From positions 1 to 43,808 of the forward strand of contig JABMOM010000011.1 in assembly GCA_013204105.1 (NCBI GenBank): a stretch of 43,808 nucleotides of DNA, given 5' to 3'. Positions 1-43,808 of this stretch are shown here, piece after piece (within the stretch, counting starts at the first letter, position 1; each line of letters begins with the position of its first letter). The notes beneath the pieces were generated by a model. The model was not told the DNA's origin and did no database searches. It saw nothing but the letters and a program-made list of their open reading frames with translations. The stretch comes from Flavobacteriales bacterium (GTDB taxonomy: Bacteria > Bacteroidota > Bacteroidia > Flavobacteriales_G > Salibacteraceae). The translations under genes were made by a program, and so were the position numbers.

Positions 1-20
1 AGTTATTTTGACCAAGGGCC

Positions 21-47
21 AAAAAATAAGCCCTGCTATCGCAGCGC
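21..47 (-). terminator. Duplicate copy of the tRNA-Leu terminator
   Basis: Same stem-loop and T-rich tract as at 131-157, carried in the left copy of the 110-bp repeat behind a 16-nt tRNA fragment with no tRNA body. Probably not in use unless transcription passes the first terminator. Confidence 0.45.
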
Positions 48-130
48 TTCTTGTCACCTTCGGTGCCCAAGACTGGACTCCCCGCCATTTGCGGGGTAAA
101 CTTCTCGCCTAGTTATTTTGACCAAGGGCC

Positions 131-157
131 AAAAAATAAGCCCTGCTATCGCAGCGC
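131..157 (-). terminator. Intrinsic terminator of tRNA-Leu
   Basis: Read on the minus strand: a 7-bp stem with one mismatch (GCGCTGC, loop GATA, GCAGGGC) followed directly by TTATTTTTT. It lies about 20 nt beyond the tRNA 3' end, where an intrinsic terminator would be expected. Confidence 0.6.
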
Positions 158-175
158 TTCTTGTTCACCTTCGGT

Positions 176-258
176 GCCCAAGACTGGACTCGAACCAGCA
201 CGTCCTAATGGACACTAGAACCTGAATCTAGCTTGTCTACCAATTTCAACACTTGGGC
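176..258 (-). tRNA. tRNA-Leu (anticodon CAG)
   Basis: On the minus strand these 83 nt fold as a class II tRNA. The 7-bp acceptor stem GCCCAAG/CTTGGGC closes perfectly. The anticodon stem CTAGA/TCTAG frames the loop TTCAGGT, giving anticodon CAG, which reads CUG leucine codons. A long variable arm (GTCC-ATTA-GGAC) is present, as expected for tRNA-Leu, followed by a T-arm with loop TTCGAGT. The 3' CCA is not encoded. A terminator-like hairpin follows at 131-157. Confidence 0.95.
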
Positions 259-402
259 AAATCGTCTTTGTAAAGAACTATGCCAGATTACTGGACCTAG
301 GCATCGCATTGGCAATAGGTGCTTACGATGCAGCGGCGAAATTAATCAAGCCGTTCGAAATGGATGAATGAATCCATTTGAATCCTTGCTTACCTTGATG
401 CC

Positions 403-1095
403 ATGAAAACGATTTTTATAACGGGCGCGAACAAGGGAATTGGCTTGGAAACAGCGCGACAGCTGGGTGTGTTGGGACATCGGGTTGTCATAGGAGGACG
501 ATCCAAGGAACGTTTGGAAACGGCTCGAAAGCACTTGCTTCAAGAAAATATAAACGTGGATTACATTGAAATCGACGTGAACGACCACCGGAGTATCATG
601 GAGGCTTCGGAAGTCTTCCTTTCCATCTTTGGAGAGCTCGATGTGCTGATCAATAATGCGGCGGTCTTGCTGGATAAGGACAAGAAGATCTCCACTGATC
701 CTTTCGAGGTAATTGATCAGACATTTCGCACCAATGTGCATGGACCACTTTTGGTTGCGCGCGCTTTCATACCCATCTTAAATCGCCCTGGAAGGATCAT
801 CAATATCTCAAGTCAAGGGGGCTCGATGACAGACGCCGTAGGAGGGTGGTCTCCAGCTTATTGCGCCTCGAAAACCGCTTTGAACGGCATTACGCGTCAG
901 CTTGCACATGAATTGTCGTCCAAGGAAATATCTGTGAATGCTGTCCACCCTGGGTGGGTTAGGACCGATATGGGCGGCCCTTCTGCCGCCCGAAATGTAG
1001 AGAAAGGGGCGGAGACGCCGGTTTGGTTAGCGGTGGTGGCGGATGAGGCGAAAACGGGCTGCTTCTTTATGGACAAGAAGGAGATCCCATGGTAA
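403..1095 (+). CDS. Short-chain dehydrogenase/reductase (SDR) family oxidoreductase
   Basis: A 230-residue classical SDR, an NAD(P)(H)-dependent Rossmann-fold oxidoreductase of the cytoplasm. Visible motifs: the cofactor loop TGANKGIG at residues 7-14, NNAA at 84-87, the structural Asn at about 111, a Ser pair at 136-137, and the catalytic Y153-x-x-x-K157 (YCASK). The following PGWVRTDM segment is typical of the family. Arg at about 33 after the second beta strand would fit NADP preference, but this is inference. Substrate cannot be deduced; carbonyl-reductase-like members resemble it. It ends 7 bp before the convergent gene at 1103. Confidence 0.9.
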   Translation: MKTIFITGANKGIGLETARQLGVLGHRVVIGGRSKERLETARKHLLQENINVDYIEIDVNDHRSIMEASEVFLSIFGELDVLINNAAVLLDKDKKISTDPFEVIDQTFRTNVHGPLLVARAFIPILNRPGRIINISSQGGSMTDAVGGWSPAYCASKTALNGITRQLAHELSSKEISVNAVHPGWVRTDMGGPSAARNVEKGAETPVWLAVVADEAKTGCFFMDKKEIPW

Positions 1096-1102
1096 AGTGC
1101 TA

Positions 1103-4100
1103 TCAGCGCTTGATATAAGGTGCACCAGCGGCATCTAATTTGTTCAATAGGCTCTCTGCAGCTTTTTCCGCAGATGAAACCCGCGTTTGAATGGCCTTGA
1201 ATTCATCCTTCGCTGCCTCTAGACTCCGCTGTTCACTTTGTGTTGGAGCCTCTGTATGTGCTTTGATGTTGTACGCAATCCCTTCAACGCGGTCGATGGT
1301 GCCTGGATAGGCCTCCATCTCTCGTTTGCTTCGGCTTCGGTCACCCCATAGGTCGTACTCAATTCCGATGACTTGCTTGCGCAGTTGATCGATTTCTTGG
1401 ATCCATGTTGGGTTTGCATCTGGCGTCTTCATGATGGCTTCTTGCATGAATCCCAACTGCTCCTTGATGCCTTTGACTTCTTCAGCTGTGGCACGCATGC
1501 CTTTTCTCGTGCTGTTTACGTCGTCAATGAAGGCCAACAATGCATCCCTGTCCGCAGGTTCGATTTGGTCTTGGTGCAGTGCTTTGACCTGGAAAGATTC
1601 AGGACCGGCAAGCTTGGTGACAACACCATCATGCATTTGGTAAATGGTTACCGTGTAGGATCCGGGGAGGGCAAGCGGGCCATAGTCTGGTGATCCATAT
1701 CGTCCACCGTCTTCTTCCTTCAAACGCACAGGGCTGGTAGCTTCCATGCGGAAATCCCAAACGCTTTGGTTGATGCCCTTGCTAAATTTTTCCTCTTTGA
1801 ACCGCGACACGATATCACCAGCTGCGTCTGCAATCTCAAAGATCAAGTATGGTTTTTCTTCCAAGTCTTCTGCCAGTAGTGCGTCCATGGAAGGATAGCT
1901 CACATCAGCACCCTCTTTGCGGGCCTTCTTTTCAGCGGCACGTCGCGCGTCTGTCTTTGTCATGGCCTTGCTTCCAAGATGGTAGCGGATGACCGCTCCC
2001 ACCGGAGGGTTGGGCGTTGTGAAAAAGGACTCTCCTTGAGATGCCTTCCCTTTCGTTCCCAATGGATTGCTCTCGATGAACGATAAGGCATCCTTGATCG
2101 GGAAAATATGTGCTTCTTTTCCTGTTGTATCTTGAATCGAGCGTAGTGCGGAATAGTCGTCCAGGATGTAAAAACCACGGCCGAACGAAGCAAGCACAAG
2201 GTCGTTTTCTCGACGCTGAATTTCAATATCACGGATGCCTATCGTTGGAATACCACCTCCGATCTTCACCCATTTCTTGCCGGCGTCCCTTGAAAAGAAC
2301 ACTCCGAATTCGGTTCCAGCAAACAGCAGGTCCTTCACTTCATGGTCTTGTCCCAACGTGTATACGGAACCTCGCTCAGGAAGGTCAGCAACAATAGAAG
2401 TCCACGTCTTTCCTCTGTCTGTACTCTTGAGAATGTACGGCTTGAAGTCTCCATTCTTATGATTGTTGAAGGCGACATATACCGTGTTCGCGTCGTGCAG
2501 ATCACACATGATTTCGTTGACATATGTTCCTGCTGGCACACCTGTAAACGATGTGAGCTTGGTCCAAGTGGCACCGTTGTCTTCTGTGCGATGGATGATC
2601 CCATCATCCGAACCGACATAGAGCAATCCTTCTTGAACAGGTGATTCGTCCATCGCAACCAAGTTTCCATAAATGGATGTGCTCTTGTGCAGCGCTACCG
2701 CATCTGGTCCCCAGGTGGTTCCCATCACCTTCAACTTATTTCGATCGATTTGCTGTGAAAGATCCTCAGAGATCACCTCCCAGCTGTTCCCACGGTCGTC
2801 GCTTCGGAACACCTTGTTGGCAGCGAAATAAAGTCGCTTGTGGTTGTGTGGACTGATGAGGAGCGGCGCGTCCCAATTCCACCGATACGCAGCCTCGCCT
2901 TTGCGTTCAACGGGCTTAATGTTGACGCGTTCACCTGTTTTTCGGTTAAAGCGCACGAGCCACCCATATTGCGCTTGGCTATACACAACATCTGCATCTT
3001 CAGGATCAACCGCTGGCTCAAACCCGTCGCCACCGCGCGTTACTTGCCAGTCGAAATTGCTGATGCCATGCACATTGGTAGTCCGGGATGGCCCTCCAAG
3101 GGTATTGTTGTCTTGGGTTCCCCCGTAAACGTTATAAAACGGAGTGTCATAGTCTACCGCGACGCGATAGAATTGCGTGAGGTTCAGGTTTGCGAAATAC
3201 TTCCATGTTTTCGCACCGTCCCAGGTTTCGTAGAGGCCACCGTCGCAACCGACGAGCCAATGGTCCGTAGCAGCTGGATCTACCCACATGGCGTGGTTGT
3301 CGACGTGCTTGCTGTCTTCTCCGGTTTTCTTAAAGTTCTTTCCGCCGTCTTCCGTATGGTGAAGCCATGTATCCATCGAATAGACTTTATCTGCATCAGA
3401 AGGGTCGGGCACCAATTCTACGTAGTAATTGCCGCTGGTGAAATAGTCGCCTTGCTTGTCCCAACTTTCGCCCAAATTCTCTGAACGGTAAAACCCTCCA
3501 TGTTCTTTGTCGAATCCTTCTACCATCGCATACACCACATCAGGGTTAGCAGGTGAAATGGCCAAGGCAATTCTTCCGAGGTCGTCTTTGGGGAGGCCCT
3601 TCATGATCTTTCGCCAATTGGTCCCACCGTCAGTGGTTTTGTAAACCGCAGATTCTGGACCACCGCTTAGGTAGGTAAATACGTGTCGACGCCGTTGATG
3701 CGCTGAGGCGTACATCACGTTTGGATCACGTGGATCCATCCACAAGTCGGAGAAGCCAGTGTTGTCGCTGACGTGAAGGATGCGCTCCCACGTCTTTCCG
3801 CCATCCGCACTCTTGTATACGCCTCTGTCACCTCCTGAAGACCAAAGCGGACCGTAAGCTGCTGCGTAAATTACTTCTGAGTGTGCAGGATGCACAATGA
3901 TCTTGGCGATGTGTTCGGAATTTTTTAAGCCCATGTTCTCCCATGACTTCCCGTCGTCCAGCGAGCGGTAGATGCCGTCTCCGTACGCAACGCTGCGCTG
4001 GTTGTTGTTTTCACCTGAACCTACCCATACCGTGTGCGAATTATTGGGGTCGATGGTAATACAGCCGATCGAGTAGGAACCCTCTCCATCAAAGATTGGC

Positions 4101-4351
4101 TGGAAGGTGGTGCCGTGGTTTACGGTTTTCCATACTCCTCCGGAGGCTGCAGCCACGTAGAATTGGTCGTTGTCCTCAGGGTTTACCGCTAGGTCGATGA
4201 CCCTGCCGGATACAAGGGCTGGCCCTATAGAACGAAAGGACATGCCGCTTAGCGATGCTTGTTTTTTCTTGTCGTCGGTATCTTTTTTGGACTGCGCTGA
4301 TAGTCCGCTGACCATGCTTGCCGCGAAGAGGAAAATGAGAAATCTTTTCAT
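1103..4351 (-). CDS. Secreted BNR/Asp-box beta-propeller protein (VPS10/sortilin-like, often labelled glycosyl hydrolase)
   Basis: A 1082-residue protein with a clear signal peptide ending near Ser-Ala-Gln (residues 18-20). The mature part contains many Asp-box motifs of the form S/T-x-D-x-G-x-x-W, for example SLDDGKSW, SADGGKTW, TTDGGTNW, SDDRGNSW, TEDNGATW and STDRGKTW. These are hallmarks of sialidase/VPS10-type propellers. The first 700 or so residues look like two stacked propellers. The last 250 residues are different: an Ig-like segment, then a charged helical tail. I see no T9SS sorting domain, so it is probably periplasmic or exported another way. Family members are often annotated as glycosyl hydrolases, but no catalytic residues can be assigned here. 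Confidence 0.85.
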   Translation of the reverse strand: MKRFLIFLFAASMVSGLSAQSKKDTDDKKKQASLSGMSFRSIGPALVSGRVIDLAVNPEDNDQFYVAAASGGVWKTVNHGTTFQPIFDGEGSYSIGCITIDPNNSHTVWVGSGENNNQRSVAYGDGIYRSLDDGKSWENMGLKNSEHIAKIIVHPAHSEVIYAAAYGPLWSSGGDRGVYKSADGGKTWERILHVSDNTGFSDLWMDPRDPNVMYASAHQRRRHVFTYLSGGPESAVYKTTDGGTNWRKIMKGLPKDDLGRIALAISPANPDVVYAMVEGFDKEHGGFYRSENLGESWDKQGDYFTSGNYYVELVPDPSDADKVYSMDTWLHHTEDGGKNFKKTGEDSKHVDNHAMWVDPAATDHWLVGCDGGLYETWDGAKTWKYFANLNLTQFYRVAVDYDTPFYNVYGGTQDNNTLGGPSRTTNVHGISNFDWQVTRGGDGFEPAVDPEDADVVYSQAQYGWLVRFNRKTGERVNIKPVERKGEAAYRWNWDAPLLISPHNHKRLYFAANKVFRSDDRGNSWEVISEDLSQQIDRNKLKVMGTTWGPDAVALHKSTSIYGNLVAMDESPVQEGLLYVGSDDGIIHRTEDNGATWTKLTSFTGVPAGTYVNEIMCDLHDANTVYVAFNNHKNGDFKPYILKSTDRGKTWTSIVADLPERGSVYTLGQDHEVKDLLFAGTEFGVFFSRDAGKKWVKIGGGIPTIGIRDIEIQRRENDLVLASFGRGFYILDDYSALRSIQDTTGKEAHIFPIKDALSFIESNPLGTKGKASQGESFFTTPNPPVGAVIRYHLGSKAMTKTDARRAAEKKARKEGADVSYPSMDALLAEDLEEKPYLIFEIADAAGDIVSRFKEEKFSKGINQSVWDFRMEATSPVRLKEEDGGRYGSPDYGPLALPGSYTVTIYQMHDGVVTKLAGPESFQVKALHQDQIEPADRDALLAFIDDVNSTRKGMRATAEEVKGIKEQLGFMQEAIMKTPDANPTWIQEIDQLRKQVIGIEYDLWGDRSRSKREMEAYPGTIDRVEGIAYNIKAHTEAPTQSEQRSLEAAKDEFKAIQTRVSSAEKAAESLLNKLDAAGAPYIKR

Positions 4352-4373
4352 GCCTTAGGTTTTGTAGGTCTCG

Positions 4374-4381
4374 CAAATATA
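4374..4381 (-). promoter_or_regulatory. Bacteroidota -7 element for the propeller gene
   Basis: TATATTTG on the minus strand matches the Bacteroidota TAnnTTTG consensus and lies 22 bp upstream of the ATG at 4351. I found no TTG at the usual 17-23 bp spacing, so only the -7 half is supported. Confidence 0.4.
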
Positions 4382-4488
4382 AGAGAGGCCGTGTACCTCT
4401 GGCGAGGTATGTTGACCAAGCGTTGCGGAAGTGTTCATCAAAGTTGTTCTTGGGTTCGAACAGATTCTTATATCCATTGTTCCATGCC

Positions 4489-4496
4489 TAACTTTG
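4489..4496 (+). promoter_or_regulatory. Bacteroidota -7 element for tpx
   Basis: TAACTTTG matches TAnnTTTG and lies 22 bp upstream of the tpx ATG at 4519. No well-spaced -33 TTG is visible. Confidence 0.45.
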
Positions 4497-4518
4497 AACC
4501 GATAAAAAAAGAACAAAA

Positions 4519-5016
4519 ATGGCAACCATCAACTTAGGAGATCATCAGATTAAGACAGCTGGAAATCTACCAGCGGTAGGCACAAAAGCCCCTTCATTCG
4601 TATTGACTGGGACAGACCTAGCAGACATGCAGCTTTCAGATTTTACAGGAAAGCGATTGGTATTAAATATTTTTCCTAGCATAGACACTGGAACGTGTGC
4701 TGCTAGTGCAAGACGGTTTAATCAAGAGGCTTCCAGCCTTGAGAATACCGTTGTGCTGAATGTGAGCAAGGACCTGCCGTTTGCGCAGAAGCGATTTTGT
4801 GCTGCAGAAGGACTTGAGAATGTATTGAACGGATCAGAATTTAAAAGCACCTCGTTCTCTGAAAACTATGGAGTAACAATGCAAGAGGGGCGGTTGGCTG
4901 GATTGTTCAGTCGAGCTGTAGTAGTGATTGATGGTGCTGGAAATGTGTTGTACACCGAACAGGTACCTAGCATAGGTCAGGAGCCTGATTACGAGGCTGC
5001 CATTTCTTCTTTGTAA
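4519..5016 (+). CDS. tpx: Thiol peroxidase (atypical 2-Cys peroxiredoxin)
   Basis: At 165 residues this has the normal length of Tpx, which reduces hydroperoxides using thioredoxin. The peroxidatic cysteine is Cys60 in the motif PSIDTGTCAAS, and the resolving cysteine is Cys94 in FCAAEG, the spacing known for Tpx. The thioredoxin fold runs the full length, with a conserved Arg near residue 131 (LFSRAV). Cytoplasmic, with no signal peptide. It has its own probable promoter element at 4489 and is divergent from the propeller gene. The next gene starts 35 bp later on the same strand but is functionally unrelated. Confidence 0.95.
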   Translation: MATINLGDHQIKTAGNLPAVGTKAPSFVLTGTDLADMQLSDFTGKRLVLNIFPSIDTGTCAASARRFNQEASSLENTVVLNVSKDLPFAQKRFCAAEGLENVLNGSEFKSTSFSENYGVTMQEGRLAGLFSRAVVVIDGAGNVLYTEQVPSIGQEPDYEAAISSL

Positions 5017-5051
5017 CCTAAGCGTCCGAAATGACGTACTTTTAGCATATT

Positions 5052-6155
5052 ATGCGTAGGATTTTCACCATAGCGATGGTATTGTTGAGTTCTGCTCACT
5101 GTTATGCGCAGTTTTCTCAAGGCCCTTTCAGCTCTTCGAATGCTTATGTTTCCATCGTTGGTGGTTCACTAGCGTCTTGGCAAAATTTGGACAGTATTTA
5201 TGTCTCAGACAACGCGCGTGTTAGTTTGACAGCTAACCTCTCCACGAACGGTAGTTACAGTAATTTTTTGGTCGTCGATGGATTCAATTTCTCCATTCCC
5301 TTGGGCGTGAATATTGATGGAATTCAAGTGGATGTTGAGCGGAGTGATGGAAACGGATTATCTAAGGATAATATCGTCCGTATGGTTGGGGCCTCTGGTA
5401 ATATTCTAACGGCCGATCGGGCTAAAGCTGCCGCATGGACCGCGACGGACACCTATTTATCTTATGGGAGCAGTTCAGATACATGGGGAAGGACGTGGGT
5501 TCCATATGAAATAAATGACCCTGATTACGGATTTGCGCTCTCTGTCCAACGTACTGGTGGAGGTGCTCAGGTTACACTTTCGCAGATCGATCATATCCGA
5601 ATGACAGTTTGGTATTCGGCTTTTGTACTTCCCATTGAACTGCTTTATTTCAATGCCGACCTGATTGATGAACGGGTTCTTTTGAAATGGGCTACGGCTA
5701 CCGAGACAAATAATTCGCATTTTATTATCGAACGTGCATCTGAGGATGGGGTCTTTTCAGAAATCGAAACGATTGCATCCGGTGTGGATGACAAGAATAG
5801 AGAGACAGCATATGGGTATTTGGACAAAATGCCATTAGACGGAGTGTCGTATTACAGACTCAAACAAGTCGATTTGAATGGACAGCAGGAAACCTTTGAA
5901 TCTGTATATATCGATCGCAGAACAAAGGATGGCGCCAACAATACAGCGCTTAACATCAATGGAATGCTGATTCCTTTCGATGACTTGACATTTAAGCCCT
6001 CTGATTTAGAAATTTATGGGATGGATGGGGCTTTAATTCATCGCTATGGCGTGACAGACTTTAATTCCATCAACTTGAACGTACAATCGGGCGTTTATCT
6101 GGTCCGGATGTACAACGGCATGGAGCACGCCAGCCAAAAGGTGTTTATCCCCTAA
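5052..6155 (+). CDS. Secreted protein with T9SS type A-like C-terminal sorting domain
   Basis: A 367-residue protein with a signal peptide ending around residue 19 (CYAQ). Residues 20-190 form an unassigned beta-rich domain. Residues about 195-290 match a module common in T9SS cargo: LPIELLYF, then LLKWATATETNNSHFIIERA, then SYYRLKQVDLNG. The last 70 residues read like a type A sorting domain, with IYGMDGALI and a final SGVYLVRMYNG strand pair. It is therefore probably carried across the outer membrane by T9SS and anchored or released. The role of the N-terminal domain is unknown. A TACTTTTA sequence at 5037-5044 is one base off the -7 consensus. Confidence 0.8.
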   Translation: MRRIFTIAMVLLSSAHCYAQFSQGPFSSSNAYVSIVGGSLASWQNLDSIYVSDNARVSLTANLSTNGSYSNFLVVDGFNFSIPLGVNIDGIQVDVERSDGNGLSKDNIVRMVGASGNILTADRAKAAAWTATDTYLSYGSSSDTWGRTWVPYEINDPDYGFALSVQRTGGGAQVTLSQIDHIRMTVWYSAFVLPIELLYFNADLIDERVLLKWATATETNNSHFIIERASEDGVFSEIETIASGVDDKNRETAYGYLDKMPLDGVSYYRLKQVDLNGQQETFESVYIDRRTKDGANNTALNINGMLIPFDDLTFKPSDLEIYGMDGALIHRYGVTDFNSINLNVQSGVYLVRMYNGMEHASQKVFIP

Positions 6156-6266
6156 AGCCGCGACGGTTCATCCTGTTTTTTTTCCGGTCATCTTTCTTCT
6201 CCCTATTTGATCACAATTGCGTGCTGCGTATTTCTCTTTATTTCAATTTTGGAGCAAAGAGAAAAG

Positions 6267-7067
6267 ATGAGAAACACACACGAAATTGATTTTAAGATTA
6301 TCGGCGAAGAAATGCAGTGCGTCGAAATCGAATTGGATCCACAAGAAACGGTGATTGCCGAGGCAGGAAGTTTGATGATGATGGACGATGAAGTGCGCAT
6401 GGCGACCATCTTTGGCGATGGCGCACAGGAAGGACAAGGCTTTGTAGGAAAGCTGTTCTCCGCCGGAAAGCGGGTTTTGACAGGTGAGAGTCTCTTCATG
6501 ACCGCCTACACCAACGACGGCTCCAGCAAACGATACGTTTCTTTTGCAGCACCCTATCCTGGAAAAGTGATTCCACTGGACGTTTCGGAGCTCGGTGGAA
6601 AAGTCATTTGTCAGAAGGATGCTTTTCTCTGTGCAGCAAAAGGCACAACGATCGGAATTGAATTTCAAAAGCGCATCGGCGTAGGTCTTTTTGGGGGCGA
6701 GGGTTTCATCATGCAGAAAATTGAAGGCGATGGCTTGGTGTTCGTCCACGCAGGAGGAACAATCATCGAACGAACGCTTGCTCCTGGCGAAGTCCTCAAA
6801 GTGGATACCGGGTGCATCGTGGCGTTCACGAAAGACATCGACTACGACATCCAATTCGTAGGGGGTATTCGCAATACCATCTTCGGTGGGGAAGGGCTGT
6901 TTTTTGGATTGTTGAGAGGTCCAGGAAAAGTGTGGATTCAATCCCTTCCGTTTTCACGTCTAGCAGACAAGATCATCAGCTCCGCCCCGAAAATGCGGGG
7001 TAAGCGGAAAGGAGAAGGAAGTGTGTTGGGTGGTCTAGGAGATTTGCTCGACGGAGATAATTTCTAA
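6267..7067 (+). CDS. AIM24/TIGR00266 family protein
   Basis: 266 residues from the ATG at 6267. An upstream in-frame start at 6207 would add a hydrophobic stretch unlike the family, so I prefer 6267. The family signature is visible: [20 protein letters not shown] near the N-terminus, glycine-rich [21 protein letters not shown] in the middle, [22 protein letters not shown], then [29 protein letters not shown]. The family forms a double-stranded beta-helix related to mitochondrial AIM24; its biochemical role in bacteria is unsettled. Its stop codon overlaps the stop codon of the convergent gene at 7064 by 3 bp. Confidence 0.9.
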
Positions 7068-7477
7068 GGAGCGCTAGTGCCGGAGGCAATCAAGGTTCCA
7101 CTTTGGTCAAACTCTTTGTAGCTTATGGCCCGTCCTTGGTCGTAGTGTACTTGGTAGGACCGATCGCTTCTCTCATTGAAGAAATTCCAAAATCCAATTT
7201 TCATATTGTCGCGGAAGTAGGCTGTAGCCGTTACATCGCCTTCTGGGTTGTAGTGAAGCCACCGGCCTTGTGACTTGCCATTTTTGGAAAATCCGGTTTC
7301 CATTAACGTACCGCATTCGTAATACTGATTGATCTGGTGAATGCCTTTCTTGAGTTTGATCACTTCGATTTTCACGTTTCCGTTCGGAAAGTATTCCACA
7401 TGTACAATCTTTGCGCTTAAGATTAAACTGAAGCCAAGCATCAAAACTAGCGTTGTAAGTATGCCTTTTTTAACCAC
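7064..7477 (-). CDS. Secreted MORN-like repeat protein
   Basis: A 137-residue protein with an N-terminal hydrophobic signal segment (residues 4-22). The rest contains about four degenerate MORN/YwqK-like repeats: [53 protein letters not shown] and [13 protein letters not shown]. Such proteins are common in Bacteroidota and are sometimes named antitoxin YwqK by homology, which need not reflect function. The start is GTG at 7477: an in-frame stop lies 12 bp upstream and there is no ATG between. Function unknown. Confidence 0.75.
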
Positions 7478-7537
7478 AATGCTAATTTAGGTAAAATAGG
7501 AGTAACGTCTACTTAACATTCGCGTAACATTGGAAAA

Positions 7538-8407
7538 ATGAAATTCACGCCTCTACTTTTCTCACTTATTCTAATCATTTGCTACCATTCGGCATCCGGA
7601 CAAAAGGATATGCCAGCCTATAGGATCTATGATGCTAAAGGCAAGCAAATGGATTTTAAAGAAGTACTCAATCGCTCAGTAGATCAGGATGTTGTGCTTT
7701 TTGGAGAACTGCACAACAACCCGATCGACCATTGGCTTCAGTTGGAACTGATGCGAGCACTGAGTGAAGAAGGCGATGTGTCGGTAGGTGCGGAAATGTT
7801 TGAAATGGATGACCAAATTGTGCTCAATGAGTACCTCGCGGATCGGATCAAACTGGACCACCTGAAGAAGGAGGCAAAGCTGTGGCCGAACTATGATACG
7901 GATTACGCTCCTCTGGTCGAACTGGCCAAGGCGCAGGGTATACCTTTTATTGCGACCAACGTCCCTCGACGTTATGCTTCGCTGGTTTCACGAGAAGGCC
8001 AATCCGCACTGATAGAGCTGGAGGGGGCATCCGCCATTTTACCGAGCCTTCCTTTTGAGGTTACCGCTGGTGATCGTGGCTACGAAGAGATGAAGGAAAT
8101 GATGGGCGGGCATTCACACGGAATGAATATGGACCTTTTAGTAGAGGCACAGGCACTCAAAGATCATTGCATGGCGAGCAACATATTGACCAACCTAAAT
8201 GAAGAAGGTGTTTTTCTTCACTTTAACGGATCCTTTCACTCGCAGTACAAAGCTGGAATTGTAGGCTATTTGCTCGCTGCAAAACCTGCTTTAAAAATAC
8301 TGGTGATTGCCGCTGTAGAAGCGGATAGTCTTGATTTTCAGGAGGAATGGTCCGAGCTCGGAGACATCATCCTTATCACACCAACCTCACTTACCAAAAC
8401 ACATTGA
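7538..8407 (+). CDS. ChaN-like (haem-binding uptake/Tiki superfamily) exported protein
   Basis: 289 residues with a signal peptide (residues 1-21, ending ASGQ). The core starts with VVLFGELHNNPIDHWLQLE (residues 52-70), the diagnostic Glu-Leu-His...His motif of ChaN/DUF399 proteins. It continues with GAEMFEMDDQ, KLWPNYDTDYAPLVELAKAQGIPFIATNVPRR and FLHFNGSFHSQYKAGIVGYL, all typical of the family. ChaN binds haem in Campylobacter; the superfamily fold is related to TIKI and erythromycin esterase-type enzymes, so haem binding here is only an inference. No lipobox Cys is seen, so it is probably periplasmic. The stop is 1 bp before the thioesterase ATG, which implies an operon. Confidence 0.85.
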   Translation: MKFTPLLFSLILIICYHSASGQKDMPAYRIYDAKGKQMDFKEVLNRSVDQDVVLFGELHNNPIDHWLQLELMRALSEEGDVSVGAEMFEMDDQIVLNEYLADRIKLDHLKKEAKLWPNYDTDYAPLVELAKAQGIPFIATNVPRRYASLVSREGQSALIELEGASAILPSLPFEVTAGDRGYEEMKEMMGGHSHGMNMDLLVEAQALKDHCMASNILTNLNEEGVFLHFNGSFHSQYKAGIVGYLLAAKPALKILVIAAVEADSLDFQEEWSELGDIILITPTSLTKTH

Positions 8408-8408
8408 C

Positions 8409-8810
8409 ATGCAATTGATCTCACAGCGACTCTGCATGGAGAAGGACTTGGGAATCCATGGAAATCTCTTCGGTGGAATCATGCTTTCCTGGCTTGATGA
8501 AGCGGCGGCTACCATGGCATATGAGGTCTGTCATTCTCCCAATATGGTCACCTTGAAGATCGATGAAGTAATCTTCAAACGACCGGTCAAAACAGGGTTT
8601 CATTTGAAGATTTATGGCCAAGTGATACGAATGGGAAGTTCATCCTTGACCCTTGAGGTGGAGGCTAGAAAGCACAATGTTTACAGCGGTGAGGAGACCG
8701 TTGTCTGCACCACGAATTTCACCTTTGTGCGCATCGACGAACAGGGTGATGCTGTTCCTATTTCCGAGCGCGTTAAGGAGCGTTATTCGCATCTGGCACA
8801 TGGGAAGTAA
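8409..8810 (+). CDS. Acyl-CoA thioesterase (hotdog fold, YciA/ACOT-like)
   Basis: 133 residues from the ATG at 8409, chosen because it lies 1 bp after the ChaN stop and because the hotdog motif follows at family distance. The signature HGNLFGGIMLSWLDEAA (residues 17-33) includes the catalytic-type Asp30. RPVKTGFHLKIYGQVIRMGSSSLTLEVEA is the characteristic central beta-sheet of YciA/BACH-like enzymes. It probably hydrolyses acyl-CoA thioesters in the cytoplasm; chain length preference is unknown. Its 3' end overlaps the next gene by 11 bp (next ATG at 8800), suggesting translational coupling. Confidence 0.9.
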   Translation: MQLISQRLCMEKDLGIHGNLFGGIMLSWLDEAAATMAYEVCHSPNMVTLKIDEVIFKRPVKTGFHLKIYGQVIRMGSSSLTLEVEARKHNVYSGEETVVCTTNFTFVRIDEQGDAVPISERVKERYSHLAHGK

Positions 8811-9453
8811 GGCCAAGGAACACACCCTGAAGGTTCAGAAAACAGCCCGCTTTTATACACTAGAACCTATGGGGGAGCATCGAGCAGATCTGCTCGCCAT
8901 ACATGGTTATCGTCAACTGGGAAAGTACTTCATCCATCAATTTAGTGCGCTGACAAAACTTGGAGTCAGAGTGATCGTCCCCGAAGGACTTCATCGGTTT
9001 TACATAGATGGCTATTCCGGACGGGTAGGAGCGAGTTGGATGACGAAAGAGGATAGGTTGTCTGACATCGACGACTACATCGCTTATCTCTCCCGGTTGT
9101 ACGAATCCATGGAACTGGGGAAGGTGCCTTTACATATCCTTGGGTTCAGTCAAGGCGGTCCTACCGCATGCCGATGGTTGGCCTCTACCGAGGTTGCCAT
9201 TTCCTCTTTGATCTTGCATTCAACCGTATTTCCGAACGACTTCGACTTTGAAGGTCAACGCGATCGGTTGCGAGAAATTCCCTCTTTCGCCATTTTTGGT
9301 GACGATGACCCTTTTGCGTCAGAAGCCACCATTCAGGAAAAGATGGCCTGGATGGAAGCGAAAGGGATAGCACCTGTCTTACTCCGTTTTAAGGGCGGAC
9401 ATGTGATCCATATCAATAGTATGATGTTGATATTCAACAGATTGATTGATTGA
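8800..9453 (+). CDS. Alpha/beta hydrolase (phospholipase/carboxylesterase-like)
   Basis: 217 residues from the ATG at 8800. Longer in-frame starts would run deep into the thioesterase gene and are not credible. LLAIHGYRQ (residues 31-39) is the oxyanion-hole strand. The nucleophile elbow is GFSQGG with Ser117. FGDDDPF supplies the acid near Asp170, and GGHVIH supplies the His (201 or 204). The layout matches the carboxylesterase/phospholipase (YpfH-like) group. Cytoplasmic, with no signal peptide. It overlaps the thioesterase gene and probably shares its transcript. Substrate unknown. Confidence 0.85.
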   Translation: MGSKAKEHTLKVQKTARFYTLEPMGEHRADLLAIHGYRQLGKYFIHQFSALTKLGVRVIVPEGLHRFYIDGYSGRVGASWMTKEDRLSDIDDYIAYLSRLYESMELGKVPLHILGFSQGGPTACRWLASTEVAISSLILHSTVFPNDFDFEGQRDRLREIPSFAIFGDDDPFASEATIQEKMAWMEAKGIAPVLLRFKGGHVIHINSMMLIFNRLID

Positions 9454-9673
9454 TTCTATTTTTGTTCTAACGTTAGTTTTCACCTCTTTGTCACCTCGAT
9501 CGATGAGGTGTTCAAACGCCTTTTCACCCCTGAGTAGAAGAACTTCGTCTTTCAGTATTGACGCGGGTTTCAAGGGGTGACCTTTTCAAGGATTCATTGT
9601 TGATGAACTGTCAAATGAAGGGCAAAACCCCGCTCTAAAGAAGCGATTTTTATAGTTCCAAAGAATCATCACT
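9454..9673. other. 220-bp intergenic region with hairpins
   Basis: No gene seen. It holds a perfect 10-bp palindrome CTAACGTTAG at 9467-9476 and a 6-bp-stem hairpin CACCTC-7nt-GAGGTG at 9492-9510, which could end the hydrolase transcript, although no T-run follows. TATTTTTG at 9457-9464 matches the -7 consensus but is about 210 bp from the next start. Confidence 0.4.
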
Positions 9674-12547
9674 TTGAGTCTACGACTTCATGGCCTATAT
9701 ATACCTGGGATCATATCCTGCAGAGCATTAGTGCTCTGTGCGATTCTGATGATTGCCGGGAGCTTTGATGTATTTGCAGAGGATCCCCCCCCTACGAAGG
9801 ACCCCGTGCCGAGTACACTTCTCGTCGACTTCCTCAAAGCGAGGTCTTACACAGCGCCTGTCATTGAGTGTCGCGATCAAGACTACCCAGTGTTTGGGGT
9901 TGATGTTAAGGTTTTCAACCTTGGACCAAAAATCAATTCCGGTTATTCAGATTACAACCCCGTCTTGGATAAGAAGGAATCCTTCTTGCTCTTCACATCG
10001 CGCAGAAACATCGAGAATGGTGAGGTCAAAGACGTGGATGGCCAGTACTACGAGAAGATGATGGTCTCGAGGAGGAAGAATGGGGTGTTCCAAGAGGCCG
10101 TTCCAATCACCCAGAACGATTCCCTATTTGGAAGACTTCCATCATCCGAGCGCCATGAGTCGCTCATTTTCCTTTCTTATTCCGAAGATCTTCTGATTAC
10201 CTACACGGATGAAAAGCTTTATTACTCTAACCGTATCGGAGACTTCTATACTGAGCCGGTCGAGTTCCCTAAAATCATCAACAAGGGTAAGTGGAAGCGA
10301 CACGCATCCATAACGGAAGATGGGAGGAAGCTCTACTTCACGACGGAATCTCAAAGTAGGGTAAGTAAAAACTTGAACCTGGATATTTGGGAGATCGAGC
10401 GGAAGGATGATGGAAGTTGGAAGCGACCGCAGCGAATTTCAGACGTTGTCAATTCACCGTATAACGAGGACAGTCCGGAAATTTCTCCAGATGGACGGTT
10501 TATATTCTTTTCCAGCAATCGCGTTGGCGGAATGGGTGGATATGACGTTTATATGGCCGAAAAGGTAGACGGCGAATGGCAGGAACCTAAGAATCTCTGT
10601 CAACCGATCAATACTGCAGGGGATGATATCTATTTCAAACTTTCCAGGAATGGCAACTATGCCTACTACTCCAGCAATGCCTTGGGCGGGGAGGGCAATA
10701 TGGATGTGTACAAGGTCGTATTGGATGTTCCGAGCATTGCCACATGCGCGAGCTACGCCTTTGGCCGACGCACCATCAACTATACATCGCCCTTTGAAAT
10801 CGATTTTTACGGACAGAACAAAGAGTTTTTCTGGGCGTTTGGCGATGGGCAGACCGGGGTAGGCGCCAGTATTAACCATGAGTACGGTGCTGATGGTGAC
10901 TACCAAGTAGTGCTCTACGTCCGAGATAAAGTATCTCAGCGCATTGTGAACACCGTTTTCTCCAAGACGGTTCGCGTTGACACCGAGCATTCCTCCGTGG
11001 ACATCCTCGGTCCAGATACGGCTGAATTAGGTCATGAATTCCATTTCGATGGCACCGATTCCTATGTTGAAGGTGCTCCTGCCACGGCTTATTATTGGAA
11101 AATTGACGGACAGCTTGTTTCGCGTGAGCCAGAGATCAACTACGAATTTACACGGGTAGGAACGCACAAAATTGAGTTGGAGGTTGGTGTCCTTGATGAA
11201 CGCGTGATGGAGCTAAGCAGTGCTTGCATTGCCCGCGAGGTTGAAGTCATCACTCCTTTTGAATACTCGCGCACGGTTGGGGCCAGCGAGGGGAGTGAAG
11301 GGTTCTCCTATAGCAGCATCATTCCTGATCAGGTGTTGTATGACATGGGCGTGAAGCAAAATGAAAATCCCCTGGACCTCGAAAACGATTACATCAAAAC
11401 GTGGCAAGGCGAGGCCAAATCTTTTAGTGCCTTTGAAAATGACCGTTCGCCGGGCATATCCCTCGACAAATTGATCGACGTGTCAAAGCCAATGCACGGA
11501 ACCGTCAAGGTGAAGAACACCAACTACGGACTGCTCGTTTATGAGCCCAGAAGTGATTTTTCAGGTTACGATAAATTCACCTATACTGCTAGATCCAAAG
11601 CGGGACAAATAGCGACGGCTACCGTAGTCGTCAGTGTCATGCAGCGTGTGGATGAAATGAGGGGACAGAACGTGACCAATGATGAAGTTGAAATTGACGT
11701 AGGCGAAGAATCCGTGAAGATATTCCCGCTACAAAATGACCAGCACGACCTCGGCTCAAATCAGAGAATTGTTGACCTCTCCCAACCTTCTAATGGAACG
11801 GTGCAGCAATTAGGGTTACAAGGCTTGCTTGAATACTCTCCAACCGCGAGTTTTCAGGGGACCGATGCCTTTACGTATACTGTACAGGACGAAGAAGGGG
11901 CCCAAAGCACGGCGAGCGTTATCATTCGATCGAAGGACATTACAAAGACAAAGTTGTACGCCAATCCTGACTACGTTGAAATTAAGCAAGGGGATAAGGC
12001 ACGGGTCAAGGTATTGGAAAACGATGTCTTTAAAGGAAAAGTGAACATCATCAGCGTTGGCGCCCCAAAGCACGGGGCTACGCGGGTGATCAATCCATTA
12101 AGTGGTGATGTTTTCTACGGACCCGACAATGATTTTGTAGGAACCGATGCATTTACCTATACACTCGAAGACGAAGAGGGGCGCCGCACTGCTACAAGTG
12201 TAACGGTGGTCGTGACGGAGAATATCGTGACCAATAAACCGCTTGTATTGGAAACCACTCAAGGAACACCCGTCAATGCCTTCATTTTCGAAGAGTTCAA
12301 TATCCCTGCCGGCTATGAGTTGTCTGGTAAAGTCAATGCGAAAAATGGCAAGGTTCAAGTCATTGATAGTAAAAATGGCATTGTCAATTATGCTCCCAAC
12401 CAGGAGTTCGCTGGATTTGAAATGTTTTATGTAGGGGTTGAAAAGGATGGAGAGAGTCTAGAATTGGGTGTGATCGTGAAGGTAAAGGCGGTTCAAAGCC
12501 TGATGGAGAAGTACGGCATTTCTCCAACACCCTCTTCATTAATGTAA
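9674..12547 (+). CDS. N-terminal part of a giant PD40/PKD/Ig-like surface protein (frameshifted)
   Basis: 957 residues. The start is TTG at 9674, giving a signal peptide that ends near residue 36 (DVFAE); an internal ATG at 9749 would leave too little of it. Residues 80-335 form a PD40 propeller with repeats such as SPDGRFIFFSSNRVGGMGGYDVYMAE. Residues 360-435 are a PKD domain (FGDGQTGVG...HEYGADGDYQV), followed by a second PKD-like domain. From 580 on come four Big_9-type Ig-like repeats with the pattern GT...V.Y.P...F.G.D.FTYT..DEEG. The frame then hits a stop at 12545, in the middle of a repeat that continues in another frame downstream. Together with the next entry this is one protein of about 2070 residues, probably outer-membrane or cell-wall associated. 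Confidence 0.85.
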   Translation: MSLRLHGLYIPGIISCRALVLCAILMIAGSFDVFAEDPPPTKDPVPSTLLVDFLKARSYTAPVIECRDQDYPVFGVDVKVFNLGPKINSGYSDYNPVLDKKESFLLFTSRRNIENGEVKDVDGQYYEKMMVSRRKNGVFQEAVPITQNDSLFGRLPSSERHESLIFLSYSEDLLITYTDEKLYYSNRIGDFYTEPVEFPKIINKGKWKRHASITEDGRKLYFTTESQSRVSKNLNLDIWEIERKDDGSWKRPQRISDVVNSPYNEDSPEISPDGRFIFFSSNRVGGMGGYDVYMAEKVDGEWQEPKNLCQPINTAGDDIYFKLSRNGNYAYYSSNALGGEGNMDVYKVVLDVPSIATCASYAFGRRTINYTSPFEIDFYGQNKEFFWAFGDGQTGVGASINHEYGADGDYQVVLYVRDKVSQRIVNTVFSKTVRVDTEHSSVDILGPDTAELGHEFHFDGTDSYVEGAPATAYYWKIDGQLVSREPEINYEFTRVGTHKIELEVGVLDERVMELSSACIAREVEVITPFEYSRTVGASEGSEGFSYSSIIPDQVLYDMGVKQNENPLDLENDYIKTWQGEAKSFSAFENDRSPGISLDKLIDVSKPMHGTVKVKNTNYGLLVYEPRSDFSGYDKFTYTARSKAGQIATATVVVSVMQRVDEMRGQNVTNDEVEIDVGEESVKIFPLQNDQHDLGSNQRIVDLSQPSNGTVQQLGLQGLLEYSPTASFQGTDAFTYTVQDEEGAQSTASVIIRSKDITKTKLYANPDYVEIKQGDKARVKVLENDVFKGKVNIISVGAPKHGATRVINPLSGDVFYGPDNDFVGTDAFTYTLEDEEGRRTATSVTVVVTENIVTNKPLVLETTQGTPVNAFIFEEFNIPAGYELSGKVNAKNGKVQVIDSKNGIVNYAPNQEFAGFEMFYVGVEKDGESLELGVIVKVKAVQSLMEKYGISPTPSSLM
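12510..12545 (+). other. Frameshift position between the two halves of the giant PD40-OmpA gene
   Basis: Frame 2 stops at 12545-12547. In frame 1, the codons from about 12520 onward encode NTLFINVNGRTIIDVRKF and run without a stop into the next ORF. Total length 9674-15894 is 2 modulo 3, so one base is missing or two are extra. The switch lies in this interval, which includes CCC at 12530-12532. No X-XXY-YYZ slippery heptamer is visible. Confidence 0.8.
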
Positions 12548-12591
12548 ATGGCCGCACCATTATTGATGTACGGAAGTTCGCCTATAGCAAG

Positions 12592-15500
12592 TTGACCGAG
12601 GATCAAATGATGATTGCGATTCGCGAAGCATTCGATGCAGCAGAACTCTTGGATGAAAGTCAGATTGGGTTCAGCTATAACACACTCGAGAAAGAGCAAT
12701 ACGCAATCACGTATCAGATCCAGGACGATGAGGGAAATCTTTTTGCAGGTTCTATCATCATTAATCCGGTAGATGAATTGGGAATTCCAATTGTTACCAA
12801 GATGGTGCTGGTTCAAGATGTCGTGGAGACGCGGACAAATACGCCCCTCACGGTTCTTCCAATGCTCAATGATCGTCACCTCAAAGGACGCAGCATGAAG
12901 ATTGTCGACGTTACTTCACCTATGAATGGAACGGTGGTGATGAATGGCATTGATGGATCGGTCCTCTATATTCCAAACCTAGACTATCACGGCACGGACG
13001 CATTTACCTATACCGTGCAGGATGAAGCAGGAGTCAAGTCAACCTCAGCCGTCAGCATTGTGGTACTGAACCAGGTTGAATTCGCCCTTGAGGCGAGGGG
13101 ATACAATCCCAATTTAAAAGCCTTCGATTACGTAGCATTGGCCGCGGACGAGCAGTCCTTCAACCCCGAGAAGATCATTGATGCAACCAACGGACTCTTC
13201 GGCATGGTGGAAGTTGTCAATGCGTATACCGGCGAAGTGAAGTATAAGCCAAATCAAGGCTTTGCTGGAGAGGATCGCTTCAGTTTCACCATGCAACACA
13301 CAGACGGTTCGGCATCCTCTCACTCGATTCTTGCAGTAGTGGATGAGAGAAATGAATTTATTGATGGTACAAGACAAATAGAAGGGCGTGTGGTGCTCTA
13401 TACCGATGAAGTGATGTATCACTACGGATTGTTCAACAAGATTCATCCGGAAGGAAAGGCGATGAAGATTGTAGCTGTACAAAGCGAGCGAGAAGGAACT
13501 ACAGACATCATCGATCAAGCAGCATTTGCATATCGTCCGATTGACGGATTCAAAGGAATGGACAAGTTGACCTTCACCGTAATGGACGAGGAAGGTAATC
13601 TCCAAAAGAACGAAGTCTTCATAGAGGTCAAAGACAAGACGGCTCGTATGGATCTTGCTACGATCAACTTCGAAACCCCGGTAAATATTCCACTGGAATT
13701 GTCGCTAAAGGGAGAGGCTGTAAACGTTGTTTATCATGATCATACGCAACCTGAAAGTGGTCAATTGAAAATGATTTCGAGGGAAAACCTATCCTTCCGA
13801 TACGATGCGAATGCAGAAGGTGACGTGGAGAAATTCCGAGTAGCGCTCAAGTCTTCAGAGAATAGGCTTTTGTATATCGACGTGGTGATCGATGTGAAAC
13901 CAGCGGTAGATTTGGCCATCGACGCGCCGTCCATCGGTGATTTTGAATATCAAGTCGAGAAAGACCCAAGCGGCAAATTGCTTTCAGCTACGCAAGGGCG
14001 TAAAGGAGAGGTGAAGTACGATCCAATGACTGGCACCATTTCATATGACCCGTATGCTGCGGCCGTTGGAAGGGATTTCGTCTCTTATATCACTGAGATG
14101 GCGAATGGCTCAATTGCGCAGGAAAAAATTCAGATCCTGCATGTTGAACACAAGAAATTCACGGCGAAGCAAGACAAATACGTTCAAACCGAAGTAGCCA
14201 GCAATGCTCCAGTCTTGATCTACGCTTTCTCTAATATGAGTGCGAAAGAACTGATAGGTACTGCCTTGACTAAGATCAAGGGAGCCGATGAGGGTGAGGT
14301 TAAGATACTGGACGCAGAAAGAGGGATCATTGAATTTATTCCGAGAGAAGGAACCGTTGCCGACGGGTTTACCTACCGATTGGAAAATGTGAATGGCGGG
14401 AAGCAGGACGTTACGGTGAACTTAATCATCAATGAGTCTAAGTCATTGCAACAGCAGGTTTTGACAATCACGGCGGCTAAAGACGTCAAAACATTTGATT
14501 ATCAAGTTTTGGATTACTTGGAACAGAACAAGCTCGCGTTCATGAGTGTTTCTGACGGAACGTTCGATGAATCATTTATAGAGGTCCTGGACGCGAAAAA
14601 GGGCGTATTTACTTACACATCGAGTGCTCCGATTGGAAGCGACGATATCTTGATCGTTGAGGCGATGGATGAAGAAGGCAATGTCGTGCAAATCCCTGTC
14701 AGGATTCAGATGGTCGATCAAAAGGCGTATTCTGCAGCAAACTTGACGTATAACAACCTTTCCAGTGTAGAGTCGAACAAGGACTCCTACCATACGGTTT
14801 TGGGCAGGAATGAGAAAGAATACACGCTGATAAGTGTTTCAAACGCTAAAGCGGGAGCGGTGCGTATAATGAATGCTGCTCAGGGAATTGTTCGGTATAG
14901 TCCATATCCAGGGTTCGTTGGAGAAGACAGCTACGTGTTTGAGTACATAGACTCGGACGGAAATATATTCCAGAAGGAAATGGAAGTGGTAGTTAGGGAC
15001 GAAAGCGCAGGTGTGATCTCAATGTCTGAAATCGAGCGACAAAGCCAACAAATCGAAGAAAAGGTTAGCAATATCACAGAGGATTTAGCCCTGGCACAAC
15101 AAGAGTCCATCGCTAATTTGCCAGAGGAGAGCGATGAGGAAATTCAACGTGCCATTGCCGCATCTAGAGAACAAGAACGCCTGGAAGCTGAAGCTCGCAA
15201 AGCGAAGAGATTAGAAGATGAGCGATTGGCGAAATTGGAAGATGAGCGAAAAGTACAAGAAGCCGCGGAAGCGCTCTTGGCTTCTCAGCAAACGGAAAAC
15301 GAAGTGGCTCATGCGGATGCTAATAAAACAGCAGAAGTCGCATTATCTCTGAAGGAAAAAGAGTTCGAAGAAAAGCGTCGTGCAGAAGAGACAGCAAAAA
15401 AAGAAACAGCTGAGAAGGCTAGGAAAGAGGCAGATGAGGAACGCATCCGAAAGAAGGAATTGGCAGCGCAGCAATCGAAGGCCAGTGGTGCATCCCAAAA

Positions 15501-15894
15501 AGAAGACAATGTGGTGTTCCGAAACATTTTGTTCGATTTCGATAAGAGTGATTTGCGTCCGCTGAGCATCAATGAATTAAACAAGATCCACACTTTCATG
15601 TTGGACAACCCGAAATATGAATTGCAGCTGGATGGTCATGCAGACTGGATTGGCACGATAGAGTACAACCTAGCGCTGTCCGAGCGCAGAGCGAAGCAGG
15701 CGTATGAATACTTGACGCAAAAGGGCATTCCTGACGGACGCATGGTGTATCAGTTTTATGGAGAAGCTATCCCAGTGGCTCCTAATACTAATCCGGACGG
15801 AACGGACAATCCGGACGGTCGTCAGCTCAACAGAAGGTGTGAGTTTGAAGTGAAGGAGAGCGGCACAGCTTCAAACATCAAGCTGAAATTCTAG
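12592..15894 (+). CDS. C-terminal part of the giant Ig-like/OmpA surface protein (frameshifted)
   Basis: 1100 residues from a TTG at 12592, but the homologous frame is open further upstream to at least 12520, so this start is probably artificial. The first 800 residues are further Big_9/cadherin-like repeats, e.g. MNGTVVMNG...YHGTDAFTYTVQDEAG and the divergent FAGEDRFSFTMQHTDG. Residues about 806-963 are a Glu/Lys/Ala-rich coiled coil resembling TolA. Residues 975-1095 are an OmpA-like peptidoglycan-binding domain: NILFDFDKSDLRP, DGHADWIG, then N-LALSERRA, keeping the Asp and Arg used for diaminopimelate binding. A periplasm-spanning anchor with its C-terminus on peptidoglycan is likely. It ends 12 bp from the convergent FAH gene. 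Confidence 0.85.
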   Translation: MTEDQMMIAIREAFDAAELLDESQIGFSYNTLEKEQYAITYQIQDDEGNLFAGSIIINPVDELGIPIVTKMVLVQDVVETRTNTPLTVLPMLNDRHLKGRSMKIVDVTSPMNGTVVMNGIDGSVLYIPNLDYHGTDAFTYTVQDEAGVKSTSAVSIVVLNQVEFALEARGYNPNLKAFDYVALAADEQSFNPEKIIDATNGLFGMVEVVNAYTGEVKYKPNQGFAGEDRFSFTMQHTDGSASSHSILAVVDERNEFIDGTRQIEGRVVLYTDEVMYHYGLFNKIHPEGKAMKIVAVQSEREGTTDIIDQAAFAYRPIDGFKGMDKLTFTVMDEEGNLQKNEVFIEVKDKTARMDLATINFETPVNIPLELSLKGEAVNVVYHDHTQPESGQLKMISRENLSFRYDANAEGDVEKFRVALKSSENRLLYIDVVIDVKPAVDLAIDAPSIGDFEYQVEKDPSGKLLSATQGRKGEVKYDPMTGTISYDPYAAAVGRDFVSYITEMANGSIAQEKIQILHVEHKKFTAKQDKYVQTEVASNAPVLIYAFSNMSAKELIGTALTKIKGADEGEVKILDAERGIIEFIPREGTVADGFTYRLENVNGGKQDVTVNLIINESKSLQQQVLTITAAKDVKTFDYQVLDYLEQNKLAFMSVSDGTFDESFIEVLDAKKGVFTYTSSAPIGSDDILIVEAMDEEGNVVQIPVRIQMVDQKAYSAANLTYNNLSSVESNKDSYHTVLGRNEKEYTLISVSNAKAGAVRIMNAAQGIVRYSPYPGFVGEDSYVFEYIDSDGNIFQKEMEVVVRDESAGVISMSEIERQSQQIEEKVSNITEDLALAQQESIANLPEESDEEIQRAIAASREQERLEAEARKAKRLEDERLAKLEDERKVQEAAEALLASQQTENEVAHADANKTAEVALSLKEKEFEEKRRAEETAKKETAEKARKEADEERIRKKELAAQQSKASGASQKEDNVVFRNILFDFDKSDLRPLSINELNKIHTFMLDNPKYELQLDGHADWIGTIEYNLALSERRAKQAYEYLTQKGIPDGRMVYQFYGEAIPVAPNTNPDGTDNPDGRQLNRRCEFEVKESGTASNIKLKF

Positions 15895-15906
15895 TCGGGA
15901 TCCCGT

Positions 15907-16518
15907 TTATTTCACCTTTACTTTCAGCAAGGAACGCCCACCCAAGAAGGCTTCTAGCACATCGTTTTCTGTAACCGGCCCGACTCCCGCGGGTGTCCCG
16001 GTAAAAATAAGGTCGCCCATCTTCAAGGTCATGAATTGAGAAACGTGACTGATGATGTGATTCACTGAAAAAATCATTTCGGATGTGTTTACGGACTGCA
16101 CCGAAGTCCCATTCTTTTCGAGGTGGATATTCAATCCTTGGACATCTCCAAGGTCTTCAATGGGTAAAAATGTGCCAACGGGTGCACTTCCGTCAAAAGC
16201 TTTGGCTTTTTCCCATGGCAATCCTTTGGATTTTAAGGCCGTCTGCACGTCCCTTGCGGTGAAGTCTATACCAACACTCACCTCGCTGTAGTATCGAGGT
16301 GCGAACCGCTCCTCTATGCTCTTACCCACCCGATCGATGCGCACCACCAATTCTAATTCATGGTGTACGTCATTCGAAAAGGAGGGAATGAAGAATGGAT
16401 TATGCTTTAGGAGCAATGAGGTCTCCGGCTTTAAAAAGATCACTGGCTCGGTTGGAACTTGATTATTCAGCTCCTTGGCGTGATCTACATAATTGCGTCC
16501 TACACAAATGATTTTCAT
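15907..16518 (-). CDS. Fumarylacetoacetate hydrolase (FAH) family protein
   Basis: 203 residues, the short FAHD1-like form. It starts MKIICVGRNYVDHAKEL, typical of acylpyruvase/FAHD1 proteins. Metal ligands are Glu54 and Glu56 (HHELELVV) and Asp85 (GIDFTARD). KGLPWEKAKAFDGSAPVG and FTGTPAGVGPV are family signatures. Related enzymes hydrolyse acylpyruvates or decarboxylate oxaloacetate with Mg2+ in the cytosol. It starts 3 bp after the stop of the exonuclease gene (minus strand), so the two genes probably form an operon driven from the element at 17322. Confidence 0.9.
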   Translation of the reverse strand: MKIICVGRNYVDHAKELNNQVPTEPVIFLKPETSLLLKHNPFFIPSFSNDVHHELELVVRIDRVGKSIEERFAPRYYSEVSVGIDFTARDVQTALKSKGLPWEKAKAFDGSAPVGTFLPIEDLGDVQGLNIHLEKNGTSVQSVNTSEMIFSVNHIISHVSQFMTLKMGDLIFTGTPAGVGPVTENDVLEAFLGGRSLLKVKVK

Positions 16519-16521
16519 CTA

Positions 16522-17316
16522 TCACGCGTCTTTCGAAGTCTGCTTATTCTGTTTCCACCGATCCATGATATCCCTGAAAACCTTTTTAGTCGATAAAGGG
16601 AAGTCACCTTGCATAAGCCAGCCGTAATATCCTGGTTCTTTGGTGTAGACATCTTCTACGAGCTTCCCTTTGAATTTTCCAAAGTTGATGCATTCCCGAC
16701 CCTGCTCATCGAAGACGATCCTACCCATGATGTCTGCAGCATTGTGATACTTGGAAAATTTCTCCAAAAATTCAGCATCTGGCTGTAATGTTTCGCTGTA
16801 ACGTTCTAGTTGTGCCTCGAGTATCTCATAGGTAGCCAAGGTATCTGCCATTGCGCTGTGCGCGTCGGTCAAGTCTTTGTCCAAATAAAACCGGTAGGCG
16901 GCAACGAGCGTACGTTGCTCCATTTTGTGAAAGATGTTCTGCACATCGATCATGCGTCGGTTTTGAAAATCAAATTCAATGCCCGCCCGGAAGAATTCTT
17001 CTACGAGCATGGGGATGTCAAACTTGTTGCTGTTGTATCCTGCAAGGTCACACTCAAAAAGGTATTTGAAGAGTGCAGGTGCTAAATCCTTGAAACTGGG
17101 TTCATCTTTAACGTCGTCATTGGAAATGCCGTGAATCTTTGTCGATTCTTCGCTGATGGGCATTTCCGGATTAACACGGTGTAGTCTGTCCGTCTTGCTG
17201 CCGTCAGGATTGAGTTTGATGATGGCTATTTCAACGATTCGGTCGGAGCCAACAGATATACCTGTCGTTTCTAAATCGATGAAAGCTAAAGGGCGTTCGA
17301 GTTTTAAAGATGTCAT
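16522..17316 (-). CDS. DEDDh-family 3'-5' exonuclease (DnaQ-like)
   Basis: 264 residues. The exonuclease domain spans residues 8-170: Exo I FIDLETTG with Asp14 and Glu16, Exo II GYNSNKFDIPML with Asp100, and Exo III DAHSAMADTLATYE with His153 and Asp158. This is a complete DEDDh active site, so the protein is predicted to be active. The C-terminal 60 residues hold a small motif, INFGKFKGK...GYYGWLMQGDFP, found in RNase T/ExoX-like proteins that may add nucleic-acid contacts. It may be a stand-alone proofreading or repair nuclease. It precedes the FAH gene by 3 bp in the same transcript. Confidence 0.92.
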   Translation of the reverse strand: MTSLKLERPLAFIDLETTGISVGSDRIVEIAIIKLNPDGSKTDRLHRVNPEMPISEESTKIHGISNDDVKDEPSFKDLAPALFKYLFECDLAGYNSNKFDIPMLVEEFFRAGIEFDFQNRRMIDVQNIFHKMEQRTLVAAYRFYLDKDLTDAHSAMADTLATYEILEAQLERYSETLQPDAEFLEKFSKYHNAADIMGRIVFDEQGRECINFGKFKGKLVEDVYTKEPGYYGWLMQGDFPLSTKKVFRDIMDRWKQNKQTSKDA

Positions 17317-17321
17317 GCGTC

Positions 17322-17329
17322 CAAAGGTA
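17322..17329 (-). promoter_or_regulatory. Bacteroidota -7 element for the exonuclease-FAH operon
   Basis: TACCTTTG on the minus strand, 5 bp before the ATG at 17316. A start site at the usual distance would give an almost leaderless mRNA. No spaced TTG seen. Confidence 0.4.
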
Positions 17330-17346
17330 CGGGCGCAGGATGGAAG

Positions 17347-20300
17347 TTAGAACTTCATGACCACATTCTCAGCGGTTCCTTGGCTGTTGAGCTTAAACTC
17401 GCAGCGGCGGTTGAGTTGACGTCCATCAGGATTGTCGTTCCCATCCGCTTGTGTGTTCGGCGCGATAGGCACAGATTCGCCAAAGAATTGATACGTGAGT
17501 CGAGCATCTCCAATCCCTTGTTCGAGCAAGTAATTGTAAGCCGTTTTTGCGCGTTTCTCAGAAAGTGCCAAGTTGTATTCCTCGCTTCCCATCCAGTCAG
17601 CGTGTCCATCGATCCGCAGCTCTACTTCTGTCTTGTTGGACATGTAGGACCCCACCTTATTGAGTTCGCGTACACTTTCATCTCGAAGGAAGGAACGATC
17701 AAAATCGAAGAGAATGTTTCTGAAAACGATGGTCTCTTCCTTTTCAGGAGTAGGGGCGACCTTCTCGGGAGTGGTGACAGGGGCTTCGGCCGGGGCAATT
17801 TCTTCGGGAGTTTCAATTACCTCTGGAGTTGCGGTTACCTCTGGGGTTACGATTGCTTCAGGAGTGACAGGCTCTTCTTCGGCTTTCTCTTCCACAGCGG
17901 CGGCAATTTCCTCTACTACCTCAGGTGTGGCTTGTTTTTCTTCAGGGGTAAGCGGTGTTTCTTCAACAGGTGTTTCGATTGGGATGATCGAGGCAACTTC
18001 TTCTGGCGTCGTTGCGATGATAGGTGCAGTTACTTCTTCGGCAATTACTGGTTGTTCTGCTACTTCCTCTGCGGGCTGTTCTACGGCTACTGCTTCTTCT
18101 TTCGGTGGCTCCACGGCCACGGCCTCAGCTGCTGGTTGTTCAGCGATTTCACCTACTTCTTCTATGGCAGGCTCATTGACAACAACGGGTTCGGTGACGG
18201 TTTCATCTACAGGAATGATCATAGAGCTGTTGTCAGCAATCTCAATGCTTTCCTTAATGATAATATCCGACTGATCCACTTCTTCCACGGTAGCGAGGAA
18301 GGCATCCATTTCTTCGTCTGCCATCTTTTCCTTGATGAGTGCGAGTTGTTGTTTTGGGTAATTTTCTCCTTGATCAATTACGTTTGCTACGATGTAATTT
18401 GCCCGCGCCTCTGGGATGTTGTCGTTGTAATAGAATTGGTCTGCCTTCACAACAGAATTATTGAACTTGGACTTAATCTCATCTCGAGCTTGAATGGTGG
18501 CTACTGATTTCTCGCCCAAAATCTCACCGCCGATGCGCGTACCATTGGGGTCAAGGATGTCGATCAGTTTGATGTAATTGGTGAGTTCTACGGGATTGTA
18601 GTTGGTGGCGACAATACTTCTCAAAGAGTCTTTCTGTTCTTCCTCCATGCCATCCATTTCCATGTCGGCGAAGTCCTCTTCCATCTTTTGATCGATGTTG
18701 AAGAACGCGTTGTTGATGTAAGCCCGCTGAGCATAAACCCTTCCTAGGCTGTCTTCCATGTTGTCGATCTTGATCTCCTGAAAGAGGGAGAAGTAGTCGC
18801 ACTGCTTTGGCACAGTGAACTCTCCAGAATGCGCTAAATAACCATCGGCGGCAATCCTGAACTTATACGTGGTCTCTGTCTTGAGGCGCATTTCATATTT
18901 ACCGTCAGAAGAATCCGCAATATAGTTGTTGATGAATTTACCGGAAGATGCGTCAAAAATGGAGATCGTAGCTCCGATAGGTGAGGCCTTGTCTTCACTG
19001 TAAACCACACCGCGAATGATCGTAGCCGATACTGCCTTACAATCCAAAATGATGCGGTAGATGTCGGTTTCTCCATATCCGCCATCGCGGTCAGAGGAAT
19101 AATAACCGATGGCTCCATCGTCAGTAGTAACAAAATAGCGGTCGTGGCCTGGAGTATTGATCGGAGGTCCAAGGTTCTCAGGAATACCCCAGGTTCCATC
19201 TTCTTGTACTACCGTTTTGAAAATGTCGTAATCGCCCATCGAGTTGTGCCCGTTGGACGCGAAATAGAGGGTGTTACCATCGGGGGTCAGAAACGGTGCA
19301 TCTTCGTCGAACTTGGTATTCACGGTTCTTCCCAATGTTTCGAGCTGACGCCAAGAACCGTCGGCATTCTTTTTCGTCATATAAATATCGCGGCCTCCAT
19401 AACCCGTTCCGATCTCACTGACCACGAACATGGTGCGCTGGTCGTCGGTAATGAATACCGATGGCTCGAAGCCTTTTGCTGAATTGATACGCCCTTCATC
19501 TCGAATAGGCATGGTCCACACACCATCTTCTAGCTTACTTACCCATACATCTTCTTCGCGATAGATGTAGAGCTGCGTTTCGTCTGCTGCGTAGGTGATG
19601 GCTGCATCATGATCGTCTGTGTTTATTTCTGAATTCATGATACGGCTGGTAGAATCGTAGTTGGTGGCGGGAGTCCAGCTGCCGTTGACGTTGAGAGAGT
19701 AGTAGATGTCTTCGTAATATTTGTCGTCTGAGTCCATATCCTCACCCGTGGTATTATCGCGGCGAGAGGTGAATAGAATGACGGTCTCATCGTTTGATAC
19801 CACTGGCGAATAGTCAGGGTATTCACTGTTGATCATCTTTCCAAGGTTCTCGATGCGGACATAGTCCATGTTGTTCTCGAATTGCACCTTGCCATTCTCG
19901 CACATTTCGATGTATCGAAGCACATCTTCGTCCAACATATCTGGACTGATATCTTCCATTTCCTTCATCATTTTCATGTAGGTCTGAAAGTGCTGTATAG
20001 CAATGTCGAAATTCCCTGCAAATTGCTCTGCCTTTCCCGCGAATAGGAAGAGTTCGGATAAACTGTCTGAAGCTGTATTGCTTATTGCTTTATCGAAATA
20101 AGGCGCGGCCTTTCCTCGTTGGACGCCTTCTTCAAAAATGGCCAAACCCATCTCGTAATTGTAGTCTGGATTATTCGGATCCAGTTTCAGCAGATCGTAG
20201 TAGATGGTTTGCGCCTCTTGGAACTTCCCAGCCTGTATGGCTTTTACGGCTCTAATCCGCATCTTATTCTCTTGGCGTGTCTGTCCGAAGGCAGTGATCG

Positions 20301-20382
20301 CCAAAAGCAGGGAGAAGAAAATTAGGAGGAAAAATACCTTCCCTGGTGCTGATGAGTGTGTAATTCTTTCTGAATACCGCAT
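17347..20382 (-). CDS. TPR/PD40/OmpA family protein
   Basis: 1011 residues from the ATG at 20382. A GTG at 20403 is in frame but only 8 bp from the promoter box, so ATG is preferred. Signal peptide residues 1-34 (AITAFGQ). TPR-like helices at about 40-140 include the motif LLKLDPNNPDYNYEMGLAIFEEG. A PD40 propeller covers about 185-450 (NTLYFASNGHNSMGDYDIF). A carboxypeptidase-regulatory-like domain follows at about 455-525. A Pro/Glu/Val/Ala/Thr-rich linker runs about 715-880. OmpA domain 885-1011: NILFDFDRSFLRD, DGHADWMG, N-LALSEKRA. The architecture matches OmpA proteins linked to gliding/T9SS (PorE/SprE-type context), but exact equivalence is not shown. Its OmpA domain is closely similar to that of the 15894 gene. 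Confidence 0.9.
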   Translation of the reverse strand: MRYSERITHSSAPGKVFFLLIFFSLLLAITAFGQTRQENKMRIRAVKAIQAGKFQEAQTIYYDLLKLDPNNPDYNYEMGLAIFEEGVQRGKAAPYFDKAISNTASDSLSELFLFAGKAEQFAGNFDIAIQHFQTYMKMMKEMEDISPDMLDEDVLRYIEMCENGKVQFENNMDYVRIENLGKMINSEYPDYSPVVSNDETVILFTSRRDNTTGEDMDSDDKYYEDIYYSLNVNGSWTPATNYDSTSRIMNSEINTDDHDAAITYAADETQLYIYREEDVWVSKLEDGVWTMPIRDEGRINSAKGFEPSVFITDDQRTMFVVSEIGTGYGGRDIYMTKKNADGSWRQLETLGRTVNTKFDEDAPFLTPDGNTLYFASNGHNSMGDYDIFKTVVQEDGTWGIPENLGPPINTPGHDRYFVTTDDGAIGYYSSDRDGGYGETDIYRIILDCKAVSATIIRGVVYSEDKASPIGATISIFDASSGKFINNYIADSSDGKYEMRLKTETTYKFRIAADGYLAHSGEFTVPKQCDYFSLFQEIKIDNMEDSLGRVYAQRAYINNAFFNIDQKMEEDFADMEMDGMEEEQKDSLRSIVATNYNPVELTNYIKLIDILDPNGTRIGGEILGEKSVATIQARDEIKSKFNNSVVKADQFYYNDNIPEARANYIVANVIDQGENYPKQQLALIKEKMADEEMDAFLATVEEVDQSDIIIKESIEIADNSSMIIPVDETVTEPVVVNEPAIEEVGEIAEQPAAEAVAVEPPKEEAVAVEQPAEEVAEQPVIAEEVTAPIIATTPEEVASIIPIETPVEETPLTPEEKQATPEVVEEIAAAVEEKAEEEPVTPEAIVTPEVTATPEVIETPEEIAPAEAPVTTPEKVAPTPEKEETIVFRNILFDFDRSFLRDESVRELNKVGSYMSNKTEVELRIDGHADWMGSEEYNLALSEKRAKTAYNYLLEQGIGDARLTYQFFGESVPIAPNTQADGNDNPDGRQLNRRCEFKLNSQGTAENVVMKF
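17740..18235 (-). repeat. Low-complexity Pro/Glu/Val/Ala/Thr linker region
   Basis: This stretch of the TPR/PD40/OmpA gene encodes about 160 residues of imperfect repeats such as TPEV, TPEE, EQPAEE and PVEETP. It is probably a flexible spacer between the propeller and the peptidoglycan-binding OmpA domain, and a likely site of length variation by slippage. Confidence 0.7.
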
Positions 20383-20410
20383 GAATATTGAGGGTTTGAT
20401 CACCTTTACA

Positions 20411-20438
20411 CAAATCTACCCCCTTATCATGCCAGCAA
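20411..20438 (-). promoter_or_regulatory. Bacteroidota promoter for the TPR/PD40/OmpA gene
   Basis: On the minus strand, -33 TTG (20436-20438) and -7 TAGATTTG (20411-20418) are separated by 17 bp, within the 17-23 bp range known for flavobacterial promoters. The ATG at 20382 lies 28 bp downstream. Confidence 0.55.
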
Positions 20439-20473
20439 TTTCCGTTGGAAGTGTTGTTATAAACAGAAATCTG

Positions 20474-22231
20474 TTAATTGAAAAACACCTTAAAGTATTG
20501 ATATTCAACGAATATCGATTTGTTTAGTCCGGAATCGGTGAAGTAGTCAGGGCCGGAAACAATGGATTTCTCTGATTTTGTCGATATCTTGTTCATATCT
20601 AGGCCTCTTGCCTTCAACGCCTCGAATAGCGCGGCTTTGCCAGAAATGAGTCTTTGAGCACTCAGCTCATAGTTACCTCCATCAATCGATGTCGGTACGG
20701 TAGATGAACTTGCTACTAAGTTGATCGAAGCATTACCGTTTTTATTGATTTCTCCTTGGATACGATCATAAACTTGGTTCACCAAGTTTGCAAAGCCATT
20801 CGAGCTGGTAGAGTTGTAATCGAAGGTGATTTTGTATTCCTTCTCTGTACTTTCTGTTATTGGAGTGTCCTCAGAGACCAATTCGCTGTCATCAGAAGCG
20901 ATGCTCTCACCAGCGTTGATGTCCGAGGTAGTCTTATTCAAAACATCTCGGTGCTCGACAGACGCGAATTCGAGGTCTTTTTGAATGAAGAGTTTCTCAT
21001 CATTGACCATTTCGATTTTTTCCATTTGATGGCGTTCATCCACGAGGTCAATGCGCAGTTGACTTGCATCCATCCCCTCGACGGCTGGCTTAAGGATGTA
21101 ATTCATTCCCACAGCAAGTTGCTTAAAAGCGAAAAAACCATCCTTACTCAGGTAGGAGCTGTCGATAACCGAACCTTCTTCATCCATATAATACACCTTG
21201 GAGTTCACTGGCATCAGCTTTTCTGAGTCGTTCAGTGCGATTTTCCACTTCACGACCTTACCGAGCACTTCATCATCGATGGCAATGATTCGGTACTTTC
21301 CTTGTTTCTTGAAAAGAAAAATCTCCCGATTGAATTCTTGGTACTTGGTGCCGGGCTCGACGACGATGTCTTCACTGAACAGCACTTCATTCCCGAGTGA
21401 GTACTCAATTTCATAGGCGGCGTCCGAACGAACGATGAAAACGAAACTGCCGTTCTTGATCACGGGCTTCGCCTCACCGATAAATTTCTTGGTGTCTTTA
21501 TCGCGCATGACCACCTTGAAGTCTTCTGGTATGTATCCGTCCTCTGTGATGACCCATCCTTTGAGCACTGCAAATGCACTCAAGTCGAGGTCTGGCTGAT
21601 CTTCCTCGGACATGTACTCCACCAAATAGATGTCGGTCATTCCAATAGACCCATGGCTCTTGCTTGCGTAGTAGCCACGCTCTCCGTCAGGAGATGCAAT
21701 GTAGCTGTGGTCGTCATCGGTTGAGTTGATGGGATAACCAATGTTTATAGGTTCACCCCAGAGGCTGTCTTCTCCCAACTGCGCATAGAATATGTCGTAG
21801 CCGCCCATCGATTTATGACCGTTAGAGGCGAAATACATGGTTCGATCATCTGGGTGGAAGTAGGGTACATCTTCATCGTAAGGAGTATTGATCGGTTCAC
21901 CGATATTTTTCGCCTCTCCCCAAGTACCGTCGGGTAGTCGCCTGACGAAGTAGATGTCTTTACCTCCGAATCCCCCTTTGCGATCTGAAGTGAAATACAG
22001 GACCTTCTCGTGGTAGGCTATGTTGGCGTAAAATTCATTTGCCTCACTATTCACATCCGAACCAATGAGGGTAGGCTCTGTCCATCCGGTTCCAATTTCA
22101 AATTCACTTACGTAGATGTTGCCGTTGTCTTCTTCAGATTTGTAGATATAAAGCGTAGCTCCGTTTGTACTCATGCTTACGACCGAACTATGACGGTCTG
22201 AGGTATTGATGTTGATCAATTCGGGTTCCAT
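20474..22231 (-). CDS. C-terminal part of a PD40/OmpA-like protein (downstream of an in-frame stop)
   Basis: 585 residues from the first ATG after the TAA at 22262; homologous coding resumes immediately after that stop. It contains the PD40 propeller (MYFASNGHKSMGGYDIFYAQL, GYYASKSHGSIGMTDIYLVE), Ig-like/carboxypeptidase-regulatory-like modules at about 215-400, and a C-terminal domain from about 465. The last keeps N-YELSAQRLISGKAALFEALKARG of an OmpA domain, but the usual GHTD region is replaced by VASSSTVPTS, so the diaminopimelate-contacting Asp is absent. Without its upstream half it lacks a signal peptide and TPR part and would not be exported. Confidence 0.8.
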   Translation of the reverse strand: MEPELININTSDRHSSVVSMSTNGATLYIYKSEEDNGNIYVSEFEIGTGWTEPTLIGSDVNSEANEFYANIAYHEKVLYFTSDRKGGFGGKDIYFVRRLPDGTWGEAKNIGEPINTPYDEDVPYFHPDDRTMYFASNGHKSMGGYDIFYAQLGEDSLWGEPINIGYPINSTDDDHSYIASPDGERGYYASKSHGSIGMTDIYLVEYMSEEDQPDLDLSAFAVLKGWVITEDGYIPEDFKVVMRDKDTKKFIGEAKPVIKNGSFVFIVRSDAAYEIEYSLGNEVLFSEDIVVEPGTKYQEFNREIFLFKKQGKYRIIAIDDEVLGKVVKWKIALNDSEKLMPVNSKVYYMDEEGSVIDSSYLSKDGFFAFKQLAVGMNYILKPAVEGMDASQLRIDLVDERHQMEKIEMVNDEKLFIQKDLEFASVEHRDVLNKTTSDINAGESIASDDSELVSEDTPITESTEKEYKITFDYNSTSSNGFANLVNQVYDRIQGEINKNGNASINLVASSSTVPTSIDGGNYELSAQRLISGKAALFEALKARGLDMNKISTKSEKSIVSGPDYFTDSGLNKSIFVEYQYFKVFFN

Positions 22232-22261
22232 CCATTCTCCTCTCAGGTTTTTAAAGGAGGC

Positions 22262-22264
22262 TTA
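22262..22264 (-). other. In-frame TAA interrupting the PD40/OmpA-like gene
   Basis: The codons before it encode HYEDI and those after encode ASFKNLRGEWMEP, all in one frame with the 20474 stop (22930-20474 is exactly 819 codons). The paralogue at 17347 reads YYEDIYYSLNVNGSW at the same place, so TAA stands where Tyr (TAT or TAC) is expected. Confidence 0.9.
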
Positions 22265-22930
22265 GATGTCCTCGTAGTGTAGTCCGGTGGTGACGTCTAT
22301 GTCTCCTAAGTTAGAATCGTCCTGGCGCCGCCTTCGAGAGGTGAAAAAAATTGAATTCTCGTCGAATCCAATGATTGGAGAATATTCAGAATACTGCGTA
22401 TTGATGGGTTTTCCTAGGTTGACAATGCGCACGTTAAGTGTGTCCTGCATAAGTTCTCGCGCATTCGCTACCATTTCTTTGGCGCGCAAGGCTTCGGGTT
22501 TGAGGTAATGTCGTTTGCTTGCGCGAGAAAGAAACACATCAAAATATTTGTTGGCGCTATCCAATTCGTACAGGAGGTGGTAGTTGTGTGCCAAGTAGTA
22601 TAGAGCTTCTACAGGAGCTGTCTCTATGGAAGGGTCAAACGGGTCATAGAAATTCTCGATCCCTGCTACTGCATCTATCAAATGTGGCAGTGCCTTCGCT
22701 TTATCCACCCCCATGGAAAGATGAGCTCGACCGGCCTTGTAGTGCAAATTCGCGTTGTTGGGGTCGTCCTTCAGCATCCGTTCGTAGATGCGAATAGCAA
22801 GTGAATAGAGACCATCATCGTTGAGGATGTTGGCTTCAGTGAATTCTTGTTTGAAGGTCTGTGCTTGAAGCGTGCTGGCAAGGAACAGTCCAGCGCCGAG
22901 TAGGCATAGTTTTCTCGTGATTGAGGTCAT
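22262..22930 (-). CDS. N-terminal part of a TPR/PD40 protein (ends at a premature TAA)
   Basis: 222 residues starting ATG at 22930 with a signal peptide ending near residue 24 (STLQAQ). Residues 40-150 are TPR-like (AIRIYERMLKDDPNNANLHYKAGRAHLSMG; YYLAHNYHLLYELDSANKYFDVFL). Residues 165-222 are the first PD40 blade (IVNLGKPINTQYSEYSPIIGFDENSIFFTSRR), after which it stops at a codon where the paralogue has Tyr. As read it would be an exported fragment with an unfinished propeller; it and the 20474 entry are best regarded as one 818-codon gene. Confidence 0.8.
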   Translation of the reverse strand: MTSITRKLCLLGAGLFLASTLQAQTFKQEFTEANILNDDGLYSLAIRIYERMLKDDPNNANLHYKAGRAHLSMGVDKAKALPHLIDAVAGIENFYDPFDPSIETAPVEALYYLAHNYHLLYELDSANKYFDVFLSRASKRHYLKPEALRAKEMVANARELMQDTLNVRIVNLGKPINTQYSEYSPIIGFDENSIFFTSRRRRQDDSNLGDIDVTTGLHYEDI

Positions 22931-22934
22931 CCAC

Positions 22935-22942
22935 CAAAATTA
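22935..22942 (-). promoter_or_regulatory. Possible -7 element for the 22930 gene
   Basis: TAATTTTG on the minus strand, ending 4 bp before the ATG at 22930. It would imply a leaderless transcript; no -33 TTG at normal spacing. Confidence 0.3.
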
Positions 22943-22998
22943 CAGGGATGACAGGTCGCTATCAGCGGTTCATGAAGACTTAATGAAGAGTCTACGGT

Positions 22999-24339
22999 TC
23001 AAATCTCACGGTCCATATCCCATTGTTCGAGGTAGTCGGCTACCCGACGTACGAACATTCCACCCAATGCGCCATCTACGACCCGATGATCATAGGAGTG
23101 GGAAAGGAACATGAACTGACGAATACCAATCGTGTCACCGGACGGAGTCTCAATCACAGCGGGTTTCTTGGTGATGGCACCAACAGCCATGATCGCCACC
23201 TGCGGTTGATTGATGATCGGTGTGCCGAAAACGTTTCCGAAGGTTCCAACGTTCGATACCGTGTAGGTGCCGCCGCTGATTTCGTCTGGCATTAATTTAT
23301 TCTCCCGTGCGCGTTTGGCCAGGTCATTGACCGCTTTGGTGATTCCGAGCAGGTTTAAACGATCTGCATTCTTGATGACCGGTACGATGAGGTTTCCGCT
23401 CGGCAGTGCAGCTGCCATCCCCACGTTGATGTTCTTCTTACGTATGATCTTATCACCTTCAATCGATATGTTGATCATCGGGAAGTCCTTGATCGCGCGC
23501 ACGATGGCGTCGATGAAAATAGGGGTGAAGGTGAGTTTCTCTCCTTCGCGCTGCTCAAAAGCATTCTTGTGTTTATTTCTCCAATTCACTAGGTTGGTTA
23601 CGTCGGCTTCTACAAAACTGGTAACGTGTGCAGATGTTTGCTTGGATCGGACCATGTGGTCGGCAATGAGCTTTCGCATGCGATCCATTTCTATCACTTC
23701 CACGTCGCCAGACATTGAAGTGGCTGGGGCGACAGGTGCTGGGGTTGCAGCTGGATGAGCAGTTGGCGCTTGTGCAGGGGCAGCAGCAGGAGCAGAACCG
23801 TTTTGGCGCCCTTCAACGTAGCTTAAAATATCCTTCTTCGTAACACGACCATCTTTTCCTGATCCAGAAAGTTGGTCCAATTCTTCAACAGCGATTCCTT
23901 CTGTCTTAGCGATGCTTTTAACAAGTGGGCTGTAGAATCGATCGCTGCTTGCGAAATCCTTTGATACAGGAGCTGCCGTTACGACGGCTTGGGACATGTT
24001 CGCTTCTATGGTCTCGACGGCTTCAGGAACAGGAGTTGCCACAGGTGCTGGGGCCTTGCTCTCCACTGCTGCTGGAGCACTCGGGGTAGGAGCATCGCCC
24101 GCACCTCCGATGATGGCAATTGCTTGGCCTACTTTGGCCACTTCACCTTCTTGCACCAGGATCTTTAGTATCGTGCCTTCCGCTGGAGAAGGAACTTCGC
24201 TGTCTACCTTGTCTGTAGCAATCTCAACGATTGCTTCTTCGGCCTCAACGGTATCGCCTTCGCTCTTCAACCAGGTGGTGATTGTTGCTTCTGCAACACT
24301 TTCACCCATCTTGGGTAGGATCACTTCTATCTGCGCCAT
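22999..24339 (-). CDS. Dihydrolipoamide acyltransferase (E2 of a 2-oxoacid dehydrogenase complex)
   Basis: 446 residues. Lipoyl domain 1-78 with Lys44 in TDKVDSEV as the lipoylation site. An Ala/Pro-rich linker follows, then the E3/E1-binding domain at about 137-175 (FYSPLVKSIAKTEGI...GSGKDGRVTKKDIL). A second Ala/Pro linker leads to the catalytic domain from about 210. The active-site motif DHRVVDG contains His418 and Asp422 near the C-terminus. It transfers acyl groups to CoA in a cytoplasmic complex. The sequence suits branched-chain or pyruvate E2; no E1 or E3 gene is in the window, so the substrate is undecided. Promoter at 24360-24388. Confidence 0.95.
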   Translation of the reverse strand: MAQIEVILPKMGESVAEATITTWLKSEGDTVEAEEAIVEIATDKVDSEVPSPAEGTILKILVQEGEVAKVGQAIAIIGGAGDAPTPSAPAAVESKAPAPVATPVPEAVETIEANMSQAVVTAAPVSKDFASSDRFYSPLVKSIAKTEGIAVEELDQLSGSGKDGRVTKKDILSYVEGRQNGSAPAAAPAQAPTAHPAATPAPVAPATSMSGDVEVIEMDRMRKLIADHMVRSKQTSAHVTSFVEADVTNLVNWRNKHKNAFEQREGEKLTFTPIFIDAIVRAIKDFPMINISIEGDKIIRKKNINVGMAAALPSGNLIVPVIKNADRLNLLGITKAVNDLAKRARENKLMPDEISGGTYTVSNVGTFGNVFGTPIINQPQVAIMAVGAITKKPAVIETPSGDTIGIRQFMFLSHSYDHRVVDGALGGMFVRRVADYLEQWDMDREI

Positions 24340-24359
24340 GTCGTGAATTTTTCGGGCTG

Positions 24360-24388
24360 CAAACTTACATTAAACTGAGCAAGGCAAA
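24360..24388 (-). promoter_or_regulatory. Bacteroidota promoter for the E2 gene
   Basis: On the minus strand, -33 TTTG (24385-24388) and -7 TAAGTTTG (24360-24367) with 17 bp between them, 20 bp upstream of the ATG at 24339. Confidence 0.55.
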
Positions 24389-24438
24389 AAGCAGAATCGC
24401 GTGAACAAAACGAGCGAATCGTTGTTCCTTTGCCTCGT

Positions 24439-26850
24439 ATGAGAACCACCATCACCACCCTAATACTTGTGCTTTCTATCGCTGTCAGTGCAATTGCCCA
24501 AAATGGAGTCATCAAAGGCAAGGTCTTTAATCCGATCAACAACGAGCCCGTTCCCTTTGCCAACGTCGTTATCCAAGGCACTTCATTGGGTGCCTCTACG
24601 GATTTGGATGGGAATTATGAAATCAACGGCTTGGAGCCGAAGCTCTACAACCTTGAGGCGTCGTCCTTAGGCTTCAGTAAGGCAACCGTCTACGAAATTC
24701 AGACCTTCAATAATCGACCGGTCTTCATAAACATCGAGATGTCTGAAGACGCCCAGCTCTTGGAAGCCGTGGATATAGTGGCATCTCCGTTCAGTAAAAA
24801 AGAAGAGGCTCCGGTTTCTATGCGCACCATCGGTGTTTCAGAGATCGAAAGGAATCCAGGCGGTAACCGCGATATAAGTCGAGTTATTCAATCCTTGCCG
24901 GGCGTAGCTTCTTCTCCCTCTTTCCGAAACGACATCATCATCCGCGGAGGCGCACCCAATGAGAACCGTTTTTATTTGGATGGGGTAGAAGTGCCGAACA
25001 TCAATCACTTCGCTACGCAAGGAGCCTCGGGTGGACCTGTAGGCTTGATCAATGTGAACTTCATCAACGAAGTAGAGTTTTACTCTGGAGCCTTTCCGGC
25101 CAATCGTGGGAATGCCTTGAGCTCCGTATTTGACTTCTCTCAAAAAGACGGAAACCCTGATGGGGTTAGGGCGAATTTCACAGTAGGCAGCTCAGATTAT
25201 GGATTGACCCTTGATGGCCCCTTGGGCAAAAAGACGACGTATATACTCTCTGTCCGTCGCTCGTACCTGCAGTTTCTCTTCAGCGTATTAAAGCTGCCCT
25301 TCCTGCCTATTTATAACGACAGTCAGTTTAAAATCAAAACGCAGATCGACGCTAAGAATGAGATCTCATTCATTGGCTTGGGTGCATTGGATCAGTTTGA
25401 ACTCAATGAAGCCGCCAATGACGGAGTAGAGGATGAGGAAACGCTTGAGCGAAACCGGTACATCCTCGGAAACATCGCCTCTAACGAACAGTGGAATTAC
25501 ACGCTAGGTGCGAGCTACAAGCACTTCGAGAACAAGAGCTTTCAGCAGGTGGTTTTAAGTCGTAATCACCTGAATAACAATGCCATTAAGTACCAGGACA
25601 ACGACGCGTCAATAGCGGCGAACAAGATCCTTGATTACCAGAGTCAAGAGATTGAGAATAAACTACGATTGGAACATACTTGGAGAGACAAGGGATGGAA
25701 ATGGAATGTAGGCGTGGGGTTTGAGAACGCTTTGTATACGAATGCGACCTACAACAGGATCGTCACTACTTCTGGGCAAGACTTAATCATCGATTTCGAC
25801 TCAAGGCTCCAGCTCAACAAATACTCGGTCTTTTCTCAGCTGTCCAAAGGATTGATGAATGAGCGACTGAAACTCTCGCTGGGTTTGAGAACAGACTTCA
25901 GTGATTTTGATGCAGAAATGATGAACCCGCTCGAGCAGCTTTCTCCTCGACTCGCGGGGTCGTATGCATTGGCACCGCGTTGGAGCATCAACGCTAGCTT
26001 GGGGCGTTTCTATCAACTCCCTCCGTACACGGTGCTTGGGTACCGCGATGGTGAAGATAAGCTTGTAAACAAGGGAAGTGGTGTAACTTACATCGGCTGC
26101 GATCACGCTGTTTTGGGATTGGAATACCTGCCAGGAACAAACACGAAGATCACGATTGAAGGCTTTTATAAGGTCTATTCGAACTATCCGTTCCTCTTGC
26201 GAGACAGCATATCATTGGCGAACCTCGGAAGCGACTTTGGTGTCATCGGAAACGAGCCCGTTACATCTTCATCCGATGGCCGAGCCTACGGGCTTGAATT
26301 CCTGGCCCAGCAGAAGTTGTTCAAGGGATTCTACGGCATTGTAGCCTATACATGGGTGGTGAGTGAGTTTCAGGACAAGAATGGTACATTCCTTCCGTCT
26401 GCGTGGGACAATGGGAATATCTTGACCTTAACAGGCGGGAAGAAGTTCAAAGGTGATTGGGAGCTGGGCGTTCGCTTTAGGTACCTAGGCGGGGCACCGT
26501 ACACGCCATTTGATACAGAGCTTTCATCTGTACGGTCCACATGGGATGTTCGCGGAGTTGGCCTGTTTGATTATGACCAACTCAATGCGGAGCGCAACGG
26601 GGCAGTGCACCAATTGGATGTTCGCCTGGATAAGCGTTTCTTCTTCAAGAAATGGTCGCTGAATGTATACATGGATGTCCAGAACGCATATAATTATCAA
26701 GCACCTCTGGCTCCTTTCATTACGGTTGAACGCGATGATAATGGGAATGCATTGATTGATCCCAATGATCCCTCACGCTATGTCATGAAGGAAGTGTCCA
26801 ATTTTTCAGGCACACTGTTGCCTTCGATCGGGCTGATCATCGAACTGTAA
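24439..26850 (+). CDS. TonB-dependent receptor with carboxypeptidase-regulatory-like N-terminus
   Basis: 803 residues from the ATG at 24439; the TTG at 24430 is 3 codons upstream and less likely. Signal peptide 1-20 (VSAIAQ). Residues 22-105 form a CarboxypepD_reg-like Ig domain (GVIKGKVFNPINNEPVPFANVVIQGT). The plug domain at about 120-225 contains ISRVIQSLPGVASSPSFRND and IIIRGGAPNENRFYLDGVEVPNINHF. The remainder is a beta-barrel ending PSIGLIIEL. It imports a large or scarce ligand across the outer membrane using TonB energy; the ligand is unknown. No SusD partner is next to it, so it is not an obvious polysaccharide-utilization pair. Divergent from the E2 gene. Confidence 0.93.
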   Translation: MRTTITTLILVLSIAVSAIAQNGVIKGKVFNPINNEPVPFANVVIQGTSLGASTDLDGNYEINGLEPKLYNLEASSLGFSKATVYEIQTFNNRPVFINIEMSEDAQLLEAVDIVASPFSKKEEAPVSMRTIGVSEIERNPGGNRDISRVIQSLPGVASSPSFRNDIIIRGGAPNENRFYLDGVEVPNINHFATQGASGGPVGLINVNFINEVEFYSGAFPANRGNALSSVFDFSQKDGNPDGVRANFTVGSSDYGLTLDGPLGKKTTYILSVRRSYLQFLFSVLKLPFLPIYNDSQFKIKTQIDAKNEISFIGLGALDQFELNEAANDGVEDEETLERNRYILGNIASNEQWNYTLGASYKHFENKSFQQVVLSRNHLNNNAIKYQDNDASIAANKILDYQSQEIENKLRLEHTWRDKGWKWNVGVGFENALYTNATYNRIVTTSGQDLIIDFDSRLQLNKYSVFSQLSKGLMNERLKLSLGLRTDFSDFDAEMMNPLEQLSPRLAGSYALAPRWSINASLGRFYQLPPYTVLGYRDGEDKLVNKGSGVTYIGCDHAVLGLEYLPGTNTKITIEGFYKVYSNYPFLLRDSISLANLGSDFGVIGNEPVTSSSDGRAYGLEFLAQQKLFKGFYGIVAYTWVVSEFQDKNGTFLPSAWDNGNILTLTGGKKFKGDWELGVRFRYLGGAPYTPFDTELSSVRSTWDVRGVGLFDYDQLNAERNGAVHQLDVRLDKRFFFKKWSLNVYMDVQNAYNYQAPLAPFITVERDDNGNALIDPNDPSRYVMKEVSNFSGTLLPSIGLIIEL

Positions 26851-26874
26851 ACACAAGGTTGCTTAAAAGGCTAA

Positions 26875-28668
26875 CTAGAAACGAATTCCGACGACGAGGA
26901 TGTCGTCAATCTGCTCTTCCTGATCTCCCATCCATTCTTCGATGCGTGTATTCAAAATGTCACGCTGGTTCTCCATCGTTTCATTGTTGATCTGAAGCAA
27001 CAGACTCTTAAACTGGCTGTACTTGAATTTCTTCCCGCTTGGACCTCCAAACTGATCTGCATACCCATCAGTGAAGATATACACGCTGTCGCCATCCTGA
27101 ATATCTATCGTGTGGTTAGTGTATGGCGTATCGAGGTTGTCGCCGTAAATACCAACTGGCTGTCGGTCGCCTCGGAAGTCAATGATCTCACCATCGCGGA
27201 TCATCCATAGCGGATTATTCGCACCAGCGAAATCGATCTTATTCCCCTTCTTAGGAATCGAACAAACACCGATGTCCATGCCGTCTTTTGTTTGATCGGA
27301 AGATGGGTGCTTATTCAAAGCCTTGATGACGCCGTGTTTAAGGGCAAGCAGGATTTCGTTTGGCTGAGTAATGCCTTTTTCATTGACAATTTCGTTGAGC
27401 AATGATGATCCGATCATCGACATGAGCGCTCCAGGCACGCCGTGACCAGTGCAGTCCGCAGCAATCATGATGACGCGGTCTTCCTTCTCTGTAAACCAGT
27501 AGAAATCACCGCTTACGATGTCTTTTGGACGGAAAAGAACCATGCTGTTTTGCAAGGAGGCGTTTATCTCTTCTCGGGAAGGCAATATTGCCTCTTGAAT
27601 GCGCTTGGCATAGAGGATACTGTCTTTCACTTGCTCGTACAGTTCAGCGATCTGTTCGCTCTGCTTTTCGATCTCTTCTTTCTGGCGCACAACCTCAGCG
27701 GTTCTTTGGCGCACTTTTTCTTCCATCTCCTCACTGTACTCCTTGAGGTTCTTGCGCATCACTAGGAGTGACTGCCCTAATTCGTCTTGATCGGAGAGGG
27801 GAGTGTACTCGGTGTTGTATCCACCAGAACCAACCGCAATCGCAAAATCTTTCGTGCTTCGAAGTCCGGCAACCACCGTTTCCAGTGCGTTCGCCATTTC
27901 ACCGATCTCATCACCTCGGGTGTTGATCCAGCTTTTTGGGAAAATACCCTTGGATAGATCCAAAAGGATCAAGCGTAATTTACGAACGGGAGATACAATC
28001 GTTCTTGTAGTTAGGAATGCGATTATGATACCCGCAATCGTAAGCCCGATTCCTAAGTTCTTGATCAGCATACGTACCCCTTGAAAGGAGTCGATCATTT
28101 CAGCTGTGATGATCTCGGTTGTGTTCTTTTTCTGATCGATGAGTACGTTGAGCATTGTCAAGATCTCATCCGTAAGCAAGTAAATGTCTCCACCGTCCTC
28201 AACCATTGAGTTAGCGGTAAACTGATTAAACGGGTCATTGTATGACTCCAGACCGTTCAGCGTTTGCTTCACGATCTCGTGGTTTGACCAAAGCAGCTCA
28301 ATGTTCTCGAAGAGTGGCTCGAGGCTCGCTTTGGTACTGTCTTGCCACTGTTTTACTAGCGTTTCAATTTCGATCTTAAGCTTTGGATACTCCGAAACGG
28401 TGAGTCGGTTGAGCGCAACCTTTTCTTCATTTTCTGGAGGACTGGAGAGATATACCCAGTTGTTGATGAGCATTTTTGATCGTACGATCATCAACTTGAG
28501 CTCTTCAAGTTTCGCGATGGAAGGAGTATGGTTATTGGTAATCTCCTCGTTGATTTTCTGGCTATTAACGAACGTTCGGTTCGTTATATAGAATGCCACA
28601 ATCGTAGAGAAAATCACTACCGCAAAGCCCAAACTAATCTTTCGTCCTATACTGAAATGTGAGAACAT
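26875..28668 (-). CDS. Membrane HAMP-SpoIIE (PP2C-type) serine phosphatase
   Basis: 597 residues. TM1 at about 10-30, an extracytoplasmic four-helix-type sensor at about 32-200, TM2 at about 205-222, HAMP at 223-275, a coiled coil at about 308-360, and a SpoIIE phosphatase domain at 375-597. The metal-binding residues are present: GDFYW (Asp388), AADCTGHGVPGA (Asp405, Gly410), IFTDGYAD and the final DDILVVGIRF. It should be an active PP2C phosphatase acting on phosphoserine, possibly on an anti-sigma antagonist or histidine-kinase pathway; no partner is visible here. It is third in the operon with the YfiR-like and TPR genes, 12 bp after the TPR stop. Confidence 0.93.
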   Translation of the reverse strand: MFSHFSIGRKISLGFAVVIFSTIVAFYITNRTFVNSQKINEEITNNHTPSIAKLEELKLMIVRSKMLINNWVYLSSPPENEEKVALNRLTVSEYPKLKIEIETLVKQWQDSTKASLEPLFENIELLWSNHEIVKQTLNGLESYNDPFNQFTANSMVEDGGDIYLLTDEILTMLNVLIDQKKNTTEIITAEMIDSFQGVRMLIKNLGIGLTIAGIIIAFLTTRTIVSPVRKLRLILLDLSKGIFPKSWINTRGDEIGEMANALETVVAGLRSTKDFAIAVGSGGYNTEYTPLSDQDELGQSLLVMRKNLKEYSEEMEEKVRQRTAEVVRQKEEIEKQSEQIAELYEQVKDSILYAKRIQEAILPSREEINASLQNSMVLFRPKDIVSGDFYWFTEKEDRVIMIAADCTGHGVPGALMSMIGSSLLNEIVNEKGITQPNEILLALKHGVIKALNKHPSSDQTKDGMDIGVCSIPKKGNKIDFAGANNPLWMIRDGEIIDFRGDRQPVGIYGDNLDTPYTNHTIDIQDGDSVYIFTDGYADQFGGPSGKKFKYSQFKSLLLQINNETMENQRDILNTRIEEWMGDQEEQIDDILVVGIRF

Positions 28669-28680
28669 ATTGATCTGCGC

Positions 28681-29583
28681 TTATTGGTTGCTGTCCAACT
28701 TATTCAACTCCGTCTGATACCTCTCCGAAGTCTCAATATCGTTGAGACCATAATAGATTCCGGAAAGACCTACCAAGGTTTCCTTTCGGTAAGGGTTGAG
28801 CTTATAAGCCTTTTTCATGTATGGCAATGCAGCGCCAAATAAGTCCATCACCTGTGCTTGAATCATGAAGAGCGTTTCAAAGTCCTGCTCGTAATCCATG
28901 TTCTCAATGATATTCACCCCTTGGTTGTAGAAGTGAATGGCCATGTTATAATTTGCACTGATGTTGTTGCTATCCAGGTTGAGCACTTTCTTATATACAG
29001 CTATAACCTGTTGTCCCATCTCCTCCTTGTCGTATCCTTCACGAGGATTGTCAAAGAGTTGTGAGTATTTAGACGATTTGTAGAGGTTAAACTCTATCGT
29101 ACGTTGCGTCATATCCATATCTGGATTAGTCATGGTGATGATCTCCTTGTAACGGTCAAACAACTCCTGGGCAGTCTTGAAGTTGTTAGAGTCCAGAGCG
29201 AACGCTGCATCATTGTACAGCGTTGATGACAAGTATTTCAATGAATTGAAGCAGTCTTCAACTAGCTCTCCTTGGGGCTCGAGCTCGACTGCTTTCATAT
29301 ACGACTCGATTGCATCTTCGCGGTATCCAAAAGATTCCTTTTTAATCTTGGTGTCCTTAGACTCCTTGAAAAGGTCCTTGTAGATATAACCACGGAAATA
29401 CCAAGTCTTGGTGATTCCATTAAAATTGTCATCGCCTACGGCAATTTCAATGAGCTCCCTTGCTTTGGGTAAGTCTTTATTCTGATACGCACGAAGCGCT
29501 AAAGATACCGGATCGAGCTGAGCCCTTAGCCCCACTGGTATCATCATGAATAAGACAACCGCTATGATTACGAGTCGTTTCAT
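28681..29583 (-). CDS. Exported TPR-repeat protein
   Basis: 300 residues with a signal peptide ending around residue 22 (GLRAQ). The rest is helical with tetratricopeptide-like repeats: LALRAYQNKDLPKARELIEIAVGD, YREDAIESYMKAVELEPQGE, VYKKVLNLDSNNISANYNMAIHFYNQG and ALPYMKKAYKLNPYRKETLVGLSGIYYGLND. Periplasmic scaffold or interaction protein. It begins 4 bp after the YfiR-like gene and ends 12 bp before the SpoIIE gene, so the three are almost certainly co-transcribed and probably act in one signalling route. Confidence 0.88.
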   Translation of the reverse strand: MKRLVIIAVVLFMMIPVGLRAQLDPVSLALRAYQNKDLPKARELIEIAVGDDNFNGITKTWYFRGYIYKDLFKESKDTKIKKESFGYREDAIESYMKAVELEPQGELVEDCFNSLKYLSSTLYNDAAFALDSNNFKTAQELFDRYKEIITMTNPDMDMTQRTIEFNLYKSSKYSQLFDNPREGYDKEEMGQQVIAVYKKVLNLDSNNISANYNMAIHFYNQGVNIIENMDYEQDFETLFMIQAQVMDLFGAALPYMKKAYKLNPYRKETLVGLSGIYYGLNDIETSERYQTELNKLDSNQ

Positions 29584-29587
29584 TTGG

Positions 29588-30121
29588 TTAATTAATCACT
29601 TTCGTTGCTAAATTTTCTAATGTGTTACTGACAATAAGGTCCTGCGATTTGAACAGGGCCTTATTCATTTCATATTTTAATTGTGCCCCTACCACAACGA
29701 AATTGATCGCGGCAATGCCGTTAATCATTCCATTTCCTTCGGTTACAATGAGGCAATTGAATTGTCGTGCTTTCTCGGCGTATGGTTCTACTTCTCCAGC
29801 AGATTTACCGGCGATATAGATCAGGTGACACTTGGTCACTTCATCTGCGCTAGTGAAACGCTTTACAACGAGGTTTTGACTGTTGATTTTTTTGGTCTTG
29901 GAAATGGCTTCCAAGTTCTTTGCTAGGTCGTCGTCATTGACAACGCCAATCACAAAGTCACCTTGCTTATACGCCGCTGGCCATTCCGTGTACTTCGTAA
30001 AGTTCAGGATGTACATCGATTTGAATTTCGCACGCGTGTTCATCGTGTTCATCGACGTCTGTCCATAAGACATCAATGTCAATCCAAATACGATCGATAT
30101 CAGCAGGAATAGCTTCTTCAC
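29588..30121 (-). CDS. YfiR-like (DUF4154) periplasmic protein
   Basis: 177 residues with a signal peptide ending near residue 21 (MSYGQ). The DUF4154/YfiR fold is recognised from SMYILNFTKYTEWPAAYKQGDFVIGVV near the start and the ending GNGMINGIAAINFVVVGAQLKYEMNKALFKSQDLIVSNTLENLA. In Pseudomonas, YfiR is a periplasmic repressor of the diguanylate cyclase YfiN. Here there is no cyclase; the adjacent membrane enzyme is a HAMP-SpoIIE phosphatase. By analogy it may regulate that enzyme's extracytoplasmic sensor, which is inference from gene order only. First gene of the operon, with a -7 element at 30135. Confidence 0.88.
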   Translation of the reverse strand: MKKLFLLISIVFGLTLMSYGQTSMNTMNTRAKFKSMYILNFTKYTEWPAAYKQGDFVIGVVNDDDLAKNLEAISKTKKINSQNLVVKRFTSADEVTKCHLIYIAGKSAGEVEPYAEKARQFNCLIVTEGNGMINGIAAINFVVVGAQLKYEMNKALFKSQDLIVSNTLENLATKVIN

Positions 30122-30134
30122 AATAGAGTCGGTG

Positions 30135-30142
30135 CAAAGGTA
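30135..30142 (-). promoter_or_regulatory. Bacteroidota -7 element for the YfiR-TPR-SpoIIE operon
   Basis: TACCTTTG on the minus strand, 13 bp upstream of the ATG at 30121; identical to the element at 17322. No clear -33 TTG. Confidence 0.45.
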
Positions 30143-30232
30143 GGCGTTATAGCAACAGACCTAACACGTTGTCGAGGCGCCAATTTATGAATATTTTAAG
30201 TAGACTATGAAAAGTTTCTGCGCGCAGGTGGA

Positions 30233-33200
30233 TCACTTGAGCCTTACTTCGACCCTTCTGTTCTGAGTGCGTGCACTCACGGGGCATGGATAAAAGAGTA
30301 TACAATCTCCCGTCGGGATGATCTCGCCATGACTTCCCATGTTGATGTTGCTTTCGTCTACACCTTTGGAAATCAGAAGGTTTTGAAGGTTTTTGGCCCG
30401 TAATTCTGAAATACGATCGTTACTAGAGAACGAACCCCACGTATCTGTATATCCTTCAATCTGCACTTCTGAACCGGGGTTTTCCTTGAGGGTTTTAAGC
30501 AAACGAAAGGCAATATTTTCTGCAGTTTGGTCCAAACGCCATTGATTGAAACCGTACTCGAAGACATAATCTGGTGCTGGTTCAACCAATTCGGGTGCGA
30601 GGATTTCGATGTTTGCTCTCCGATTCATGTTGCGTTCTTCTTCGGTGCAAGGTCGTTCTGAACAATCGATAACTGGTTTTTCTGACTCCCAGTTGGAGAC
30701 TTTCATGTTGGCCACAGGAACTCCTCTGTTGTGCAGGTATTGGGCAATGAGGGCTGAACGAAGAGCACTGTAAGAGCGATTTCCTGTTCTTTCTGCGGGA
30801 TCGCTGTGCGCCTGTATCGAAATAACTGCCTCGGGGTTGTCCTGGTAGACTTGGATCATGGCATCGAGCTGTGCCTTATCTACTTCCGAGATTTCAGCGC
30901 TTCGGAATCCGTATGACATCGTGTTCTCTCCAACCACAGGGAGCGGCTTTCGCGTTGACTCTAGGTAGTCGTCCATCGCATTGTTTCCGGTGCCATCGTC
31001 ATTCGCAGCTAAGGCCCGCAGTTTGTATTGGTCCAGCTGAAGTTTACTGTACTTCCATTCACCATCCGTGGCGTAGGCCTTATCAAACTCCTTTCCGTCG
31101 GCCCCGAGCAAGGAGATATTGAACTCAGTATCTTCCTCAGAAAACTTGAAGAGGTAGTCTTGTTCTTTGGTCAGTTTGGTGAATTCGAAATTACCCTCCT
31201 GATCTACTTCAGCGACGTCGATGAGATTGCCATCCGCGTCAAACGCATACACCGTCAACCCTTCGTGATAGTCTCCAGGAAGCTTCTGGTAGATCTGACC
31301 TCGCAGTAGGCCTTGGCTTTGATCCATCGCATATGCTCCTTCCAATTCCGAGGCTGCTTCGAGGATGATCTTGGAATACTTGAAAGACATGTTGTCATCC
31401 AAAAAGAGCAGTCCTTTAAACGAACCATCGTAGTTAAACAGGGCTACTTTCAAGGCTTTGTCGTCCTCGTCCATTACGCGAATGGAGAAATCTTCGGATT
31501 GCGAGAGTCGCTTGAACGTAAAGTTTCCTTTCCCATCGGTGTAGGTAGAATCCACAATATTGCCCTCCTCATCGAATGCATAAACCAGTATGCCCTCTTT
31601 GTAGTCTCCAGGAAGGTTGTAATAGATCTGTCCACGCACAAACTCCGTTAATACAGGCATACCCGCATCACCTTCATCTAACTCCTGCAGTCGCGCTACG
31701 CGCTCGGCCTCCAAGGCGCTGTAGACGTATGATTGCAAATCATTCAAGCGGAGTACTTCGCTTGACTCACCCAATGCATCGTACATTACAAGGTTGAAGG
31801 TACCAGCATCTTTGACGTCTGGTTTGATCAGGTAATTCTGATCGGGGCGAAGCAGTCTGAAATTGAAATTTCCATCAGCATCGGTTTGCACGGACTCAAT
31901 CAAATCTCCGTCTTCATCATAGGCATAAAGGGTCATGCCATTAGCGTAATCCCCAGGCAAGACCTGGTATATCTGTCCTTTGACAGGCACCGGTTTGGTC
32001 ACATAAGCAAGTTCTTCATCTGACAATAGGTTATCGACGTCAATGGCTTCAAATAAGTAGTTCAGCTTGTCCAGGGGTTTGGCGTCGATGAATTCGTTGG
32101 CTATTCGGTCGATGAGATGCACTTCTGCTGTGTCGGCAAGCGCTTCCATAGATGCTGGAAGTAGCAGGCGATAGGGCGAGCCTGCTACAGTGCCAAATAT
32201 GGAGATGGCTCCTTGTGCGTTCGTCTTTGCCACGTGAAGTACCTCATCGTTATCATCAAAGAGTGCTACTGCCACATCACCAACCGGCCCAGAGTCGTTA
32301 TTGATGAACACCGTGTATTGCACTTTCTGGCTTACATCTGGACTTTGGGCGATGACTTCCCCAATGGACACTTCGAAGTAATCTCCAGAGGCATCGCTGA
32401 TTCGGGTGATGCCATTTTCTCCTTCATAGAAAACACTTGAACGATATATTGCGGAATCTTTTTCGTTCACCTTGATGGTGAGGTACTCAGATTTTGGTAG
32501 CCCCAGAAAAGCGTAGTATCCTGAACTATCGGTGGTTGAAGTAGTGTAGATCTTACCATCCTCGGTGTAGGCGATCAGTTCAATATCTATTAGGTCCTTT
32601 GGAAGTTCGGAGAACAGCTGACCAAAAAGATCGTAATGGGTCTCGGTATCTTGTTCTTCCAAACTTAGGAGGGCTTCCACTTCGTCTTTCGGAAGGGTGG
32701 TAAAGACAAAGGTCGACGCGCCTTCTTTTTGCATGACCTGAACTTTATCACCGGCATCGTTGACGACGTAGACATTGGAATTCAGCAGCAAGTCTTGATC
32801 TTCTTCGTTTACGCGTACCCTGAACGTTTCTTCTATTGGAAGGCTCCCGAACGAGAAGTTACCCAAAGAGTCTGTCTGAGTGGTGCGGAGCACATTGTCG
32901 AAGGCGTCCAACAACGAGAGCGATACTCCGTCTGATGGAAGGTTGGCGAATTCAAATATTCCTTTTACCTCCGTGCGCTGAGTGTCGCCCACGTTGGCCA
33001 ATTGTATGAAGCCGTAGATGTCGTCTTTGCCCAATCCACCATCCCTCGAAGACGAGAAGAGGCCTTTTGTCTCGTTGATGAAGCAGATGCCGAAGTCATC
33101 CTTCTTACTGTTGATGGGAGCCTTCAGGTTGACGGGTTCTGTCCATCTCCCTTGTCGCTTGTGCGAAACGAATAGGTCGAGTCCACCGTAACCGGGGTGA

Positions 33201-34258
33201 CCGTCAGAAGCAAAGTACAAGGTGGTATCGTCGCGCAGATATGGAAAAACCTCGTTTAGCGGTGTATTGATCAAAGCGGATAGGTTGCTCGGGGCAGACC
33301 ATCCCGAATCGGTCTGCTGCATTACGTACAAGTCCATTTCGCCAGTTGTTCCAGGGCGATTGCTAGAGAAGATCAAGGTTTTTCCATAAGGTGAGAGAGT
33401 AGGGTGGGCATTGGAAAAGGTATCCCCCCCGATCAAGCGCTTTGACCCGTTGATCCGCTTTCCTTTTACGATGAAGGCCTCATGAATCTCAATGTGTGAA
33501 GTACCTCCTTTACCAAGCTTGGACTCTGCCAGCGAATAATAGAGTCGGTTCCGGTTGCTGTCGATGGCTACAGGTCCGACGTGGTCGTCACGGTTAAGGT
33601 TTGAGAGAAAAGGACGGCTTCGTTTGAAAGAGAATCCCTCGGGTTCGTTTGCGTCTAGCTCAGCGTAGTACATCGACAAATAGGGTGCATTGCTATATCC
33701 AGATGAGCTTTCTGTGATGTGGTCAACGTTGCGTTCGGTCACAAACACAACACCTCCATCATACGGAAAGGGCGCAAATTCCGACATGCTAGAATTCAAA
33801 TCGAAGGTCGGTTTGAGCTCGAAAGATGACGTGTTCGCTGCCCATTCGTTGACGCGCGTTAAGGAACGCAACATCAATTGAGCGATGAAACTTTCGGGCT
33901 CCTTTTGGACGTAGCGTCTGATTTTAGCTTCGGCCTCCTCTGGTTTTCCGTTTTTGATCAAAGCCTGTGCGTAGTGCACAAGCCCGGGATCGCTGATTCC
34001 GCCCAGCATATCGGCACGTTCGAAATAGGTCTCGGATTCTGGGAAGCGATGCAGTTTCATGTAGGCAAAGCCAAGCTGCTCGCATAGTGCCGCATTCTCG
34101 GCATTGTGCTTCACCTTTTTCTTCAGGTATTTCGCCGCATCTGCGTACCGATTCACTTCCATGTATTGGGCAGCCTTTTCCGAGGGAGCCTGCGCTTGCC
34201 CAAAGGAACAAGTGAAGAAGATGATCAGCAGGGGTATGTATGAAAGTATACTTCTCAA
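30233..34258 (-). CDS. Giant TPR/PD40/Ig-like protein with two C-terminal OmpA domains
   Basis: 1341 residues from a TTG at 34258, which sits 7 bp after the PorP/SprF stop; no ATG exists nearby and the signal peptide begins right after this codon (LLIIFFTCSFGQAQA). TPR helices at about 28-135. PD40 propeller at about 155-420 (GKTLIFSSNRPGTTGEMDLYVM). Then about six carboxypeptidase-regulatory/SdrD-like modules, of which the last three share GQIY..LPGDY. Two OmpA domains follow: the first with AHSDPAERTGN...LRSA, the second with GYTDTWGS...N-RISELRA, ending EVRLK. Both retain Asp and Arg for peptidoglycan binding. Likely anchors or energises the neighbouring PorP/SprF protein, as PorE-type proteins do, by analogy only. 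Confidence 0.9.
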   Translation of the reverse strand: MRSILSYIPLLIIFFTCSFGQAQAPSEKAAQYMEVNRYADAAKYLKKKVKHNAENAALCEQLGFAYMKLHRFPESETYFERADMLGGISDPGLVHYAQALIKNGKPEEAEAKIRRYVQKEPESFIAQLMLRSLTRVNEWAANTSSFELKPTFDLNSSMSEFAPFPYDGGVVFVTERNVDHITESSSGYSNAPYLSMYYAELDANEPEGFSFKRSRPFLSNLNRDDHVGPVAIDSNRNRLYYSLAESKLGKGGTSHIEIHEAFIVKGKRINGSKRLIGGDTFSNAHPTLSPYGKTLIFSSNRPGTTGEMDLYVMQQTDSGWSAPSNLSALINTPLNEVFPYLRDDTTLYFASDGHPGYGGLDLFVSHKRQGRWTEPVNLKAPINSKKDDFGICFINETKGLFSSSRDGGLGKDDIYGFIQLANVGDTQRTEVKGIFEFANLPSDGVSLSLLDAFDNVLRTTQTDSLGNFSFGSLPIEETFRVRVNEEDQDLLLNSNVYVVNDAGDKVQVMQKEGASTFVFTTLPKDEVEALLSLEEQDTETHYDLFGQLFSELPKDLIDIELIAYTEDGKIYTTSTTDSSGYYAFLGLPKSEYLTIKVNEKDSAIYRSSVFYEGENGITRISDASGDYFEVSIGEVIAQSPDVSQKVQYTVFINNDSGPVGDVAVALFDDNDEVLHVAKTNAQGAISIFGTVAGSPYRLLLPASMEALADTAEVHLIDRIANEFIDAKPLDKLNYLFEAIDVDNLLSDEELAYVTKPVPVKGQIYQVLPGDYANGMTLYAYDEDGDLIESVQTDADGNFNFRLLRPDQNYLIKPDVKDAGTFNLVMYDALGESSEVLRLNDLQSYVYSALEAERVARLQELDEGDAGMPVLTEFVRGQIYYNLPGDYKEGILVYAFDEEGNIVDSTYTDGKGNFTFKRLSQSEDFSIRVMDEDDKALKVALFNYDGSFKGLLFLDDNMSFKYSKIILEAASELEGAYAMDQSQGLLRGQIYQKLPGDYHEGLTVYAFDADGNLIDVAEVDQEGNFEFTKLTKEQDYLFKFSEEDTEFNISLLGADGKEFDKAYATDGEWKYSKLQLDQYKLRALAANDDGTGNNAMDDYLESTRKPLPVVGENTMSYGFRSAEISEVDKAQLDAMIQVYQDNPEAVISIQAHSDPAERTGNRSYSALRSALIAQYLHNRGVPVANMKVSNWESEKPVIDCSERPCTEEERNMNRRANIEILAPELVEPAPDYVFEYGFNQWRLDQTAENIAFRLLKTLKENPGSEVQIEGYTDTWGSFSSNDRISELRAKNLQNLLISKGVDESNINMGSHGEIIPTGDCILFYPCPVSARTQNRRVEVRLK
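31090..31992 (-). repeat. Three tandem GQIY-LPGDY modules
   Basis: Three copies of about 110 residues begin with VKGQIYQVLPGDY, VRGQIYYNLPGDY and LRGQIYQKLPGDY, near 31990, 31640 and 31303, spaced 333-344 bp. Each continues with YA-D-DGN and DADGNFNF-type strands. They are part of the 30233 gene and probably form an extended rod. Confidence 0.8.
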
Positions 34259-34265
34259 ACGAGGG

Positions 34266-35201
34266 CTAGAAATACCTAGGTGATACGGTCTTGTTTTTTG
34301 GTAGGCCGAACTCTAACCCGAGAAAAAGCTCATGGCTGGTTCCTTGGGAAAGTCGGAGGTTGTTGAATGGATAATCAAAGGAATAGCCCAAGCGGACATT
34401 CTTATTCATCAGGTATTCTAGGATGATCACGCCGCCATAACCGTGGCGATAGGTGACTCCAGCCCAGAGCTTCTTGTCGATGAGGATGCTCACGTTGGCA
34501 TCGACCATGCCTTGAAACAGTCCTGCTTGCTTATAGAGTATGCTTGGGCGTAAGGTTAAATTATCGGTCAAGACAAAGGCCCGACCAACGACCAATGAGA
34601 GGTGCCGAAATTGGCGGTAGGCATTGGATCCGTTCACAGCTGAATCAGACACCACAATGCGAGGTTCAGTGAGATGAGCCAACTCTAAACCAGCGTAGAA
34701 TTTATTGGTGTGGTAGAAGATGCCAAAATCCGCATCCGGCACTACTACCTGCTCCAAGCCATAGGTTGGAATCACGTCCCCTTCGTCCTTGTATTCAATC
34801 TTGTTCCAGTCGAAGGTCAGGTATTGCACTCCCAGCCCTAGTCCTAGACTCATTTGTCCGTTCAGCAAACGGAAACGATAGGCATAGTCTACTTCAGCAG
34901 AGATCGTATTTCTTGGTCCGATCATGTCGTTGGTGACCTGGAACCCGAGTCCCATCTTCTTTTGCTTAAAGGGACCGTGGATAGAGAAGGTCTGTGTTAC
35001 CGGAGCGCCATCGAATCCGACCCATTGGTTTCGGTACAAGGCAACCACACTCAATGCCTCACGCGATCCTGCATAGGCAGGGTTGATGCCCAATGGATTG
35101 AACATGTACTGGTTGAACTTAGGATCTTGCTGGGCAGAGGCATCCTCGTTCGCAAGAAGCAAAAGAAGCAAGATCGCTATGGTAAAGAGTTTCTTCATCA
35201 T
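34266..35201 (-). CDS. PorP/SprF family type IX secretion-associated outer-membrane protein
   Basis: 311 residues with a signal peptide ending ASAQ (about residue 24). The diagnostic start of the mature protein, QDPKFNQYMFNPLGINPAYAGSREALSVVALYRNQW, is essentially the family consensus. The rest is a beta-barrel with alternating strands and GGVIILEYLMNKNVRLGYSFDYPFNNL near the end. Family members (PorP, SprF) help secrete or attach specific T9SS type B cargo at the surface. It overlaps the upstream type B cargo gene by 4 bp (ATGA), the arrangement known for sprB-sprF-like pairs, so the 35198 protein is its probable partner. Confidence 0.95.
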   Translation of the reverse strand: MMKKLFTIAILLLLLLANEDASAQQDPKFNQYMFNPLGINPAYAGSREALSVVALYRNQWVGFDGAPVTQTFSIHGPFKQKKMGLGFQVTNDMIGPRNTISAEVDYAYRFRLLNGQMSLGLGLGVQYLTFDWNKIEYKDEGDVIPTYGLEQVVVPDADFGIFYHTNKFYAGLELAHLTEPRIVVSDSAVNGSNAYRQFRHLSLVVGRAFVLTDNLTLRPSILYKQAGLFQGMVDANVSILIDKKLWAGVTYRHGYGGVIILEYLMNKNVRLGYSFDYPFNNLRLSQGTSHELFLGLEFGLPKNKTVSPRYF

Positions 35202-35938
35202 CTGGAAATCTCTATCCAGCCTTTGTAGCTGCTGTTATCAAACTTGGCAACGAAGTAGTAAGTGCCATCGGGCAGGAGATTGCCATTTCTGTGCAAGCCA
35301 CTAAAACGAGCGGCATCATCAAGGTTGTTGTAGGAACCGATTTCCCAAACCAAAGCGCCATACCGGTTGTAGACCTCGACCGTCTTTTCTGCAAAGAACT
35401 GTGCATTGTCTACGTGCCAGTAGTCGTTGAAATTGTCATTGTTAGGTGTGATACCGATGTAAAAATGAGGCGCACAGTCCACATTCGAATCTGCTTCAAC
35501 CTCGATGGTCCCAATGGCGGCGATGCCATCATTTCCGGTTACGGTGAGAAAGTATTCGCCGACTTCCGCCTGAACGATTTTATCGGCCGTGGAACCCGTA
35601 CTCCATTGATAAGTAACGGGTTGCGTAAAATTATCCGACAAAAAGGCAATCGTAACGGTTCCGTCGTTCGCTCCAAGGCATGCTGCGTTGGTCGCTTGTA
35701 ACTCAACGATCAGCGGGTTGATCACTACATAGTTCGGTTGCTGGAAGCCTTGTGTTATGACAAAACCAGCATTGGAGAAGGTTTGAGTTACAGGTTCGCC
35801 CACCGATGCAGAGAGGGAGAAGTTGCTATTCTGAAAGTCCTGGGAAGCCACGCCGATCAACACTTGATCGAGGGCGACTTGCCCTTTGCTCAAAAGAACA
35901 AACCCCATCATTACTGTTATGATGAAAAGCTTACGCAT
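35198..35938 (-). CDS. Secreted protein with T9SS type B (gliding-associated) C-terminal sorting domain
   Basis: 246 residues with a signal peptide ending near residue 20 (LLSKGQ). Residues 20-75 hold a common flavobacterial N-terminal motif (SASVGEPVTQTF, ITQGFQQPNY). Residues 78-150 are an SprB-like repeat (TNAACLGANDGTVTI...YQWSTGST...GEYFLTVTGNDG). The last 90 residues are a classical type B domain: ITPNNDNFNDYW, VEVYNRYGALVWE, and LPDGTYYFVAKF ending in YKGWIEISR. Such cargo normally needs a PorP/SprF partner, which follows directly. The protein is small and could be an adapter between the secretion machinery and the fibre proteins upstream. Overlaps: 8 bp with the preceding gene, 4 bp with the next. 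Confidence 0.92.
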   Translation of the reverse strand: MRKLFIITVMMGFVLLSKGQVALDQVLIGVASQDFQNSNFSLSASVGEPVTQTFSNAGFVITQGFQQPNYVVINPLIVELQATNAACLGANDGTVTIAFLSDNFTQPVTYQWSTGSTADKIVQAEVGEYFLTVTGNDGIAAIGTIEVEADSNVDCAPHFYIGITPNNDNFNDYWHVDNAQFFAEKTVEVYNRYGALVWEIGSYNNLDDAARFSGLHRNGNLLPDGTYYFVAKFDNSSYKGWIEISR

Positions 35939-36299
35939 CAGTCGACCTTGTAGATTTGGTAAGTGATTCGGGCGTTATTGACCCGAAGGTGCCCCTTCCC
36001 CAACCAATGTCTGTCCTATCGAATGCATATAAGCCCCCTGGAAGATCGGTTTGGAATATCATCAATTCATCGGATGGATTCACGATTACATCGCGTTGAG
36101 CGTCTGCCACGGAAGAGACGAGAATTCCATTTGAGGTGCTCGTCACATCAAGCATTAGGCTGCTGTCGGGATTTGCTCCGGTCTCATTGATGCTCATGTT
36201 TTGAGCAAGCATTTCCGTTTGAAGCAACAGTATCACAAATGCTATCACTACTATTCGAAAAGGAGCATGGTATTTTTGATATGTTGATTTGTATGTCAT
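35931..36299 (-). CDS. Small exported protein resembling the fibre N-terminal module
   Basis: 122 residues with a signal peptide ending near residue 33 (EMLAQ). The remainder closely follows residues 46-115 of the next protein upstream (36299-38386): SINETGANPDSSLMLDVTS, then AQRDVIVNPSDELMIFQTD, then GGLYAFD. This module stands at the N-terminus of many Bacteroidota tail-fibre-like proteins. It may be a truncated paralogue or a genuine small subunit. Start ATG shares one base with the upstream stop (TAATG); the 3' end overlaps the next gene by 8 bp. Function unknown. Confidence 0.75.
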   Translation of the reverse strand: MTYKSTYQKYHAPFRIVVIAFVILLLQTEMLAQNMSINETGANPDSSLMLDVTSTSNGILVSSVADAQRDVIVNPSDELMIFQTDLPGGLYAFDRTDIGWGRGTFGSITPESLTKSTRSTDA

Positions 36300-38386
36300 T
36301 AGTTGAACGATGGGTGAACCGAGCTGTATGCTTGAGATTCCATGTGCACGAAGAACACGGTCACACCGCTGCTTAGGGCGGAGGCCGGTTTGGTAATCGT
36401 TATTTGATCGTTTGTCGCGTTATAGGCAATCGTTGGTACAGTGAGGTAAGTAGCGCTGGTCGTGTAGGATGTGACCAGGTGGAAATAGACATCATCGCCT
36501 AGGTTTGGTTTGCTCACTAACCATACGGCTCCACTTTGTTCCGTACCCGATTGCCCAGTTACGCGGATCTCAGCGTTCCAATAGTTGCCCAATGCTCCGG
36601 CTACATCAATGACTACTACCGTCGAAGTAGCGTTGGAGACACCTGGTAAAAATGTCCCACTCTCAAAGCGAGTATTCGATAGTATCGAAGGGCCTGTTAC
36701 CTGCAGCTTCTCAGACGGGCTCACCGTACCGATGCCAACATCTCCAGCACTCGTAATGGTCACCACATCCACGGCATCATCTCTGAAGCGAAGACCTTGG
36801 GCTGCGTCTTGAAACATGTACCAATCGTTGCCCACGCTGTCTTTAAGGTTGAGACCGCTGGTAAGGTCCCCGAGGCTGCTTTCAATGCTGAGGGCAGCGT
36901 TTGGCACTGTGCCACCAATAGACAAGCGATCGCCAACAAACATTTGATTCGGGGTATAGACTCCCCACGTGCTCAAGGTAGAATCCTTGTAGCCAAGGGC
37001 TCCCCAATAAGTGCCGGAGTATTGAGATCCGATGACACCAGCGGAGATTCCATAGTCATTGTAGTTATATCCGGCTATACCAGCAGTATAGCTATTTCCC
37101 CAAAAGCTCTCTCCTTTGACCGCCGCATCAATAGAATCCACGTGCCACGAGGATCCTCCATTCGCGGCGCCATTCGTTCCGCCACGGTAACCATAGATGG
37201 TAGTGAAACCAGGGCCGAAGTCGTTGGTGACGAGGTTGGCACTTCGTAAGGCATTGATACGGTGGAGTGAGTCTTGGGTTGAATTGACATTTAAGAAACC
37301 ACCTAGGTAGGCGCTGCTGGGCGAGTAAATGCCCCAATCATAGGTGCCACTATTGTAGGCAAGTGCAGTCCAAGTGGTCCCGAATACATCCGAACCCAAT
37401 ACACCCGCTGAAAGGGAATAATCCAGATAACTGTAACCAGCGACGCCAGCGGTGTAGTTGTTGCCCCAGAAGGTGTATCCCTTTATTGCAGCATCAATGC
37501 CCGTGTTGCTCCAAGAACTACCTCCAGCCGCCGCCAAACCATTGCCGCCGCGATAAGCATAGATCGTCGAGTGGTTCGCTCCAAAATCCGTCGAATCCAT
37601 GGCCGACCTGAATACGCTGAGTCGAGCGGTTGAATTTGTGGCTTGATTGATACCAACGCGCCCTTTCGGTTGCAGGGTGAGGACATTTTGGTTTAGCCAG
37701 ACTTGACCGTTGTTGGTGAGGCTTCCAAACCGCATCTCTTCCGTGTCGAAATCTAAGCTCATCAAGCGATTCGAGTCCGAATGGCTTTGGTTTTCCATGT
37801 AGATCCTCGGATTGAACTTTGAGGTGATGAGTAGGCCTGTTCCAAACGAAGCGTTGACCAATAAGTTCGACGACGTGTCTTGTACATGCAGGACGTAATT
37901 TCCAGTTGTATCACCAATCACAAGCGAGTCTAGGTTATAGATCCCATGTCCAGCTGCGTTGTTGCCCAGACTTAGCACGGAGTCAATGCCGTAGTTGCCC
38001 AGGCTATCTATCAACATCTTGATTTCTAAGCTGTCGAGGATGTGGTCCCATGCCGCAAAGGCAGTATCGTAGATGTAAAAACCTCGCTCTGCATCACGTT
38101 GGAAGACCATCAAGGCTTGTGCTGGATTTAAAATGGCTTGTCTTTGGGCCTTGGTCATGCGCGGCATCAAAAATCCCTTGCTGACGCTTTGAATATCTAG
38201 CATAGCGCTGCTGTCTGGTCGGTTGCCTTGTGCATTGACGCTCATACTTTGAGCATTGACATTCGTGTGCAACAGGTTGATTACCACACACAGAAACAGC
38301 GCTAGCGCTCCTTGTGTTAGGATCCTCATCCGTTTGGTGATATGCATTGCTGGTTTCATGTCTGGATTAATAGAGTTGGCAGTCAT
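36299..38386 (-). CDS. Tail-fibre-like surface protein with duplicated beta-rich modules
   Basis: 695 residues. The start ATG at 38386 shares a base with the upstream stop (TAATG); signal peptide with a long basic lead-in, ending VNAQ near residue 46. N-terminal module: GNRPDSSAMLDIQSVSKGFLMPRMTKAQRQAILNPAQALMVFQRD. Then two copies of a roughly 110-residue module containing IYGYRGG or IYAYRGG, GGSSW, DAA-KG, FWGN-YTAG, and a W-ALGY/W-ALAY strand. A GDVGIGTVSPSEKLQVTG motif, usual in phage-type fibre proteins, precedes the C-terminal domain of about 110 residues. Presumably extracellular and trimeric; no T9SS sorting domain is seen. Function inferred only from architecture. Confidence 0.82.
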   Translation of the reverse strand: MTANSINPDMKPAMHITKRMRILTQGALALFLCVVINLLHTNVNAQSMSVNAQGNRPDSSAMLDIQSVSKGFLMPRMTKAQRQAILNPAQALMVFQRDAERGFYIYDTAFAAWDHILDSLEIKMLIDSLGNYGIDSVLSLGNNAAGHGIYNLDSLVIGDTTGNYVLHVQDTSSNLLVNASFGTGLLITSKFNPRIYMENQSHSDSNRLMSLDFDTEEMRFGSLTNNGQVWLNQNVLTLQPKGRVGINQATNSTARLSVFRSAMDSTDFGANHSTIYAYRGGNGLAAAGGSSWSNTGIDAAIKGYTFWGNNYTAGVAGYSYLDYSLSAGVLGSDVFGTTWTALAYNSGTYDWGIYSPSSAYLGGFLNVNSTQDSLHRINALRSANLVTNDFGPGFTTIYGYRGGTNGAANGGSSWHVDSIDAAVKGESFWGNSYTAGIAGYNYNDYGISAGVIGSQYSGTYWGALGYKDSTLSTWGVYTPNQMFVGDRLSIGGTVPNAALSIESSLGDLTSGLNLKDSVGNDWYMFQDAAQGLRFRDDAVDVVTITSAGDVGIGTVSPSEKLQVTGPSILSNTRFESGTFLPGVSNATSTVVVIDVAGALGNYWNAEIRVTGQSGTEQSGAVWLVSKPNLGDDVYFHLVTSYTTSATYLTVPTIAYNATNDQITITKPASALSSGVTVFFVHMESQAYSSVHPSFN
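36930..37610 (-). repeat. Two tandem 110-residue modules in the 36299-38386 gene
   Basis: The copy at about 36930-37260 and the copy at about 37270-37610 share the order FG---TIY-YRGG, GGSSW, DAA-KG--FWGN-YTAG-AGY-Y-DY--SAGV-GS, and W--Y-P. Coordinates are approximate. Confidence 0.75.
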
Positions 38387-40506
38387 TAATTTTTAATGTG
38401 ATACACACATCGGTATTGGATGGTGTTGCTCGGGCTAATGGGGTCATCGGCAGAAACGGTCATGCGCTCATCATTGGTGGTAGCTCCTGCGCCGCCTCCT
38501 ACAATGGAGGCGTTGTTTTGACTTGCTTGGTCTAGCCACTCCCATGTATTCGTTCCTGACCAATCAACACCGACCACCTGTGTTCCGCTGTACCACTCCG
38601 CCCAGCTTGGGAGCGTCGCTTGGTTCGCTGTACAGGTATCTGCAGCTTGAAACCAATTATCACCCGTATGGGCAGAAGTTTCAATACAGAAGTTTGAGTT
38701 GACCTGTGAATAACCGGATGGACAAGTAGTATTCTCGATGGTCTGCCACTCTAGTCTACCCAATGAGGCGTTGAATTGCAGCACTTGGCCCGGTAGGGGA
38801 GCGGTATCAGGAAGGACAATTTTATAGGTTGAAAGCAGTGTGTCTGCAACAGAAAGCCCCACATTGAAATTATTCACGACGTCTTGCATCGCTATGACTC
38901 CTGCGGTAGCGGTATGGGGTCGCACGTATATGGCCAAACTGTCATTCACAGGCTGTACATCTAAGGCGTAGTTTGGATTGTCAACATTGATACCAACGCC
39001 CCCAAGCTTTACCGCCACACTCGTACTTGGTATTGTATCCAAGTCTAATACCGTTCCTGCCGGCATTGAATCCGCGCTGATGAATTGAATGCCATTGTTG
39101 AAGAGCAGCATGAGAGAAGCAAAGTCCGCCTTGGTATAGAGACCGGAGTCGTTGATATTGTACGATGATACCAGTCCTTTGTCACCACCATTGTCCCAAT
39201 CGAAAAGGTGGATGGCATCACCGATCTGAATATCGGATTGAGTAGATGTGGTGCCAATGCCTAAACTCCAAGTGGTGTCTGCACTGTGAACAGTATTTCC
39301 AGTCGTGTCCCACAGGCCATTGGAAGGCACTTCCCAAGTTGCATTTCCTGTAGCGTCAGAAGTTAAGACGTAGCCATTGCTAGAACCATACGGCAATTGA
39401 AGAGTGTCCTTAATCTGAACTTTGCCTTGGTCGAATACGCCAGCATAGTGAACGCCATTTGACCCTGTCGCGGTGGCGTAGAGAGCTACCGTAGAATCGG
39501 AGTTGACACCTGAGCCTGCCTGGGCATAGACAGCAAAATTGGTGTCTCCACCTGATGCTGACGCTCTGACCCCGTAATTGTTGTCGCTTTGATTTCCTGC
39601 CTCTGTTTCTGCGTCAGCAAGAACTCCTGTATTTTCATCTCCATTTCGTCCAATGGCCCAAACTCCGGTTTTGTAACCAGCTACACCTACCGAAGCAGCT
39701 GCTAGTCCATAAGCATCTGCTACAGCGCTCTGATCAAGGTTATAAAACAAACCTGACATTGACTGAATGGAAGGAGAGGTCCCTGAGATGACCGAAGAAA
39801 CACCAAAGGAGTCTGAGGTGATGACGTTTAGTTTACCTCCAATACCCAATCCTGTATTGGTATCACCTATGTATATGGGTTGATCTAAATTGTATAGGTA
39901 ATTCGTAGTAATCGTTGTATCCCAATCAGAATCCGCAGACGGTAGGGCCCATTCGGCATTGCCATTGTTGTAGGTCAAGACATCGCCATTCACTCCCGGA
40001 CTTCCACCAATTCTAAGTTCGTTGGCCCCACTTCCAATGATGATGGAATCGGTCCAAATGGAATCGATGTAGGCATCGCCACCGACTTCTAACCTGCGCA
40101 ATGGCACGGTTACGCCAATGCCTAAATTGTTGTTAACGTACACCGACCCTTGATCGAAGTATCCAGCCCAGTTGGTGCCTGTACCTGAGGCCGTTCCATA
40201 GATACCGTATTTAGTGTTTCCATTGCCCGAGGCCTCAGCATATACACCATACTTGTCGCCATTGTTGGCTGAAGAAGAACCGTAAACCGCATACTTGTCA
40301 CCGGCGCCAGTGCCAGTAATGTTCGAAAAGACACCCTTCGTTTGGGCTGCTGAAATCGTGGAATTATTTACTTCAATGCTTATGTCACGTGTGTTATCAT
40401 TTGCATTGATAAGCGAGGTGTTGGCGGCCGAAGAGCCGACGCTGATTCCTCCTAGGTAAGCAGTATCATTCAATGCTACATTCCCTTTGGTTAGAACCTC
40501 TTCCAA
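38386..40506 (-). CDS. C-terminal part of a giant fibre-like protein with lectin-like end (after an in-frame TAG)
   Basis: 706 residues from a TTG at 40506, but the same frame is open back to the TAG at 40537, so it belongs to the gene that runs to the window edge. Modules alternate between GSS--NTS or ANSS-like beta segments (KYGVYAEASGNG, NYGVRASASGGDTN) and phage-fibre motifs (LGIGTTSTQSDIQIGD, YALDVQPVNDSL). The last 120 residues are distinct: CPSGYSQVNSNFCIET, NWFQAADTCTANQATLPSWAEWYSG, W-GTNTWEWLDQ and YRCVYHIKN, with four Cys. This resembles the C-type-lectin-like end found on Bacteroidota fibre proteins and is a candidate receptor-binding tip. TAATG overlap with the next gene. Confidence 0.82.
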   Translation of the reverse strand: MEEVLTKGNVALNDTAYLGGISVGSSAANTSLINANDNTRDISIEVNNSTISAAQTKGVFSNITGTGAGDKYAVYGSSSANNGDKYGVYAEASGNGNTKYGIYGTASGTGTNWAGYFDQGSVYVNNNLGIGVTVPLRRLEVGGDAYIDSIWTDSIIIGSGANELRIGGSPGVNGDVLTYNNGNAEWALPSADSDWDTTITTNYLYNLDQPIYIGDTNTGLGIGGKLNVITSDSFGVSSVISGTSPSIQSMSGLFYNLDQSAVADAYGLAAASVGVAGYKTGVWAIGRNGDENTGVLADAETEAGNQSDNNYGVRASASGGDTNFAVYAQAGSGVNSDSTVALYATATGSNGVHYAGVFDQGKVQIKDTLQLPYGSSNGYVLTSDATGNATWEVPSNGLWDTTGNTVHSADTTWSLGIGTTSTQSDIQIGDAIHLFDWDNGGDKGLVSSYNINDSGLYTKADFASLMLLFNNGIQFISADSMPAGTVLDLDTIPSTSVAVKLGGVGINVDNPNYALDVQPVNDSLAIYVRPHTATAGVIAMQDVVNNFNVGLSVADTLLSTYKIVLPDTAPLPGQVLQFNASLGRLEWQTIENTTCPSGYSQVNSNFCIETSAHTGDNWFQAADTCTANQATLPSWAEWYSGTQVVGVDWSGTNTWEWLDQASQNNASIVGGGAGATTNDERMTVSADDPISPSNTIQYRCVYHIKN

Positions 40507-40536
40507 TGTATTGGTATCACTAACGGCTGATTGAAA

Positions 40537-40539
40537 CTA
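40537..40539 (-). other. In-frame TAG interrupting the giant fibre gene
   Basis: Codons before: GSGNL; after: FQSAVSDTNTLEEVLTKG, same frame. Two other copies of this module read GSGNLSF (TCG at about 42685, TCC at about 41400), so TAG replaces a Ser codon, most simply TCG to TAG. Confidence 0.9.
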
Positions 40540-43500
40540 TAGGTTACCCGAACCGTCCGTTGTTAGAACCTGTCCATTTGAGCCATCTGATGTGGGGTAG
40601 GACAATGTATCAACTCCATCGCTCGTGCGGAAGGTTCCGTTGATTTGCGCAATGTCGTTATCGAATTCGCCGTAGATCAATGGACTGGCAGAACTGGAAT
40701 TTTCGATGAAGAGTCGATTGTCTGCAGAGTCGTTGTTTCCGGCGGAGTATCCTAGCTTGATGCTTCCAGATGTGGTGGCTCCTGTAGATAAGCGACCCGC
40801 ATTGAATCCAAGGAAAGTGTTGTTGTCGCCTTCTTCCACCAAGATGCCTGCTCCTGACCCCATGATTACGTTGGATTGGCCATTGACCATGTTTTGCGCT
40901 GATCGCTCGCCAATGAATACGTTGAAACTGCCGGTATTGTGCAAGTAGCCTGCACTTGCTCCTAAGGCAGTATTCTTTTGGCCAGTGACATGGCTTGGCA
41001 TTGCTCGATAGCCGATAGCTGTATTCTCATTATCCTCATTCTGGTCCAACGATAAATATCCGAATGCCGCGTTTCGAGATCCTGTGGTACCGGATCCCAT
41101 GGAGTAAGCCCCAAACGTGGTGTTGAAGGTTGATCCACTATTGTATATGTACGCATTGTCGCCAAAAGCGGTATTGGCAAAGGTCGAGGAGTAATCATCA
41201 TTGCGTCCGGTATTGCTTCCATAATACAGGTTGCCATTCGTCCCGTACACTTCTACGCGACCACTGTCAAAATTTATTTGTTGCGTTCCGCCCATATAGA
41301 AGTGGATTGCATCGTCGTCCACTAGACCGCTGTCTGCTTCAATCCTTGTATCACCATCGGCATCGGTGATCCGCGTACTATCCTGGGGTGAGATGGCTTG
41401 AAAGGAAAGATTGCCAGAACCGTCTGTTGTTATTACTTGTCCGCTCGTACCGTCAGCCGTAGGGTAGGTGAGCGTGTCGCCCGCTAAGTTGTTGGTGCGG
41501 AAAGTGCCGCCAACTTGCAAAATATCGTTTGTGAAGTCACCCCAGATGAGCGGGCTGGCACTATTAGAGTTTTGGATGTAGAGCTTGTTGTTGGTGGTGT
41601 CATTGTACCCAGCTTGATATCCCAAGAATATATTTCCTGATTTGGTATGGTTTGCCGTGCCTCGACCTGCTTCGTATCCGAGCAACGTGTTGTTGCTTCC
41701 AGAGGTGTTGTAAAAATCTACATCAGCTCCGAGGAGTGTATTGTTGTTCGAGTTGGTATTCAGGATTCCAGCGCGATTTCCAATGTTCGTGTTTCCTGTG
41801 CCGGTTCCATTGCTGTAAAGCGAAGATTCACCGATCGAAACGTTTCCATATCCTCCTGTTGCGTTTCGCTGAGAATGTCTACCGATGGCCACAATGCTAT
41901 TTCCTGTGCTGCTTGATTCTAATGCTCGATCTCCAATGGCTACGTTTTGCTTACTGCCACTGTTATCTGCATCTCCGGCGTTCAAGCCAATGTAGACGCT
42001 ATTACCCGTGTTGGTCACATGCAAACGTCTTCCATCCATGATGTAGTTTTCGGTGCCGGCTATATCAAAGCGAATTTGATCCTCGTCTACCAATTCTTCT
42101 ACTTGAATTTTCGTGTCATTATCCCCATCCGCGACTTGAGTGCTGTCACCAGCATCATTCGCTTCCCAAGTAGCATTTCCATTTGCATCAGAAGTAAGTA
42201 CATATCCGTTTGATGCACCGTTTGGCAGTTTGAGGGTGTCGTCAATTTGTGTATTTCCTCCAACATGCAGAATCTCTGAAGGACTTGATGTGCCGATGCC
42301 CACATGGTTGCTATCAATGATCATGGCTACGCCAGAAGCCAATCCGGCTGCGTTTCCAAATGCAAACATCAGTTTTCCTGTCCCCTCGCCGTTTGCAGAT
42401 CCCGTGCTGATAAGCTTGTAATATCGTCCACCTGCCGAAGTGTTTGATAAATTCAACCAGGTTCCAATGGTATTCGATCCGCTCAGGGTGGTATGTACGA
42501 AACTAGAAGATGACACTTCGAGCTGGGCTCCGGGTGTATTCGAGCCAATGCCAACATTACCTGAGTTATCGATGTATAAGCCTTCATCATCTCCATCTCC
42601 AGAAATGAATCGGGTACCTGTTATCAGATTGGTGTCAAGAGTATGATCACCGAGATCGTCTCCAATAGTGGCTGCGAACGAGAGATTCCCGCTACCGTCG
42701 GTGGTTATTACCTCCCCATTAGCACCATCCGCGAGCGGATAGGTGAGAAGGTCTCCTCCTGTATTCAAAACTTGGAAGCTGCCTCCAATTCGAACGGTGT
42801 CGTTCAAGAAATCACCCCAGATGAGTGGATTCAAGGAAGAAGAGTTTTCGATGTATAACTGGCTGTTAGCGTTCGTATCACTATACCCAGCTTCGAATCC
42901 GATGAATACGTTGCTTGAACCTGCATTGTGATCTCCTGCCCAAGCTCCTATCGCAGTATTGTTGTTCCCGTTGTTGTTGGCCAGGGTCCTGAAACCAATG
43001 GCCGTGTTTAAATCGCCTGTGGTAGTCGCTTCCCCGGAAGCGCGCCATCCAACGGCTACATTACCACTGCCCGTAGTGTTTGCTGACAAAGCTTGATTAC
43101 CGACGCTGATGTTCCGCTCTCCGGTAGTTGTCGAAGCCGAAGCATCCGCACCTACAGCCGTGTTCTCTTTACCGGTAGAAATGGTCAATGCTTGTGCTCC
43201 AACAGCAGTATTGGCAAAGCCACTATCAACAGTAGCAAGTGCACCCGAACCAAATGCGGTATTGCTAAATCCTGTGCCGTTTGAAGAGAGGGCATTGCCA
43301 CCCATGCCTAGATTCGATGAGGCCGCGATGACATTGACCCGCCCGTCGTAAAAACGATAGCGCTCTTGTCCGCTGATCTCAATGACAACCGTGCTATCGC
43401 TCGGGTCGATGTACACTTTGGAATCGAAAAGTCCGATTCGCGTGGAGTCTTCGCCAATGCTGGAGAGATCGACCATGAAGGTCGAATCGTTTTCAACGAT

Positions 43501-43808
43501 TGTTAGCGCATTGGTCAAGGAGTCGAATGTGACGCTGTTAATGCGTTCATTCAACGAGTCCGTGTCTTCATCCTCAAGCACATGCGCTGCTATCAGCGAG
43601 TCAAGAATGAAAATGCTGTCCTGATTGATTTGGATTTGAGCGTCCAATCCAAGAATGTCCAGAGCGTTGGTGGCAATATCCGCTTGCGCAGCAGCAATGG
43701 AATCCGAGTTCGTCTGAATGTTGGTTGCGTTAGCAGCAATATCGGCTTGAGCTGCAGCGATGGAGTCTGCGTTCTCTTGAATATTCGCGATGTTGGTGGC
43801 GATATCCG
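40537..43808 (-). CDS. N-terminal (5'-incomplete) part of a giant coiled-coil/beta-roll fibre-like protein
   Basis: Runs off the right edge; the TTG at 43647 is not a real start because the frame is open to 43808. About 1089 visible codons. It opens with a 21-residue coiled-coil repeat (DIATN-ANIQENADSIAAAQA). Then come three supermodules, each with a YadA-head-like left-handed beta-roll (NTAVGAQAL, NTAIGAWAG, NVFIGFEAGY types of about 14-16 residues), a segment NKLYIQNS--ASPLIWGDF-ND, and LTYP-ADG-GQVITTDGSGNLSF. The supermodules lie near 43300-42680, 42010-41390 and 41220-40540. GIG--TPSEILHVGG motifs mark fibre-type segments. It ends at a TAG and continues as the 38386 entry. Probably a trimeric extracellular fibre; the export signal is outside the window. 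Confidence 0.82.
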   Translation of the reverse strand, partial: DIATNIANIQENADSIAAAQADIAANATNIQTNSDSIAAAQADIATNALDILGLDAQIQINQDSIFILDSLIAAHVLEDEDTDSLNERINSVTFDSLTNALTIVENDSTFMVDLSSIGEDSTRIGLFDSKVYIDPSDSTVVIEISGQERYRFYDGRVNVIAASSNLGMGGNALSSNGTGFSNTAFGSGALATVDSGFANTAVGAQALTISTGKENTAVGADASASTTTGERNISVGNQALSANTTGSGNVAVGWRASGEATTTGDLNTAIGFRTLANNNGNNNTAIGAWAGDHNAGSSNVFIGFEAGYSDTNANSQLYIENSSSLNPLIWGDFLNDTVRIGGSFQVLNTGGDLLTYPLADGANGEVITTDGSGNLSFAATIGDDLGDHTLDTNLITGTRFISGDGDDEGLYIDNSGNVGIGSNTPGAQLEVSSSSFVHTTLSGSNTIGTWLNLSNTSAGGRYYKLISTGSANGEGTGKLMFAFGNAAGLASGVAMIIDSNHVGIGTSSPSEILHVGGNTQIDDTLKLPNGASNGYVLTSDANGNATWEANDAGDSTQVADGDNDTKIQVEELVDEDQIRFDIAGTENYIMDGRRLHVTNTGNSVYIGLNAGDADNSGSKQNVAIGDRALESSSTGNSIVAIGRHSQRNATGGYGNVSIGESSLYSNGTGTGNTNIGNRAGILNTNSNNNTLLGADVDFYNTSGSNNTLLGYEAGRGTANHTKSGNIFLGYQAGYNDTTNNKLYIQNSNSASPLIWGDFTNDILQVGGTFRTNNLAGDTLTYPTADGTSGQVITTDGSGNLSFQAISPQDSTRITDADGDTRIEADSGLVDDDAIHFYMGGTQQINFDSGRVEVYGTNGNLYYGSNTGRNDDYSSTFANTAFGDNAYIYNSGSTFNTTFGAYSMGSGTTGSRNAAFGYLSLDQNEDNENTAIGYRAMPSHVTGQKNTALGASAGYLHNTGSFNVFIGERSAQNMVNGQSNVIMGSGAGILVEEGDNNTFLGFNAGRLSTGATTSGSIKLGYSAGNNDSADNRLFIENSSSASPLIYGEFDNDIAQINGTFRTSDGVDTLSYPTSDGSNGQVLTTDGSGNL
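40540..43300 (-). repeat. Three long supermodules (beta-roll plus GSGNLSF linker)
   Basis: Copies at roughly 42680-43300, 41390-42010 and 40540-41220. Shared elements in order: YadA-head-like beta-roll, SQLYIENSSS/NKLYIQNSNS/NRLFIENSSS, PLIWGDF or PLIYGEF, and TTDGSGNL. Intervening sequence between the first and second copies is longer and includes fibre segments. Boundaries approximate. Confidence 0.8.
43681..43806 (-). repeat. 63-bp tandem repeat (21-residue coiled-coil unit) at the window edge
   Basis: Two units, 43806-43744 and 43743-43681, encode DIATNIANIQENADSIAAAQA and DIAANATNIQTNSDSIAAAQA. A third begins (DIATNALDIL) and diverges. 21 residues equals three heptads, and hydrophobic positions fit a coiled coil. 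The array continues beyond the window. Confidence 0.85.

Follow-up and report, generated by a model that had tools for sequence, protein, structure and literature searches.

The mosaic adhesive trimer (MAT) fibres of Bdellovibrio bacteriovorus, as described in parts of PMC10769870 and in family NF053851, have an N module directly after a signal-peptide-like start, a long shaft, and exchangeable C-terminal tips that include endosialidase (S74) chaperones and a C-type-lectin-like tip; according to the same parts of that paper, the surface element bound by the N domain is still to be identified. A triad of a type B cargo of the type IX secretion system (T9SS), a PorP-like and a PorE-like protein has been proposed as a static surface anchor (sections of PMC9143113 and PMC12618676), with PG1035-PorP-PorE of P. 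gingivalis and Fjoh_3952-3951-3950 of F. johnsoniae as examples, and the cargo of these complexes is described either as a putative adhesin or without an assigned function. The SprB/SprF gliding adhesin also combines a type B cargo with a PorP/SprF partner, and a twin-cysteine motif in the C-tail ties SprF to the moving track (PMC12635249, in part). GhpA, the grappling-hook protein of Aureispira (PDB 9flp), is one 5898-residue chain as listed.

A locus comparable with these systems is present in Flavobacteriales bacterium GCA_013204105.1 on contig JABMOM010000011.1, the whole of which (43,808 nt) forms the window analysed here. Its fibres resemble MAT fibres in layout, but they are found in Bacteroidota, are encoded with a T9SS cargo adaptor, and when scanned singly score below the curated cut-off of NF053851. 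The three gene families of the static complexes are present, although the cargo, an adaptor of 246 aa, has an N-terminal domain that accompanies fibre genes, and OmpA occurs in two stretches of the PorE-like protein. Unlike SprF, the PorP/SprF protein has no twin-cysteine motif (it contains zero cysteines), and a PorE-like gene adjoins it. The last 161 residues of the listed GhpA chain match residues 99–247 of the adaptor profile (E=1.3e-16), corresponding to the SprB-repeat region and sorting domain, whereas here the fibre and the sorting signal are on separate proteins. The type B cargo–PorP–PorE triad is already published; the pairing of an adaptor domain with MAT-type fibres is added here. 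Searches of the open-licence literature found no paper joining type IX secretion with endosialidase (which does not prove absence from print), tail fiber with T9SS and Bacteroidota, or chaperone of endosialidase with Bacteroidetes; 'peptidase S74' and 'tail fiber domain-containing protein' are absent from the matches listed for a broader search, and the word stem Bacteroid is absent from the main texts of open-licence papers on the mosaic adhesive trimer.

Organization of the locus

The first-pass annotation described six adjacent minus-strand genes with closely coupled starts and stops. Direct reading bears out their order and every junction: TAATG start/stop overlaps at 38386 and 36299, an 8-bp overlap at 35931–35938, ATGA at 35198–35201, and a 7-bp gap followed by a TTG start at 34258. 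However, the two uppermost ORFs (40537–43806 and 38386–40506) are one reading frame split by an in-frame TAG (40537–40539), so the TTG at 40506 is probably not a true gene start. This TAG, the adaptor domain and the kinship with MAT fibres had all been missed; the type B sorting domain, PorP_SprF and PD40/double-OmpA calls are confirmed by profile matches (Table 1). Promoter-like and terminator-like sites are no commoner than in shuffled sequences (16 versus a mean of 17.8, and 12 versus 12.5, respectively).

Table 1. Features of the fibre–adaptor locus in the window.
Feature	Coordinates	Strand	Remarks
Giant fibre, middle part	40537..43806	-	ORF open at window end; ends at in-frame TAG 40537-40539
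Giant fibre, rest of shaft and C-type-lectin-like tip	38386..40536	-	Same frame after TAG; tip 38392-38727
Second fibre protein, 695 aa, N1 module	36299..38386	-	Signal-peptide-like start by eye
Fibre stub, 122 aa, signal-peptide-like start and N1 module only	35931..36299	-	Similarity to 695-aa fibre
Adaptor, 246 aa	35198..35938	-	Signal-peptide-like start by eye; type B sorting domain residues 162-246
Adaptor domain, conserved	35723-35875	-	Alignments A3 and A7
PorP/SprF-family outer-membrane protein, 311 aa	34266..35201	-	PF11751
PorE-like anchor, 1341 aa	30233..34258	-	TPR, PD40, carboxypeptidase-regulatory repeats, two OmpA stretches

The middle part of the giant protein contains repeats of the form ADIAAN..NIQ..DSIAAAQ and has PHROGs virion and tail structural matches; its YadA-head-like regions were judged by eye and have no Pfam match. 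The lectin-like tip recognised in the first-pass annotation, although located behind the TAG, has a profile match to the C-type lectin tip of Bdellovibrio Bd2740 (PDB 8oks; E=0.0011), an adhesive tip of the kind carried by the MAT superfamily, and the same tip family ends giant fibres of other genomes. Serine codons (TCG, TCC) occupy the TAG position in two paralogous repeats. One uninterrupted ORF encodes the giant, tip included, in G014, G017, G023 and G028; in G015 and G025 the ORF is open, without a stop, up to the contig end. In the window organism the missing start very probably lies on contig C9, at its left end (L254:3-1577), which encodes a signal-peptide-like start, an NYQA module and the same repeats, and adjoins a gene resembling that upstream of the locus in G003 and G004; the join is a presumed one because no exact overlap links the ends of the two contigs. 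The adaptor/NYQA pair seems to be split over two contigs. The giant copy may be decaying, since the contig end cuts the ORF and the TAG precedes the tip. Within the genus (13 genomes in the sample; locus position read in all but G001, G002, G011 and G012) G003 has a degraded copy of the locus, and only relics are left in G005–G010.

The 695-aa N1 fibre has no T9SS signal, and Pfam, NCBIfam and PHROGs give no family at the limits used; the 122-aa stub is 44% identical to its N1 module (E=1.3e-16). The adaptor is a T9SS type B cargo with matches to PF13585 (CHU_C; 67.3 bits, cut-off 27) and TIGR04131 (49.6 bits, cut-off 35), plus a SprB repeat scoring under its cut-off (24.1 bits versus 28). An undescribed domain of ~50 residues, for which neither Pfam nor NCBIfam gave a family, precedes the sorting domain at the N-terminal side; AlphaFold2 models of this domain alone have very low confidence (block-mean pLDDT 28–40 for residues 11–70 in eight sequences). 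Signal peptides throughout were judged by eye. The PorP/SprF protein (PF11751, 235.7 bits versus a cut-off of 22.3) is a probable shuttle and anchor. The adjoining PorE-like protein has TPR_19, PD40, CarboxypepD_reg and OmpA matches, the last in two stretches; its relatives are full-length in G004 and G015, split in G003 and 1139 aa long in G025. SprA was found in the genome of the window organism.

Conservation of the adaptor–fibre pairing

Fibre genes, type B cargo, PorP/SprF and OmpA form a same-strand unit in G004, G015 and G025, which is the synteny that the first-pass annotation had proposed to look for. The gene order is kept in two further genera of the family, with similar chromosomal neighbours alongside, and in five further named records picked by OmpA similarity alone, in one of which (L062) the fibre was recognised by eye only. 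In G014, G017, G023 and G028, however, the fibre cluster is accompanied by a small type A cargo, and PorP and OmpA are absent from the stretches read. The proposal that all of these genes constitute a single system is therefore partly refuted on its own terms and is not supported in its original form, because the fibre cluster occurs without PorP/OmpA in the stretches read of four family genomes. The conserved unit is the adaptor plus the fibre, and PorP/OmpA is an anchor accompanying the type B adaptor.

The adaptor domain has 89 matches across 60 genomes and is present in 44 of them; three of the places lack an adaptor ORF (L178, L217 and L226), leaving 86 adaptors, six of which are omitted from alignment A7 because they are cut or long or carry a fused S74 fragment. 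For 67 of the 86 the gene directly beside the adaptor is a labelled fibre gene on the same strand, and for 73 such a gene lies within two genes, whereas the background at four to six genes from the adaptor is 5/366 (six overlapping stretches were left out of this count). Removal of the seven seed sequences gives 63/79 and 66/79, respectively, against 4/343. The counts are not independent of the sample because the custom HMMs (N1, NYQA, S74, PorP, CHU_C, OmpA/PD40 and type A CTD) were built iteratively on the fetched stretches; NCBIfam and Pfam served as the outside check. In the reciprocal test, which covered 20 of the family's 35 genomes (60 in the whole sample), 37 of 43 adaptors lie ≤2.5 kb from a same-strand NYQA gene, with roughly 0.15 expected. 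Of 26 NYQA genes that seemed to be alone, 23 were re-read and 20 are clustered with a small type A cargo; a refined adaptor model finds the domain there in 16/17 small and 0/8 large type A cargoes. In total 60 of 66 NYQA genes are clustered with an adaptor, including these 20.

The pairing has exceptions. No labelled fibre is within two genes of 13/86 adaptors, some of which are the last gene on a contig or adjoin fibre-like ORFs that carry no label; type A adaptors in L191, L195, L228 and L249 are without a fibre, and the gene upstream of three type B adaptors of another family (L172, L175 and L179) is unrelated. Of 71 cargo genes in these stretches that lack the adaptor domain, 10 likewise adjoin a fibre gene. 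A conventional operon for a type B adhesin (cargo, PorP-like and PorE-like genes) that chance had placed beside unrelated fibre genes would agree with the publication of the triad alone and with its occurrence without fibres in L172, L175 and L179, but it is rejected as highly improbable on the synteny in G004, G015, G025 and the five records chosen by OmpA similarity, and on the adjacency counts.

The sorting domain of the adaptor predicts its neighbours. An NCBIfam scan of 80 of the 86 adaptors matched type A for 68 and type B for 15; PorP and then OmpA are next door to 14/15 type B adaptors and to 0/69 type A adaptors. This difference suggests that PorP and OmpA together make up an anchor that can be exchanged, not a fixed part of the unit. 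The adaptor may be located 5′ or 3′ of the fibre (30 and 11 pairs). The pairing thus spans many genera and survives both the type A/B change and the switch of sides, which argues against the adaptor being a co-regulated surface sensor or second adhesin whose operon reflects joint regulation only; that explanation, which gains from the indirect case for docking and from an adaptor domain not predicted to fold alone, is improbable.

Relationships of the fibres

Comparison with the NCBIfam model, rather than with the Bdellovibrio proteins themselves, relates the NYQA module to the N domain of MAT fibres. NF053851 (Bdello_MAT_N) matches 40 of 61 scanned fibres at E≤1e-3 and T9SS sorting families match none of the 61 at the same threshold; the scan comprised 61 of 75 eligible complete fibres of 350–1000 aa (66 listed, five left out). 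Among six proteins scanned singly, four match weakly (27.1 to 36.6 bits, cut-off 60), with no match for the G014 giant or the N1 fibre of the window. The probable giant N-terminus of the window organism scores 33.5 bits (E=3.3e-8), and its genome has no match over the cut-off; the same search of 14 control genomes gave one below-cut-off match, in Methanocaldococcus jannaschii. Foldseek searches of an NYQA model against PDB and viral models yielded weak beta-sandwich matches only (best E 1.2e-3 and 6.8e-4), and the NYQA sequence profile gave two antibody-type PDB matches (E 0.055 and 1.1); neither result was used.

S74 domains are present in 21/61 fibres, and 45 of 46 S74 domains have the SDxxxK motif. 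These domains, together with matches of some fibres to PHROGs tail and structural families, would suit phage tail fibres or a prophage remnant. Ten non-fibre proteins in and around the locus, however, have no PHROGs match of known phage function (one is weak, function unknown), one NYQA query has no match in 50,697 phage records, the N1 fibre has one weak match in phage records, the NYQA alignment matches 3 IMG/VR contigs, and the unit is flanked by conserved chromosomal genes. A phage origin is rejected as next to negligible, accompanying phage structural genes not being found among the ten proteins.

A putative adaptor-mediated anchor for surface fibres

The adaptor–fibre pairing, the rule linking sorting type to PorP and OmpA, the lack of a recognised T9SS signal on the fibres and the kinship of the N module with the MAT N domain are supported by these comparisons. 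The explanation we favour, as reasonably probable, is a surface-fibre system in which a secreted adaptor would dock the fibre and its sorting domain select the anchor. The giant NYQA/MAT-type fibre with its lectin-like tip and the N1 fibres would reach the periplasm via their signal peptides; carrying no recognised outer-membrane export signal, they would be supplied with one by the small adaptor, whose N-terminal domain would dock at the N-terminal module of the fibre and whose C-terminal sorting domain would be taken by the T9SS. In the window, where the adaptor is type B, PorP/SprF would receive it and pass it to the PorE-like double-OmpA protein, which would tie the complex to peptidoglycan, making a static holdfast whose lectin-like tip points outward. 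Where relatives have the adaptor domain joined to a type A signal, the outcome would be attachment by the sortase route, or release. Physical docking, trimeric assembly, signal-peptide cleavage, outer-membrane passage of the fibre and the adhesive role are parts of this scheme that we infer; the N1 fibres without an adaptor in nine stretches checked count against it.

The adaptor could alternatively anchor only, with the fibre crossing the outer membrane otherwise and its N-terminal module being caught by the T9SS cargo at the surface. To our knowledge, Bdellovibrio has no T9SS. It makes MAT fibres, and the word 'secretion' is absent from the main text of the MAT paper (PMC10769870); the fibres here are also without a detected T9SS signal. 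Gene listings inspected by eye show no recurrent gene for another export route beside the adaptor and fibre, and anchoring alone appears unlikely on balance. The favoured docking system can also be extended, tentatively and with some doubt, to a two-component pathway widespread in Bacteroidota, with a small T9SS cargo that would both carry MAT-type fibres out and anchor them in trans: the adaptor would grip the N module in the periplasm, the pair would cross through the T9SS, and the type A/B swap would exchange sortase attachment for a PorP-PorE cell-wall anchor. We know of no precedent for a ~2000-residue fibre passing through the T9SS on a separate carrier.

The recurrence of the adaptor–fibre pairing in many related bacteria points to a way in which cells could keep such fibres on their surface, and offers a candidate Bacteroidota partner for the MAT-type N domain, as well as a rule by which sorting-domain type predicts the neighbouring anchor genes. 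If true, the proposed system would represent a new use of the T9SS in which one protein carries the export signal and another is the effector, and a small cargo family with an unmatched N-terminal domain would gain a function.

Organization of the locus and its giant fibre gene

The overlapping minus-strand ORFs described by the first-pass annotation, with all of the junctions it claimed, are present on direct reading of the sequence. The window is an entire contig (C8) of a 3.1 Mb genome of 46 contigs (G000), and its two uppermost ORFs form a single frame interrupted by an in-frame TAG that divides the shaft of the giant fibre from its lectin-like tip. The TAG falls at a repeat position at which two paralogous repeats have the serine codons TCG and TCC, and is one base away from the former; of 24 ORFs checked, 4 also use TAG as their ordinary stop. 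Because of this TAG the window copy of the fibre system may be failing. The giant gene is also truncated by the contig end. The left end of contig C9 contains a signal-peptide-like start, the N-terminal fibre module NYQA and ADIAAN..NIQ..DSIAAAQ repeats of the giant's kind, and adjoins a gene resembling the upstream gene of the locus in genomes G004 and G003; we infer that C8 and C9 carry one split giant gene, their ends having no exact overlap.

Two further sets of window ORFs are noted. A TPR/PD40 gene lies in two ORFs and is split at a similar place in genome G010, possibly a real feature and possibly an error, and two consecutive ORFs, mutually out of frame, resemble a single long repeat protein whose ends are PD40 and OmpA.

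Coordinates of features in the window and in other fetched stretches (L-handles)
Feature	Stretch	Coordinates	Strand
Giant fibre, NYQA type	window	40537-43806, 38386-40536	minus
In-frame TAG	window	40537-40539	minus
N1 fibre	window	36299-38386	minus
N1 stub	window	35931-36299	minus
Adaptor, type B	window	35198-35938	minus
PorP/SprF	window	34266-35201	minus
PorE-like OmpA/PD40	window	30233-34258	minus
TPR/PD40 gene in two ORFs	window	20474-22231, 22262-22930	
Similar split	L045 (G010)	16976-19317	
Out-of-frame repeat protein ORFs	window	9674-12547, 12592-15894	plus
Small protein	L038 (G015)	11826-12326	
Small protein	L040 (G004)	7997-8458	
Second adaptor of G000, type A	L203 (C44)	9571-10074	
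Adaptor	L251 (IMG/VR)	2425-2928	
NYQA fibre	L251 (IMG/VR)	2929-4377	

A shared cargo domain beside fibre genes

The fibre genes had been read as a single system with PorP/SprF and the OmpA gene. The gene set is real and conserved, with the one-strand order of fibre(s), small gene, type B cargo, PorP/SprF and OmpA/PD40 in G004, of the window's genus, and in G015 and G025, which belong to other genera of its family; G025 lacks the small gene. Similar TPR, regulator and YfiR-like genes lie next to it. The small proteins of G015 and G004 are 153–166 residues long, and the window has the N1 stub in their place. However, PorP and OmpA do not look like fixed members: in G014, G017, G023 and G028 a small type A sorting-domain protein begins the same fibre cluster (a giant with a lectin-like tip, then N1 fibres), and the stretches read around these clusters contain no PorP/OmpA label. 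The type A domain exceeds the NCBIfam cut-off in all but G023, where the cut ORF is type A by our own model.

Small proteins of both types share an N-terminal domain of ~50 residues (roughly GE....T.......TQGF.Q), for which NCBIfam and Pfam show no family; we refer to these cargoes as adaptors. A domain profile finds 89 places in 44 of 60 sampled genomes. Among 86 adaptor ORFs in fetched stretches a labelled same-strand fibre directly adjoins 67 and is within two genes of 73, against 5 of 366 background gene positions four to six away; with the seven seed proteins removed the counts are 63 and 66 of 79, and 4 of 343. In these stretches a fibre gene neighbours 10 of 71 T9SS cargoes that lack the domain. 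The 13 adaptors without a labelled fibre within two genes include two with unlabelled fibre-like ORFs upstream (L171, L176), three near contig ends (L174, L213, L243) and three type B adaptors preceded by an unrelated gene (L172, L175, L179); the others are in L191, L195, L228, L240 and L249. PorP followed by OmpA is next to 14 of 15 type B adaptors (the exception is L197) and 0 of 69 type A adaptors, two having no type call. Of 80 adaptors scanned with NCBIfam, which is independent of our models, 68 have type A and 15 have type B matches. G000 itself has a second adaptor, of type A, directly after an 835-residue NYQA fibre with an S74 domain.

The reciprocal comparison began from 66 NYQA modules in 20 of the family's 35 sampled genomes, where 37 of 43 adaptors are ≤2.5 kb from a same-strand NYQA gene (~0.15 expected). 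A first pass placed 40 of the 66 NYQA genes ≤8 kb from an adaptor. Twenty-three of the remaining 26 were re-read, the other three being the window organism's C9 copy, the degraded copy of G003 and a pseudogene in G005; 20 of the 23 share a cluster with a small cargo of type A overlooked by the first model, five of them forming one run with a single adaptor at its end, and three are left unpaired (L260, L266, L273). Paired NYQA genes thus total 60 of 66. The refined model finds the domain in 16 of 17 small type A cargoes in these clusters versus 0 of 8 large ones. In nine stretches checked (L053–L055, L165–L170), by contrast, N1 fibres have no accompanying adaptor.

Loss of the type B locus

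Within the genus, for which G000 and G003–G010 were compared, the locus is broken in G003, and only relics are present in G005–G010, so it appears to be accessory and repeatedly lost, although most genomes are drafts and individual breaks may be errors. The relics (L042–L047, from G009, G006, G008, G010, G005 and G007, respectively) keep chiefly the OmpA protein's C-terminal part, in G007 just a fragment with two stops; two of the six also retain a fibre stub. Separately, 80 named loci were sampled solely by OmpA protein similarity: a PorP gene is present in 13, and the other 67 carry none of the PorP, adaptor and fibre labels. In seven of the 13, PorP and OmpA are preceded by a type B adaptor (five new, two being on the G015 and G004 contigs), with a second type B cargo intervening in L068 and a small reverse ORF in L060; a labelled fibre is upstream in six and an unlabelled fibre-like ORF in the seventh (L062).

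Nature of the fibres and a putative anchoring mechanism

None of 135 NYQA or N1 ORFs (131 once overlapping stretches are removed, 12 of these cut at the C-terminus) has a T9SS signal by our models, and NCBIfam gives no T9SS sorting-family match for any of 61 complete fibres. NF053851, the NCBIfam model of the N domain in mosaic adhesive trimer (MAT) fibres of Bdellovibrio, matches 40 of the 61; it also gives a below-cut-off match in 1 of 14 control genomes. The giant of the window organism is matched with E=3.3e-8, under the curated cut-off, and single scans of six proteins left the G014 giant and the window N1 fibre without a match. S74 endosialidase-chaperone domains are present in 21 of the 61, and the SDxxxK motif is kept in 45 of 46 S74 domains. 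The C-type-lectin-like tip behind the TAG has a profile match to 8oks (E=0.0011) and a weaker one to a mannose receptor (E=0.019); 8oks is the tip of Bdellovibrio Bd2740.

A phage origin of the fibres was considered and rejected. One NYQA sequence has no match among 50,697 phage records and the N1 fibre one weak match, and of ten proteins encoded in or around the locus, fibres excluded, none has a PHROGs match with known function. An NYQA alignment matches three IMG/VR contigs, one bearing the adaptor-fibre pair; this contig (L251), classed viral, has the adaptor directly before the fibre gene and probably represents bacterial DNA or the edge of a prophage.

PMC9143113 and PMC12618676 report that PorP-like shuttles bind type B cargoes, and suggest that PorE-like proteins anchor these cargoes to the cell wall in static complexes; PMC12635249 describes a twin-cysteine C-tail tying mobile SprF to the gliding track. 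Unlike SprF of the SprB/SprF gliding system, the window PorP/SprF contains no cysteine and adjoins a PorE-like gene, and a static anchor is therefore expected. SprA is present in G000. In the simplest reading the adaptor domain would dock the fibre and the sorting domain would pick the anchor; export of the fibre in trans via the T9SS is our boldest step and a proposal. The MAT N domain requires a surface partner still to be identified, according to the MAT authors (PMC10769870). In AlphaFold2 models the adaptor's SprB-repeat region and its sorting domain are well placed but the adaptor domain is not, which would fit folding upon a partner and is accounted for equally by a shallow alignment. 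Searches of the open-licence literature turned up no description of the adaptor-fibre pair. It is this pair that is conserved at the core of the system; PorP and the double-OmpA protein form the putative anchor of its type B version.
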